The notes below the pieces were generated by a model that saw only the letters and a list, made by a program, of their open reading frames with translations, did no database searches and was not told the origin of the DNA. 64,000 bases of DNA from Absidia repens (Eukaryota; Mucoromycota; Mucoromycetes; Mucorales; Cunninghamellaceae): assembly GCA_002105175.1 (NCBI GenBank), contig MCGE01000006.1:744001-808000 (forward strand). Reading direction: 5' to 3'. The position numbers and the translations under genes were made by a program. Below are positions 1-64,000 of this stretch, in pieces; position 1 is the first letter of the stretch, and each line of letters starts with the position of its first letter.

Positions 1-1768
1 ATTTGCCGTCAATACTACACCTTCGGAATTCTTGACATGGGCGAAGCTCACTGATGGTAATATACGATACAAAATAACAAACAAAGATAGAGGGGAGTAG
101 GAAACTTGTTACTTATTTATGCTTTTGACTATAGTATATATCGATTTGGGTGATTATCAAAGCGTAAGTGCAAAAACAAAATTCAATCAAAGAGAGAAGT
201 AGAAAGCTGATGTTTTCTTTTTAGGCCCTGTTAACCCTGAACTCTTGTCCTATGTTTACTTACAGTGAACGGGATATGCACCGGATGCCCGCACCTTCCA
301 AGACCCATTTACCTATTAAACCTGAGATCTCTAGTTCTGGGATTATGGAAGATGATATTGCTGGTCGTGAAAACGAAGTAAGTATGATTGATAACAATGC
401 TTAGATCCAAACATTACCTAACACTTTTTCTACACGCTTATAGGCCGATCCCAATCTTTTGCGTCTTCCTGCTCCAGCCCTTCATGGTACTTTTGCAAAG
501 GCGTACGCTTTATTGACCCGATTGGCTACCCGCATTGGATGGGATGATCTTCTTAAATGTCGCTCTCATGTGTTTGTGATGGAAGAAGAATACCGTATGC
601 AAAAGGCCAAGGAAGAAGAACGGAAAACAAGCTTCTCACACTCATCGCCTGCAGCCATTGCCTCTTCAACTGATGACGATAATGATCACGATGATGGAAC
701 CACGGAAACGAATGTCGCTGAAGACTCTGGAATCGGGGAAACAAATGATGAAGACAACAGCGAAGCGAAGGATGAACTGGCAGAAAAATTGGATGATGTC
801 AACTTGGATGAGGATGATTTGCCCTTGAAATCTGCGGACCAACCAGTCACACCCCCCGTTGGTGCACCAAAGATGGAGGACACCTCGGTCGAACGTCCTC
901 GACAGGCTGCTGAAGATTCCAAGGTAACGCAAACTCGTGAAAAGTGAAATCGAGATTTGTATTAGTAAATGAACAATGATTTTTTTATTTTTTACTATAT
1001 AGACTGAAGATAAGGAAACAGGAATAAAAGAAGACGTCAGCTTTTCTTTTGGCAACAAGCGCCTTTGCGAACGTTGGCTGGATAACTTGTTTATGGTGCT
1101 GTACGAGGATTTACGAATCTACACTTTCTGGCGTACTGAAGCCGCTCATTACCGTGCGCAACAAATGCCTTATCGCAAAACTGGCACTGAATGGGAACTG
1201 TTGGGTGATCTTGCGCTTCGATTATGGCATGAGGTATAACGGATTGGGAGGAAAGGGGAGTTGGTAATAGCTGATATATATGTATATACTTACAATATTA
1301 TCATTGTCACTCTATAGGATGAAGCCAAGGAAGCCTTCGAACAGTGCTTAGATTACAAATTTTCTGCCAAGGCCTGGATCAAGCTTCTAGAAATCTATGC
1401 TAGTAATGGAAATGTGGAGCGTGCGCTATTAGCAGCGGTCAAATTGACGGTCTATCATGAACGATGGTACCATGAAATTGTGGTAAAACGGATTCACGAA
1501 ATACACATGTTAACAAAATGAAATTCTTGGTATTGACTGTTACGTTTCTTTCCCTCTCCACCCCCCTACCTTTTTTTTTTTTTTTTTAAAAAAAAAACAG
1601 TATCCTACAGAAATTGCCTGCAACTTGAACAAGCTGATTCGTACCGAAGGATTATCCAAAATGCAAAATGTACTAACTTCTATGAACTTACCGCAAGCGG
1701 TGCAGAAACTGATGCGACGCTACTTTGACTATGGTGAATTATTCCAAGTGGAAGGTTACGAATTTTAG
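1..1768 (+). CDS. BCH1: ChAP family exomer cargo adaptor (Chs5-Arf1-binding protein), 3' part
   Basis: C-terminal part of a ChAP protein (BCH1/BUD7/CHS6 family). These are TPR-rich adaptors that, with Chs5 and Arf1, carry cargo such as chitin synthase from the trans-Golgi to the plasma membrane. The 5' end lies outside the window. Exons that join in phase are 1-56, 135-163, 225-377, 444-923, 1003-1233, 1318-1482 and 1601-1768. Family-like stretches include LLTLNSCPM, LCERWLDNLFMVLYEDLR, ALRLWHEDEAKEAFEQ and the C-terminal YFDYGELFQVEGYEF. An acidic, low-complexity insert (about 794-905) interrupts the conserved core. Exon 135-163 is only 29 nt but supplies the expected VYIDLGDYQS segment. The intron at 1483-1600 contains a T17-A10 run. 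The BCH1 symbol is by family; BUD7 is equally possible. Confidence 0.88.
135..163 (+). other. 29-nt microexon of the ChAP gene
   Basis: It is flanked by ...actatag and gtaagtgc. It starts in phase 1 and ends in phase 0. It restores the link between the WAKLTD and ALLTLNSCPM segments, which are otherwise out of frame. Confidence 0.85.
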
Positions 1769-1868
1769 ATAGAAATCTCCTCTAGGTTATTATCCCAGTG
1801 CCTTTTGTTTCCACTTTGCTCCCTTTATATATATTATTATAGTTTTTTTTTTTTTTTTTTTGTTATTT

Positions 1869-1874
1869 AATAAA
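1869..1874 (+). terminator. polyadenylation signal AATAAA of the ChAP gene
   Basis: A canonical hexamer about 100 nt downstream of the ChAP stop codon, just after a T-rich stretch. Its use is inferred from position only. Confidence 0.5.
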
Positions 1875-2928
1875 CTTGTCTTACTTTATCAACAAATGAT
1901 TGTGTTTTGACTCACATTGGGATGGGGTGAGATAGAGTTACAATGTTTGGCATGGGTCAGGGATAGACAGGCTTTTAAAATTTTGTACCGCGGGATTGTG
2001 GGAAAGCGAGGCAAGACAAAAATAACATTGATATTTACGACGAGATTTGACGTTACTTTTTTTTAGTTAGCTATATTTAGTGTAGTTATAGAATCACAAA
2101 CTTGGTTTTATTGAATAAAACGCTTTGAAAAAATCTTCGATTTATTGGGTGTCATGATCTTTTTTGAAGTGTGGGTCTTGATGGGAGAGTGTTAGACGAC
2201 TTCGCCATTTCGCACATTCGTAGCATCTCCTCAGAGCTTCAGTGATTTTTGTTTGGGGAGTTTTTATAAGAGGAGGGTTATTATCATTGTTATGCCATAC
2301 GTAATAAAAACAATGAACTGATGTACACAGTATGTCTAGTCAAGCAAAGACTATAATATTTTATAGGGAAAACTACACAGGTGATATGTCCCACGTTAGT
2401 TACTATTAATTGGTAGAGCAACATATGGCTACATTTCATATTAAATGATCTAGAACTGCCAACCAGTCGCATGGTTTTTGAAGGGGGAGGAGTAAAAGTA
2501 GACAAGGGGGGTGAACTAAGAAGCAGGTGCTTCATAAGGTACTCTCAAAAGGTTATCAATAATGCAATTTCTCACTATCAAATCGGTCATAGAACGGCTG
2601 ACTAATAAAAAGGCATATTTTATTGAAGTATAGTGATAGGTGCTAACTTGAAGACGAGAGGTTCATTGTTACAAGAGATCTAATGAAAGGATCTAATGGA
2701 GGTAGTATGTTGGAGACTAACAGGGAAATCAATAGGGGTTCATAGAAATGGTCATCTATAATCTGAAGGCACGATCGCAAAAGACATTTACTATACTGCA
2801 TAAGCCGTAATAAAGACTGGAGGGACATATGCTATTGAAGCGCAACAACGGTCTACACTAATCAAACAGGGTGATGGTGGCAAAAATGGGATCAACTGCA
2901 AAAGGCATGAGAGAGACCAATAAAACAT

Positions 2929-3275
2929 TTTTCATTGAAGTAAATAAAGAAAAAAAGATACATTTTATTTAGATGTAGATACAAACTATGAACAAACTAA
3001 TACTAAACTAAGCTAATGGAGGCTCCAAAGGGCGAATTAAAGGTGCCTTCAGATCCTAGATCCAAAATGAGAGGGTTTCCCCATGCATCTTGTAATCCCT
3101 GAGCTGAAACCCTTCTAAACTAGTCCTGATACAATTCTAGGTCCAAAATAACCCCATAGAAGTTGAATGGGGAAGAAAAAAAAAAAGAATGGAAAAACGA
3201 AAAGAAAAAGAAAGAGGGCAAAAAAAAAGGGAGTTGTTACTTATAGGTTCACGTGGGCGGGAGTTAAATGTTTAT
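2929..3275 (+). repeat. dispersed repeat, copy A
   Basis: Begins near TTTTTCATTGAAG, then TTTAGATGTAGATACAAACT, GCTAATGGAGGCTCCAAAG, CAGATCCTAGATCCAAAATG and ends near TTCACGTGGGCGGGA. The same ordered blocks occur in reverse complement at about 13255-13600. No open frame and no clear terminal inverted repeat. A non-autonomous mobile element is the likeliest reading, but its class is unknown. Confidence 0.7.
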
Positions 3276-3710
3276 TACCCTTCCTGGGCGCCAAAAAAAA
3301 AAAAAAAAAAAAAAAAAAAGCAATGAATGAATAATATAATTGACCACAGACAAATTTCTTTTTGAAAGGGGAATCGACAGTGCCTCTTTTTATAATTCTT
3401 CAATATCATACATACTGAAATTGACTTTGCAATCTTGGTGTAACGCCACAGGATAACAATAATAATCAAATAACAATATAAAGACGAAGACATAAATCAA
3501 TGTATATTTACAAGATACAAGAATGAGGTCATTTATTTATTATTTTTCGAAGAGAATGCGGGGTTCTATTGAGATATCAAAAGTCAAACGACAAAACAAA
3601 GAAGATAGTAATAATTAGAGCAATAAAGAATAAAATGAAATAAAATAAAATAAAAGCATGAAGAGAGAGGGGGAGCGGGTGAACTCTATGTATAAAACTA
3701 GTGGACAAAT

Positions 3711-6700
3711 TCAAATGGGGAGCGACCGAGGGTCAATCAAATTCAATGTATCACCAAGAGCCAAAGGAGCACCAATCAATGCAACAAAGACCACGAACAT
3801 CAATACAAATAAGAGACCATACATAATTGATATCCTACGCCGTTCCCTCCTTTCTTTTGCTGTCCAAATAGGTGGTCGTATTTGTTTGCTAGGTCGTAGC
3901 CAGAATAACATAAGAGAATGGGCGGTGTTGACGCACGGGATCAAACAAAACAAAGATAGCACAAATAATATACAATGGCCAAGTACAAAATCAGTGGCAA
4001 ATTCACTCATTTCTACAATTTTGCAGATAAATTCTCGAAGAGGCTGAGATGCGGCTAGAGACAAAATAAAATAATAATAATAATAATAATGAGTCCATCT
4101 GTATACTATTGCCAGTATGGCTATTAGGTCTGTATGTAGTCTTACCATGCCATCCAAGCTTTTCGTATTTTCGGATAAAATTCACATATAATAAAAAGTA
4201 GATTAGTACACTTGCAATTGTGTGTTTTCTTCTTTTTTTATACAAGTCCTTACCCCACGACCATACCATTTTCCAGTCCACCAACCACGATTCGCACCGT
4301 CATGCTTGAATTCTCGAGTCAAAAATACAACAGTGAGGACTTTGATCACACAGCGCTGAATGGCAACAATAGATACAATACCAAGGACAATAAACATCGG
4401 CTTCCATTCTTCCAATAGCATTAGCGCTTCGAAGATGATAATCAAGTTAATCACCGCCCAGCCGTGAGCCACTGCAGCCATCACAGAGCCAAATTTGACA
4501 CAACATAAGCTTAATACAGATCCCAAGGTCAAAGAAATGCAAAAGAAGACAGCCAAGGCGCCAGTGTTGAGAAGAATAGGAGCTAGTGCCAAAATACCAA
4601 TGCGGACAAGTCCACTTGGTCCTTCGCTTGCGAGCATGTTGTCATCAGGATCGAAACTTTTCACAAAGACATACGGAACAATGCAAAGAGCGGCCAATAA
4701 CACAGGTTGCAGGATTTCGGAGAAGAAAATAGTACCCAGGCGAGCACGCGGAATATCGCCTACCATGCCCCCATCTTTTGATTGAATCCGTCGTTTGTAG
4801 CCGGTGATCCGAGTTCGTTCAAGTCGACAATAGTTGATCCATGAGCTTTGATGAGTTTTTGAATTACCGCGAGATAGCCATCGCATGTACTCACGATAGT
4901 CCACCAAAAAGTCAACTAGTGCAAATTGATTTGGATTGAAGACAAAGGGTGAGATAATCAATGCTACCACCGTAAACCAGAAATAAATCAAATGGGGAAT
5001 CCAAACTGCCAATGAGACAAAGAGCATGATCATCATATTTCGGGCACCAGAGTATATACTTGACGTAGCAAATCGTGAATAAAGGATGGAGAAGGGAATC
5101 CTTGACGTTGCAAATCCTCGTCCGGAACTGATATACTTTGCACCACCAAAGACAAGGTTATCCAAAACGGAATTTGTGTAAATTTGGGTGACAAAAATTT
5201 CAAATAATGGAGATAAAGAGATAAAGTGGCGTCCCAGTCTTGTCAAACTTCTCCAAAACCCACGTTCAGTCAGTTCTTGTAAAAAGAGAGGCATAAAGGC
5301 AACAAAAAAGACGACAAAGATAGACAAAATACACCGCTTTACCCATTCAAAGATAGGAACCATGTTGTAACAACCAGCAGGAGTCAAAGGAGCATCTTCG
5401 GGTGCATCTGCATTGTATTCACATACCACCAATGATGATCCCATAGCACCGATAAATAGCAAGGCATACATAAACATTTGCACAGAGAGCATAATAAAAA
5501 TGTTGTTGATGTGGAATCCAGGGTGTGCATAATAGAACGTCAAAAATCGATCCAAAGGTAACTGAGTACCAATATAATAGTATTCCCGAGATAACATTTG
5601 TTCACCCATACCGGTACCAATCTTTGTCGTAAAACTGAGGATAGAACCAAAACCAAGATCGCGACCCTTGCCACATTGGAAATATTCAGTATGCTTGATT
5701 CGACCACCCCGAGTAAAGGCATTCATTCCTGCATAGATATCTTCGTTCAGATGTAAGCCTTTTTGCGCTTTACTAACACCACCACGCGTTGTCATAAAAA
5801 TGGCGTTCAAAAAATCAGGATGTCCATAATGCAGTTTCCCACCAATTTTGGCCATAATGCGCTGAGTCAGTGTACCGAATGTTTGTTCCTTGCCTGCTGC
5901 AACATCCCCAAGCACTCCGATATTTTCCGAGAAAATGTATTCCCTTGCACCGACGATGGCCACCGGCGATGTTTCTTTGCTTGCGTACGATGATGAGTAA
6001 GGTGAGTGATCAATAGGGTCCAAATTTTCGAATTCACCGAGTACATTCCTAATCTTGAGACACTCTTCCAGATAGTTGTCTTGGTTTGCGTCCACCAATT
6101 GCAAAAATTCGCCACGATAGAAAATCAATGCATGATTTTGGTTGTCAGATTTGCCGTCCCCAAGGATTGGATTACCAGGTACACGGATTCGGTACTTCGG
6201 TACACGCTTGCCATCTTCCGTCTTTTCACAATGACCATCCACTAGGGCAGAATAGAATACAGTTTCACCATCACTACCATCAGGGCCCTTGGGTGTGTCT
6301 TCATCCACATACGCCACTTGGAGATCGGGATATGCAGAGAACAGAAATTCGGCATCTTCGGCTTCGGTCTTGTTGAATTTCGCATACCGTTGCATCGCCA
6401 CCAAAAACTTGAATTTACGATTGGCCAATCGATCCAAATCTTTTTCTAACTGACTGTGGTCTTCTTGATAGCTGTTCACACTGTCTGGATTTTCCACCCG
6501 AAATAACAATCTGATAGCCTTGCGATAGTTCATAAACCCACTGATAGTACGATACAACGTTTGTGCCCTCAGAGATGCCCAAATTCGTGTTCGTAGGGTA
6601 TATTCCGGTTTTGACGACTTGAATCCAATACAATAATAAGGTAGATCATCGATTTTGGTTTTCGCCATATCTTTTTCAGGGGCCCCTGAGAATGTCGATT

Positions 6701-9700
6701 CGCTTCGATTGATATCTTCGTTCATTTCCTCGTCCGCCATAATCTTGGTGTCCTTGACAAAATTTTCCCATTCGGCAGGGTGTAGTTGTTTGAGATATTC
6801 CAGTAATGTCACCCGACTGTGTATATCGTCTTCTCGAATAATTTCACGCAGAGTCAACAGTATTTTTTCACCATAATGAGGCTAGAAAACAACAATAAAA
6901 CGATTTATAATTAGAACAATCCGATGCATATGTTTTTGAAACGATCAGGAGGGGAGGGGGAGCAGACTTACAGTGAGTACAGTAAATGATGGCATACATT
7001 CAACAGGTCGTGGCGGTGGCATCGGTGTGGTAAGACTTTGAGCAAAAAAGTGAATACGTCGTTCTGCTTCACTATGTTTGGGGAAGTATTCAGTCTTGAA
7101 TGCGGTATCTTCTTGTGAGACGAAAAAGGTCGGTGGTTTCAAAGTTTTCCGTCCATCTGTAGAATTGACTTCCTACAAAATACAGATACAAAAAAAAAAA
7201 AAAAAAAAAATCAGTCAGTAAAAGTATGATAAGCAAATATCCACAGTCTCTTATTTATATTTTACCTGTTGATAAAGCATTCGTTGGACGTGATCAGCCG
7301 TAATCAAATGTTCACGGTACATAGTAATAACAATGGCATTCCATATTTGAGAACAGAGGACCTTGGGTTTGTATTTGATTTGAATATCAGTGGTAGCCAA
7401 TAATTTGACAAACACCCGTTTTGGGAGCCTTGAGAAGATATTTCGCCAAGGAGACCAGATTGAGATACCAAGATAGAAAGACCTTGCCACTGAGAAAACA
7501 GTATTCCAGATGATGTACCATAGGTAAGTATCCAAGAAATAGAGAATCAAATCCATCAAAAACATGAGCACAATGGTAATGGAAGGCATATAATCACATA
7601 ACAGTACACCTAAGATAGCATCATTGCAGTTTTCAATTTGCATTCTAGACATGACCTTGAGAGGATCTTTGAAGGAGAGAGCCAAGAAAAAGTAAGATTC
7701 CAGTAACTTGCAAGAGAAGACACAAATCCAAAGACAGATAGACATGATACGATCGATTGGTTTCAATGGTGGGAAGTTGGCGGTAAATTGTCGATAGGCA
7801 AGAGTGTCACGGTAATGCATGTCTCGCCTAGTAAAGAGAAAAGCTGACGGAGTAAAGACCAAAAACAAAGTTGTCGCTATGCTGATGAGGAGTTGAATCA
7901 TAGCTACCAATTTCGATGTAAAGCTTGTTCGATCAATGAAGACACAATAAATAGAAGGACCTGCATTGATGATAAGCAATAAAAAGAGCAGCCCAATACG
8001 CCTTGTGATGGTTTTTGTACTAATCCATGACATGGGCAAGTATGTCAGTTCTGCAAAGGATCCAATCAACATAATCATAACCGCTACAACACCACCAAGA
8101 GCAACAATCGACCACTGCACAGCAGATTCTTCATAGGCAATTTCCGGATCAGGATCCAAATACATTGTCGGAGCGTTTGCGCTGATATAGTACCAAAAAG
8201 ACACCACGTGGATAATCCATACCCGAGTAAAGTTGATCGAAGCGTGCATCCATGACCGTTTTTCCTTGTATGTTTTCCGGAAGGTCTTTTTCCAATCCAC
8301 TTTATAAAGAGCATGGTACCGAGCATGAGGTTCTAGACTTGCCAGTGTTGTTTTCTTGTCATCCACGTATATTCGTTCAAAGCACTTGGGATGCCAAAAG
8401 AATTGATTCACATCGTCATATCCAATCGTTTGATCATGATCCCTTTCCCTTTTCACATATCGGCCATCACAATTTTCATATGTTTGGTCACGGAAAAATT
8501 GGTAGAAAGGTGTAACAATGTTGTCCAAATAGGCACCATCTTCTGCCCTGTCCACGTTGTCCAAGTTGTCCACGCCTTTGTCGCTTGAGTGATGCCTGTC
8601 ATAATCACGCGCATTCTTGTAGATAAAACAGAGAGCTTCAGGTGTATATCTAATAGCAGCAGCCTCCCCCCACAGTAGCAGATATAACGCCAAGTCCCGC
8701 ACCTTGTCTTCATTGGAGAGTCCACGCATCCTGAGCAGCCATGTCGATTCCGCAGACTTGAGCCAAGCGATTTCATCATTGTTGGTTTCTTCTTTTTCTA
8801 GTTTCAGAGTTTCAGGGTCACGATCCATACAGTCCATTTGAGCAGCAAAATACCATTTCCGATAGTTTGCCTCTTCACCGCCAATATAGTCCGCATGTAG
8901 AGAATCCAATGCCACCTGAGGGCGCAGTCGAGACGATCGAGAATCCAACATAACCATGAGGTGATCATACATATTGCTGACACTGTCGTTTTGAAAGCCA
9001 AATTTTTTCCCCAAAGTACGCATAATGGCTCCAATATCATCACATGTCATGGGGGGATCAGCGCCAGGAAGGCCGGAGCCAATCCATGAAGGATACTTTG
9101 CATCACCAAAACCACGCAGATTGTTGTTCCGGACACCAGGATCGTGCGACGAGCGAAGTTCATCAATGGATGTCGTACTTTCAGAGATTTTGTTCCGATA
9201 TTTTTGGCTTTGGATGGCAGCAAGCATAGAATCAGCAGAAGTAGCGTAGCGCATATATCGATCGTCGGTCCCATCCACTAAAGCAGCTAGAACGTCTACA
9301 TCACAACCATCATCCTGGACATAGTTTTGTGATTGTATCGGTGGCGGTTGCAATATTCCTGTGGACAGTGTTGATGAGCTGTGATGTCCATGAGTTTGAC
9401 GCTTGGTGGAAACTTCCAAACATAATAGTAAAAAAAAAGAAGAGGAAGAAATTGAGTAAAAAAAAAAAAAAAAAACCAAGAACAAAAAAAAAAAAAAAAA
9501 AGTACCATCAGGTTCAGGCAGTGTCGGTGGTTCAAGATTCTCGGCAGTCTGAGAATGAAAGTTTGCCTCTTTCATGCTGGATAATATTTTAGAGAAGAAA
9601 AAAAAAAAAAGAAAATGAGATCTCAAATTAAAGAATATAAGTAAAACTATGTAAATCACGTACTTTGAATAATAAGAGTAATAGGCTTGTATTTCTGGAA

Positions 9701-9980
9701 AATCACCTTTCGGAGACTGGACATTTTCTACTGGGTCTTGTCGCTTTGATAATTTTGATGAAGAATGATTTTTGCCCGATTGAGATTCTTGATCGATATT
9801 AGAACCAGGTAAAAGAGTAGAACCGTTTCTGGTATTGATGACCGTTTTCGGGCTTATATGGCGAGACTCTGTTATACTGGGTTCTGTATCATCTACGTTT
9901 AGGGAATTTTGTTGCACGGTGTTGCTTTTGTAATCGTCAGTAGCAGGTTTTTGTTGTAGGTATTTGGGCTGGGCTGACAT
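3711..9980 (-). CDS. FKS1: 1,3-beta-glucan synthase catalytic subunit (Fks1 family)
   Basis: Plasma-membrane UDP-glucose 1,3-beta-glucan glucosyltransferase, the cell-wall glucan polymerase. About 1906 aa, close to the yeast length (~1876). Exons 9980-9664, 9576-9506, 9412-7266, 7172-6972, 6881-4254, 4158-4146 and 4054-3711 join in phase. The N-terminal ~130 residues are polar and variable. The Fks dom1 block ([18 protein letters not shown]) starts near residue 220, followed by a first membrane cluster. The glucan synthase domain starts with [17 protein letters not shown] (~850) and includes [19 protein letters not shown] and AYVDEDTP. The C-terminal membrane region ends with [21 protein letters not shown] and [13 protein letters not shown]. 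The start is the first ATG after a non-coding stretch. Two 5' introns are stop-free multiples of three. It lies upstream of, and parallel to, the RAX1-like gene. Confidence 0.96.
4146..4158 (-). other. FKS1: 13-nt microexon of FKS1
   Basis: On the minus strand the sequence is ..aaaag|CTTGGATGGCATG|gtaag.. It is phase 0 to phase 1 and encodes LGWH plus the first base of Ala. It joins WYGRG to AASQPLREF, matching the conserved order in Fks proteins. Skipping it breaks the frame before the last membrane segments. Confidence 0.85.
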
Positions 9981-10483
9981 TTCGAAAGGAAATTGTATAT
10001 GGTATCAAATATGAATAGATAAAGGTGACAAAAATAAGGGTTATTTTTTGTCTTAAATAGAGGGCGTAGTCCTTTTTCTATCTCTTCCTATTTCTATTAT
10101 CTCTTGTCACAGGATGCAAAAGTCTATTGAAAATGGAAGGATAATATTGTGCTTTAAAAAACGACAAACGCTTTCTGAACAAGTAAAAGAAAAGTGAGTG
10201 GAAAAGGATACGGAAGGGAAAAAAAAAGATATACGTAAAATCCAAGAAAAGTGCGATGAGAAGGAAAGGGAAAAACAATCAAATAAACAAACCGGGAAAA
10301 AGAAATAAAGGCGATACTTGGTTGTATTTAAAAGCAAGAAATGTATTGTACTGGTAAATCATTCGTCTCCCTCCCACGTCAAAGTTTAACTCCAGCATAT
10401 CTTGCTTCGATCATCTTGTTGGTATTTTAACGATTGCGACTCAGAAATGAGTCGAGTATATAACTTCAAAGATTCACTTTCAG

Positions 10484-10520
<37 letters not shown>

Positions 10521-11103
10521 CCGATTTTATCATCTATGTAGTTTGCTTCTGGTATTTTCTCAATTGGGAAATTTTCCTTTCTGAAATTCAATTGATAGTG
10601 GTCATGAAAAGTACCTCGCGCTTTTTGACCTCTCGAGAAGTTTTAATTACAATGCTCTAACATACAAGAATTTGATATGTTCGCGTCTTTGCGTTTATAT
10701 TATAACATTCTGCATCCAACAAGTTGATAATTCAATCCCAGCTGAATGATAAGACAAGGAGACGATAGTATGATGCATTGCAAAGCAAGTTTTATTTGTT
10801 CAAATATAACACATGTAAACTAAGATAAATAACTAAAGAAAGATGTACTAGTCATGTTTTGTAAAAGAATAATATTTCAACCAGTGCGTAATATATAAAA
10901 AACCAAATAGGAGAAGAAAAGGTTGACGAGGTACATATAAAAAAGGTAAGTAAAATTGATATAATAATGCTATGATAAGGAGAGATGGAAATATGACATG
11001 CTTTTTTGGAAGCGAGTGAAAGTAATTTGCAAGAGAGTATAATAATAAAAAAACTAGCAGCAATAACAATAGTAATAATGGAAAGGGAAGCTAAATAAAA
11101 GTA
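9981..11103. other. intergenic: FKS1 promoter and 3' side of the RAX1-like gene
   Basis: No gene seen. It contains the 5' flank of FKS1 (A-rich, purine-rich strand near 10130-10310) and a 36-nt A run at 10484-10519. AT-rich sequence runs up to the stop of the RAX1-like gene. Confidence 0.5.
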
Positions 11104-12523
11104 CTATAATCGATGAGCTGGGATGAATACAAATATAATGGTAGTGACAAAGGCTATCAAAAAGTTGCCTACGCAGAAGATAAACGCCCGTTTCTGATGA
11201 ATCTTGATCACAGTCTTATCCTCTATAGGAACAGATACCAAAAAACTTGTTTCACTATATAGTATAAATGCACAAATATTGTATTAAAACTAACGATTTC
11301 ATCGGCCTAGTGTTTCTTTTCTAATACCTTTTCTTTGACCAAGCATACCAGCAGTCAAAATGTGTCACACCAGTTAATAGTCCTGACCAGCTGAAAAAAA
11401 AGGGGATAAAGCCATACCACCGAGACGCCGTATTTCCGTGATTCAAAAAGATAAAAGACAATTCCAGAGCTATCCCAAGAGTCAAAAGCAAAAGTCCAAT
11501 CATCAAATTGAGTCTAGCGGAGGTTGTTGACATATTGGTGTAAAGAACAGCATCCACAAACTGAGGGTAATAAAACATATTAAGCACATCAAATACGTGG
11601 GATCTTGCTGCATCAAAAATCACAGGTTCTGGTCGTTGATGTGTTTCCACCAATTTTTCCAAAGCGGCGCGATGATCGTCGGGTAGGTGGATGAGTTGTG
11701 CTGCATCGTATCGACTGCAAAAGGTCCTGTAAATCCGTGTTGCGTTTTGTACTACATCATGTCGAGAGAGTGATTTGTCACCAGGGAGTGTTCTTGATGC
11801 GTAGGATTGACTGCAGTTATCGCCGTTCATTACTGAAGAGAACGGTAGATGAGACTGGCTGGATTGGTGTAACAAATCAAGTGTATCAGAAGTTTCAAAA
11901 TAATCGGTGGTAGGACTCCATTGTATTGGCATCGTCGCTGGTTGAACTTCTTCTGATCCTTTTAAGAATTGTTTGCTGGCTCGGTTTGATTGAATTTCTG
12001 GTCGTTGTTGTCGCTCCGCACTGTTGAGATAAGCTTGCCATAATCTTTGATGTGTTTCCAGTTCCAATAAAAAGTTAAGGTTTTGTTGCGCACCCCGTCG
12101 TCGTAAAAACGCAGAGAATTCAGATTGAGTGATAGGACTGCTTGTCGATAAGCGTAATAGCTGGTCCAAAGTTGGGATACCATTGACTTGAAGATTATAA
12201 TCCTTCATTTCTTGCCAAGCTTCCATAGGTGAGAATGCAAACGGATCTTGTTGATTGACTAGATCAGCTTGGCTCATAAACGATTTATATGGGTTGTTCG
12301 AATGTCTTCGATCGTTTTTATTTCCATCTAGACATTTCAAAGGAATAACTGGTGCGTTTTTTTCTTCCAGTTGCTGTTGCAAGGTGAGGTCACTTTCAAA
12401 TGCTGACTCTAGTCCGCGTGGGTATAGTCGACTGTTGGCTTGGCGAATACTCCACTGTCGAGTTGGTGGCATTTGCTCGCAAAATGTTGTATCACTGGAA
12501 GGTGAAAGCATAGTTTGTTTCAA
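11104..12523 (-). CDS. RAX1: RGS-domain membrane protein, RAX1-like
   Basis: Two exons, 12523-11328 and 11254-11104, give about 448 aa (yeast Rax1 is 435 aa). The N-terminal ~90 residues are disordered. An RGS-type helical region follows, starting GIPTLDQLLRLSTSSPITQ and SEFSAFLRRRGAQQNLNFLL, split by a polar insert and resuming at RHDVVQNATRIYRTFC through HVFDVLNMFYYPQF. The C-terminus has three hydrophobic segments: LMIGLLLLTLGIALELSFIF, FIPFFFSWSGLLTGVTHF, and a last one in exon 2 (FIFCVGNFLIAFVTTIIFVF). Split RGS followed by C-terminal membrane helices is the Rax1 architecture; yeast Rax1 marks the cortex for bud-site selection with Rax2. The start is the ATG of MKQTM; a further 5' exon cannot be excluded. 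Confidence 0.8.
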
Positions 12524-12844
12524 AAAGCAAAAGAAAGTGAAAAAAAAAAGAGAGCGAAAGATTGATTAATTTCATCAGTCTACTCCTTAAACCTCTCACC
12601 TCCTTCCTTTGTTCCAGTCGGATGTTGAATTTTCCCATTATGCGATTTGCCTGGAAATGTATGGTAAGAAGACATGACATATTTTATTCAGGTGTATATA
12701 TCAACAATGACAACTATACCAGATTAAACTATATAATCTAAAAGATAATTTTATGGTACCTATCTAACGATGTGACTTAGGGGGTTGAGTGCGGTGTTTG
12801 TGAAAATGAGAATATCTTGTTGTAGAATAAACTTAACGTAGGGC

Positions 12845-12960
12845 AGTTCCAAATCATCACAAATCCAAAATGAAGGGTATCTTCATAGTCTTTCTATTGC
12901 ATTTTTTAAAATGTCCCTAGTTCTAATATTAATCAAGATCATCGTCACTTCCAACCAAAC
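12845..12960 (+). repeat. dispersed repeat, copy D (partial)
   Basis: Shares AAATCCAAAATGAAGGGT, GCATTTTTTAAAATGTCCCT and AATCAAGATCAT-like blocks with copies C and E. The flanks differ, so only a fragment is present. Confidence 0.5.
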
Positions 12961-13254
12961 GAAGTAAGTTATTTGACTGTACATACGGGGACTGACAAGC
13001 TAAACCACGCTGAAAAAGACCTATTTACTCCATCTTCACTGAAATAGCATAAACAGAAAGGAAAGCTATACTGCCGACCATGAATGGTGTTGGCTGATAT
13101 CGTGAATGTAGAGTCACCATGCTGATCATCTTGTATAATGTTTATGGCTGTCAAAAAGAAGACAAACAAAAAAAAGGGGGAGGGTTTCCTTTTGGTAATA
13201 GACAGAAAAATAATCGCAAACGAATCCCCTCAGGACCAGCCAACCACAGAAAAT

Positions 13255-13600
13255 AATTCAAATCCCGCCCACGTGAAGTTTTGATTTATTCTCAATTTTT
13301 TTTTTCCCTCTCTCTGTTTGTTTCTATTTTTTCTTCGCCATTTCAACTTGTATGGGATTATTTTGGACCTAGAATTGTATCAGGACTAGTTTAGAAGGGA
13401 TTTCAGCTCAGGGATTACAAGATGCATGGGAACCCCCTTTCATTTTGGATCTAGGATCTGAAGGCACCTTTAATTCGCCTTTTGGAGCCTCCATTAGCTT
13501 AGTTTAATGTTAGCTTGTCCATTATTTTTTTCTACATCTGAATAAAATATGTCTCTTTTTACCTGCTCTTTTTACCTGCTTCAATGAAAATGTCCTTTTT
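13255..13600 (-). repeat. dispersed repeat, copy B (inverted relative to copy A)
   Basis: Reverse complement of copy A with high similarity over about 300 bp. In order it shows TCCCGCCCACGTGAA, GACCTAGAATTGTATCAGGA, GGGATTACAAGATGCATGGG, CATTTTGGATCTAGGATCTG, TTTGGAGCCTCCATTAGCTT, then CTTCAATGAAAATG. Confidence 0.7.
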
Positions 13601-13800
13601 GCTTCTCTCATGTGTTATATAATAGATCTCTTTTCCACTACCATCCCCGTTTGATTAGTGTTGAGAGCTGCTATGTTTCAGTCAAAGACATCACTTTGTC
13701 TTTCTCATTCCTTGTACTATACTATCATGTTAGATCTCATTTCACAAACATGCCTTTAGATTAGTGTTGACTATAGTCTCCTCCATCCTTCCTCTAAGAG
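13560..13800 (-). repeat. tandem degenerate ~100-bp repeat units
   Basis: Two adjacent units each carry a TTTGATTAGTGTTGA-like or TTAGATTAGTGTTGA-like word followed ~80-100 bp on by a similar word, with TAGATCTC between. The same unit, reversed, appears near 2640-2940 and 61415-61545 (CACTAATC words), next to other family members. Confidence 0.45.
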
Positions 13801-14169
13801 ATCCCACCCTACCATATAATCCTTTTGTACAATACGGACCCCTCTCCTTTAGTTTAGTATCTATCGATATGCGTAAATAAAAATATGTCTTTTCATTAAC
13901 CATCTTCTGATTCATTGTATGATTAAAGCGTCGCCCTTGTAGTTGTTTTGTTGGCCATGTCAAGTATTTGATTTCTACTTTACGGACTATAACTATTTTC
14001 CCGCAGAAGATGCAGGTGCTGTTTGGCATTATCATATTGCTTATTATTAAAGTTGACCATATTCCAGCTTTATCTATCATATAAATGAGTCTACGCATAA
14101 ATATATATGGTATACATAAATTAGAGAATAAGATCGCCTTAGTACCCGACCCATTTATTTTTCACACCC

Positions 14170-14170
<1 letters not shown>

Positions 14171-14219
<49 letters not shown>
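14171..14219 (+). repeat. (CA)n microsatellite
   Basis: About 24 uninterrupted CA dinucleotides, preceded by CACACCCTAA. Confidence 0.95.
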
Positions 14220-14223
<4 letters not shown>

Positions 14224-14305
14224 TTTTTTTTTCCGATGTGTATGTATATCCATTGGACAAATCAAACAATGTAACGTATAACAGAGAGAATAACGAAAGA
14301 AACAA

Positions 14306-14520
14306 GTTTATTTTATTTAGATGTAGATACAAACTATGACAGGCTAACAACATACTAAACTAATGACGGTTTCATGATACTAAGGTGAGATTAATCTAAC
14401 GAAGTTCCAAAACACAAATCCAAAATGAAAGGTTTTCCCCCTGATGTTTGTTTTGCATTTTTGAAAATGCCCCTAATTCATGTTTTAACACTAATCCTAG
14501 ATCACCAGTATTCCAATGAG
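14306..14520 (+). repeat. dispersed repeat, copy C
   Basis: Starts TTTAGATGTAGATACAAACT exactly like copy A and stays similar through CATACTAAACTAATG. It then diverges into a version shared with copies D and E (CAAATCCAAAATGAAAGGT, GCATTTTTGAAAATGCCCCT, AATTCATGTTTTAACACTAA). Confidence 0.6.
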
Positions 14521-15982
14521 CCTTGCCATCATAACATTCAGACTTTCATGAAGGAAAAAAAGAAGAAAGAAAGGAAAAGAGAGGAAACAAATGGACCTTA
14601 AAAAAATATCAGAAATTATGAGTGCGGCGCTTGAATTGACATTTTTACACTATCCTATATTTTTTTTCAACACACACACAAAAAGAAAGAAAAGGGGATT
14701 GTTAGGGTGTTAGGGACACGTACAATTTTCGCACGTAACCTTCAAAAAAGGCGGAATTTGTTATAGCCTTACACGTACTCATTCTGCACGAATTGTATTA
14801 CTGTGTTGATGTACTGTTCCTGCACGTACAGTACTCTCAAAAATTTAAAAAAGAGGGAGCAACGATTGTAGTTGTGAGAAAGAGTCATACCGAGACAGAA
14901 TGGCTATAAGAAAAGCACAAAAACTTAAACCGTCCAATTTGTGATTATCCATGGCATTAAATGTCATATATCTATAATCTGAGGACTACAGAGTATGAAT
15001 AAACAGGACCCACAGATGCATACTTGAGTCAAATCACTACATAACATATGTACATACAAAACGTTACAAAGAGCGTTGTTATTGTTTATTATCAAAGTAT
15101 AGGGAAAAAATATAATGGAACGATAATAAAATAAAATGAAGGGTACAGTAATGACACGATAATAAAATAATAAGCAGAGATAAGAATAATAATGATAGTA
15201 TATTGGACGTGCTGGTAAACCTCGATGAATATGGAGGAGGGGACAGATCTTTTTGTTACAAGATAAGATTAATAATACGATGATAATGTCAAAAAAAAAA
15301 AAAAGAGCAGTAGTAGTCTTGCATTAAATTCCGGCTTTTTGGAAGAGTATGTGTGTATCCCTAACATTACCTTAAAAATGAGCATGGGCGGCATTTGAAT
15401 TACTGTACTTTACAGTATTGTACGGTCTCTCTCGCACTTCTGATCTCTCCAAAATAAGTTTCCACAAGGCGGCTGTCATGCTAGATATATCAGGGATACA
15501 CACACCAGAATAACTATATTACCCATATTCATACTAACGATGCAGTTTTATTTTCCTGTTTATATCGTTATTGTGGTTCCCTACTACATTTTAAGAAAAA
15601 AATACTGTAAGTGATTTATTTGCGATCATGCACTTTGGGCTACCTCATTGAACAACGAAATTTTTGCCCAAAGTGGATGAGCTTCCCGGAATGCGACAGT
15701 ATGGCTACTAGTGCTGTATAAATAAAAAGAACACATTCAATAACAATATCTTGCATAGAGAGAAAATGGGGTTGATTTTTATTGAGAAAATTTGATAATA
15801 GGTAGGGGACAGGGATGTGGATACGACAATTAAAAGAAATAAAACTGTACAAAAGAATAATGATACTGTAACAATAAAAGGAGATAGAAGTCCGCGACAA
15901 TAAACACAATTGAAGTAAACTATGAAATAAAATATGTATACACTAATAGTAATAATAGCAATAAATGAAGGAACACCAAGTT

Positions 15983-18900
15983 TCATCCATCAAGATTCGC
16001 AAAGGCCAATGAGTTCTTTGATAAATTTTGCAATTTCGTATGACTCCTTGGCCAAGTCACGTTTTGCTGCAGAGGAGGCGGTTTCAGGCGAGTGAGCAAA
16101 GAGTTATTTCGAATGTACATAAGCTTATCACGGCATTGCTGAAGGTCGGAAAGCACCACTTCGCCTTGTTGACGATAGCGTAAATCCGTGGTAGTCAAGC
16201 TGAATGTGGATTTCGACACATCTGTCACTGTTGTCACCACGTCCACTATTGTCGTAATAATTCCGTACACATCGCCTATTTTTTGTGCTGATCGTAAAGA
16301 ACTGAGGAGATTCTGTATATTGGACACTATTTGATCGGTTTCCTTTTTCAAATATTCCTAAAAAAAAAAGAAGATCAGATAAAAAGGATGCTTTTTTCTA
16401 ATGTTTATGGCATTGTCTACTTACAGCTAATTGAATTGGAGTCATTGAGGGGATTAGTTTTTTTCCACTGTCACTTATCGTGTTTTTCTTGCTCAACATG
16501 GTTGAACCAGACGAATCCTGGCGACGGGGATCGCGTGGAGTGGATGACGAGGATGACAATTTTGCGGCGACCCAGTATGATAATGATGGTGGTCAGTGTT
16601 CCTAGTCGTAGTAGGTGTTGTTGGTGATAAAGCGGATGATATTGATGACGCTGATGATGATGGTGATGATGACGATGATGAAGATGATGGTGATGGCGCC
16701 ATACCAACTAGTTTAACTAAATCCACTACAGCACACGTCAAGTTGCAAGCAGCCACGTCCAAAAGGCCGATCGGACTAATTCCCATACTATTGACATGTG
16801 ATTTCGCAGCTGTCACCAGCTGTGTCAATCCATTCGAGAAAGGTCCTTTCAATGATTGCAGCTTGGTTTGTTTATCCAGTGTCAAGGCACCTTTTGTTTC
16901 ATATCTTTCCACATCCTCTGTAATTGCTTTACAGGTCACCACCAGTATTTTCATCGAAGAGAATATGTCGGAGGGTGATTTTGATCTATATTATATAAAG
17001 AGTTCAATATGTTTCATATTGTCATTGAAATAACTATTGATACTGGCTTACCTTGATCGTTGTAACAGATCTTCAATGGCAGCCTGATAACTGACGATGG
17101 AGTCGTAAGGGATAACGCCGGTGCGGGTAGGTTGTAAAAAGCTTTCTTTGATGATGTTTTGATTTGGTACAGACTTTTCGTGTTCAGTGGATCCTATAGA
17201 AAATAAAATAGGTTAGACAAAATGTAGACCGTAATGAGGTTTGCTTTTTGTCCTTTTTTTTTTTTTTTCTATACCATTTGCGTTCCTTAATTCTATTTGC
17301 AACTTTTGATATTTCGTTTGCCATTCTTGAATCTAGTAGTATATAAAGTTTATATATATATATAGATAGATATAATCAGTATTTGCATTTCCTATTGCAA
17401 GATTCTAGTTTTCTTTGTTTTTTCAGGGAGGAGTATTTTTGTCACTAACTTACTTCTTGTAAAAGTTGTCGATTTTTGAAATCTGCTTGTTCTTTTTCGT
17501 CCCTGAATTTATCATTTTCCCTTGAAAGTTTTTCTAGTTCATTCATAAGCTGGGATGTTTCTTGTTTGACATCATGTACCATCTAATACACATATATTAA
17601 TATATAAATATTTCGACCTTCTTGCTATCCTTCCTTATTTGTTTTGTTATTATAATGTTTTCTTACCTCTTGCTGGTCCCTATGATTGCGTTCAAGAGAT
17701 CTATATTGTTCATCCAATCTATTATAGTCGTTTCGTAGCTAAGGCAATAATCCAAAAGAGTCAGTGATAAAATTGTCAGTAAATTAGAAACGGATGCATA
17801 TAGTTTGTAGTTACCTTGTGCATTTTTTCATTGTTTCTTCCATCAGTGTCATCACGCGACATCTTTCGGGCCATCAAATCCTATAAAGTGAATTCAAATT
17901 AAAAGAACACATTTGAGTTCTCCTAATATGGCAGTTTCCTTTCCTTTTTTTTCAGCATACCTGATTTTCCTGTTCCAGCATTTGAATTCGTTCGGTCATT
18001 GTAGCAATTTGATATTCATACTCGTCAACACCGACAAGTTTCTATAAAGAGTTAATACATAGTGAGAAGAAGAAGAATAGGTAATAAATTTCTATTTATG
18101 TCTCTGTGACGCTCTCTAAATAGTATCTTCATGTTTCTTTAATTGTTGTGTTACCTTGGTATAAGCGTTGGTCGAGGCGTTGTTGTCACTATCTTCGGAT
18201 CGAGTATGGACCATGTTTCCAAGATCGGCCATAAGACTATCCAGAGAATCGCCATCCTGTTTTCCATACCCATTATTGTTATTGGTATTGTTGTGGTGTT
18301 GTTGCTGGTAATAAGATGGTGATGAAGATATAGTGGATTGTTTTGATTGATATCCGGTGCTGTTGTTATCAGTATTTTTATTTCGAAGGTGTTGATGCTG
18401 TTGTTGTGCTGAGTATGTGTACTTTCCTACAGGGCTATTTTCGCTAAACTGGGTATGGTTATGATCATGGTCATGGTCATTATCGTCATCGTTGTCGTCA
18501 TCTGAAGAATCTTTACTAGATACTGGTTCAACATTGATTGTTCCTTTCATGGGTACTATGGTAGTTGCCTGGCTTGCTGGTTGTTGTTGTTGCTGTTGCT
18601 GCTGTTCATTTCCCATAGGGTTTCTTGGTATAGGTGATGAAATGGATGTAGTTGGTATAGGGGGCATGGGTGGCCGATTGGTGTCCTAAAACAAAATAGT
18701 GAGTGTCTCGACGATATAAACCCAGTCAATATGCCCTAATAACTTACATCAGCATCCATGATATGAGGATATCGTCGGGTCAATTCATAATACACATCGC
18801 TAGCCAAATCCGTGAATCTAGATTCTGGTAAAGTTGCCAATTTTTGCCGTGCTTGGTTACGTTTTGGGTGGAATTCTTCTCGTACTGCCAAAAACGGGAC

Positions 18901-19389
18901 TAGAATAAATCAGATAATTAGAAACCAATCGATGATTGTGTAAACAGATGTAACATACAAATCAAATCACTTACCGAACTTATCATTAAGATTTCTTCGC
19001 ATCAGTTCATCATATACGTCCATAGCCAGTTCATGAAACTGCAAATTGCTAAGTCTGGATAGTTTTTGTCGAGCAGACGCCCGCTGTGGATGGACCCCCT
19101 CAGCAGCCTCTACATAAAAGCAATAAGGTTAATGACAAGTCTTTACATGAAAAGTAATATTTATACCTTTTGCCAGGAAGTTGATCAAATATTTTCGTAA
19201 CTCAGCATAATACGTTCGAGCGGAGGATTCATAGTTGATATTGTTGTAAGGTCGACTTGAGGATGAGGCCATGGATGCGGATCGCGAGTTTGGATTAGTG
19301 GAGCGGGATGAAGTTGAGAAGGTCTTTGACATCATGCCGCGTGATTTCCAGTCGTCGGGTGATTGAGGTGGAGACCTTGGAAAAGACAT
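15983..19389 (-). CDS. SPA2: Polarisome scaffold Spa2-like protein (GIT/SHD repeats)
   Basis: Polarisome scaffold linking formin, MAP kinases and Rab GAPs at growth sites. Exons: 19389-19167, 19109-18975, 18899-18748, 18685-18155, 18041-17961, 17880-17815, 17738-17667, 17582-17454, 17332-17275, 17193-17052, 16985-16425 and 16357-15983. Two Spa2-homology repeats follow a Ser-rich N-terminus: HPQRASARQKLSRLSNLQFH..LAMDVYDELMRR and HPKRNQARQKLATLPESRFT..LASDVYYELTRR. A disordered Gln/Asn-rich stretch, a coiled coil spread over small phase-0 exons, and a C-terminal helical domain (CNLTCAVVDLVKLVG ... YLKKETDQIVSNIQNLLSSL) complete the family layout. One base appears to be missing in exon 16985-16425: the frame before and after the 16493-16593 interval differs by one. 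With that base the protein would be about 841 aa. Confidence 0.87.
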
Positions 19390-19780
19390 GTAAACGTCTC
19401 AGTAAAAGAGTGTATGCGGGAGTAAGTCAAAATAAAAAGACAAAGAAAGGAGGAACGAAGAACAAAAAAAAAAAAAAAAAAAGAGGGAAAAAAATAACTG
19501 AGCGTAAAACAGTTCCAAATTTGGTGTAACTCTTTTTGGGTACTACCATAAAAGTCATTTGTGTATCCGACCAATAAAATGCCGTTTATTTCTTGTTTCT
19601 ATGGAATAGAGTTTCTACTGTAAAATGGATCAATGGAAGAGTGGGGGGGATTGAGATGGGGAGGGGACAAAAGTAAGGAGAATGGTATGTACATACAAAT
19701 AACAATAAAAAAGACGAATATAATATACTATGTAATAATAATTAAAAAAAAGGGGGGACGGAAAGACAAAGAGGTCATTT
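19390..19780. promoter_or_regulatory. SPA2 5' flank / DOHH 3' flank
   Basis: A 391-bp spacer between two minus-strand genes. It has an A-run near 19464-19482 close to the SPA2 start, and purine/pyrimidine-rich DNA (19640-19780) that would be the DOHH 3' UTR. No defined site recognised. Confidence 0.4.
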
Positions 19781-21051
19781 CTATTGGGCAAGTTTGAGAG
19801 AATGCATATTTTGATGTGTTTCTTCTTGATTTTCGAGACCATTAGCATACTGGAAATCACCACTATAATAGCAATGTAATAAATGTATAAATGAGATCAT
19901 CCATCACCATTATTATTCAATATACATGAGTCAATCATTTCTTACCTAGTTTCATATTCATACATATCCAAAGCCACCACGCAGCTTTCACGAACCACAC
20001 GTTCATTGTCTTCTTTATATTTGCTCAAGACTTCGAGTACTTCAGGAGTTGCAATAGAGCCCAGAGCTTCAGCTGCTTCATGACGCACCATACCTTGTTC
20101 TTTATCGTCCATCAAAGCTTCCGTCAAGGCTGGCACTGATGCTGGATGTTGTAACTGACCAAACACATAAGCAACTAATGTATATAAATAAGAGTTGTGA
20201 TTAGAGTGAATTCACATACATTCCCCCTTCTTTTTCTAAAAAAAAAAACCTTACTTTCATGACGGAATAAAGCGCTTTTCGCCTTGAGTCCTTTAGCCAA
20301 TTCTTCGACAGCTTCAGTATTACCAATTTCTCGTAAAGCAAACATAGCACGATAACGTTCGAATAAAGAGAGGTTGGTGTCGATCAGCTGAACACCCAAT
20401 TCTTGTACTGATTTCTTGTTGACAGAAGGAGGCGCTGGATCCACAGAGCTGTATAAACTTTTGTTTTGATCGCGTTCTTCCTTTGTTTTGGGGTCATTGT
20501 CATATCGGATCTTGTCGATAGATAACTCGCAAGTTTCAGATACCGCTTCGCTTGGGTCCTTTAAGTATTTTTCGAGGTAAGGAATACTTTCCAAAGACCC
20601 AATAGCTGCCAAAGCTTCAGCTGCCTATCATATACGATAATAAAGAAACATCAATGACTTAATTCTTTCTCTAGGCATCAAAAAGAAATAACTTACTTCA
20701 TGGCGCACCATTTCGTGTTCTTCGAGATCTTCCAAAACATCGATCAAGGCTTTGTTGGCATACGGATTCTTGATTTGACCGAGACAGTAAGTCAGTTCAT
20801 GTTTGAGAAGAGCAGACTCATCAGATAAAGCTAGAGAAGAAATAGAAGAGGCAAGGTTAATAGATAATCAAACAAGCTTAGTGTGTCCTTTTCTAATCAT
20901 TACCTTTGGAAATCACATCAATAGATTTTTCATCGGCGACGTTTTTCAGGGTAAATAAGGCTCTAAAGCGCTCAGCCAAAGGAGTAGTACCAGAAGTGTT
21001 ACAAAGAGTATCTTCAAGTTGTTGATAGTTAACTTTCAGAGTATCGGCCAT
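19781..21051 (-). CDS. LIA1: Deoxyhypusine hydroxylase (HEAT-repeat diiron enzyme)
   Basis: Converts deoxyhypusine to hypusine on eIF5A, the last step of hypusination; cytoplasmic. Exons 21051-20904, 20830-20697, 20624-20255, 20174-19946 and 19862-19781 join in phase to about 320 aa, the family length. Eight short HEAT-like repeats fall in two halves separated by a variable linker ([13 protein letters not shown]). All four His-Glu iron-ligand motifs are visible: [39 protein letters not shown] (H-E at an exon junction) and [13 protein letters not shown]. The start [13 protein letters not shown] is the first ATG after an A-rich leader. Its 5' end faces the CaaX-ended gene 375 bp away. Confidence 0.95.
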
Positions 21052-21426
21052 AGTTGAAAGATTTTGTATGTAAAGAAGGCGAGAAGGAAGAAGAAAAGAC
21101 AAGGCTAGAGAAAGAAAAAAAAAAGTTTTATCGGGGTTTTTAAGCCACGCCGGCAAAATTTGCCAGTGCCTGAAAAGTGTCCAAAAACGTGGATCATGAT
21201 ATTTTTCAGATACCGATACATCAAGCATTTTGAAAGAAATATATTCCGCATGCCATATTTCTTTTTTTCGCTTTTTCTTTCCCCTTCTCTATACTTTTTT
21301 GATCATCCTTCGCCATCCCCCTTTCTTTATCCTTTTCTTTTCTTTTTTTTTTTTTTTTTTTTTTTTACTACTTCTTTGCTTGTTTGTTTTATAATAGTCT
21401 TTTCCGGTGTGAATTATTAATACTTC
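21052..21426. promoter_or_regulatory. divergent promoter between DOHH and the CaaX-ended gene
   Basis: The only spacer between two head-to-head starts, 375 bp. It contains pyrimidine-rich DNA on the plus strand ending in a T run (about 21341-21366). Shared regulation is inferred from orientation only. Confidence 0.5.
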
Positions 21427-22915
21427 ATGTCAACCAGTATTACAAAAGGCCCTGCATTCGAAATACGCTTTTGTGAAGGAAATGTAAGTATTTTTTTTTA
21501 TCATTACAGTTATAAACAATCTTATTCATCCTTTCTTAATATATTATATTTGACTAGAAAGTACAAGTATATGATCTATCTAGACGAGGTGACCAAAGTG
21601 CCAATCAACTTCTACCCAATGGTAAGTAACAAAAGAAATTTAAGATATTGCCTGTCGATCAATACTCACTTCTTTATTCAAACAAATGATTTTCCCCTAT
21701 GTTATAAATAGAATACTTAGAAGATGATGTTGTGAATGGTCGATTACGGTATTCCAAACTAGGTAACCAGTGGTTATCCGATGATACGGGTACAAAACAA
21801 CACCATCAGCGGCAATTGGCAGCGATCCCTGATGACCCTTCAACTTCAACAACTACAACAACTGCGCTGGTCGATGAAAAAAACAATAACCTTGATGTGA
21901 TTCCTGTATTAGCCAAACGAAAAGCACTTGAAGATGCCAAGGAACTGGAAAGCATTCGTCAAGGGGAGGAAGCAATGCGAAAAGCAATGGAACGGAAGAT
22001 GAAGATCGAGATGGCAAGACGTGCGCGACAAAAAGCTGCAGCTGAAGCGGAATCAAGTATCAATCTGGAAAATTTGTCTCACAAGGATGACGCTCCTCAG
22101 GATGGCTCTGGTGACAAGAATGGTAATGAATTTTATAGAAACAATGAGTTCCTTATTGCGTGAATGCGTCTTAATGATCATCACCCTTATTTTATGCTTT
22201 TTATAGATTTCAACAATAATACAAACAGACCCATGAATGAACAAGACCCCCAACATCAATATGAACAAGAAAAGGTAAAAAAAAAAAAAAAGAGTAAATG
22301 ACATGAATGACTAAGCTTGATTCATCATTTTTTTAATGTTATCATCAAAAAGGATATTTCATTTCGTACTGAAGAGAATGGCAGGACAACAAAAACAAAC
22401 CAGGTAAACCGTGATGCCAGTATTAGTTTGTTTTTATTATTTTTCGATATTCTGTTTGTTTTTCTGTTTCTCATCATCATGCTACCTTTTTCTTTATATA
22501 GAAGCCGTCCCTGCTGCACAACGACGTTACTCCCCCAACAACCCCATTACCTAACCGACAACAGGTGGACGGCGATAGTATTAGTAGTGATATGCCTGAC
22601 ACCACCTCCGCCAACAATCATGAAAACAACAAACAACATTTTGACAGATCGCCTTCACCACCACCTTTATTCACCGCTGCACCAGCAATAGAGCGTCCTG
22701 AGTCTGTGTACAGAGCGCAATCTTCACCCAATCAACATTATTATCCACAGCATCATGATCCACAGCGACAACAACAACAACAACATGTATACAACTCTTA
22801 TCAACCCACCCCGCAAATTCATCAACAACAAGCTGCTGAGGACTCTTTCTTCCACCAAGACTCTACCAACGATAAAGCGAAACCTTCTTCTGGTTGTTGT
22901 TGCATTATTTCATAG
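21427..22915 (+). CDS. Unknown protein with C-terminal CaaX box (Cys-Ile-Ile-Ser)
   Basis: I do not recognise the family. Exons 21427-21483, 21558-21621, 21712-22122, 22207-22274, 22353-22403 and 22502-22915 join in phase to about 354 aa. The N-terminal ~70 residues look folded (AFEIRFCEGNKVQVYDLSRR, RLRYSKLGNQWLSDD). A charged helical segment follows (KRKALEDAKELESIRQGEEA and onward, about residues 95-140), then a long Gln/Asn/Pro/Ser-rich tail. The last residues are GCCCIIS: a CaaX motif with two extra cysteines, as in proteins that are prenylated and palmitoylated. Membrane attachment is an inference from that motif. A Ser at the last position usually favours farnesylation. Confidence 0.75.
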
Positions 22916-23164
22916 CAGTTGCTGGCCCACTCTTTTGATTTATTCATCTCCTCCTTTTCCACCCCATCCTACCAATATTTACGTAACGTTATCTGTTCGT
23001 TACCATTCCTATTTTTTTTTTTTTTTTTTTGTTACCATTCCTATTACCTTTATTATTTACTAGTTTCACCTTTTACCTATTTTTGTACAAGATATATTAT
23101 ATACCTTTTATCAGTTCCCAATTTATCGTATCCCTCGACCTTATTATTCCTAAATAAAACATAC

Positions 23165-23282
23165 TGATTTGACCTTTTGATACAATGACTTTATTTTAGT
23201 TTATGCTATGATGATGATAAGAAATGATTAAAACAATAAATAGTGTGTTTGATTTTTGACACAAAATGGCTTTATATTATTA

Positions 23283-23346
<64 letters not shown>

Positions 23347-23425
23347 ATGAATAAACAGTAGTATATTTGACTTTTGAGACAAAATGATTTTTATTCTATT
23401 GTGATGATGTTAATGATGATCAATG
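23165..23425 (+). repeat. three degenerate tandem units
   Basis: Each unit opens with a TTTGA(C/T)(C/T)TTTTGA-like word followed by ACAAAATGRCTTTAT-like sequence, then a GATGATG block and an AATAAAYAGTRT-like word. Unit starts are near 23170, 23251 and 23368. Spacing differs mainly through the length of the GAT run in unit 2. Confidence 0.55.
23287..23346 (+). repeat. (GAT)n microsatellite, about 20 units
   Basis: Uninterrupted GAT triplets in non-coding sequence 3' of the CaaX-ended gene. Confidence 0.95.
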
Positions 23426-23557
23426 TATATAGTACTAAATAGACCAATAGTAACAAATGATATCGATAAAATAAAGGGGGGGGGGAATAAACTAATACAA
23501 AAATATATTGCACTAAATAACTAACCACATATAGTTAATGGTACTAAACTGAAGAAG

Positions 23558-25808
23558 CTACGTGTTTTCATGCACATCTTGACTATCTATTGTTGTTTGC
23601 TGATCCGACGTTTCTTCCACTTGTGGTTCTCGCTTTTTCTTCTTCTTACTAGGTGGTTGATTCATCTTGTTCCAAGTCCGCAAGCAAATATTATCCGTTC
23701 GTCCAGGCATATGTTCAGCAATCACCGACCATTTTCGTCCATGTTTGTTCACCAGTTCCTTGAGCCTTTCCATTTCCTCGGGAGTAAATTGACCGTGCAC
23801 CAGATTTGGGTCCAAAACATTCGTCCATCGTTCCCGACACTGCATATCTGTCCGGCCAGGGATGTGCCGTTGTATATAAGACCAGGCGCCCGCACCATAC
23901 ACAGCCACCGAAGCTTTTAACGCCGCATCTTCTTCGCTTGTCCACCTTGATCGACGAATCGCAGGATTGATGGACTTCACCCAGCGATGTAAGCATTGTT
24001 GCCCCGAACGTCCACCTATCAAGACAGCCACTTGTTGCCAATTTCTTTCCCCGATGAGCGCTACAGCATCCTGCAAAGCTTGGTCGTCTTCCGCCGTCCA
24101 TGGCCGCTTTTGATCGTAGCCTTTGAATTTTGCTTGATAATGTGAGAAACATTGGCCTGCTGTGCGATCGGTTTTCAATTCGCTGGCAATACGTTCCCAA
24201 TTCCCCTCATAACCATATAATTCCACCAGTTCACCCAGTTCTTTCGATTCTTTGTTTTTCCACGGTGACTTGTTGATGGCTGGATGATCTTGCGTCGTCC
24301 ACTGGATCATACAGTTCATTGGTGGTTTGGTCTTGACCTAAAGAGTATTGAGTTGTATAGATTAGAAAGGGGACATGAGTACATCGATCAACATTGACCA
24401 TTTCTCTTGATTTCAAAAAAAAAGGACTTACATAGAGGGAGCTGACCCGATTCCAATCCAACTTATCCACAGGATAATTTTCCCATTCTTCCCTAGACAG
24501 ATTGTCTACTTCCCAAACACGCCATGGTTCATTCCTATCAATATTAACATATTAACATAATATTAATTGATTGACCAATGAGTGTGATGGTATCCTCTCC
24601 CATCCTCTTTTTTTTTTTTTTTTTGCACGAAGTTCGTTACCTCATCACATGTTCATAAGCGAGTATCCGTTGTACTTCTGAATGGATCCCAGATGATAAT
24701 TGTTCTCGTTCCTTGACGGACCCTATAGCATGCGAAATAAATAGATGTCAAGTATTATGGTCGATCCTTTTTGCCAAATCCACTTTGAATTCATCCACTT
24801 ACAATTCCGCACTCGCTCACTTTCCAATTCCACAGTATCTTGTCTATCGCCCAGAGATATTGGAGTCTACAAAATATCGTTGTCAGTGATATTACATAAA
24901 GCCAATATTTCAAGTCTACTTACGTTTCCTTCATTATCCATAAAGAAGTCATACTTCTCCGAGTAATATTTGTGGATATCCATTCGTTCACGTTGAATTC
25001 TAGCTTCCTTTATAGACAGTAACCGAGTCATTTTCTATAAAAAAGAGAGAGAGAGAGAGAGAGAAAGAGCAAAGACAGTTAGTGAATGGTGATACCATAT
25101 ACATATGATATACAAATACGAGATACTCACCGCATACTCATCATTTTTCGCCATCTGTTTGTCGATCTTGTCTATTTGAATTTTCACCAATTGCTGCAAT
25201 TCTTGATTCAGCCGCAAGGCCTCCATCGCTGCGGCCTGGTCTTGAGGGAAGGTGTCCGTTGGTAAAAATTCCATGTTTGGCATATCCATTAAAGCATCCA
25301 AAATATCAAAGATCGGGGCCGCATTGGGGTCATATGGTGCTGCTGTTGCTGTTGCTACTGTTTCTGCTGCTTCTGTTGTTGTTGACTGGTCTCCCAAACT
25401 TTCCACGAGTTGCTGAAGGAATGTGTGCTCTGCAGGAGTAGATGGTATATTGTTTCGACTGATTGTTTGATTAACGAATGACTCCTCTTCTAAGGTGACC
25501 GGTTCTGTTGTTTCGTTTTCTTCTGTTGTAGTAGCGCTTTTCGTGTACTTCCGTGATGATCGCTTTTTTCGTTTGTGTTCAGTATTTCTTGTTGCAGGAA
25601 GAGATCGTTTTTGCTTCCTGGATGCTGTTGCTGAGATCTGATTTTTCTTTTGAAGGCGTTCTCTGTTGATTTGGTTCGTATCAGTGTCCATTGTTGTTGA
25701 CGTCGAGTCAGTTATGTTATGTTGATTGTCGATGACATTTCTATCTTTTGCTGTTTGCGACCTTGTCACCCGTCGAGTTGATCGATTTGTTGATGATCGT
25801 TGAGGCAT
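23558..25808 (-). CDS. Myb-repeat protein similar to SNAPC4 (snRNA promoter factor)
   Basis: Exons 25808-25131, 25034-24924, 24866-24803, 24722-24641, 24534-24432 and 24337-23558 join in phase to about 605 aa. The basic, disordered N-terminus has KKRS/RR-type nuclear signals. A helical middle (KMTRLLSIKEARIQRERMDI) precedes DWNRVSSLYVKTKPPMNCMI and then Myb/SANT repeats: WKNKESKELGELVELYGYEG, WTAEDDQALQDAVALIGERN, WTSEEDAALKASVAVYGAGA and FTPEEMERLKELVNKHGRKW, with motifs such as RTAGQCFSHYQ, RSGQQCLHRW and RTDMQCRERW. A partial first repeat (DWNRVSS..., HPAINKSPW) plus full repeats is the SNAPC4/SNAP190 layout, the DNA-binding subunit of the snRNA-activating complex. A general Myb regulator remains possible. 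The start is the ATG after a T-rich leader; an ATG further 5' in the same frame (25946) would add an implausible Phe-rich leader. Confidence 0.82.
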
Positions 25809-26161
25809 GATAACGCAAAAAAAAAAGTACAAAAAAACAAGGAAACAGAAAATAAAAAATAAAAAATAAAAAAAAAAAAAAGAGCGATACTTCAAAATCC
25901 CCACATACCAACACCCGCTCATATTATCACTACGCATGAAGACCACAAAACAACCTCATTTAAGGCATATATACAAAAAAAAAATACTTTATTTAATTGC
26001 AAAGTAGCCCCCCCCCCGGCATGATAAGGGAAACTACAAATAACAATGACGGAAAGATGCTTAAAAAAAATAAAAAAATAAAAAAATAAAAAAAAGAGGT
26101 GCGTAGTGTAAGTAAAATATATAAGGTAAGATAGTAAAAAAATAAAAAGGTATCATGCAAT
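25809..26161. other. short spacer: promoter of the SNAPC4-like gene and 3' side of the kinase gene
   Basis: 353 bp of A-rich DNA with several A runs and repeated AAATAAAAAAATAA blocks near 26068-26095. No gene seen. Confidence 0.4.
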
Positions 26162-26794
26162 CTAAGAGTCACCCGGTCGTAATATATTTCTAGATCCATT
26201 GCTTGCAGTTTCACCATCAGCACCATTACCACCACCGGTTCGCCTGCTTGACCTTTTCATCGCCTTTTTGTCTTGAGCAGGTGTGGATGTTGTTACCGAT
26301 GAATTTCTTACTGTTGTTGTATTATCATTGTCATCAAACCCATACATCGTCTTGACCTTTCTAGTAGCACGAGTTTCCGACGAATACATCTTCCATTCAT
26401 TTAGCAGGCCAATCCGTATGTCATCTTGCCCAATCCAATTCAATATGTCAGCAGCCGTTTCACGATCTTGAGGTCGAGTTCGAAGACATTTCAGTAGTAA
26501 TTGCCGACTAAATTCTCCATGCACTTCATGTTCCAACGCCCTTTGAATTCGATAATCATCTTCGGCCACATAACGTAACCCTTGTAAATCAGTATCCAAA
26601 ATCCCGCGCCATGGCTCCGTTTCCGTGAACACCTTCCAAATCATTACCCCAATAGAGTAGATGTCTTCTGATTGAGGGTGGATCAGCCAAGGAAGAACCT
26701 GAGTATGAGATCGTGTCTTAGGCAGGGTCTGAATTGATCTACAAATATATATATATATGTATATGCATTTATTAGTAAAAAAAAAGGACCACCC

Positions 26795-26833
<39 letters not shown>

Positions 26834-29800
26834 TAAGTGGATGATTTACCTATACATTCTATAACCATGATCAGGTTTGCCTTTCACCCAAGGAAGTGAT
26901 TCACACCATAGTTCCAGCTCTTCAGTAGTTTCAGGAACGACATCGCCATCATATTCGCCAGCAGATCGAGGTATATCAACAAACCATTCACGGAGATCTT
27001 GAGCATCACAAAACACGGCTTTACCAAAATCAATCAGATAGAGACAAACTTTGCGATTGCCATCTTCCAATTCACCATCTATTGTATTGACCATAATATT
27101 GACTTCTGAAAGATCACGATGAGCGAGCCCAGCCTTGTGTATTGTTTTTATGCAATCTAGCATCTGATAGACGATGTCGTATTTTTGATAAGCACTTAAT
27201 CGATGGTGAGAATGGAGATGCGTATGCTGTTTCAGAGTTGTTTGATATCTATTAAAAAAAGGAGTTATGAATACATCGCAGTGACCCATTTATTTATTTC
27301 TCTCTCTCTTCTCTTTTCATCATCATTTCTCATTACCTTTCCATTGATAAACCAATGATATCACCGTTGTCGTTGTGCAGTACTTCTCGCAGTTGTGCCA
27401 TATGGGGTAAATTCCGCAATTTCCTATAGTATATAGAAGAAAAAGCTTTAGTATGTTGACAATTACAATACATATACCCCCGCCTCCCGGATACCTTTTA
27501 AATGATACTTACATAAGACATGCCACTTCGGTAATTCTTTGATACATTGTCATCTGTCGAAATGTTTGTACAACCACATTTTCCAAAAAGTAAACTTGTT
27601 TAAAAAATCCTTCAGAATCCGGTAAGTTCCAGTTCAGATGACCATACTTTTCTTGAACGTTGACCAGATTAGCACCTTTGCTGGTACAAACTATCATTTT
27701 TTTTTAAAGAAAAAAGGATGAGTGGTCACGTAATCAAACACTGTTAATGAGAAATTCCTTCTTTTTTTCTCTTTCTTACCATTCAAAAGTTTTTGCCAGA
27801 CGTCATGTAACATTTCCGATTTTCTTGAAGTGAATGCTGGTACAGTTGGGATGACTGTTTCCAAGGCTTTGACCTGAGGGGAGACAGATGAGGAGATAGA
27901 ATCGGGAGATAATGTTGATCGTTGATGTTCCTTTTTATTGACCATGTCCTGTTGTTTTTGCGGTTTGCCGTTTCCACCCATAGATTCATTTGCTTCCCCA
28001 TCGTCATCAATATATATACAAGACGGTGAGACTTGGCCATTTTCCTGTTTGAAAGTCGGGTTTTTCTTTGTTGCTGCTGTGCGTCCCCGGGAGCCTCCAA
28101 CTGACTTTTGTTTCTCTATTTGCCGATATTGTTGTTGTCGATAAACCGCTGCAGTTCGCACGAAGTCGTGGGTCTGAGCAAATTCGTCATCATTTTCCTC
28201 ATCATCATCGCCACCGCCACTGCCGTCGCCATCTTCCTCTGGAAGATCCAATAACTGCTGTACCATCTTCTTCAATTTTCGCTTCGTGTCAGTTTTGCTG
28301 CCGTTCGGTGCCAGTTTGTTGTCGTCCGTCACCATCAGTTTACACGTCGCAAACAACCGTCTAAAGTAATCCTTTTCAATCGCTTCGTTCACTTGAAACA
28401 CCAGTTTTTCCACCACACGTAAAGGCCGCAGGTGAATCCATCCTTTCGGCGCATAATCGTCCGTTTGGTCAATGTCAAAGAGAGGGCTAGCCGGGTAAGT
28501 GAGTACCATATCGGTTTCCACCTTATACAGTTTTGATCCAGTGCGTGTTGTCTTTGTGTTGTAAAATATAGCCAATACACCTTGAGCCCGGACTTGCCGA
28601 AGTAAAGTGCGATTCTTGGCGATATAAAACCGTGGCACAGGTGGATGATTTCCGAAAGGATCTTGTTTCATACGTTCCACAGCATGGAAGAATGGCCCGT
28701 TGAGCTGTATGTATAGTTGCTTGTCGTAAGTAAGTCCTTTAGGTTTGAGTGCTTTTGGTTCCAGTGGTGAGATTGCTGCGATGCTATAGACAACACTAAT
28801 AGGCGCAAAACATTATTTAATAAACATATGTCAATCGCTCCCCTCCCCCCCTTTTTTTTATTTCCTTCTATTTACCTTCGCTTTGAAAATACTTGTTTCA
28901 TTGGTGGATACGAGAAATCAGATTCTTCAGGTAGTGAATCAGATGTGTCGAATTTGTAGTCACATGAACCGCCTTGAGGTCTACTAGATACACTTAAAAC
29001 ATTCAGCACTGCGCAATTCTTTTTCATTTCTTTTCTTTTGCAATTACCTAATTTGCTTCTTCAGATCACTGATCACCTTGTAAAAAAGAGCTTCCAAGTT
29101 TTCGGCGTGTTTAGGTATTGCACCAGCATTTCGGTGAAAAGATTTTGCATTTTTCCAGATCAATTGCATGTCTTGTTCAAATTTGGCAAAGCGAGTATAC
29201 AAGCCATTCCACATGTTTTCTTCAATGGTCGATAAATCCATAGGGTATTTCACTTCTTGATGATAGAATGCGGCTGATGCAGGGACAGGTTGAATAAATG
29301 GCCAGCAATCCGTTGTCGACAAAAGGATGTTGAGAATGAATCGGTACAGTCGAAGAAATAATCGCGTCACATTGGTTGGGGTTCGATATGTCACCGATGT
29401 TAAATCGAATGTTGTCGTGGTTGGTTTCGTGTCGCCTTTCTCTATCCTATTTCCAATGCCTTTTGAGTTTCCAGTAAGCGCCAAACTTGATGATTGCTGA
29501 TGCTGAAGATCGGATCCAATAGGGTGATTTCCAAATTCAGTAGTTGGTTTTGACAAAGAAGGCAAAGATGTTTGCACAGTATGGATGACGATGTTTCTTG
29601 ATTTCAGCCCCATAACAATCATTCGTTGAAGAGCCACCAAGTCACCATTACAGATTTGAGATCCTACGGTTTGAGATACTTCTTTATCGCCCGAAGTGCC
29701 CAGAATCATAGCAGTAATCAATTGCATGGCAGCAGCAGGTAAAACTTGTTCAGAATCTGTTGATAAAGATTGTTCCACATCCACAAAAGGTAGTTCATCC

Positions 29801-31205
29801 ACAGACATGGTAACACCCAAAGTACGGAGAATGGCTACCGTCAACCGTTGTAATTGTAACATATCCAATTCAGGTTTCATAGGGTCCCTATCGTCCTTCA
29901 CGCATGGCCGTGGACTTTTAGGTCGTCGTTTCTTGATGTGAAGCCGTAATTCTGGTCGAGGTTGTAGAACTGGTTTCGGTGCAGGTGGTGAGCGTGAAAG
30001 ATGAATGATAGGTTTTGCATATGTCGTTATTGTTGAAGAAGTAGCGGTTGGATGACTGGGCGCTTTTGAAAGGATATTGTCGTCGTTATGTTCTGACATT
30101 TGCTCGACTATATGGCGGGATCTAATTGGTGTTGGTGTAGAGGAGCTCTGAGCAAGTGGTGTGGTGGACGGTGAAGTTGTAGTATAGGATGAGATTGGTA
30201 TAATTGATGGTCCGGGAGATTTATTAGTAAGCGCTGGTTGATCCTGAGGTTGCTGTAATGACGGTATTGATGAAGATGTGGCCGTTGAAGTTGTTGGAGT
30301 CACTGCGGCTATCGAAGTTGAAGCAATTGTGGAAGTAGACATGTCAAAAGTGGACTGATATGGAATGTTGTATATAGATGCTGGATTGATAATCAACGAA
30401 TTGTCCAGTGTGCCCTGATCCATAAATCGGCTCTTCTTTGTGATAACTGGTGATTTTGGTGAAGGTTCAATACTGATGGACGAATGTGATCGCTTTGGTG
30501 ACGATAAAACTGGTGAAACGGTGTGATTTCGTGTAGTATTATGCATGTTGTTGTAGTTTGCTGAAATCACTGAGATATTTTGCAATGGCGAGTGACTCGA
30601 GTGAGGTGATATCGCTAAATGTGTTGGACCTATAATATATTAAAAAAGAAGTGGAAGGTATTGCTTTAGTACCATAACAGTTTCGTATGTAGAACGGTAC
30701 CTAATGGAGATTGAGCTTGAGTACGGGAATACAATGGTTGATTTTGATGTTGTTGTTCTAGGTATGAAGAATGCATAGATTGATATAAAGATTGTTGTTG
30801 CTGTTGCTGTTGCTGTTGCTGTTGTTGTTGTTGTTGTTGTTGTGGTTGTGGTTGTGGTTGTTGTTGTTGTGGTTGTGGTTGTGGTTGTGGTTGTTGTTGT
30901 TGTTGTTGTTGTGGTTGTTGTGGTTGTTGTTGTGGTTGCTGCTGCTGCTGTTGTTGTTGTTGTTGTTGTTGTAAGATATACGTTTCTTGGAAAAGTTTTT
31001 CGATATCTTCGTTAATATCCATTGAAGCTGCTGGACTAGAAGTAAAAGGTAAAGCCGGCTGCGGTGTTGATATATCGTTTCCATTGCCGGGAAGTAGTCC
31101 AAAGGAATCCAAGGCAGAAGATTTCCAATATCCACCGTTGCCCATCATGCCGTTAATGGAGTTCAGAGATGAGTCAGGGTTGTCCGGTAAAGACCAGTCC
31201 TCCAT
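26162..31205 (-). CDS. PolyQ + bromodomain + protein kinase multidomain protein
   Basis: Eight exons (31205-30701, 30629-29048, 28983-28876, 28795-27780, 27690-27513, 27423-27337, 27248-26850, 26738-26162) join in phase to about 1483 aa. In order: MEDWSLPDNPD start; a Gln/Pro tract near residues 78-140; a disordered Ser/Thr/Pro region; an atypical bromodomain near 590-695 (WPFIQPV, YPMDLSTIEENMWNGLY, NAKSFHRNAGAIPKHAENLE); a conserved-looking region of unknown function near 735-860 (KGLTYDKQLYIQLNGPFF, HLRPLRVVEKLVFQVNEAI); an acidic/basic linker; and a kinase fold near 1075-1400 with HRDLSEVNIMV, LIDFGKAV and SEDIYSIGVMIWKVF. The Ala-x-Lys lysine position reads VVVQ and no Gly-rich loop is evident. 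A chromatin-reading kinase or pseudokinase is inferred. A second start near 28671 (MKQDPFGNH) could split it into two genes. Confidence 0.8.
30792..30972 (-). repeat. CAA/CAG/CCA triplet tract encoding poly-Gln/Pro
   Basis: About 180 bp of minus-strand CAR codons with interspersed CCA, giving long Q runs broken by PQ steps. It lies inside exon 1 of the bromodomain-kinase gene and stays in frame. Confidence 0.95.
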
Positions 31206-32000
31206 CTAGGGGTAAGTCGTAATAGTGAAAGTTCGAGTATGGTGAAGAGTTTGCGACTGTTTGATATAAAGCACAAAACGGTGATACAAATAAACAAGAG
31301 ATTGGCTTTATATAGCGATTTGTGATTTGAAGAATATAAGTAGAAACGAAAGGAAATGAGTATTTACGAAATGCGGTTTTATATACTTCATATAACTTAC
31401 CTAATGTATCTTTAGAAAGCCACAGGTAATGTATTTTTATGGTTCTAATATCGGTGAATTTGAAAGAGAAACTGAATTAAAAAAAAAAATCGAAAAAAGA
31501 ATGTGGGTCGGGGCAAATTGTAAAAAAAAATTCCAACACCTGACGGTTGGCCGTCACTGCATCTAAAAATGGAAGCGGGAAAAAATCAATAGGAATTTTG
31601 GGCACAAGCCCGAATAATAATAATAACTGGCGTACTTATACCCCACATAACAATAGCTTGCTGGATTTATAAGGAAGGAAAAGGAGAACAAATAAAGAAG
31701 TCGAAGGAGTGTGCTGTATTGTATGTATATATGCGCAATAAATATGAAGTGGACCCTACTTTATGGTACAAAGTGAATAAACTGAAGCTTTGACTTCTGC
31801 ACTTTAATTGCAGCGGTGTTGAAGCCGTCTACTCTTCTCCTTAAACCCTATCAACTTTTTGCTCCTTCAGTAAAGCGTCGGTGGAATGTAACATATCAAT
31901 ATGCGAGATAAACTTTCATCATTTCAATTGTTTTTCCTTCCTGAAATATAAAATCCGTTTTCTTTCATATTTTTTTTTCTTTTTCCTTTTCTTGATATTA
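31206..32000. promoter_or_regulatory. divergent promoter region, bromodomain-kinase / Sec7 gene
   Basis: 795 bp between head-to-head starts. AT-rich, with TATATAG and TTTATATAGCG-like words near 31310 and 31378 on the kinase side and a CT/T-rich stretch just before the Sec7 ATG (31970-31995). No gene seen. Confidence 0.45.
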
Positions 32001-34269
32001 ATGCTTTTCCGACATTGCCCAGTATATGGGACTTCATCTCCAAGCTTACTCAATGAAATGCCTACTCATTGCCTTGACAGTAATTAAAAAAAATGTCGGT
32101 GTTTGTAAAATCATATGCGATTGACTAAACTTTTTACCAGATCGAAAGACAGGAATTGTCAATGACATTGACCATATAACTACTCATAATTGGATAAAAG
32201 TATGATAAATTTTGAATATATTATAAGTTTGAATATTAAACTTTTTTGTTCTAAAAAAATAGAGATTGAAATGCTTTTACAAATCCAAACGAACTTCACC
32301 TGTAAGTTACTCTTCATACATCACAAAAAACTATTCACAGGAAAAATAAATTCAAATTCCGCTTTTTTCCTCTCTTCTTTTACGTTTTTCTTTTTAATTC
32401 AAATGACAGAAACAGAACTTCAGCACCAATGAAACTACTTCTACGCTATTCAATTACAAACAAGATAGACCTGATGTGGACTCCTGTTTTCTTATGGGAT
32501 CTACGACATTATTCCCTTTATCTGCCATTGATGCTGAGGCCATTTATCAAGACGCCTCATTGTCACGTTCTTCTTCCGAATTGCCACTACAACATTCACA
32601 TTACGATGCGACTAACAAAGACAGTCAACGGACCACATATATTTCTAACGACAAACAACTTCCATTTTCTCACGAAACAATTATTGAAAAACCGGAAACT
32701 GCAACTGTCGAACAAGGAACCACACTTCTTCCAGGGGACTTGGCTCAGGGGACCCGACACCAGCATCAGCAGCACCCTCAGACGCACCCGCACCAACATC
32801 AACAACCTGACAAAAAGGAGATCGATTTGCTCCCATTAGATGTACAGTATGCTTTGTATTCTCAACATTTACGTGATTCAACTGATAAACTCTCTTTAAC
32901 GCCGTCGTCGTCGTCGTCATCATCATCAGTATCCACAGCGTCGGGTAACACACAATGCAGTCGGATTAAATATGAAAAGAACAGGGATGCAGATAGTAGC
33001 AATTCCACTATGCATTCTCTTTACAGCACATTTGCAACTTCAACTTCCAACGACATCCACATGATTCAATACATGCAACCTGTTCCTTATGCTTCTCCGC
33101 CTCCTGAATGGTCCGCTTTGAATTGTCCCTCTTCACCTCGACGCCCGCCGCCTGAATCACCTGTAATGCATAGGGAGGACGATACACAAATACCTTCCAA
33201 TACGGACCACCCAACTGTGTCAGATGCATTTTACACTGAAACTCTTGCAAATGACTTTTGGCTTGGAAAACAAAATGTGTGTGAACCGGAAAAAGTGGCC
33301 ACTTGGCTTGGAACAAAGTAAATATAGGATAGTGTGGTTAAAGGATATCGAAGGAAAGATCAATATGAAATGCTTACCTAAATTTGACATTTTTCTTATA
33401 GCGATCCCTTCCGTGCTGCTGTTCTTAAGCTATATATGAGCCATTTTGACTTTGGAGGTGTGCCACTGGATGAAGCATTTCGAAAGCTCTGTGCGAAACT
33501 CTTCTTTAAGGCTGAATCTCAGCAGATGGATCGTATCATTGAAGCCTTTGCGAAACGATACTGGAAATGTAATCCGATTGAATTATATCATAGCTCCGGT
33601 AAGGTTTGGTTGTTTCTTTAAAAAAAAAAATAGTTGAACTTTTGCAAACACTTACATTATCTATGTGAATTTAGATATCGTATATGCCATTTCTTACTCG
33701 TTACTTTTGTTGAATACCGATCTGCATGGCGTGCATGAACATCATCACAAAATGAAAAGGGCAAGATTTGTCAAGAACACCATGGAAACCATCAGTACAC
33801 TTGTCTATCCTAATGCAGCAATGAACTCAGCATCACCGCCATCGATAACAAAATCACTATCCGGCCTTCGCTTGCGGAAGTCAAAATCTCAGCATAGCTT
33901 GGCGACATCATATCGGTCATCTTCCAGACCCTCTCCATTGCATGGTGACAAACTATTATTCCAGCAGCAAACAGATCAGGCACCAAATGACAGCGATGAT
34001 GATAATAACAATCATGACAAAAGTGACAGCAACATCAACACCAACAACAATAGCAGCAGCAGCAGCAGTAGTAGCAAGGGCATGACAGAAACATGGGGAA
34101 GTCAATCATGCAATACACCAAGAACGGCAACAAAGTCGCAATCTCTAGCTGATCTTTCCTTTTATCTGAAAAGAAGACACTCGGTGATGGTTCAATTGGA
34201 TCAAACAACGGATCAAAAACAATGGATGGCCAATATGGAGCTTTTATTGAAGGTAATACAATTAGCGCT

Positions 34270-34304
<35 letters not shown>

Positions 34305-35651
34305 CTGATTTTTATGGAGTGGCGGTTGCTTTGCTTTAGGATATGTACACGTCTATCAAATCAAGGGAAATTCTACGACTGTCTTCCTCGACCAATGGCA
34401 TGACATCTCCTTTGCAAGACCGGAAACAATTTTCTTTTTACACATTGGCGAATGAAGCAAGGGCGAAACGTGCTATTCGACGAAAAAGGGGGAAAAGTGC
34501 ACCACCAGCATCCAATGCAATATCACTTAATTTGGGCAATTTTGGAACTCCGGACAAGGATAACAGCAAACAACAGCAACATCGGCAGCAGCCAACACAG
34601 TCAACACAGTCAGCGTTACAGAAACATGATAGTATACGAAATCCAAACCACATAACCACTACCACTACCAGCTACTCACGAGACAACTTTATCCTACCAA
34701 GAACCGATTACACACAAATGGAAGGCTGGGTAATGCGAAAATGTCTAATGCAAGGAACTCGACAAAAAGCAAAACAAAGAAACTGGATACGATGCTACTT
34801 GAAAATACATGATGGAAAATTGACAATGCAATACCATGATCGTAGGGTCTTGTCCGGGCAACATTGGCTGAACACTATCAAACACCAAAGCGATGATAAG
34901 ATTAGCAGGGTTCCATTGAATAAGGTAAATAAATGAACTCTGAATTTTTTTTTCTAATCACTGCTGACTCTATATTATTATTACTATTTTGATTATTTTG
35001 ATTATGTAGCAGGATTCTTTTGCACTCAATCATAGTCTATCAAGGATCCTACCTCCACCAGGATGGCATAAACAACGAACACATGTGGTTTGCTTACAGA
35101 TGACGGATGGAGCCAGTTGGTTATTTCAAGTGCCTTCCAATCAAACAGCACAGGACTTGATGCGGGGATTGAATTATCAAGCAGCACGGCATAGCAAAGA
35201 GCCTCTCCAGGGTGCAGTGACCAATATCGATTATGGTTGGAACAACAACTCCACAGAGAATCATCCCTCATCTCAGCTACTGACATGGGAACTGCCAATG
35301 TCTTGTATGATATCAAGTCAACTATCAACACTAGATCAACTACATTCTATTCATGGCTATATTGAACGACTCTCTGGTTGTGTAGGACACCATCGAGATC
35401 TACGACGCCTTGTTGAAAAAAGAGTAAGCAAAAAAAAAAAAAAAAAAAAAAAAAAAGGAGGGTAATGATTTTATGCAAATTTAAAGATTTATTGATTTAT
35501 TTTATGACGGATATAGTTCTCCCCGCGGACCGCCAATGGAATGAAAGCAATGACCAACTGGGAATTGAAGATGCAATACCTCTTATTTGAAAAAATCAAG
35601 TTCCAGACGTACTATGAAATCTTGGCTCCTTCGCTGGTGGACTTGGTTTAA
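32001..35651 (+). CDS. Arf guanine-nucleotide exchange factor with Sec7 and PH domains
   Basis: Catalyses GDP-GTP exchange on Arf GTPases at membranes. Exons 32001-32079, 32141-32199, 32263-32301, 32410-33317, 33402-33598, 33675-34252, 34340-34924, 35010-35423 and 35517-35651 join in phase to about 997 aa. The first three small exons give an N-terminus starting MLFRHCPVYG. A long disordered region follows. The Sec7 domain is near residues 330-460: FDFGGVPLDEAF, then KAESQQMDRIIEAFAKRY with the catalytic Glu finger near residue 400, and motif 2 YSLLLLNTDLHG. A PH domain starts YTQMEGWVMRKCL and RNWIRCYLKIHDGKL and spans the 34924/35010 junction. A C-terminal coiled coil follows. Sec7-PH-coiled coil is the EFA6/PSD and fungal Syt1/Yel1 layout. 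Acceptor 35007-35012 is a NAGNAG pair, adding or dropping one Gln. Confidence 0.9.
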
Positions 35652-36025
35652 TATAATTTGATATAGTATTTATGTAAATATATAGTATAGTTAACTTAGT
35701 TTAGTTTTGTTGGCTGTTTCTTTTTTTTTTTATTTTATTTTTTTTTGGTTTATTCATATGTGCTTGTATTTGCGGAAAATGTGACATTAATAAAAATATT
35801 TTTACTGATTGATCTTCACATGTCGTGCATGAAAAAAAAAAAAAAAAATCCTCCCTCCCTCCCCACACCTTCTCCGCTCGTCAAGAAGTAAAATACTACA
35901 ACTTGTATCACCTACCCTTGCCATTACATCCGCCGCCCCATATAGTCATTATCACCAACAATAAAAATATACTATCAACATCCTCAACTTTATTATAAAA
36001 AGATTATTATCAATCAATCAATCAG
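35652..36025. other. convergent 3' spacer
   Basis: 374 bp between the Sec7 gene and the small surface-protein gene. T-rich then CT-rich sequence with an A16 run near 35830; nothing coding. Confidence 0.4.
35789..35794 (+). terminator. polyadenylation signal AATAAA of the Sec7 gene
   Basis: About 140 nt past the stop codon, after a T-rich stretch. Assigned by position. Confidence 0.5.
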
Positions 36026-36305
36026 TTAAAAAAAAAAGGACAAAGACAAAGACAATGAAAAAAGTATGATGAAAGAGGAGGCACCAGGAGTCATCAGCAT
36101 GTTACCCATGGATGACACACGTAAGCGACCATTTTTTCCGACTGTGTCATCAGGAAAAGGTGCTACTTGGGGAGGTCGGGTTGTATTGGAAGCGCCACCG
36201 CTGGAGGAGGGTGAGAAGGACGAATGGGGTGCGGCAGGCTGAGACGGGGTTACCACGGCGCCATGGCCTGACACTCCATTAGTGGGTGCGGCGGCGGCAC
36301 TTGAA

Positions 36306-36336
<31 letters not shown>

Positions 36337-36517
36337 TATTATTATTGCTGTTGCCATAGGGAAGAGGGGTTCCTATGATACTTTGGGTTGTCCCACTAGC
36401 CGTATTGATTATAGCTGTGGAGGATGTGGGCTGATTTTCTTGCTGAGCATGGATGTTGTTTGATAATAAAACACATGAAATAAAAAAAAAGGTCATAAAA
36501 ACTTGTATTGAGTACAT
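36026..36517 (-). CDS. Small Ser/Asn-rich protein, probable GPI-anchored surface protein
   Basis: A single 163-aa exon. The N-terminus has a signal-peptide pattern (MYSIQVFMTFFFISCVLLSN, then NIHAQQ as a plausible cleavage zone). The middle is Ser/Thr/Pro-rich with a poly-Asn run encoded by an AAT repeat (plus-strand TTA repeat near 36306-36350) and a short poly-Ala. The C-terminus ends TPGASS followed by a hydrophobic tail ([15 protein letters not shown]), fitting a GPI-attachment signal. I recognise no family. A secreted, wall-linked protein is inferred from the two end signals only. Confidence 0.6.
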
Positions 36518-37101
36518 GGCGGGATGAGGTAAAAAGATGAAGCGGGTAAAGACAATGGTAGATGATGATGAAGTATTTTATTTTGTTTAATCAAGAAGAC
36601 AAGTATATATTCATAAAAAAAATATAATGGAAATAAAGAGAGAGAAAAGGTATGATATGGGGAGAACTAATAGCTAAGGAGGAGGGGGTTGTAAAAGGAG
36701 TACAACGATGCGTTTTCCAGGGGGGGAGGTAGAAAGTACACAAGTGGAGGGGGTGGGTGGATATGGATATACATCTAGTTTATTTTTATTTAGTAGTATT
36801 ATATAAAGAGAAACAAGAATCAAGTCACAAGTGATAGAGCGGACAAAATAGATACAACTTTTTTTTATTATGATAGTATTGTGAAGAAGAGGAATGATAA
36901 CTAAATAAATATAAACTAACATGTGTGGGAGTGAGTGGAGGGGTTGAGATTTGGGAGGGGGGTAACAAGGTATTGATTGACACAGATCATCACCAAAACG
37001 TATAAGAGCAGACCAAAACCAAGATTCGGGTAAAAAAAATATATAAAAGAAATAGGAAGTCGCCAAACACAAAATGCCAAGTCAAGTCCATCGTCCATCC
37101 A
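36518..37101. other. spacer: promoter of the surface-protein gene / 3' side of bHLH gene
   Basis: 584 bp, with GGAGGGGG-type G runs on the plus strand (36675-36760 and 36930-36965) and AT-rich blocks. No supported gene. Confidence 0.4.
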
Positions 37102-38322
37102 TCATTGTCGTTTTAAATACATCAACTCCCTTTTCAGCTGTTCAGTTTCCTTGACGAAATTTTCTTCCCTTTCATGTAGATGACTAATATATCCGACAGC
37201 TATATCAAGAATAAAACATGTATGAGTACGTGACCATGCATAAATACCCAGCCCAGAGACCCCTACTTTGTACTTTTTTTTTTCCTATTTTTCATGATAT
37301 ATCTTATTTTTTTTTTTTTTCATGCATTTTGATTTTTTTGGTTTTCTACCTTTGCTAAGTATTTCCCATTTACTTGTTTTCAGTCCCTTGTCCACCGGAA
37401 GCAGATCCCGTAAATCATCAAACAAGTCCTTCATTTCTTTGCGTCGTTTTCGCTCTGCCAGTTTATGACTGACACGTAATTCGGGTGATCTTGAATAAGG
37501 TGCCTGAGTGCTGAATCTTCTGGAGGGCGGAGATGACATGATAGATCCTGAATTGTTGATCGTTGAGTAGGAGGTAGTGGTAGATGAGGTTCCATTGAGT
37601 GATGTTGGTGGTGGTGGCGGCGTAGAATAGTTATCATACCGTGGTTCATGATGAGGTGAAGAGCATGTTGATGAAGTCGTCGAGGATGGATATGAGACTG
37701 AATCCCTCCTCATTTGAGGATGATGCTGTTGCTGCTGGTGGTGGTTATGATTGGTTGGCGCAATTGCAATCGAGTGCCGTCGTAAGTGAGCATCCTCTAA
37801 TAACAAGCTTGCTGGTGATGAAGTGTGTCTGGTTCGAGTCATTGTTGGCGTATGATTGGTGCTGTGGGTGTTATTGGCTGTTGGGTGGAAAGGTGAGAGG
37901 TTGAATGGTTGTTGCTGTTGTTGCTGCTGTTGCTGTTGTTGTTTTGAGTGCATTTCACCTGTCAACTGACTGATGGAGGGTAAAGAGTCCCTTCTCCAAG
38001 GTAAGTGTAATGGTGAAGAAGGGGTAGATATAAGGTCAGGGCGGTGCTCCAACGGAGAAGGCCGATTCAGGGTATGTGATGGTGAGGATGGTGGTGAGCT
38101 TTGGTTAGACGATCGAGTAGAAGTGTCAATCATGGAACCTCGTCTTGAATTAGAGGGACTTGGAGATGCATAGTGACTTGGGTTGGTTTGAGTGCGGTAG
38201 GTTGCATTGTTTGGAGGTTGAAGAATTCTCGAGTTGGGATCCAGTGATTCATAATCCATAGCCTTATGTGTTACTTGGTCATCTTCATGAGGCGGTGTAG
38301 AATAGTGGTTTGAGAGAATCAT
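37102..38322 (-). CDS. Basic helix-loop-helix transcription factor
   Basis: Two exons (38322-37350 and 37199-37102) joined in phase give about 356 aa. The first ~280 residues are disordered, rich in Ser/Pro/His with a poly-Gln run and several RRxS motifs (RRGSMI, RRDSL, RRHSI, RRDSV, RRFST) that look like basophilic-kinase sites. The bHLH domain is C-terminal: the basic part [19 protein letters not shown] carries the H-E-R DNA-contact pattern expected for E-box binding, followed by [20 protein letters not shown] and GYISHLHE. A heptad-like helix follows to the end ([15 protein letters not shown]). The intron falls inside helix 2. The target and pathway are unknown. The start is the ATG of MILSNHYS; in-frame sequence further 5' is poly-Phe and unlikely to be coding. 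Confidence 0.88.
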
Positions 38323-38883
38323 TATGTAAAACAAAACAGGACAATGTATATGAAATAAATAAGTATAACGTGTAAAAAAAAGAAAGAGAAAGAGAAAGAG
38401 AAAAAAAAAAAAGAAAAAGAAAAAGCTTGTTTTCAACGAAAAAAAAAAAATCAACAAAAAAAAAATAGTGGAGGCATCAACTCCGCCCAACACGTGCGTT
38501 CAAAGAAACATGTGCTGTGCGGTTTTCCCACATAAACCCAAATTTCTATATCATATATAAAAAACCCAGTCGTTCCGTTACAGTATTATACAATAACTAA
38601 TCCTTTTCACAATATATCCCCCACCCACATATCCAATTGCTTTCTCGTGTAATTGACACACAAAATCAATCAATAATCAATACTTTTTCATTATTCCCCG
38701 ATACAATAACAATAAAGTATTAGTGTTATTAATTAAACATCAAAATAATGGTAAAGTATAAACTAGCAGTATAATAAAGTAAATATAATTAAGACTTGAC
38801 TATAGAGTACCAATCCATCGACTGTGAAAACCCAATACAACCATTCCCAATAATAGCACCTAGCATCCGGAGTCAAATCTATT

Positions 38884-39830
38884 GATCAAGTAATCTCCGC
38901 CATAGGACACGAAAATGCTGATGACCCAACAAGAGTTCCACTGCAGATGGGCGTAAATCCGCGTCGGCAGTACCGGAGCAAAGCGATGTTCATGACACTA
39001 TTTTCCCACGTAAGAGCCTGATGTTGTTGAATATCGTTAGTATGATTTGCTGTTTGCTTTGGTTTCTTATCTATTTCCACCCCTCTTCATATTTACTTAC
39101 CATTATCCTCATATGTTTTTCATTTCCTTCCTTTCCATCGTCAACTTACTAATCCCTATGATATGTACACTGTAAGTTAAAAGTCATCAGAAAGTCATGA
39201 CAGTGCTGCCCTGAGGTGTCGCCCAAGTAGAAAGAAGATTCCAGGAGGCAATTTTTTCCTATCTGCTAGTGTTTTGAGTAGAGCTTTCTGAAGACTTAAT
39301 GCTTAGCTGAAATTTCATTCGGGGCAATAAATAAGAATAAAGAGAAAGCAGCACAGACATTTTTGTTTGTTAACAAGTCAAAAAAAAATCAGGGACAATT
39401 GTTAAAACACCGCTTTCCAATAGATGATTACACTAGCTCATAAAATCAAAAAGGCAATTTATAAATTCCGCGTTCTCTCCACGCCTGAAGGGTCAACGAC
39501 TATACCCAGAATGATATATATATATATATATTGTATATGTTCACTCAAAATCATATTCCCTAACAGTAAACTTTGACAAAATCGTAAGACTAATTTTTAG
39601 ATCATTTAGGTGGCCCATGGACACTCGTCTATCATATTTCTCAGTTGTAGATCGGGTTTTCAATCCCATCAATAATTTATCTGGGAAATCAAGGGTTTCG
39701 TCTTCCACTGGATACAATAATAAAGTAATAAATAAAAATTGATCCTGATCAGATTCATATTTATTACTTTGGATACTATCAAAGTATACAGTATTCTGTG
39801 TTGCCAATAGAAGAGATAAGCTTTCTAGTT
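38884..39830 (-). pseudogene. possible degraded protein-kinase relic
   Basis: Two separated minus-strand stretches look like pieces of one kinase. Around 39541-39620 the translation reads HLNDLKISLTILSKFTVREY followed by DFE. It resembles a catalytic loop (HxDLKxxNIL) running into a DFG-like motif, but lacks the usual Arg, Asn and Gly. Around 38884-38990 it reads DADLRPSAVELLLGHQHFRV then LWRRLLDQ and a stop, like the end of a kinase C-lobe (xRPxAxELL). The upstream frame there is offset by one base, and the DNA between is full of stops. Missing catalytic residues plus broken frames suggest a pseudogene. An unrecognised exon-rich gene is the alternative. Confidence 0.3.
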
Positions 39831-40108
39831 ACTTCTGACGAGAATTCACTAAATCAAGCATGTCGCTGGTCTATGTGTCTTATCTGTCTTATCAAAAAGC
39901 CCGCTTCGATGATGATCCCTTTTTACGCCGTCAACTGTCAGTCAAAGGTATCGATCTCATTGTTCTCAATAAAGTATAAAATTTAGCTCTTTATCCAGAG
40001 TTGATATCTTTTGGAGGTATGTTAGTAAAGGTGTGGCTTATCAAGACATCTCAATCAATGCACAAAAACAAAAAAATAAAGCATTTTTTTTTTCGGGGCT
40101 TACTCCAT

Positions 40109-40115
40109 TGACTCA
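40109..40115 (+). promoter_or_regulatory. TGACTCA (Gcn4/Bas1-type) site upstream of the FGAM synthase gene
   Basis: An exact palindromic TGACTCA lies about 180 bp before the ATG of a purine-biosynthesis gene. In budding yeast TGACTC sites bound by Bas1 or Gcn4 drive ADE genes; function here is inferred. Confidence 0.4.
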
Positions 40116-40296
40116 TTCAATTATTTCTGGACTGGCTTTTTTTTTTCAAAAAAATTCAAACCGCACCAATAAAGTTTTGTTCAAGCATTTTTGAGTTCAT
40201 CTCGTTTTCTTTTTTCTTTTTTTTTTTTTTTAGTCACTTACTCTCCACACTCAAACCCTTCATTGAAGGAAACCCCCCTCTTTTTTACAACGCATT

Positions 40297-43200
40297 ATGT
40301 TGGTACTTCCTGGAACTTCTGCTCTCTCTGAATTCAAGAGTCAAAGCCTGTTGAAGAACATTCAAAAAACGACGCCGTCTGTCATTTCCGTGTCTGGTCT
40401 TCAAGTACACTTTGTGAACCCAAGAAACGAACAAGCTCTTCAAGTGATCTCGGACTCTTCTTCTGACAAACATGTCATTCTCAGAAATTTGCTTGACTAT
40501 GGTTCAAACCCAATTGAAGCAAACAAGGCTGCGACCATTGAAACTTTCTTGGCTACTGGTGCTCAACCTACTCAAGGCGGTCTTGTCATTCTAGTGGTTC
40601 CTCGTGCTGGCACTATTTCTCCTTGGTCTTCCAAAGCTACCAACATTGCTCACCTTTGCAATCTTCATGATCAGGTGGAACGTATTGAACGTGGTGTGGC
40701 ATATTTCATTCAAGGTGGTGGTGAAGGACTCTCTTTGGATGACTTGAACCTCAATCTTTTACACGATCGTATGACTCAATTGGTTCTCACAACTGTCCCT
40801 CAAGCCGACTCCATTTTCCAACACGGTAAGCCCGCTCCTTTGACTGTGGTGGATCTTCTCAGTGATGGTGCCGCTGAAAACGCCAATGTGGCTCGCGACA
40901 AGTTGGCTCAAGCAAACGCTGAACTTGGTTTGGCTTTGGCTGGTGATGAAATTGATTATTTGGTCTCTGCTTTTGTCGGTGGCAAACAAGAAACCGCGCC
41001 TACTGATGATGATCATGCTCTTCGCCGTAATCCTACTGATGTGGAACTCTTCATGTTTGCTCAAGTCAATTCTGAACATTGTCGCCACAAGATCTTTGGT
41101 GCTGATTGGACTATTGATGGTGAATTGAAACCTCACTCTCTCTTTGGCATGATCAAGAATACACACAAGCTCAACCCTGCTTATACACTCTCTGCCTATT
41201 CTGATAATGCTGCTGTATTGGAAGGTTTCAAGGCTACACGATTTGCTCCTTCTTCTGTGGTTGGAAATACTTACGAACATTATGAAGAAGATGTCCATTA
41301 TATTGCAAAGGTAAATATAATTATCAATTGATTAGGAGGGGTTACATATGAATATATATATATATATATATATAGGGACATGATATATACTCACTCTTAT
41401 TTATTTCAGGTCGAAACACATAATCACCCTACTGCTGTATCTCCCTTCCCTGGTGCGTCTACTGGTTCAGGTGGTGAAATTCGTGATGAAGGTGCGGTGG
41501 GTCTTGGATCCAAACCAAAGGCGGGGTTGGTGGGCTTCACAGTGTCAAATTTATTGATTCCCGACAATGTCCAACCGTGGGAAACTGACTTTGGAAAACC
41601 TGGCCACGTTGCATCTGCTTTTGATATCATGATGGAAGCTCCTTTGGGTGGTGCAGCTTTCAACAATGAATTTGGCCGGCCTGCTCTTACTGGTTATTTC
41701 CGTACTTTTGCTGAACAAGTGCCTGTGGATGACAAGACCAATGAAATCCGTGGTTATCATAAACCTATCATGATTGCCGGTGGTGTCGGTAGTATTCGTC
41801 CCGCTCATGTGTTGAAGAAATCAATCAATCCTGGTGCTCATTTGATTGTTTTGGGTGGCCCTAGTATGCTGATCGGACTTGGTGGTGGTGCTGCAAGCTC
41901 TATGGCTTCTGGTCAAAGCAGTGCTGATCTCGACTTTGCCTCTGTACAACGTGAAAACCCTGAAATGGAACGTCGTGCTCAACAAGTCATCGATTTTTGC
42001 AATGCACTTGGTGATGATACGCCTATTGAATCCATCCACGATGTCGGTGCTGGTGGTTTGTCAAATGCCTTGCCTGAAATTGTTCACGACAGTGATCTTG
42101 GAGCCGAAATTGAGTTACGTCAAATTCCTTGTGATGATTCTAGCATGTCGCCTATGGAAATCTGGTGTAATGAATCTCAAGAACGTTATGTGCTTGCTGT
42201 TGCTCCTGAAAAATTGGCTGTCTTTGAAGCATTCTGTGCTCGCGAGCGATGCCCGTACGCCGTTGTTGGTCTCGCCACTGCTGAAAAGCGATTGGTTGTC
42301 CGCGATTCTCTATTGGGTAATGTGCCTATTGATTTACCCATGCCTGTCTTGTTTGGTAAACCTCCCAAGATGTCTCGCAAGACGGAATCATGCAAGCCTT
42401 TGCGCAATCCATTTGATGTGTCTCTCAAATCATACCTCCCCGCTGGTGCTGAAGCGCTTCAAGATGCTGCCTTGCGTGTCTTGCAATTACCATCAGTGGC
42501 TTCCAAATCCTTCCTGATAACCATCGGTGATCGATCTATCACTGCTTTGGTGGCCCGTGATCAATTTGTAGGTCCATGGCAAGTACCTGTGGCTGATGTC
42601 GCTGTCACTACCACTTCTTTGGGTAAGGATATTATCACTGGTGAAGCCATGGCGATGGGTGAACGTACTCCTTTGGCTCTTTTGTCCCAAGCTGCATCTG
42701 CACGTATGGCTGTTGGTGAATGTCTCCTCAACATGGCCGCTGCTAATATTCAAGATACTGGTCGAATCCGTATGTCTGCCAATTGGATGTGTGCTGCCGA
42801 TCATGCTGGTGAAGGTGCTGGTTTGTATGAAGCAGTGCAAGCCATTGGTCTTGAACTCTGCCCTGCTTTGGATATTGCCATTCCTGTGGGTAAAGACTCC
42901 ATGTCGATGAAGATGAAGTGGGACAACGAACAAGGCGAAAAGACTGAAGTGACCGCACCTTTATCTCTTATCATCACTGGTTTTGCTCCCGTCATCAACA
43001 ACCACAAAACATTCACTCCCCAATTGCGCAACATGGCTCAAACTGCTCTTGTATTTATTGATTTGGCGAATGGAAAACAACGACTTGGTGGTTCTGCTCT
43101 TGCTCAAGTGTACAAACAAATTGGCTCTGAAGCTCCTGATGTGGACGATGCGACTTTACTCAAGAACTTCTTCAATGCTATGCAAGTTGTTAAAGAAGGC

Positions 43201-44511
43201 GATGTCAAGGACAGCATTGTGTTGGCTTATCATGACCGATCTGATGGTGGTCTTTTCACAACAATTACCGAAATGTGCTTTGCTGGTCATGTGGGTGCTC
43301 AAGTGGATTTAGATGGTATTTGCCAGAATGGCGATGTCGTATCATGTTTATACAACGAAGAACTTGGTGCTGTTGTGCAAGTTGAAGAAGCTAGATTGGA
43401 CGAATTCGTATCGCTTGTTGGTAAGGCTGGTTTACCCAAGGAAGTGATTCACAAGATTGGTGTGGTGACTGAACACGACGCCAAGGATGCTATCAATTTC
43501 CGTCTCAATGGTCAAGATGTATTCAACGCGAGTCGCGTGGATTTATTCCGCTTGTGGTCCAAGACTTCATACCTCATGCAAAGTGCCCGTGATAATGCCG
43601 ACTGTGCTCAGCAAGAATACGATAACGTCCTCGATGCACAAGACCCTGGTATGTCATATCAACTCACCTTCAACCCTGCTGACGACATTCTTAAGACGGT
43701 GGTGACAAAGGAACAACAAAGACCAAAGGTGGCTATTTTGCGTGACCAAGGTGTCAACGGTCAAATTGAAATGGCGTTCTCCTTCCACTTAGCTGGCTTC
43801 GAAGCGGTGGATGTACACATGACTGATATCATTTCTGGTAAAGTCACCCTCAAGGAATTCGTGGGTATTGCTGCTTGTGGTGGTTTCTCTTACGGGGATG
43901 TGCTGGGCGCTGGTGCCGGATGGGCCAGATCTATTTTACTTCATCCTCATGCTCGCGCCGAATTCTCTCAATTCTTTGAACGGGACAACACATTTACTTT
44001 GGGTGTATGTAATGGCTGTCAATTCCTTAGTCAATTGGCGGAACTTATTCCTGGTGCTACTCACTGGCCTCGATTTGAACGAAACCAAAGCGAACAATTT
44101 GAAGGACGTACGACAATGGTGGAAATTGTGTCGGATGCAACCAGTGTCTTCTTTAGTGATATGGAAGGTTCGAAGTTCCCTATCGCTGTGGCTCATGGTG
44201 AAGGTCGTGCTCAATTCAAGTCAAAGGATGCTCACAGCGCTTTTGTATCCGATCATCTTACCACGGTGCGCTATGTGGACAATTATGGTAAGCCTACTCA
44301 ACAATACCCATTCAATCCTAATGGTTCTCCGGATGGCATTGCTGGTATTCGCACCCCTAACGGCCGTGTCCTTGCTATGATGCCTCACCCTGAACGTGTG
44401 GTCTTGAAGGAAAGCAATTCTTGGTATCCAGAAAATGAAACTTGGGGTCAATCTGGACCTTGGTTGCGTATGTTCTTGAATGCTCGCAAGTGGGTTGGGA
44501 CCAACTATTAG
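40297..44511 (+). CDS. ADE6: Phosphoribosylformylglycinamidine synthase (FGAM synthase)
   Basis: Fourth step of de novo purine synthesis: FGAR + Gln + ATP to FGAM. Cytosolic. Two exons (40297-41310 and 41410-44511) give about 1371 aa, matching large eukaryotic enzymes (yeast Ade6 1358). The N-terminal PurS-like and linker domains include [19 protein letters not shown]. The AIR-synthase-like halves show [20 protein letters not shown] just after the intron, [20 protein letters not shown] and [12 protein letters not shown]. The C-terminal class-I glutamine amidotransferase shows [20 protein letters not shown], the nucleophile Cys in [12 protein letters not shown] (near residue 1205) and the triad His-Glu in MMPHPERV. 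The intron interrupts the gene exactly before the VETHNHP motif. A poly-T tract and the TGACTCA site lie upstream. Confidence 0.98.
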
Positions 44512-45122
44512 ATTTAGCCTTTTATTATTTTTTTTACAATTATTCTTTTACATACATTATTATTCTTTTTTTATCATATTTTGTCATCTTTTATATATAA
44601 ATATATATATATTCAATAAATCCACATCATTATCACCATGCTTTACTGTACTACTTTGTCTTCGTTTGTCATTGTCTTTAGAGAAAAGGAATATGAAAGG
44701 GGGCTGGGGAAATGGAAGAAGTGTTCATGTGTACAATTATTATGGAGCACTTGTCTTATCAAATACACCTGATATCTGGAAAGGGGAAGAAAAAAAAGCC
44801 ATTATTGCAGAGGGAAATTAGGACCAAAACTCCAAAATAGAAGCCTACTACTGAAATAGATAATGCATCATTGCACTGTCACTAGTCCCACGCACTGATT
44901 TTAACACCTCTACACATCCAAAAACAAAATCCTTGAGTCAACACCCATTTCAATTAATAACGTTTTCAAATATACAGCAAAATACTGGAGTTTTTATTTT
45001 ATTTTTTCAAAGACGAATGATATATGTACAAACAAGAATAAAGTAATAATAGGAACAAAGATTATAATACAACTAAGGAGGGAAAGGGGACATATATAAT
45101 AAACAAGTCGCCAGATTTTTTT
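44512..45122. other. convergent 3' spacer, ADE6 / APC11
   Basis: 611 bp of AT-rich DNA with no gene seen. Confidence 0.4.
44615..44620 (+). terminator. ADE6: polyadenylation signal AATAAA of ADE6
   Basis: About 100 nt after the stop, following a (TA)n-rich stretch. Confidence 0.55.
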
Positions 45123-45389
45123 TCAGGTCGCAGCAGAGACCGTACTCCAGGTCTTTCGATCCATGGGACAAGTTCCACCATTTGTTTGGCTTGCCAGCCA
45201 TTGTTCGATGCAATGTAAATGGAATACATGAGAGCACTGGCCCCAAACCAATGAGCAGTCATCTCCTGGCATGGAGCACTGCGGACAGCAAGCATCATAC
45301 GCATTGTGACAAATCCCACACAAATCATCTTCTTTGACATCCCAAGTCCAATAAGCAGCCATAGTCCATGATTTGATCTTCACTTTCAT
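45123..45389 (-). CDS. APC11: Anaphase-promoting complex RING subunit Apc11
   Basis: Catalytic RING-H2 subunit of the APC/C ubiquitin ligase that, with cullin Apc2, transfers ubiquitin to cyclins and securin. A single exon of 88 aa, the family size. The start MKVKIKSWTMAAYWTW matches the conserved MKVKIKxW opening, so the in-frame ATG 30 nt upstream was not used. Zinc ligands are visible: DDLCGIC, CCPQCSMPGDDC, GQCSHVFHLHCIEQWL and TCPMDRKTW. The last pair has Asp where animals have Cys (CPMCR). Fungal Apc11 proteins with Asp at this place are known to me, so this is probably functional. The ATG is 199 bp from the divergent CLASP ATG. Confidence 0.95.
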   Translation of the reverse strand: MKVKIKSWTMAAYWTWDVKEDDLCGICHNAYDACCPQCSMPGDDCSLVWGQCSHVFHLHCIEQWLASQTNGGTCPMDRKTWSTVSAAT

Positions 45390-45588
45390 TGTGTTGACGG
45401 CGATGGTGTCCAACTTCAAAAAAGAGAGAAAGGCCGCTCAAAAAAAAAAAAAAAAAAAAAAAGGTAATTTAAACCGCGAGTTTTTGTGGGATAAAAAAAA
45501 AATCCAAAAAATATGCTTTTGCTCTTTGCGCTTTCTTTTTTTTTTTTTTTTTTGTTTCTATCAATTATTATCACACGATCTGGATGAT
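45390..45588. promoter_or_regulatory. 199-bp divergent promoter, APC11 / CLASP
   Basis: A very short head-to-head spacer between two mitotic genes. It has an A23-type run (about 45440-45462) and a T run (about 45538-45553). Any common cell-cycle control is inferred. Confidence 0.5.
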
Positions 45589-45672
45589 ATGAATTCTAGT
45601 GCCACATTGACCTTCAAAAAGGTAAAGGAAATATATATAGTGACTCTGATGAATACTAAACTCATTTTGCTT

Positions 45673-45726
<54 letters not shown>

Positions 45727-48700
45727 CACTGCAGGTCAACTCTAGGAAAGACCTTGGGCGTGAAATGGCAACAGCGATTAAACAGTTTCAAGGCAAAGAA
45801 ACCGAATTCAATTGGGAAAAACGAGAACATACTCTTCTATGGATCAAGTCACTATTACATGACACGTTTTTTGAAAATTGGAAAGATATCATCATACAAG
45901 GTATCCATGACTTGGTATTTGGAATTGCTGGTGCTGTAAGTAACTACAGTAGGAAGGACAAAGGTATTTGCAAATATATACTTACATATATTCTTTTCAA
46001 TAGATACAAAGCTTAAGGACAAAATATGCATTGGTGGCTTTTGATCTTATTGTCGATATTGGTCGTGTCACTGGGACTAGAATTGATGCAATTACTTTTG
46101 AAACTCTTTTCACCAGTCTCTTGAAGTGTGGAAATTCAAGTAAACAAATCGTTGCCACCAAAGCGAAACAAACCACGGTTCTCTTCTTGTCAACAACTTC
46201 ATACCACAACAAAGCGGTGACACTTTTATGCTCGACCTTCAATGATGACAAGAATCAACAATCACGTGAATTTACTGCCATCTACTTGACGACTTGCTTA
46301 GAAACACATGCACCAAGGGCGATTGTTAGGGAAAATATGGAGCGACTCAACACGTTAAACAGTATTGAAGGCTTTTTGAAAACCGGTTTACTGGATGCAA
46401 GTCCTTCGGTACGACAATCTTGCCGAAATGCATTTTGGATATATCACAGATGCTGGCCTCGCAATGGTGAAAGGTAATCAAGGTTTTGACCCGAAGAATA
46501 CTTTTACGACGACCGACTAATATATCTTTCACCTTTTTGATATTTTTTAGGCTACTTCAATCCTTCAATATGACGACTCGAAAGCAGCTGGAAAAATCAA
46601 AGCCATCTGAAAGCAGTACTAATGTCTACCAGAACACCCTTGGAAAACGACCATTATCACCTACATTTACAACAAATGATCCTTCTGAACTTCGTACCAA
46701 ATCGCTATCAAAATCAATTCACCCATCCCCATTATCGAAAAGAAAAGCTTCTTCCAACAATATATCTTCCATTGACAATCGACCTACTAGACCATCAGAA
46801 CCAACGTCCATACATGCACCACCACTTGCATCTGCTACATTGCTGCATTTGCTCCGCAGTAACGATATATCCAACAACTGCAATGGATTACGCATGCTCT
46901 CTAAACGACTCCTCACCAATCTTCATAAAAGCTCATCCAATAACAGTTATGAAATGGTGCTTCCTTCAACAGTCCCCAGTCGCGCAGACTTGATGCCTAT
47001 ATTATTGGACTACCTGTCGCTAGATCGGATGATGAACAATGAACTGCTTTGTGAGCAAATGATGTCCTGGGATTGTCTTACTGGTATTTTTGTTTTTATT
47101 TTCCCTTTACACCAATTTCTGCCTACTTTGATCCTGGCGAGTCAAAGGCATTGTTATGATGGTGGTGCTGTTACGTGTTCGTCTGTGGAATTACAACACT
47201 GCCGTGCACTATGCGTTCGTGGATTGAAACGAATCAAGCTATACTTAAAATACAATGATCCGGACCTGTTTCAATCGTTGTTGGATATCCTTCTTACCGC
47301 GGCAACACCCGGAGGCCCAGGCTTACGAGATCCCAATGCAAAAAATGAACTGCGGAAAATAACAACAACAGTAACAGCTATCCATAGCGACAACAACGAC
47401 ACGGAGGACAAAGTACGTGATCATTTGATATACGAGTTGGTCACTTGGCTGGATGAACTTGTCACCAATTATGTCGGGCTCGATGATTGCGATAGCGACC
47501 ATGACTTGATGGCGGAATGTAAACAGCATTGGACCAAGGATATGACAACAGCAAAAATCAAGATGGATGCATGCGCTCAAGGGCTAGACGACAATGACAA
47601 ATTGGAGTCGTGTTTGGGATCTATACTTGGTTTACTCAGATCATATACATCAGCGATTCACTCTGCGGTATTTACTTCTCTCATTACTTTGATTGGTCGG
47701 TTGCGTCTTGTCAGCATACGTGTATTTAATTTGGTGGTTGATAAGACAGATAGGGATACAGCTCGACTCCTGGATGCCTTTTTGGGTGCGCAATGTTCTA
47801 CTATGACTCTCGAATCCCAAAGAAGTATTTGGCAAGGTGAAGAAGCTACAAATGGGCGCGATGATGACATTCTGGATGAAATTACGACGATGATCCCCCG
47901 CCGCCGTATGACGATGTTGACCCTTTAACATTTGACAGTGATGATTATCAGCAACAATACGAACCATCGTTTACTCTAACGTCGCTAAACCAAGATGACT
48001 TCAATGAAGCTTTGTCTGATAGTGATGACTATGATGTTATGGACACGAGCTTGGGATCGATCAATCTGGATATCATGTCACCAGAGCCCTCGATTGCTTC
48101 CACACAGGTAATTCAAAAAAAAGGAAAGAAACATTGGAAATACAAAACAATTTTTGCTAATGTGAATATTTTATTTATGTGATCATAGGATCCGTCTGAA
48201 CTTGATGATTTTACGATGGAACACACTACGTCTACGAACGTCGATCTATCTGAAACATCCGCACCTTTGGAACACACCAATAACGAAACTGACAGCGACA
48301 CGGTAGCTTGCAATTCCAATCATCCAGCGACCAATACAACAACTTTGAACGATGATTCCCCATCTACTGATTTATTGACAGACACTGTTGAAAGGCTAGT
48401 ACATGCAACACCGAACAACAAGCATACTGTATTGAAGACCCTTGAACACCTTTGCAAGGAATATTCCATCGAGAATGAAGCTGATTATGGACGGTACAGG
48501 AAAGTATGGATGCGTGCAACAACATTTGGTAATCTGGAACACGGTGGATCATTATTGAAAACCCTGATTGACCACCTGACGGATGACTTGATTAAGCTCT
48601 CTCAACAACAAAACTCTTATCGCGATGAACAAACGATGCATATTTTACGATTACTCAAGCAAGTTTTAGTACACCAAAAAAGCCTCCTTAAACACGACAA

Positions 48701-49398
48701 TGAAAAATCAGAGTTGCTAGCATGGACAATGATAAACGCACTGATATATACCAAACGTGAAAAATATGGCCGGGTAAGGGATATTAAAATGATTGACTAG
48801 TAACTAGGATTAACTCTCTTTTTTTTTTAGGTTTCAGCAATGGTGGATGAAATTCACGATATGATTCTAGCTATTATCAGCACTCAATCTTGTATGACGA
48901 TTACAGCACGCCTTTTGAAACAACAATACGATATCGACATGAATGACCAAAAAAAACGATTCACCATTAAGGGTAACATCTATGACACGTGCACACCCAA
49001 TGTCGAATTTGTTCAACATGGTATCCAAGTTGGCACCAAAATTGAAACCCGACTTGATGAATGAATTCTTGACGAAGAAAGGATGTTCCGATTGTTTTAT
49101 ACAGGTACATAAGATAAAATATTAAAAAAGGTGTGGGGGGTGGGGTGCAACGTATGGTGTGTGGAGAAATAGAAAGAATCCGATTGGCTGACAATATCTT
49201 ACTTTTTATTATTATTATTTTTATTATTACTATTAGGGCATCAACCATTCAGTATTATCAATCCGACAATCTTGTGTCAATGCATTAGTGGAACTCTCGT
49301 GTGCTTCAGGAGATTATCATGATATCAAACACTATCTGCCAAGCTTACGGAAGGAACAGCAAACTCTTTTGGATCATTATATTAATCAACGACGGTGA
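45589..49398 (+). CDS. CLASP-family microtubule-stabilising protein (Stu1/CLS1-like), two frame breaks
   Basis: TOG-domain protein that rescues microtubules at kinetochores and the cortex. Exons: 45589-45621, 45735-45935, 46004-46473, 46551-48107, 48189-48773, 48831-49104 and 49237-49398. The N-terminal CLASP TOG domain (VNSRKDLGREM, KETEFNWEKREHTLLWIKSL, SLRTKYALVAFDLIVDIGRV, SVRQSCRNAFWIYHRCWP) is followed by a Ser/Pro/Lys-rich linker and a second helical array. The C-terminal helices end HYLPSLRKEQQTLLDHYINQ. Two places need a one-base correction to keep the frame. A C appears to be missing in the C5 run at 47895-47899 (restoring IPPPPYDDVDPLTF). One A appears extra in the A8 run at about 48951-48958. 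With both corrected the protein is about 1093 aa and every intron phase agrees. Confidence 0.87.
45675..45726 (+). repeat. T52 homopolymer in CLASP intron 1
   Basis: 52 consecutive T immediately before the CACTGCAG acceptor; effectively a very long polypyrimidine tract. Confidence 0.9.
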
Positions 49399-50536
49399 TG
49401 CTCTGGCCTTGTGTTTACAATTTAGTATCCTCATTAATATCCCTTAGTTTATATTTCCCCTTGTTTATTATTACCATTCAGCATTATTTTACATTCAATT
49501 AAATAAAACCTATTCATTTTTATTATACAATACTCTGTTTTATGGGGGGCATAAATACTATGTATATGAGATCTTATTTCCAAAAAAAAAAAAAAAAATC
49601 ATCTATGTATAATATTTTTGATGAGTGTAATGGTGAAGTGGGTATTTTTCAATAATAGGGGGGTTAGATTAAAAAATTAACTGTAAGATCCTTGAACCAA
49701 GAAAAGAGATCGCCATCGATAACGGATAAATTTTTGGGCTGGTTCTAGGTCTTGATGCTTTGAATATTTGTTTGTTGGATAAAGTGGGGGGGTTGAATTT
49801 TTTATATTGCTGTGATAAGAAAAAAAAAAGTACCAATGGAATAATAATACCTATTCAACGTTTTCGTTTCTTCACATGCTCTTCATTTTGGTTTACAGCA
49901 TGAAGAAAAGAGGAGTTTCTTTTTTCTTTTTTTGGGTTCTGACAAGTATACAGATTGGGTAAACACGCAGTTGTATTACCAATTTATTTTCAAAGAGGAA
50001 AAGAGCATCTCGGGTGAATGGGAATAGATAAAGGTGCCCGTTTTCCCAGTTCTAGCTTTTTGTTTTTTCAAGGACCAGAAAAATGGTGAGATGGTTGGTT
50101 TTGTTTATCTATAAAAAGTATTAACTTGGAATTATGATAGCAAAGGTTTGAAAGATAAATGATAGTGAATATTGATAGAATAGGATAGTAATGCAAAAAG
50201 AGATAACTGATGATTCAATAGCCCTGAATGAGAACATCTTGCCTTTTCCAGTCTTATCCAGTTTTTTTGTTTTTGGCTTTAGTCAATATGTCAATTTTCA
50301 TTCTAATAAAAAATGGGGGGGGGAATAGAGAGAGAGCACGAAAAACTGAAGACAAAAAAAATCATACCCGAATAACCAGTTTTCCCACACGGCATTTTCC
50401 CCACATTTGCAGAATTACCATATCTTTTCTTGATCACCCAAACCAAACCTTAAAGCACAACATTTCACATACACAATATCATATCATAATAAAAACATCA
50501 AAACAATAAAATAAAAATAAAAATAAAAATAGACTT
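49399..50536. other. convergent 3' spacer, CLASP / RRP43
   Basis: 1.1 kb of AT-rich DNA with G-run clusters (49645, 49784, 50314), an A16 run near 49580 and AAAAATAAAA blocks next to the RRP43 stop. I see no gene. Confidence 0.45.
49502..49507 (+). terminator. polyadenylation signal AATAAA of the CLASP gene
   Basis: About 100 nt beyond the CLASP stop codon. Confidence 0.55.
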
Positions 50537-51820
50537 TTATTGGTTTTGTAACAAATCACCCTTAATTTCCTCCATACGCTTCCGAGTACGTTCAAAACAA
50601 GTACGCATCACATCAATATCTAAACTAGTAGCGCCATTTTTGTATACATGTAATAAATCACCCTCCGTATCCATTATCACCGAGATTCGCTCCTTAGCCA
50701 AGCCTTCTTCTGTATCGTTGGGATCAGACAACAGAGCATGACTTGATGGGAAGATACAATACGTCGTAGCCACTGGGAATCGGGTCAATTCAAAAGGTTT
50801 GATTTGGTCATCTGCATCTGCCTCCACTGTCATCGTTTCAGCTGAGACGTTTGATTTGGGTAAGGTTACTATATATGTATAATAAGAACGGTGAGAATTT
50901 TTAACAAAAATCATATCCCCATCCCTATCCACACATCCTGTCATTTTCTCACCCTTTACCCTTAGTTTTTTCTTCTTTTTTGTTTTACCCCTAGCATCCC
51001 CCCTTTTTTTTTCCTGTCATCCCTCACTACCAGTCTCTATCTGTGCCTTTGTGTCTCTTATCTCGTCGCCACCCCCGCTCCCTGTCTGCCATTTTTATGA
51101 TCACTTACATTGCCTAAGAGCTGTCACTAATGCCAATACGCTCGCATCCAATATATTGCCATCATAGTTCAAGCATATAATATCTGCATAAAGGACCCAT
51201 ACAGCTTTGCCAGATTCGATGCATAAGTTTGTCAATGGAATAATATGTGATCTATCCATAATAACAATGTGTTTGTGTCATTAGTTAGCGATTCATCATC
51301 CCAACACACATATCCACACACACACCCCTTACACGTATCTATGATCGTTATATTTAGTACTTACTTTTGGAATAATTGGTGAATGATTTCTGATACAGTT
51401 TGAGCTTGCTCACAAGGAGGTCCAGGACGATACTTTGCAGAGCACATAGGTGATAATTCAACGTTGGGGACTAATTGACATGAATACCCAAAATAAAAAT
51501 CAAACGTCGGTGTCAGTGAAAGTGTCAGTGTCATACGATGTATGTATGTACCGGGAGAAAAACTTACCTAAGAAACCTTGATCGGGATTCTGTAGATTGG
51601 GTTCACATACTTCGGCTTTGATACCACAGACGACAGTAGTACCACCTAAGCGTACCATTGCGCTTGCATTGGCAGTGGAGATCACATTAGAAGTTATCGT
51701 CGTATCCCTGAATCGATCCAATAAGCGTCCATCTGGCCGTACTTGTTGATCAATAAAACGTCGCATGTATTCATGAGGCTGAATCCGGCTGAAAATGTCA
51801 GAGTTTTTCAAGGCTTCCAT
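50537..51820 (-). CDS. RRP43: Exosome core subunit Rrp43 (RNase PH-like, EXOSC8)
   Basis: Ring subunit of the RNA exosome, which trims and degrades RNA in nucleus and cytoplasm. Exons 51820-51568, 51470-51365, 51251-51109 and 50868-50537 join in phase to about 277 aa (human EXOSC8 is 276). The RNase PH fold shows MRRFIDQQVRPDGRLLDRFR, ANASAMVRLGGTTVVCGIKA and VWVLYADIICLNYDGNILDA, then the second domain with GDLLHVYKNGATSLD. Like other eukaryotic ring subunits it should be structural, not catalytic. Start MEALKNSDIFSRIQPHEY is the expected family N-terminus; an in-frame ATG 75 nt upstream would add an unlikely Ser-rich leader. Confidence 0.95.
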
Positions 51821-52381
51821 GATGAATTGTCTTATTTGGGGGGAGGAGGGAGGAGAAAGGGAGGACGAGAACTTATGTAAGAAGCAGGAGGACACGGAAG
51901 AAAAAAAAAAAAAAAAAAAAAAACGGATGAAAAGAAAAAATGGACGGGGATTTAAATTTTTGAAGAAGAATAGAGAAGTAGGTAGTGTGGCTTTTTTTTT
52001 GGAAATGGTGGGGGTGTTAGTGGAAAAAAAAAAATAGGAGATCGTCAGAAAGCATTATTTATATGGGATAAGGTATTATATATTCTCATGTGGGTTTACA
52101 ATGGGGGAGCCATCCTATTATAAAATGGTGTGATTCAATCTTTTTAAGGAAAAAGGGAATTTGTTGATACTCGACCTCGTCCTCCCACCCCCAAAAAAAC
52201 AAAAAGCATGGCAGGCAGCATCCCCTTTATCTGATATTTAGATTAAAATCCCGCATTTTCCATTAATGCTTATAAAAACCATCTTTTTTAATTTTTTTAA
52301 TTTCTCATTTCTCTTTTCCTTTTCTTCTTACTTTTATTTATTCAATCGTTCTTTTTTTTTTTTGAATACTGATATATCATA
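51821..52381. promoter_or_regulatory. divergent promoter, RRP43 / MIG1-like
   Basis: 561 bp between head-to-head starts. An A23 run (51901-51923) and several CCCC/GGGG tracts (52010, 52177) are present; no gene seen. Confidence 0.45.
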
Positions 52382-53194
52382 ATGGAATATCAAGCAGCAA
52401 ATCAATTACTATGTTTATCAAATGGTAATCCACAACAACAACCGTACCGGCAGCTAGATTCCAAACCAATCGTCACCAAACCGAATGTGCCAAGACCTTA
52501 TAAGTGTCCATTATGCCCCAAATCTTTTTATCGTCTGGAACACCAAACTCGTCATATTCGAACACATACTGGAGAAAAACCGCACAAATGCCATTTTAAT
52601 GGATGTGAAAAACGCTTTAGTCGATCGGATGAATTGACACGCCATGTACGTATTCACACCTCACCCACCAAACGACGGCCAAGACAATCTACAACAAAAA
52701 AACAACAATCTTTTTCTTCAACATCATCTTCAACAGCCATGCCAACGACCATTAACACTTCAGTGCCACCTTCACCAGCGATGTCAACAGGGGAAACATC
52801 TGATGTGGACTATTTATTAACACCCGACAACTCACCCACCTTATCATCTCGTCATTTAAAAATGATGCCCAGTATGGTGAACAAAAAACTGACACCACTT
52901 GAATGTAAATGGGATTATGCTCTTCGATCTTATGCAGCAACGACAACTACGACTACAACTACGACAACTACAACACCACCTGCTTCTGCTTCGTCTTCAA
53001 AGGATATTTCTTTATTGGCACTCCTCGATCGACCGCCACAAGCACGTACTTTACCTCCCATTGCTTCAATACCACAACCACCATCATCAACAGCAGCGGC
53101 GACAAATATTCCTTACACTGATGTACTTTCCCTTGCATCATCCCCTTCTCCAGCTCTATCTACATCTTCCTTATCCAACTCCCCTCATATTTAG
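52382..53194 (+). CDS. MIG1: C2H2 zinc-finger repressor, Mig1/CreA type
   Basis: A single exon of 270 aa. Two classical C2H2 fingers near residues 42-92: [20 protein letters not shown] and [20 protein letters not shown], joined by a TGEKPH linker. The finger-1 helix RLEHQTRH and finger-2 helix RSDELTRH are those of the Mig1/CreA carbon-catabolite repressors, which bind GC-rich SYGGGG sites. A basic stretch follows ([14 protein letters not shown]), then a Ser/Thr/Pro-rich tail with a Thr run (ACN repeat, 52938-52973). Glucose repression is inferred from the fingers; the tail does not identify the exact paralogue. Confidence 0.9.
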
Positions 53195-54222
53195 ATCTTC
53201 CCTCTCCTTCCCTCACAAACTAGTCTTCTCCTTTTTTTTTTTTTTTACCCCACCTTTACCCCTTGCTTTCATAACAACATCATCCTCATCGCCCCCTTCA
53301 TTCTCATTTTATTGTTAATAGTAGTATTGGTATTAGTCGTAGTAGCAGTAGTAGTATTAGTATTAGTATAACTTTATACTATCATTCATCCTCATCTCAT
53401 TTATTTTCATATTTATATATTTTATCAACCCCATATCCATTTGTAAATAAAATAAAATAAAACGAAATCGGAACTTTTTTTTTTTTGACCTGTGGTGTGT
53501 GTGCGTGTGTGTGGGTGGGTGGGCATAAAAAATCATAACTTTTTCTCGTGGGAAAAATAGGTTTTTTTTATTTTTTTATTTTTTATTTTGGTCTCCCCCT
53601 TTTTTTTCTTCCCAATGTGTCAATATTCCCCACGATTTTTTCGCCTATTTAATGTCCGCCGTCCTCCCCTTTTTTAACATAATCCGTCATCCCTTTTTTT
53701 CTTTTTATATAGGATCCTCGATACCAAAAACAGGACTTGTCTTATATATGGATGGCACAGTTAGAAAGAAGAAGAAGAAGAAGAAAAAAAGTGTCGGTAT
53801 CACTAGTCCTCTTCTCTTATTTTTTTTTTCTTTATCGTGATAGGTAAAAAAAAAAAAAAAATCAATTCTTATCTAAATGGGATTGTATAAAAGGCAGCGT
53901 GTGGTTTGTATTATTATTATTTTTTATTTATATATATTCATATATGTACATGGACGACTGATGGCGATCTCGTTGGGAAAATACCTTATAGTAAGCAATG
54001 CTATAATGGATTACATGATTAGGCTTAGTTTAGATTATATAGATAGTCGTACATAGTATAAATGATTATCACTGATGATGAGACGAGCTTTGTATGTTTT
54101 TTTGGTTGATGGTCAGGGTTATATAAATATATACATATATAATACAAAAGCAGGGTTGGGGCCTTTGTATTGTGGAATAGCCCCAGCTTTGAAAAGACCG
54201 TGCACCAAATGGATCATTAAAT

Positions 54223-54293
<71 letters not shown>

Positions 54294-54814
54294 CGGGCGT
54301 AGTGGAACCAGATTTTACTGATCTACATTTCGCGCAATAATAGTATCATATATATATTATATTACGTATATTATATATATATTTGATGTTTGATATTGAG
54401 CGCATCTTTCTGTGATGGATGTTTGAAAGAAAGAAATTTCCATACATTGATATGGGAGACAATTAAAAAAAAAAGTTTATATAGAGTTATACAAAATTGA
54501 TCTGATGATTTATTTCTAGATACATTATCATTGACTTATTTTTTTTAAAAACAAAATCATTCGTATGTATATTTGATCATAAAAATAGATTTTTTATTGA
54601 TTCAATTGAATAAAAAGTAAAAGAATGGTATGGCGAATGTATTTTGGTATAATATATCTATATAAACTACTAAATAGTGGTGTAGTGGTGTGAAGAGAAG
54701 GGGATGGGAATAAAATAAAGACAATCTATGTTTATATCTAGAGGTGGGGGGGAGAAGGAGAGAGATACTTCATCTTGAATGACCAATCACGTTGTTTTGT
54801 TTTGCATAGTGCCA
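53195..54814. other. convergent 3' spacer, MIG1-like / kinesin
   Basis: 1.6 kb with pyrimidine-rich 3' UTR-like DNA, a TAGTAGTATTAG-type repeat (53330-53370), GTGTG and TGGGTGGG words (53493-53523), a 70-nt T run, and AT-rich blocks. No credible coding frame. Confidence 0.5.
54224..54293 (+). repeat. T70 homopolymer
   Basis: About 70 consecutive T (a poly-A on the minus strand), preceded by CATTAAATG and followed by CGGGCGTAG. It is the longest homopolymer in the window. Confidence 0.9.
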
Positions 54815-57800
54815 TTATTGTTCAGATGATGATGGAGAGACTGATGAAGATGCAGACAATGCCGGAGAAGATGTGGTGGGTGATGCCAAAAGAACCAAGC
54901 CATTCCATACACGGATAGGTCCATGAAATGCGTGTTGATAATATCCATCCATAGTGGTAGTGGGTCGTTCATGTGCCGTTCTTCGCATACGAATCAAAGC
55001 TTCTTGGTGTCTAGTGAGTGTTGCTGTAAGATGCCCTGTCAATAAGTGGCTGGTATATTGGTCCTGTTTGAGTTGTATCAGATCGTCCACTAAGGCTTCA
55101 CACACTAACCGTGGTTCTTCCATTTCCAATGTTCGTACAAGAGACAATGCAATATCATATCCCGATTCGCCAGATTTTGCTGTGTTGCCTGTTGTAACAA
55201 TATGAGTATCTTGATCGACCACATCCACCCAATCATCATCTATCTTTCCGGAGCTAGAGTCGGTTTGTTGCTGTTGCTGCCGCTGTTTTGTCAAACAAGT
55301 TGATGATAACCCTTCGAGTTGTTGAATACAATAGTTGAGTAAATCAATTTCAGGGGTGATGGCATCAATACGTTCATCCATATACTGGGGCGATGATGAT
55401 ATATCTGGGATATTCAAGTCCGGTGTTGTTGCTTCTTGAATCACCAGTTCACGTTCTTTCAGCAGCTCTTGTTGTTCCATCAATAAACGATCCCGCTAAA
55501 CGAATCAAACAAATCAGGTTGTCATCAGTCGCCGTTCACTTAATTTTTTTTTTTTTTGTTCTTCTTGTTTGTTGATTTACCTTTTCATAAAGCTCGTTGA
55601 TTTTGCTGGTGGGTGCTTGACTTTTAGCATAAGCGGTAATAGCACTATTTGTGATATAAAAAATAAAAAAGTTAGAGCATATCTGCTATTGTTTTCACTT
55701 CGTCTAGCATAAAAAATGTACCGGAGAATCAGACGCTTTCGTTCAATCACCCTTTGTTGTAAAGGAATAAACTTGACAGTATCCTTTTTTGGACCACGCT
55801 TGCCATTGTGATAGGTCCGTTGATGGATTGTAGAAGTAGGGGGTGTAGGAAGATGAGAACCCCCGCCTATTTTCGATAAAGGCAAACCACCACCATGGAG
55901 CTGATTTTGCTGCTGTTGTTGTTGATCTTGCTGCTGATGCTGACCGCCACTAGAGGATCTTTTCGCTAAAAGAGACATATGTTTCAATTGCACTTGGAGG
56001 GCTTGATTTTCTTCACTTAGCTTTTTGCTTGAGGTTCGAGCTTGAGCCAAATCACGTTCCATCTTCTTCTTTGTTTGAGCTGTTTGCTTTTCCAGACGTC
56101 GGCCCTTTTCCATTTCCCGTTCGTGCTGCTGGCATTTTTCCCTGAATCGATTCAGATCTTGCTTCACTCGTTTTAATGCCTTTTTTTTGTCGTGTTTGGC
56201 ATCTTCCAGGGAAGTCTTGAGATTGCGGATCGCGTTTTCTTGTTGGGTTCGTGTTGTAGCTGAGCTGTTGACGAGCTGTGTATGTTTCCGACGAAGGGTC
56301 TGCAACTCATTCAGTTGCTTGCGTTGTTTCTGTTCGTGTTGCTGGCTTAACTCATTAATCTTTTCTTTGTGTTGATTCTGAGCGATGGTCCTTTTTTGCT
56401 TTTCGTCCGACAGTTTAAGTTCCAATTGCTGTACTGAATCCCGTCGTTGCTGTTCGGTACGATCAAGCTGCTGTAACAGTAGATTTTTCCCGTCAACGCT
56501 TTTTTGGAATCGCTGGATTAACTGTCGACATAGTGTTGCTGCTGTTATAGACAAAGGAGGGTAATCACTAGATGATGTTGATTGTGGCTATATATATATA
56601 TATATATGTATAAATATTGGAATGATCAGTACATGATTATATGCATATATGTCTTTGTTTCTTTCATGAATTACCTTTCCTGCACCATCAACAGTGGAGA
56701 ATATATCTGCACTAGATTCGTCAGTGGGTGTGTATAGATCCAGAGAGTCAAGTGATGCCTAAAAAAGTCAAATTCTAGTTAGTCATCAAATCAGATTTTT
56801 ATTCTTTCTAGTCATTCTATTTATTTTACTTACCAAAGTTGCTTGAATGAACTGGTTTTCTTGTCGAATATCTGCCTTGACTTGCTTTGCATTGCGAATT
56901 GTTGGAAAGGTTTCTGATTTTGAAGTTGCTTTTGGCGCTACGGTGCCAGTACTTGTACGATGTCTTCCTTTGAGAGATCTTCGCAAACTGCCAATACGAT
57001 AGCTATGTCGTTTCTTTTTAACGTCTGTCGTCTTTTCCTTTGGTGGCTCCTGTGGCTGTGATGACGCTTTCGATGATGGTTTTGCTGGCGTAAGTCGCTG
57101 TTGCTGCTGTTGCTGTTTAGAGTGTTGCTGCTGATTTTGTTGATTTAATTGCAATCGTAATTTTTCAATTGTTTCAGTGTATTCATTCGTCAGTTGCTGC
57201 ATCATACTATCCATATTATCGACATTGGCACCATCACTACTTTGTTGTAAACGCAAACGTAAGAGGTCCCTTTCACCTTTCACTTGCGCCAACTCAGAGG
57301 CCAGTGTTGTACTTGATTGTTGCAATTGTTGAACCACCAGTTTCAGCTCATCCATTTCATCATTCACTGCCCGTAAAAATTCGTCGTTGACTCGCATATC
57401 ATCCTTGAGTCGCATAATGGTTGTCTTCAAACGTTGTTCATTTTCAGCGTTGCCACCGTTGCCACCATGACCAGTCAATTCTTGATTAATCACCACACGG
57501 TTCCTAATGTTGCGAGCACGGTTAGCGTATTTCAGAGTGTTCAGCGTTTCAGTGTGATTGAGATCAGCAGGAGAAACACATGCTAGCATCAGCGTTTGAC
57601 TATTTCCACCCAAACTATCTTGTAACAGTCGAGTCAATTTGGAGTCACGGTAAGGAATATGAGAGACACGCCGTGATTCATCACCGAGAGCAGATATAAC
57701 ATTACCAAGAGCCAGCAGACCAGAATTGATGGATATACCTTCTTTCGCTCTGTCACCTACTGCATTGGTTCGCTTCAGCTATTAAAAAAAAAAGGTAAGG

Positions 57801-59077
57801 GCCCTGTATTTTATCTGGACAAGAGTTGCACAACACATATTTATATATACTTACCCTTTCAGATCCTGCCAAATCGACGAAATGAAACTTGGATACCAAT
57901 TTACGGCTTGCCATGGGGGTAACATCAGAAGATGAAGACTTTGTGCTTGAAGTGGGACTAAGTTTAGCAGAAGCAGAGGTATCTTGAGGATTCGACGGAG
58001 TTTTTCCACGGCCAGGAAGAGAGTCCAAAGCTGACACTTGATCATTATCTTCACCATAAATCGTTTGCTTGAGAACCACGGAAAAAATGGCATGAGATCT
58101 TGAAGAAGTATGATTCATATCAGTAGATGCAGTTGTCCGTGCAATAGACCCTTTCTTGAGATGACTAAAATTAGATGAGAAGGGAGCAAAAAAAAAAAAA
58201 AAGGAGTTGGGTTAATAATAAAATCAAAGGAGAAACAGGGGATTTATATATGCACATTGTTTTCTTCGCAAGATGCTGTGTTTTTATTAACTTACTCGAA
58301 TAACTCTTTAGCATTGGTCACTTTCTCTTCCCGTACACCCGACCAGTGGATGGTGCCCATATGATCTTCCCGAATCGATAGATTGGTATTTTCCTTTTTG
58401 GTAGCACTGAGGAGATCCACAATTTCTTCATTGTATAGTTCCAAAAAAGACACCGATACTTCAAATTGACTAGATCGCTGTTTCTGGTTTTGCTGTAATC
58501 GATCAAAAAGAGTGTCAATAAAGAGAGGGACAATACCATCGCCTACTGGGTTCATTGCCGAATCCAACCCGATCCCCATACTAAAGGTCTTTCCAGATCC
58601 AGTTTGCCTATTTTAAAAACAAAATGTATTAGTTTGTAAATATATTCAATAAGGTTGCCGGTGGTAGCTTACCCGTAGGCCAAGATAGTTGAATTGTATC
58701 TATGTTGGATAAAATAAGAAGTGAGTATAGCAATAAGAAGGATACATTTTTTTTCATATTACCCATCTATGTATTTGTTCACTAAAGGGATGACACAAGT
58801 ATCGAATACTTCTTTTTGGCCAGTAAAGGGGGTATAAGTATAATCAAAGGTGAAGGAGCGGTCAGGTCCAACGTTTATTTGAGGTTCGTTAGGAACAAAA
58901 TTAATGTTGTTTTTGCAATGGTTTTGCTTTTCAGTTTCCGTTAAAGGTCGCACACGTACAGCCACTCTATAAGAAAAAGAAACGCGACTGACATTAGAAC
59001 ACACATTGTCATGTTCTTACTATTTGTTTGTTTATGTCTGATTTTGTTTACCTGACAGAGGAAGTTGAAGCAGTCAT
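54815..59077 (-). CDS. Kinesin motor, kinesin-4 (chromokinesin)-like
   Basis: Ten exons (59077-59052, 58966-58763, 58699-58673, 58607-58296, 58164-57855, 57778-56834, 56758-56675, 56587-55722, 55644-55581, 55495-54815) join in phase to about 1172 aa. The N-terminal motor shows [31 protein letters not shown] (P-loop, assembled from three exons), [13 protein letters not shown] (switch I), VDLAGSER (switch II), [14 protein letters not shown] and [20 protein letters not shown], then the neck [13 protein letters not shown]. That order and the neck fit kinesin-4. A Ser/Pro-rich insert (about 57915-58035) sits just before switch II. Long coiled coils (56130-56550) and Gln runs follow, and a C-terminal acidic/helical region ends the protein. 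Role in spindle or long-range transport is inferred from the family. Confidence 0.93.
58673..58699 (-). other. 27-nt microexon inside the kinesin P-loop region
   Basis: Encodes YNSTILAY with split Gly codons (GG|) on both sides. It is flanked by acatag and gtaagc. Skipping it would keep the frame but delete the strand before the P-loop. Confidence 0.85.
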
Positions 59078-59882
59078 TTCTTGGTAAACGTAAACACAAG
59101 TTTAGTGGAAGAAAACTGATTCCAAAAGTCGAGTATATAAAACAAAGGGGAATATTAGTTGGAGTGTAGAATGATTGAGCCAGTAAATGAAGGAAGGAAG
59201 GAAAAAGAAGAAGAAGAAAAAACTACCGACTAAATAAAAAATAAAAAAAAGCTGTGCATTATCACCACTTTTGACTTGATCGGAGTTTGCCCCTGTCTCA
59301 AATCCAGTTTCTTCCTTTTTGGCCAACTACAAGTCATTTATTGACTTGATGATATGATCATCAGCCTCACCAATCCTGTTAGGCTTTTTAATGATTTTTT
59401 ATTATTAAAATTTAGAATATTTATAAAACTATTCATTCAATATAACAAGACGAGGCATGACAAAAGGGGCTACCATATCGGAGATAAAAATGCATGCACC
59501 TTTCATCAAAACCATTCAACAACTCAAGTCTTAGAAACTATACTAAATGAGAAGGAAAATATTTCCAGGCGCAGCAAGTCATAGCTTAAAAAAGGAATAT
59601 ATTTTATTATTCTGTTTTCTCTCTCTTTCTTTTCCTTCCCTGGTCTTCTTTTCCTCTCCATCCCCCACTTGAAACTCAAACTCGCTTTTCTTTTTTTATT
59701 ATTATTGCTCAAGTGTATTATTGTCATCATTCACCTATAATATTTCTACAAGCGGGCGCGCACACGCTTTTTCTTGTGATATCGTCATTCCTGTTTTTTA
59801 CTGTGTTTGATTCACTATTATAATCATTATCTCATACTATTATTTATATACATATATCTATATTTAAGATATAAAAAAGAAA
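59078..59882. other. divergent spacer, kinesin / hypothetical gene
   Basis: 805 bp. AT-rich with CT-rich blocks on the plus strand (59605-59700) just upstream of the hypothetical gene. No gene seen. Confidence 0.4.
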
Positions 59883-60347
59883 ATGGACTGTGATAAATTT
59901 TATCATTCATCCTCATCGTCGTTACCAAAAAAAAGAAACTCTTTCGATGTAAGTTCACTTGAAGACAGCTCCTTGCTTTTGGCACAAAATCGCAAAGGCC
60001 AGGAAATTTCAGGTACGACCGAAATTGCTAACTCCGCTCCAACGCTCGCTAGGAGTTATCCGTTTACGAACGAAGCAAGGATTCAAACAATGGCACGGAG
60101 TGATCCAATAACTGCCACTCACCGATATCGGCATAATAATCAATCACAAAACAATAACAATAACGATGACGAAATAAATAACTACCATCCAGCAGAATAC
60201 TCCCCTCCTCCCGACTTTGTGCTTTTTCGGCACCCTCAGTCCCCACTGTTTAGTTCCGCGGGCCATTCTCCCTCTTCCTTTCTTATGTCCCCATCCTCTT
60301 CGTTAACACTTGATAATTTATTTCCTGATCTTTCTTCTCTCCTTTAA
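59883..60347 (+). CDS. Hypothetical Ser/Pro/Asn-rich protein
   Basis: A single 154-aa frame starting MDCDKFYHSSSSSLPKKRNS. It is almost wholly low-complexity: an early Ser run, a KKR basic patch followed by SFDVSSLEDSSLL, a Gln/Asn run (NNQSQNNNNN), and a Pro/Ser-rich end (SPPPDFVLFRHPQSPLFSSA, LTLDNLFPDLSSLL). No domain recognised. It opens after a typical T/C-rich leader with TATATTTAAG and TATAAAAAAG words and closes before an AT-rich 3' region with an ATAAA stretch, so it is a plausible small gene. The C-terminal short hydrophobic-acidic motif could be a transactivation or interaction peptide, but that is a guess. Confidence 0.5.
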   Translation: MDCDKFYHSSSSSLPKKRNSFDVSSLEDSSLLLAQNRKGQEISGTTEIANSAPTLARSYPFTNEARIQTMARSDPITATHRYRHNNQSQNNNNNDDEINNYHPAEYSPPPDFVLFRHPQSPLFSSAGHSPSSFLMSPSSSLTLDNLFPDLSSLL

Positions 60348-61414
60348 AAATCATTTTTTATGCATTCTCTTTTCATTTTTAAGCTCTATTTTGATCGACC
60401 TTGTCGATCTTATCCTATACATATTGATTTCTTTTATGTCCTATTCTACTCGTCTTCAAAATATATAAACTGATTTTAAATAAAGATAAGAAGATTTTAT
60501 CTAGATAATTGAGGTTTTGTATAAATGTAGATATGGCTTACTAAAAATGATTAGTTGAAGAGAGTTATGAAGGGATAATTAAAAAGGAGGTAAACGTTCG
60601 GCGTCAGAAAATCACATGGGCATAGTGGGTTTTTTAAGAGCAAAAGGCGTCAAATTTCTCCTTTTTTTTTTTTTTTTTTTTTTTTGTAATAGTATAAAAA
60701 GTCGGTAGCTGATGGATAGTGTCATATTACACTTGATGTACATATGTGCATTAATTGAATTCTCGTTTGACACATATCGGCTACTATACATAGTGTTGTA
60801 ATAAATAAACTAATAAAATCAGCAATTTACGAGTGATAGCGAGTGATGGCGAGATCTATGATTTTCCTCAATGTGTTATCAAAGATATTTAAGAGTATTT
60901 ATTCTAATTGGAAAATGCGACCAAAGATTAAAACTGAGTACCCCATCATTTTCCTGTACGTGTACCTAACAAACCGTTTTTCGCTCCTTAGCACAGTTCA
61001 AAAGATATTCACAATTGCTTGTATATTGCCTAGTATAGAAGTGGGATGAAAAGTATATCCACAGAGAACGTATTTTATCACCCACTCATAAATATTTAAC
61101 TGAAATATCCACATGTATGACATAGCAGCTGAAGGTTGACAAAAGAAAAAGACAGCGTCAGAGGATATTGATGCTTTGGGAATTATGCTAGAGAATCTCG
61201 AGAAAATTATTATCAGACTTAAACGCAAGTATTGGCCAATTCAAATAGACGAAGACGATAAAGTTGCTGTAGGCAAGTAGTATTTGACACTGATTCCCTT
61301 TCTCTATTTTTTATCACATGCCTTAACTATCTAACATCAAATAAACTATCATGTCAGTACTTTTCTAATTATCCAAAAATGTATGATAGATACAAGTAAT
61401 GGAAAAATAAAAAA

Positions 61415-61775
61415 CCATGTTTTATTGAAGCATGCAAAAACATAAAGATAAATTGGGATGACCGACACTAATCTAAAAAGGAGAGGCGATTGTAAAAGGG
61501 AACAAAAGTATAAGGTGAGAGCGAGTCTAATAGTAAAAAGATAGGACAAATTTTATTCAGTTGTATATATGAACTATGGTAACTAATGCAGAAAGAGATG
61601 ACAATGAGCGTTCCCATAACGATAAACTAAGGTGAAGGCTATTCTAGTGGTGGTGACCTAAATCACGAATCCATACATGATGTTTGTATTACATTTTTCA
61701 GAAGGCCCCTAATTCATGTTGTAATACTAATCCAAGATCATTACTTCACTGAAGTCGCCGATGAAGATTAGAGAG
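61415..61775 (+). repeat. dispersed repeat, copy E with tandem units
   Basis: Starts TTTTATTGAAGCATG and carries CGACACTAATC then ATTTTATTCAGTTGT-like words (the ~100-bp unit). It continues into a copy-C-like block (GGCCCCTAATTCATGTTGTA, CTAATCCAAGATCATTAC). Confidence 0.55.
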
Positions 61776-62305
61776 CAAAAGGCAATTTATCATTAGGTAT
61801 TAAATTTAATTTTGCGTGAATCAAGTTGAAATTGGAAAAAGAGGACTACGCATGCTGTCTTTTATACCACCCATTCATCCATTTTTCAATTTCAGCTTTA
61901 TTTCCACACAAAATCAAAATTACCACTTTAGCATGTTGGTGGGAGTGAGAATTTACCCTTTTAAGTTTACCTTTCTTCAAAGGAAAAAAAAATTCAAGGG
62001 CTATCTCAGTTATATCTACTTCTTGAACTCAGATCCTTATATCCAGGCAAATTATTATTTCGACTAAATCTTCATGAGCGGTTTACATGCCTTATATGTG
62101 AAAGGTACCTACCTATACTGCCTCCATAATTAATTTAAACCGAACATCCATAATTGTCGCGCCAGAAACAAAAAGAAATTGCTTGCCTTTGACATAGCAA
62201 GTATTTGTCATTCAGTCGGAGGTATCATAATAATAATCAGTCGCCCCTTTTTTGAATCTTGTTGCTGATACTAAGGGTCTTCTCCATAGCTTATTTCTTT
62301 TTTCA

Positions 62306-62392
62306 AAAAACCAGGTGGCAGTGCATGTCAGGCTGGTTTGATTTATGCGAAAAACCAGGTGGATGTACATGCCAGGCTGGTTTGATTTATGC
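62306..62392 (+). repeat. 44-bp tandem duplication
   Basis: AAAACCAGGTGG..CATG(T/C)CAGGCTGGTTTGATTTATGC occurs twice with a 44-bp period (CCAGGTGG at 62311 and 62355) and only about four differences. Each copy contains a near-palindromic AACCAG...CTGGTT. Confidence 0.85.
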
Positions 62393-63168
62393 TAGTTATT
62401 ATCTATTCGGCAGTAGGCTTTCCCTTTTTTTTTTAAAAAAAAAAAAAAGACACAATGAGACACAAATAGTTGTGTGGCAATTGAACGTGGTTTGCATGAT
62501 ACTGCCATGTATTATTTTCCATAAACATGTAAACGTTTCGTTCTTAATCTGGTAAGACAAGGTGCCATAAACGATAATATGAGTGCTCTAGTAGATACTA
62601 TGGCAAAGTTTTGCTATTTGCACGATTATTTTAATAAATGAACCCTAGTAATAAACATGCCTGCTCCCCTCCGACTCCCCACAGTTATATCGAGGTTATT
62701 GTTTGATTTCCTATATGGCTTTTTTCATTTTGTTCATTTCCCCTTTTTTCCCTTTTTTTCCTCCGCATTGCAGAACTTTTTAGATTTTTTATTTCTATAG
62801 TCTCCAAACTACCATGTCGGGATAGCGGTGATATTTAATGTTTCATACACTATAGTTTTTTTTATTCTTATTATGTTTACAACTAAAATAATATTATAAA
62901 TTTTGAATGGGTACCATTAGGATAAAGGCATATATATGACTGGCTGTAAAGGGGGGGGAGGGTGTAATGAAAAGGGAGCTCAATGAAAATAAGGGAAAAT
63001 TAGAAATGCGCTGTTCTTGATTAATTTTGAAGTACCGCTATAAGGGGGAGCTTTTTTTTTACTCTTTTATTTGTTGTTTTTGTTATTTTGTGTGAGTGTG
63101 TGTGTGTGTGTTGTGTGTGCATCCTTTTTTCTTCTACATTCCTTTTGTATATATTTTATCTATGTACT

Positions 63169-64000
63169 ATGGCTTTGCACGTATCAGACGTCAGGGCGAT
63201 GACAGCGGATTCTTTTGAAACGACGCCAAGTGTACCTATACCTTCGCCAGTCAGTGCAACAATAAGACCGCCTACTACGCCAAGGATGACAAACGACAAC
63301 AAAAAAGAATCCTCCTCCATCTTACGACAGCGACTATGTAGTACTGGCCAATGCAATATACCTGAAGCTGTCCGGAACAGCAACTCAAAACAAGTAGCCT
63401 CGGTCTTCGACTATAGTTATTCTAGTAACGGTTTTTACGATTGCAATATTTGGTACGCCGAAATAAAAATGGAGACAATGGGGATGTTTGGTGATTGAAT
63501 GGAACCTTTACAAAACAGCTCACCGCACATTTTTTTTTTTTTTTTTGTATTTCCTATCTAGTTTTGATACTGCTATATACCCTGTTTTGACTGTATGCGG
63601 TCATTTATTTTGGTAGGCTCGAAAAACGCATACAAGACACAAAAATTATGTTTGTGCTCATTATTTATTTTTAGTTGGGTATGTTTGTCAAGATGGATCA
63701 ATCAACAGAAAATGAACCCCACGTGCCCTATGTGTAAAGCGGGGTGCCCAAAAGACAAAATCATCCCAGTATATGGTCGAGGCCAAGAAGAAATCGACCC
63801 AAGGTAGATTGGATAGAATCAATAAAAAAAAAATCATAAAACTTGACACTCACTTTTTTTTTCTCATGTTGTATTTAGATGTGATGCGACAATACCTTCA
63901 AGACCTACCGGGCGAAGACCAGAAGCTTTACGTGATCCCAATGTTGCTGGGAATTCATTTTTTTATTCATTTAGTACCAATCGACCAATGGATGGACATT
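63169..64000 (+). CDS. RNF5/RNF185-type RING ubiquitin ligase, 5' part
   Basis: Exons 63169-63452, 63562-63612, 63675-63803 and 63879 to the window edge join in phase. A disordered N-terminus of ~80 residues precedes a C3HC4 RING assembled from three exons: YDCNIC, TVCGHLFCWVCLSRWI and PTCPMCKAGC. The DKIIPVYGRGQEEIDPR stretch right after the RING is the RNF5/RNF185 signature, followed by a Pro/Arg-rich linker (IPSRPTGRRPEAL). Family members sit in the ER or outer mitochondrial membrane through C-terminal helices and act in ER-associated degradation; those helices would lie beyond the window. The start is MALHVSDVRAM; an upstream in-frame ATG (63088) would add a Cys-rich GTGTGT-encoded leader and is unlikely. 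Confidence 0.9.

Follow-up and report, generated by a model that had tools for sequence, protein, structure and literature searches.

A family of fungal proteins in which a bromodomain and a conserved middle domain precede a protein kinase fold with a displaced lysine, from Absidia repens and other Mucoromycota

Does a locus of Absidia repens in which a Gln/Pro tract, a bromodomain, a region of unknown function and a kinase fold follow one another encode one protein or two, and what would such a protein do? The locus lies in a 64,000-nucleotide stretch (the window, which is the whole DNA analysed; positions 744001-808000 of the contig labelled C56, in an assembly of 47.4 Mb and 79 contigs). 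A preliminary description had assigned it eight phase-matched exons and a product of about 1483 aa. Re-examination of positions 31205 to 26162 on the minus strand gave the same layout, with eight exons of agreeing phase forming a single open frame that is 4449 nt long and encodes 1482 aa when acceptor 28980 is used. The alternative acceptor 28983 is also workable and yields 1483 aa, one residue extra. The seven introns are GT..AG throughout and measure 67-111 nt. The features are the following:

30701..31205, minus strand: exon 1, with the start codon (MEDWSLPDN; start kept in the C12 paralog), a short conserved N-terminus and the Gln/Pro tract
30795..30971, minus strand: Gln/Pro tract, aa 79-137, within exon 1
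29048..30629, minus strand: exon 2, with a Ser/Thr/Pro low-complexity region, a conserved helical domain and the bromodomain
29575..29883, minus strand: conserved pre-bromodomain domain, aa 418-520
29104..29337, minus strand: bromodomain, aa 600-677, with the WPF shelf present and His667 (29134-29136) at the acetyl-lysine Asn position
28876..28980, minus strand: exon 3, 105 nt (108 nt with acceptor 28983), a conserved linker from bromodomain to middle domain
27780..28795, minus strand: exon 4, with the middle domain, then an acidic linker, then the start of the kinase region
28243..28794, minus strand: middle domain, aa 732-915, containing Trp850 and, at aa 786-793, the motif R-x-[YF]-[IV]-x-K-N-R
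26426..27804, minus strand: kinase domain, aa 1062-1395, spanning exons 4-8
27513..27690, minus strand: exon 5, kinase N-lobe
27599..27601, minus strand: Lys1100, at the WNK-type glycine-loop/beta2 position in the WNK1 register
27566..27568, minus strand: Gln1111, where the beta3 (VAIK) lysine usually stands
27337..27423, minus strand: exon 6, from the splice model
26850..27248, minus strand: exon 7, with the catalytic loop HRDLSEVN and DFGK
27113-27115, minus strand: Asp1203, in the catalytic loop HRDLSEVN, exon 7
27029-27031, minus strand: Asp1231, in DFGK, exon 7
26162..26738, minus strand: exon 8, with the kinase C-lobe, a basic C-terminal tail and the stop

Pfam scans placed both expected domains in this one frame, each above its cut-off: the bromodomain (PF00439) with E 4.4e-17 and 62.3 bits (cut-off 21.7), and the protein kinase (PF00069) with E 1.7e-15 and 57.6 bits (cut-off 31.7). 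No single Pfam family spanned the whole protein in scans of the window protein and 38 members. The reported fusion of bromodomain and kinase is thus confirmed at the level of the predicted protein; the same frame also encodes the conserved middle domain, and the protein kinase fold is complete.

The continuity of the two halves had been held to depend on the passage from 29048 to 28795 through the 108-nt exon, and this link has stood. Compared with the paralog C12, in a comparison where synonymous changes are near saturation throughout, exon 3 (33 codons) showed 82% amino acid identity with pN 0.09 and pS 0.72; by its substitution pattern, it behaves as coding sequence under purifying selection. 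The corresponding identities were 92% for the bromodomain, 80% for the middle domain, 86-90% for the kinase exons and 45% for the disordered linker. When 12 ORFs from the sources 'jgi' or 'lgn' are aligned to P0012, the match halts at P0012 residues 286-288 and the ORFs end 0-18 residues beyond; P0012 residue 286 is the position of the window's exon 2/3 junction. Proteins from these two sources are often ORFs halted inside introns. P0012, a 1007-aa 'jgi' protein (3606-base contig, 33 members), runs unbroken across window junctions 2 to 7, and likewise P0027 ('lgn', 1178 aa, 4484-base contig). Judging from how those sources were made, this suggests that both represent spliced cDNA or an intron-free gene.

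An erroneous joining of two adjoining genes, one for a bromodomain protein and one for a kinase, would be compatible with annotations in which the halves are separate. In Apophysomyces, the 683-aa P0095 has the bromodomain and middle domain and the 331-aa P0050 has the kinase, both being annotated on the same 34,997-base contig. Elsewhere among the matches, P0107 (611 aa) is without bromodomain, and 36 proteins are of kinase-only length (15 from named species, 8 of these 15 being labelled 'partial'; one is from Endogone). Such separate halves, which the preliminary description had regarded as evidence against a fusion, therefore do exist in some annotations. However, in the sole case that could be compared on DNA, the C14 paralog, the annotation is a 247-aa kinase-only model, whereas the middle domain and the kinase lie within the same single 991-aa ORF and a bromodomain exon lies upstream; this annotation is a truncated gene model. 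Both domains are moreover present in 40 of the 42 long matches, the linking exon is constrained, and P0012 and P0027 are unbroken, so that we regard two wrongly joined genes as hardly credible. The splicing, the purifying selection on the linking exon and the conservation in 35 named species all argue for one polypeptide in the order tract, bromodomain, middle region and kinase. The notion that two paralogs (open frames of 1612 and 1243 aa) are intron-free across both halves was discarded, as C1 is divided among three separate ORFs in the ORF listing and the C14 ORF holds the middle domain and kinase only.

The same order was sought in other Mucoromycota, as had been proposed, and was recovered widely. 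A homolog search with query residues 430-1390 returned 46 proteins, 40 of them carrying both PF00439 and PF00069; these 40 come from 35 named species and two further sources. The named species all fall in the Mucorales, Umbelopsidales or Mortierellales, orders that we have assumed from the genus names. The best match was from Absidia cylindrospora (72% identity). P0043-P0046 matched through the bromodomain only and were left out of the family alignment, whose 43 rows are the window protein and the 42 family matches, two of which (P0033 and P0034) are without bromodomain and may be truncated. The domain order is colinear in this alignment, and at sequence level is kept through the three orders. 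The structure alignment included 38 of the 42 homologs (P0015, P0016, P0022 and P0035 were left out), and the tree was built on the kinase C-lobe only, from 25 of the 42 homologs and four Absidia copies. The Absidia repens genome holds at least four copies: the window gene (C56), C12, C14 and C1. C12 is the nearest (88% over the kinase C-lobe) and groups with Absidia cylindrospora in the tree. Glomeromycotina, Zoopagomycota and chytrids were absent among the named matches of this word-based search, which could miss them. Three members are named histone acetyltransferase in databases, which is a misnomer.

The preliminary description knew of no family with the order tract, bromodomain, middle region and kinase, and this still holds within the scope of our searches: among the papers listed from the open-licence literature, none dealt with such a bromodomain-kinase family or domain order. 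An arrangement common to 35 named species appears to be undescribed there. The closest concepts, BET-type and TAF1-type proteins, do differ in layout, as had been stated. BET proteins (BRD2/3/4, BRDT and the fungal Bdf1) also contain bromodomains, and kinase activity has been claimed for some. Unlike these proteins, which are defined by two bromodomains and an ET domain, the Absidia repens protein has one bromodomain, no BET domain in the Pfam results and a recognisable protein kinase domain. TAF1 likewise has bromodomains, and a kinase activity has been claimed for it, but neither the TAF1 core (which we take to be PF12157) nor tandem bromodomains were found by Pfam in the Absidia repens protein, which has a recognisable protein kinase domain instead. 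FunK1 fungal kinases (PF17667) have a similar HRD-x-S catalytic loop, and 16 of the 38 members match their profile weakly (E <= 10); the window protein scored 12.4 bits, which is below the curated cut-off of 24.1. The bacterial defence kinase MAD6 (NF047741) was the top partial NCBIfam match in the 3 members scanned (E 1.6e-11, 1.3e-11 and 2.5e-12), but with 43-46 bits against a cut-off of 460 and over the kinase core only. A prokaryotic origin, considered because of MAD6, was rejected: two peptide patterns scanned over genome contigs picked out 117 stretches, of which none was confirmed, and a plasmid collection gave no match.

The kinase has the profile, HRD and DFG of a eukaryotic-type protein kinase and is without the beta3 VAIK lysine. 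The position of the latter is Gln in 43/43 rows, and all 43 rows have a lysine at the WNK location. The rest of the catalytic set appears intact, with H1201, R1202, D1203, N1208, D1231 and G1233 invariant in the 43 rows and F1232 found in 42. Only one Gly is left in the degenerate glycine loop (SEGFFKQVY), and the C1 paralog has DFN. A passage of PMC10211241 describes WNK1 and POMK as active with migrated lysines of this kind. The earlier wording, "kinase or pseudokinase", can be refined accordingly by the alignment: we infer a kinase that looks active, using the migrated Lys1100. The loss of the canonical lysine in every row, the single remaining glycine and the DFN of C1 would also suit a pseudokinase scaffold, whose fold would bind partners or nucleotide with no phosphate transfer, leaving the chromatin work to the bromodomain and middle domain. 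With the remaining counted catalytic residues invariant, a lysine always at the WNK position and the precedent of WNK1 and POMK, we consider such a scaffold rather unlikely.

The lysine position, equal to that of WNK1 (GFFKxVY vs GSFKTVY), and a beta3 strand without lysine, both shared with WNK1 and WNK3, could instead mean that the protein is a WNK kinase that has diverged and gained reader domains. This is very unlikely, as no WNK was present among the best 60 of 607 PDB matches of the kinase profile (A3, 6 sequences), which were MAPK, RIPK1, CDPK, ULK, MARK, PknB and others, nor among the 50 listed Foldseek and VIA rows, and none was listed in the VIA of the long model. The beta3 residue is moreover Gln in the Absidia repens protein and Cys in WNK kinases, and only the former has a bromodomain. 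Convergence with WNK looks the more likely origin of the lysine shift, given these profile matches. Alongside WNK and POMK, the family would then be a further, probably independent, example of a catalytic lysine that has moved, and so offers a test of how frequently such relocation is open to kinases.

What the bromodomain reads is less clear. Of 38 members, 36 match PF00439 at E <= 10, and the PDB matches of the bromodomain include PBRM1, TAF1 and BRD4. The preliminary description had foreseen acetyl-lysine reading or a degenerate form of it; the bromodomain is present, and the conserved acetyl-lysine-binding Asn is replaced by His667 in the window protein. Of the 43 rows, 32 carry His here, the 7 from Mortierellales (P0036-P0042) carry Asn, one carries Ser and 3 are gapped. 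Acetyl-lysine reading by the Mucorales copies is uncertain because His replaces Asn at the ligand position, and the change suggests that reading may be altered or weakened. Reading may even have been lost in Mucorales, with the bromodomain kept as a protein-protein module and targeting left to the middle domain and tail. His or Ser in 33 of the 40 rows having that column, with Asn retained in the 7 Mortierellales rows, would fit this loss; but the window protein has both WPF and PMDL, few parts are as constrained as its bromodomain (dN/dS 0.034, with the identity to C12 given above), and the conserved His could still hold ligand. We give the loss of reading a real chance, somewhat short of even. 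It is compatible with the explanation that we prefer for the gene as a whole. The WPF string is absent in 19 of the 43 rows, at least two of these having no bromodomain in the record.

The middle part, previously a "region of unknown function", could be refined to a domain. The AlphaFold model of aa 732-925 (pLDDT 86, pTM 0.82) indicates that it is a true globular domain, and its structural neighbours are EVE/YTH domains. The link to this predicted fold is weak. Among 12 middle domains no EVE or YTH Pfam match was found at E <= 10, with one chance match to DUF3980. Aligned by eye, the KNR motif, Tyr-Pro and the Trp strand agreed well with EVE sequences, but hhalign against four EVE sequences gave it no support (P 0.31), and for this reason the EVE likeness is kept as a structural lead only. 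The middle domain has no significant sequence similarity to the modified-base readers VcaM4I, THYN1, Mmi1 and YTHDF2, and no base-pocket residues were identified in it. Its alignments covered 38 of the 42 homologs and, in a smaller set (A4), 12 sequences. In the Absidia repens genome the EVE profile had no match; nor did the YTH profile, whose control was silent in every genome, making that result uninformative.

EVE and YTH domains read modified bases, and YTH also m6A in archaeal DNA, according to passages of PMC7641849 and PMC7897488, and the middle domain may, from its modelled fold, read a modified base. One could thus imagine a reader-writer in which the middle domain would read N6-methyladenine (6mA), a base that Absidia repens and other early-diverging fungi carry close to promoters, the bromodomain would sense acetylated nucleosomes and the migrated-lysine kinase would convert both into phosphorylation. 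Such base reading by this fold, the 6mA in promoter regions for which Absidia repens is cited in part of PMC9279130 (citing Mondo 2017), and the statement in a section of a 2026 review (PMC13297926) that a canonical 6mA reader in fungi is yet to be identified speak for 6mA reading. Against it stand the weak fold link and the same review's view that 6mA seems to act through the positioning of nucleosomes and the binding of transcription factors, not through readers. In Mucor, removal of symmetric 6mA altered almost none of the affected genes (an excerpt of PMC11258239), and other 6mA-bearing fungi such as Rhizophagus (so described in part of PMC8298701) are absent among the named family matches. 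We consider the reader-writer improbable. If true, this would give fungi their first 6mA reader and would make the protein a chromatin kinase of a new type, and any binding of modified bases by the middle domain would bear on the open question of fungal 6mA readers.

Our preferred explanation, which taken whole we hold to be reasonably probable, is that the gene belongs to a family, so far from Mucoromycota only, of large, probably nuclear protein kinases. Activity, location and ligands can be inferred as follows. The kinase would be active through its migrated lysine, the bromodomain and middle domain would tether it to chromatin, helped in some members by AT-hook-like tails, and the chromatin-held kinase would phosphorylate nearby proteins. 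As the design is common to many relatives, these moulds may possess a way of their own to write signals onto chromatin.

GRP[KR] AT-hook cores were found in 15 of 43 C-terminal tails and in none of the 43 heads or 43 linkers (shuffle control: mean 0.33, maximum 3 in 500; two rows are without tail). The tail of the window protein is basic and without such a core. The conserved pre-bromodomain domain occurs in the main Mucorales clade only in the alignment and forms helices in the P0012 model; over aa 386-520 its identity to the C12 paralog reaches 78%. The Gln/Pro tract reported earlier is real but not general: its longest Q run is 17, against at most 10 in all 42 homologs, some of whose records may miss the N-terminus. 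C12, the closest paralog, has a shorter Gln/Pro tract in the same place, and the long tract is incidental to Absidia repens.

Besides the gene in the window, the Absidia repens genome (assembly handle G000, with C numbers denoting contigs) was found to carry three copies of the bromodomain-kinase family. A kinase-like fragment was also located, and the divergent copy has DFN in place of the DFG kinase motif.

G000:C12:534929-539367, family copy
G000:C14:371215-373938, family copy
G000:C1:3744299-3747040, family copy, divergent
C29:336985-337161, kinase-like fragment

The top NCBIfam match was MAD6, a bacterial methylation-associated defence kinase, in 3/3 database homologs (P0012, P0025 and P0039), the match being partial in each, and no prokaryotic relative was confirmed in the genome contigs and plasmids scanned. 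Public records label the homologs P0007, P0009 and P0018 as histone acetyltransferase or kat2b; no acetyltransferase domain is among the domains listed for them.

Within the window, intron 7 of the gene contains two TA dinucleotide runs, and two ORFs lie downstream of the gene, the nearer of which gave no Pfam match at E <= 0.001.

26797-26830 (-), TA run of 34 bases
26745-26758, second, shorter TA run
25038-25955 (-), basic ORF, immediately downstream
23561-24337 (-), ORF encoding four Myb-like DNA-binding repeats

The window also includes the following genes and ORFs.

4206-10004 (-), exons of FKS1 (1,3-beta-glucan synthase)
11324-12565 (-), RGS-domain ORF
33638-34336 (+), Sec7-domain ORF
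37288-38499 (-), helix-loop-helix-domain ORF
52373-53191 (+), C2H2 zinc finger ORF
56789-57778 (-), kinesin-domain ORF
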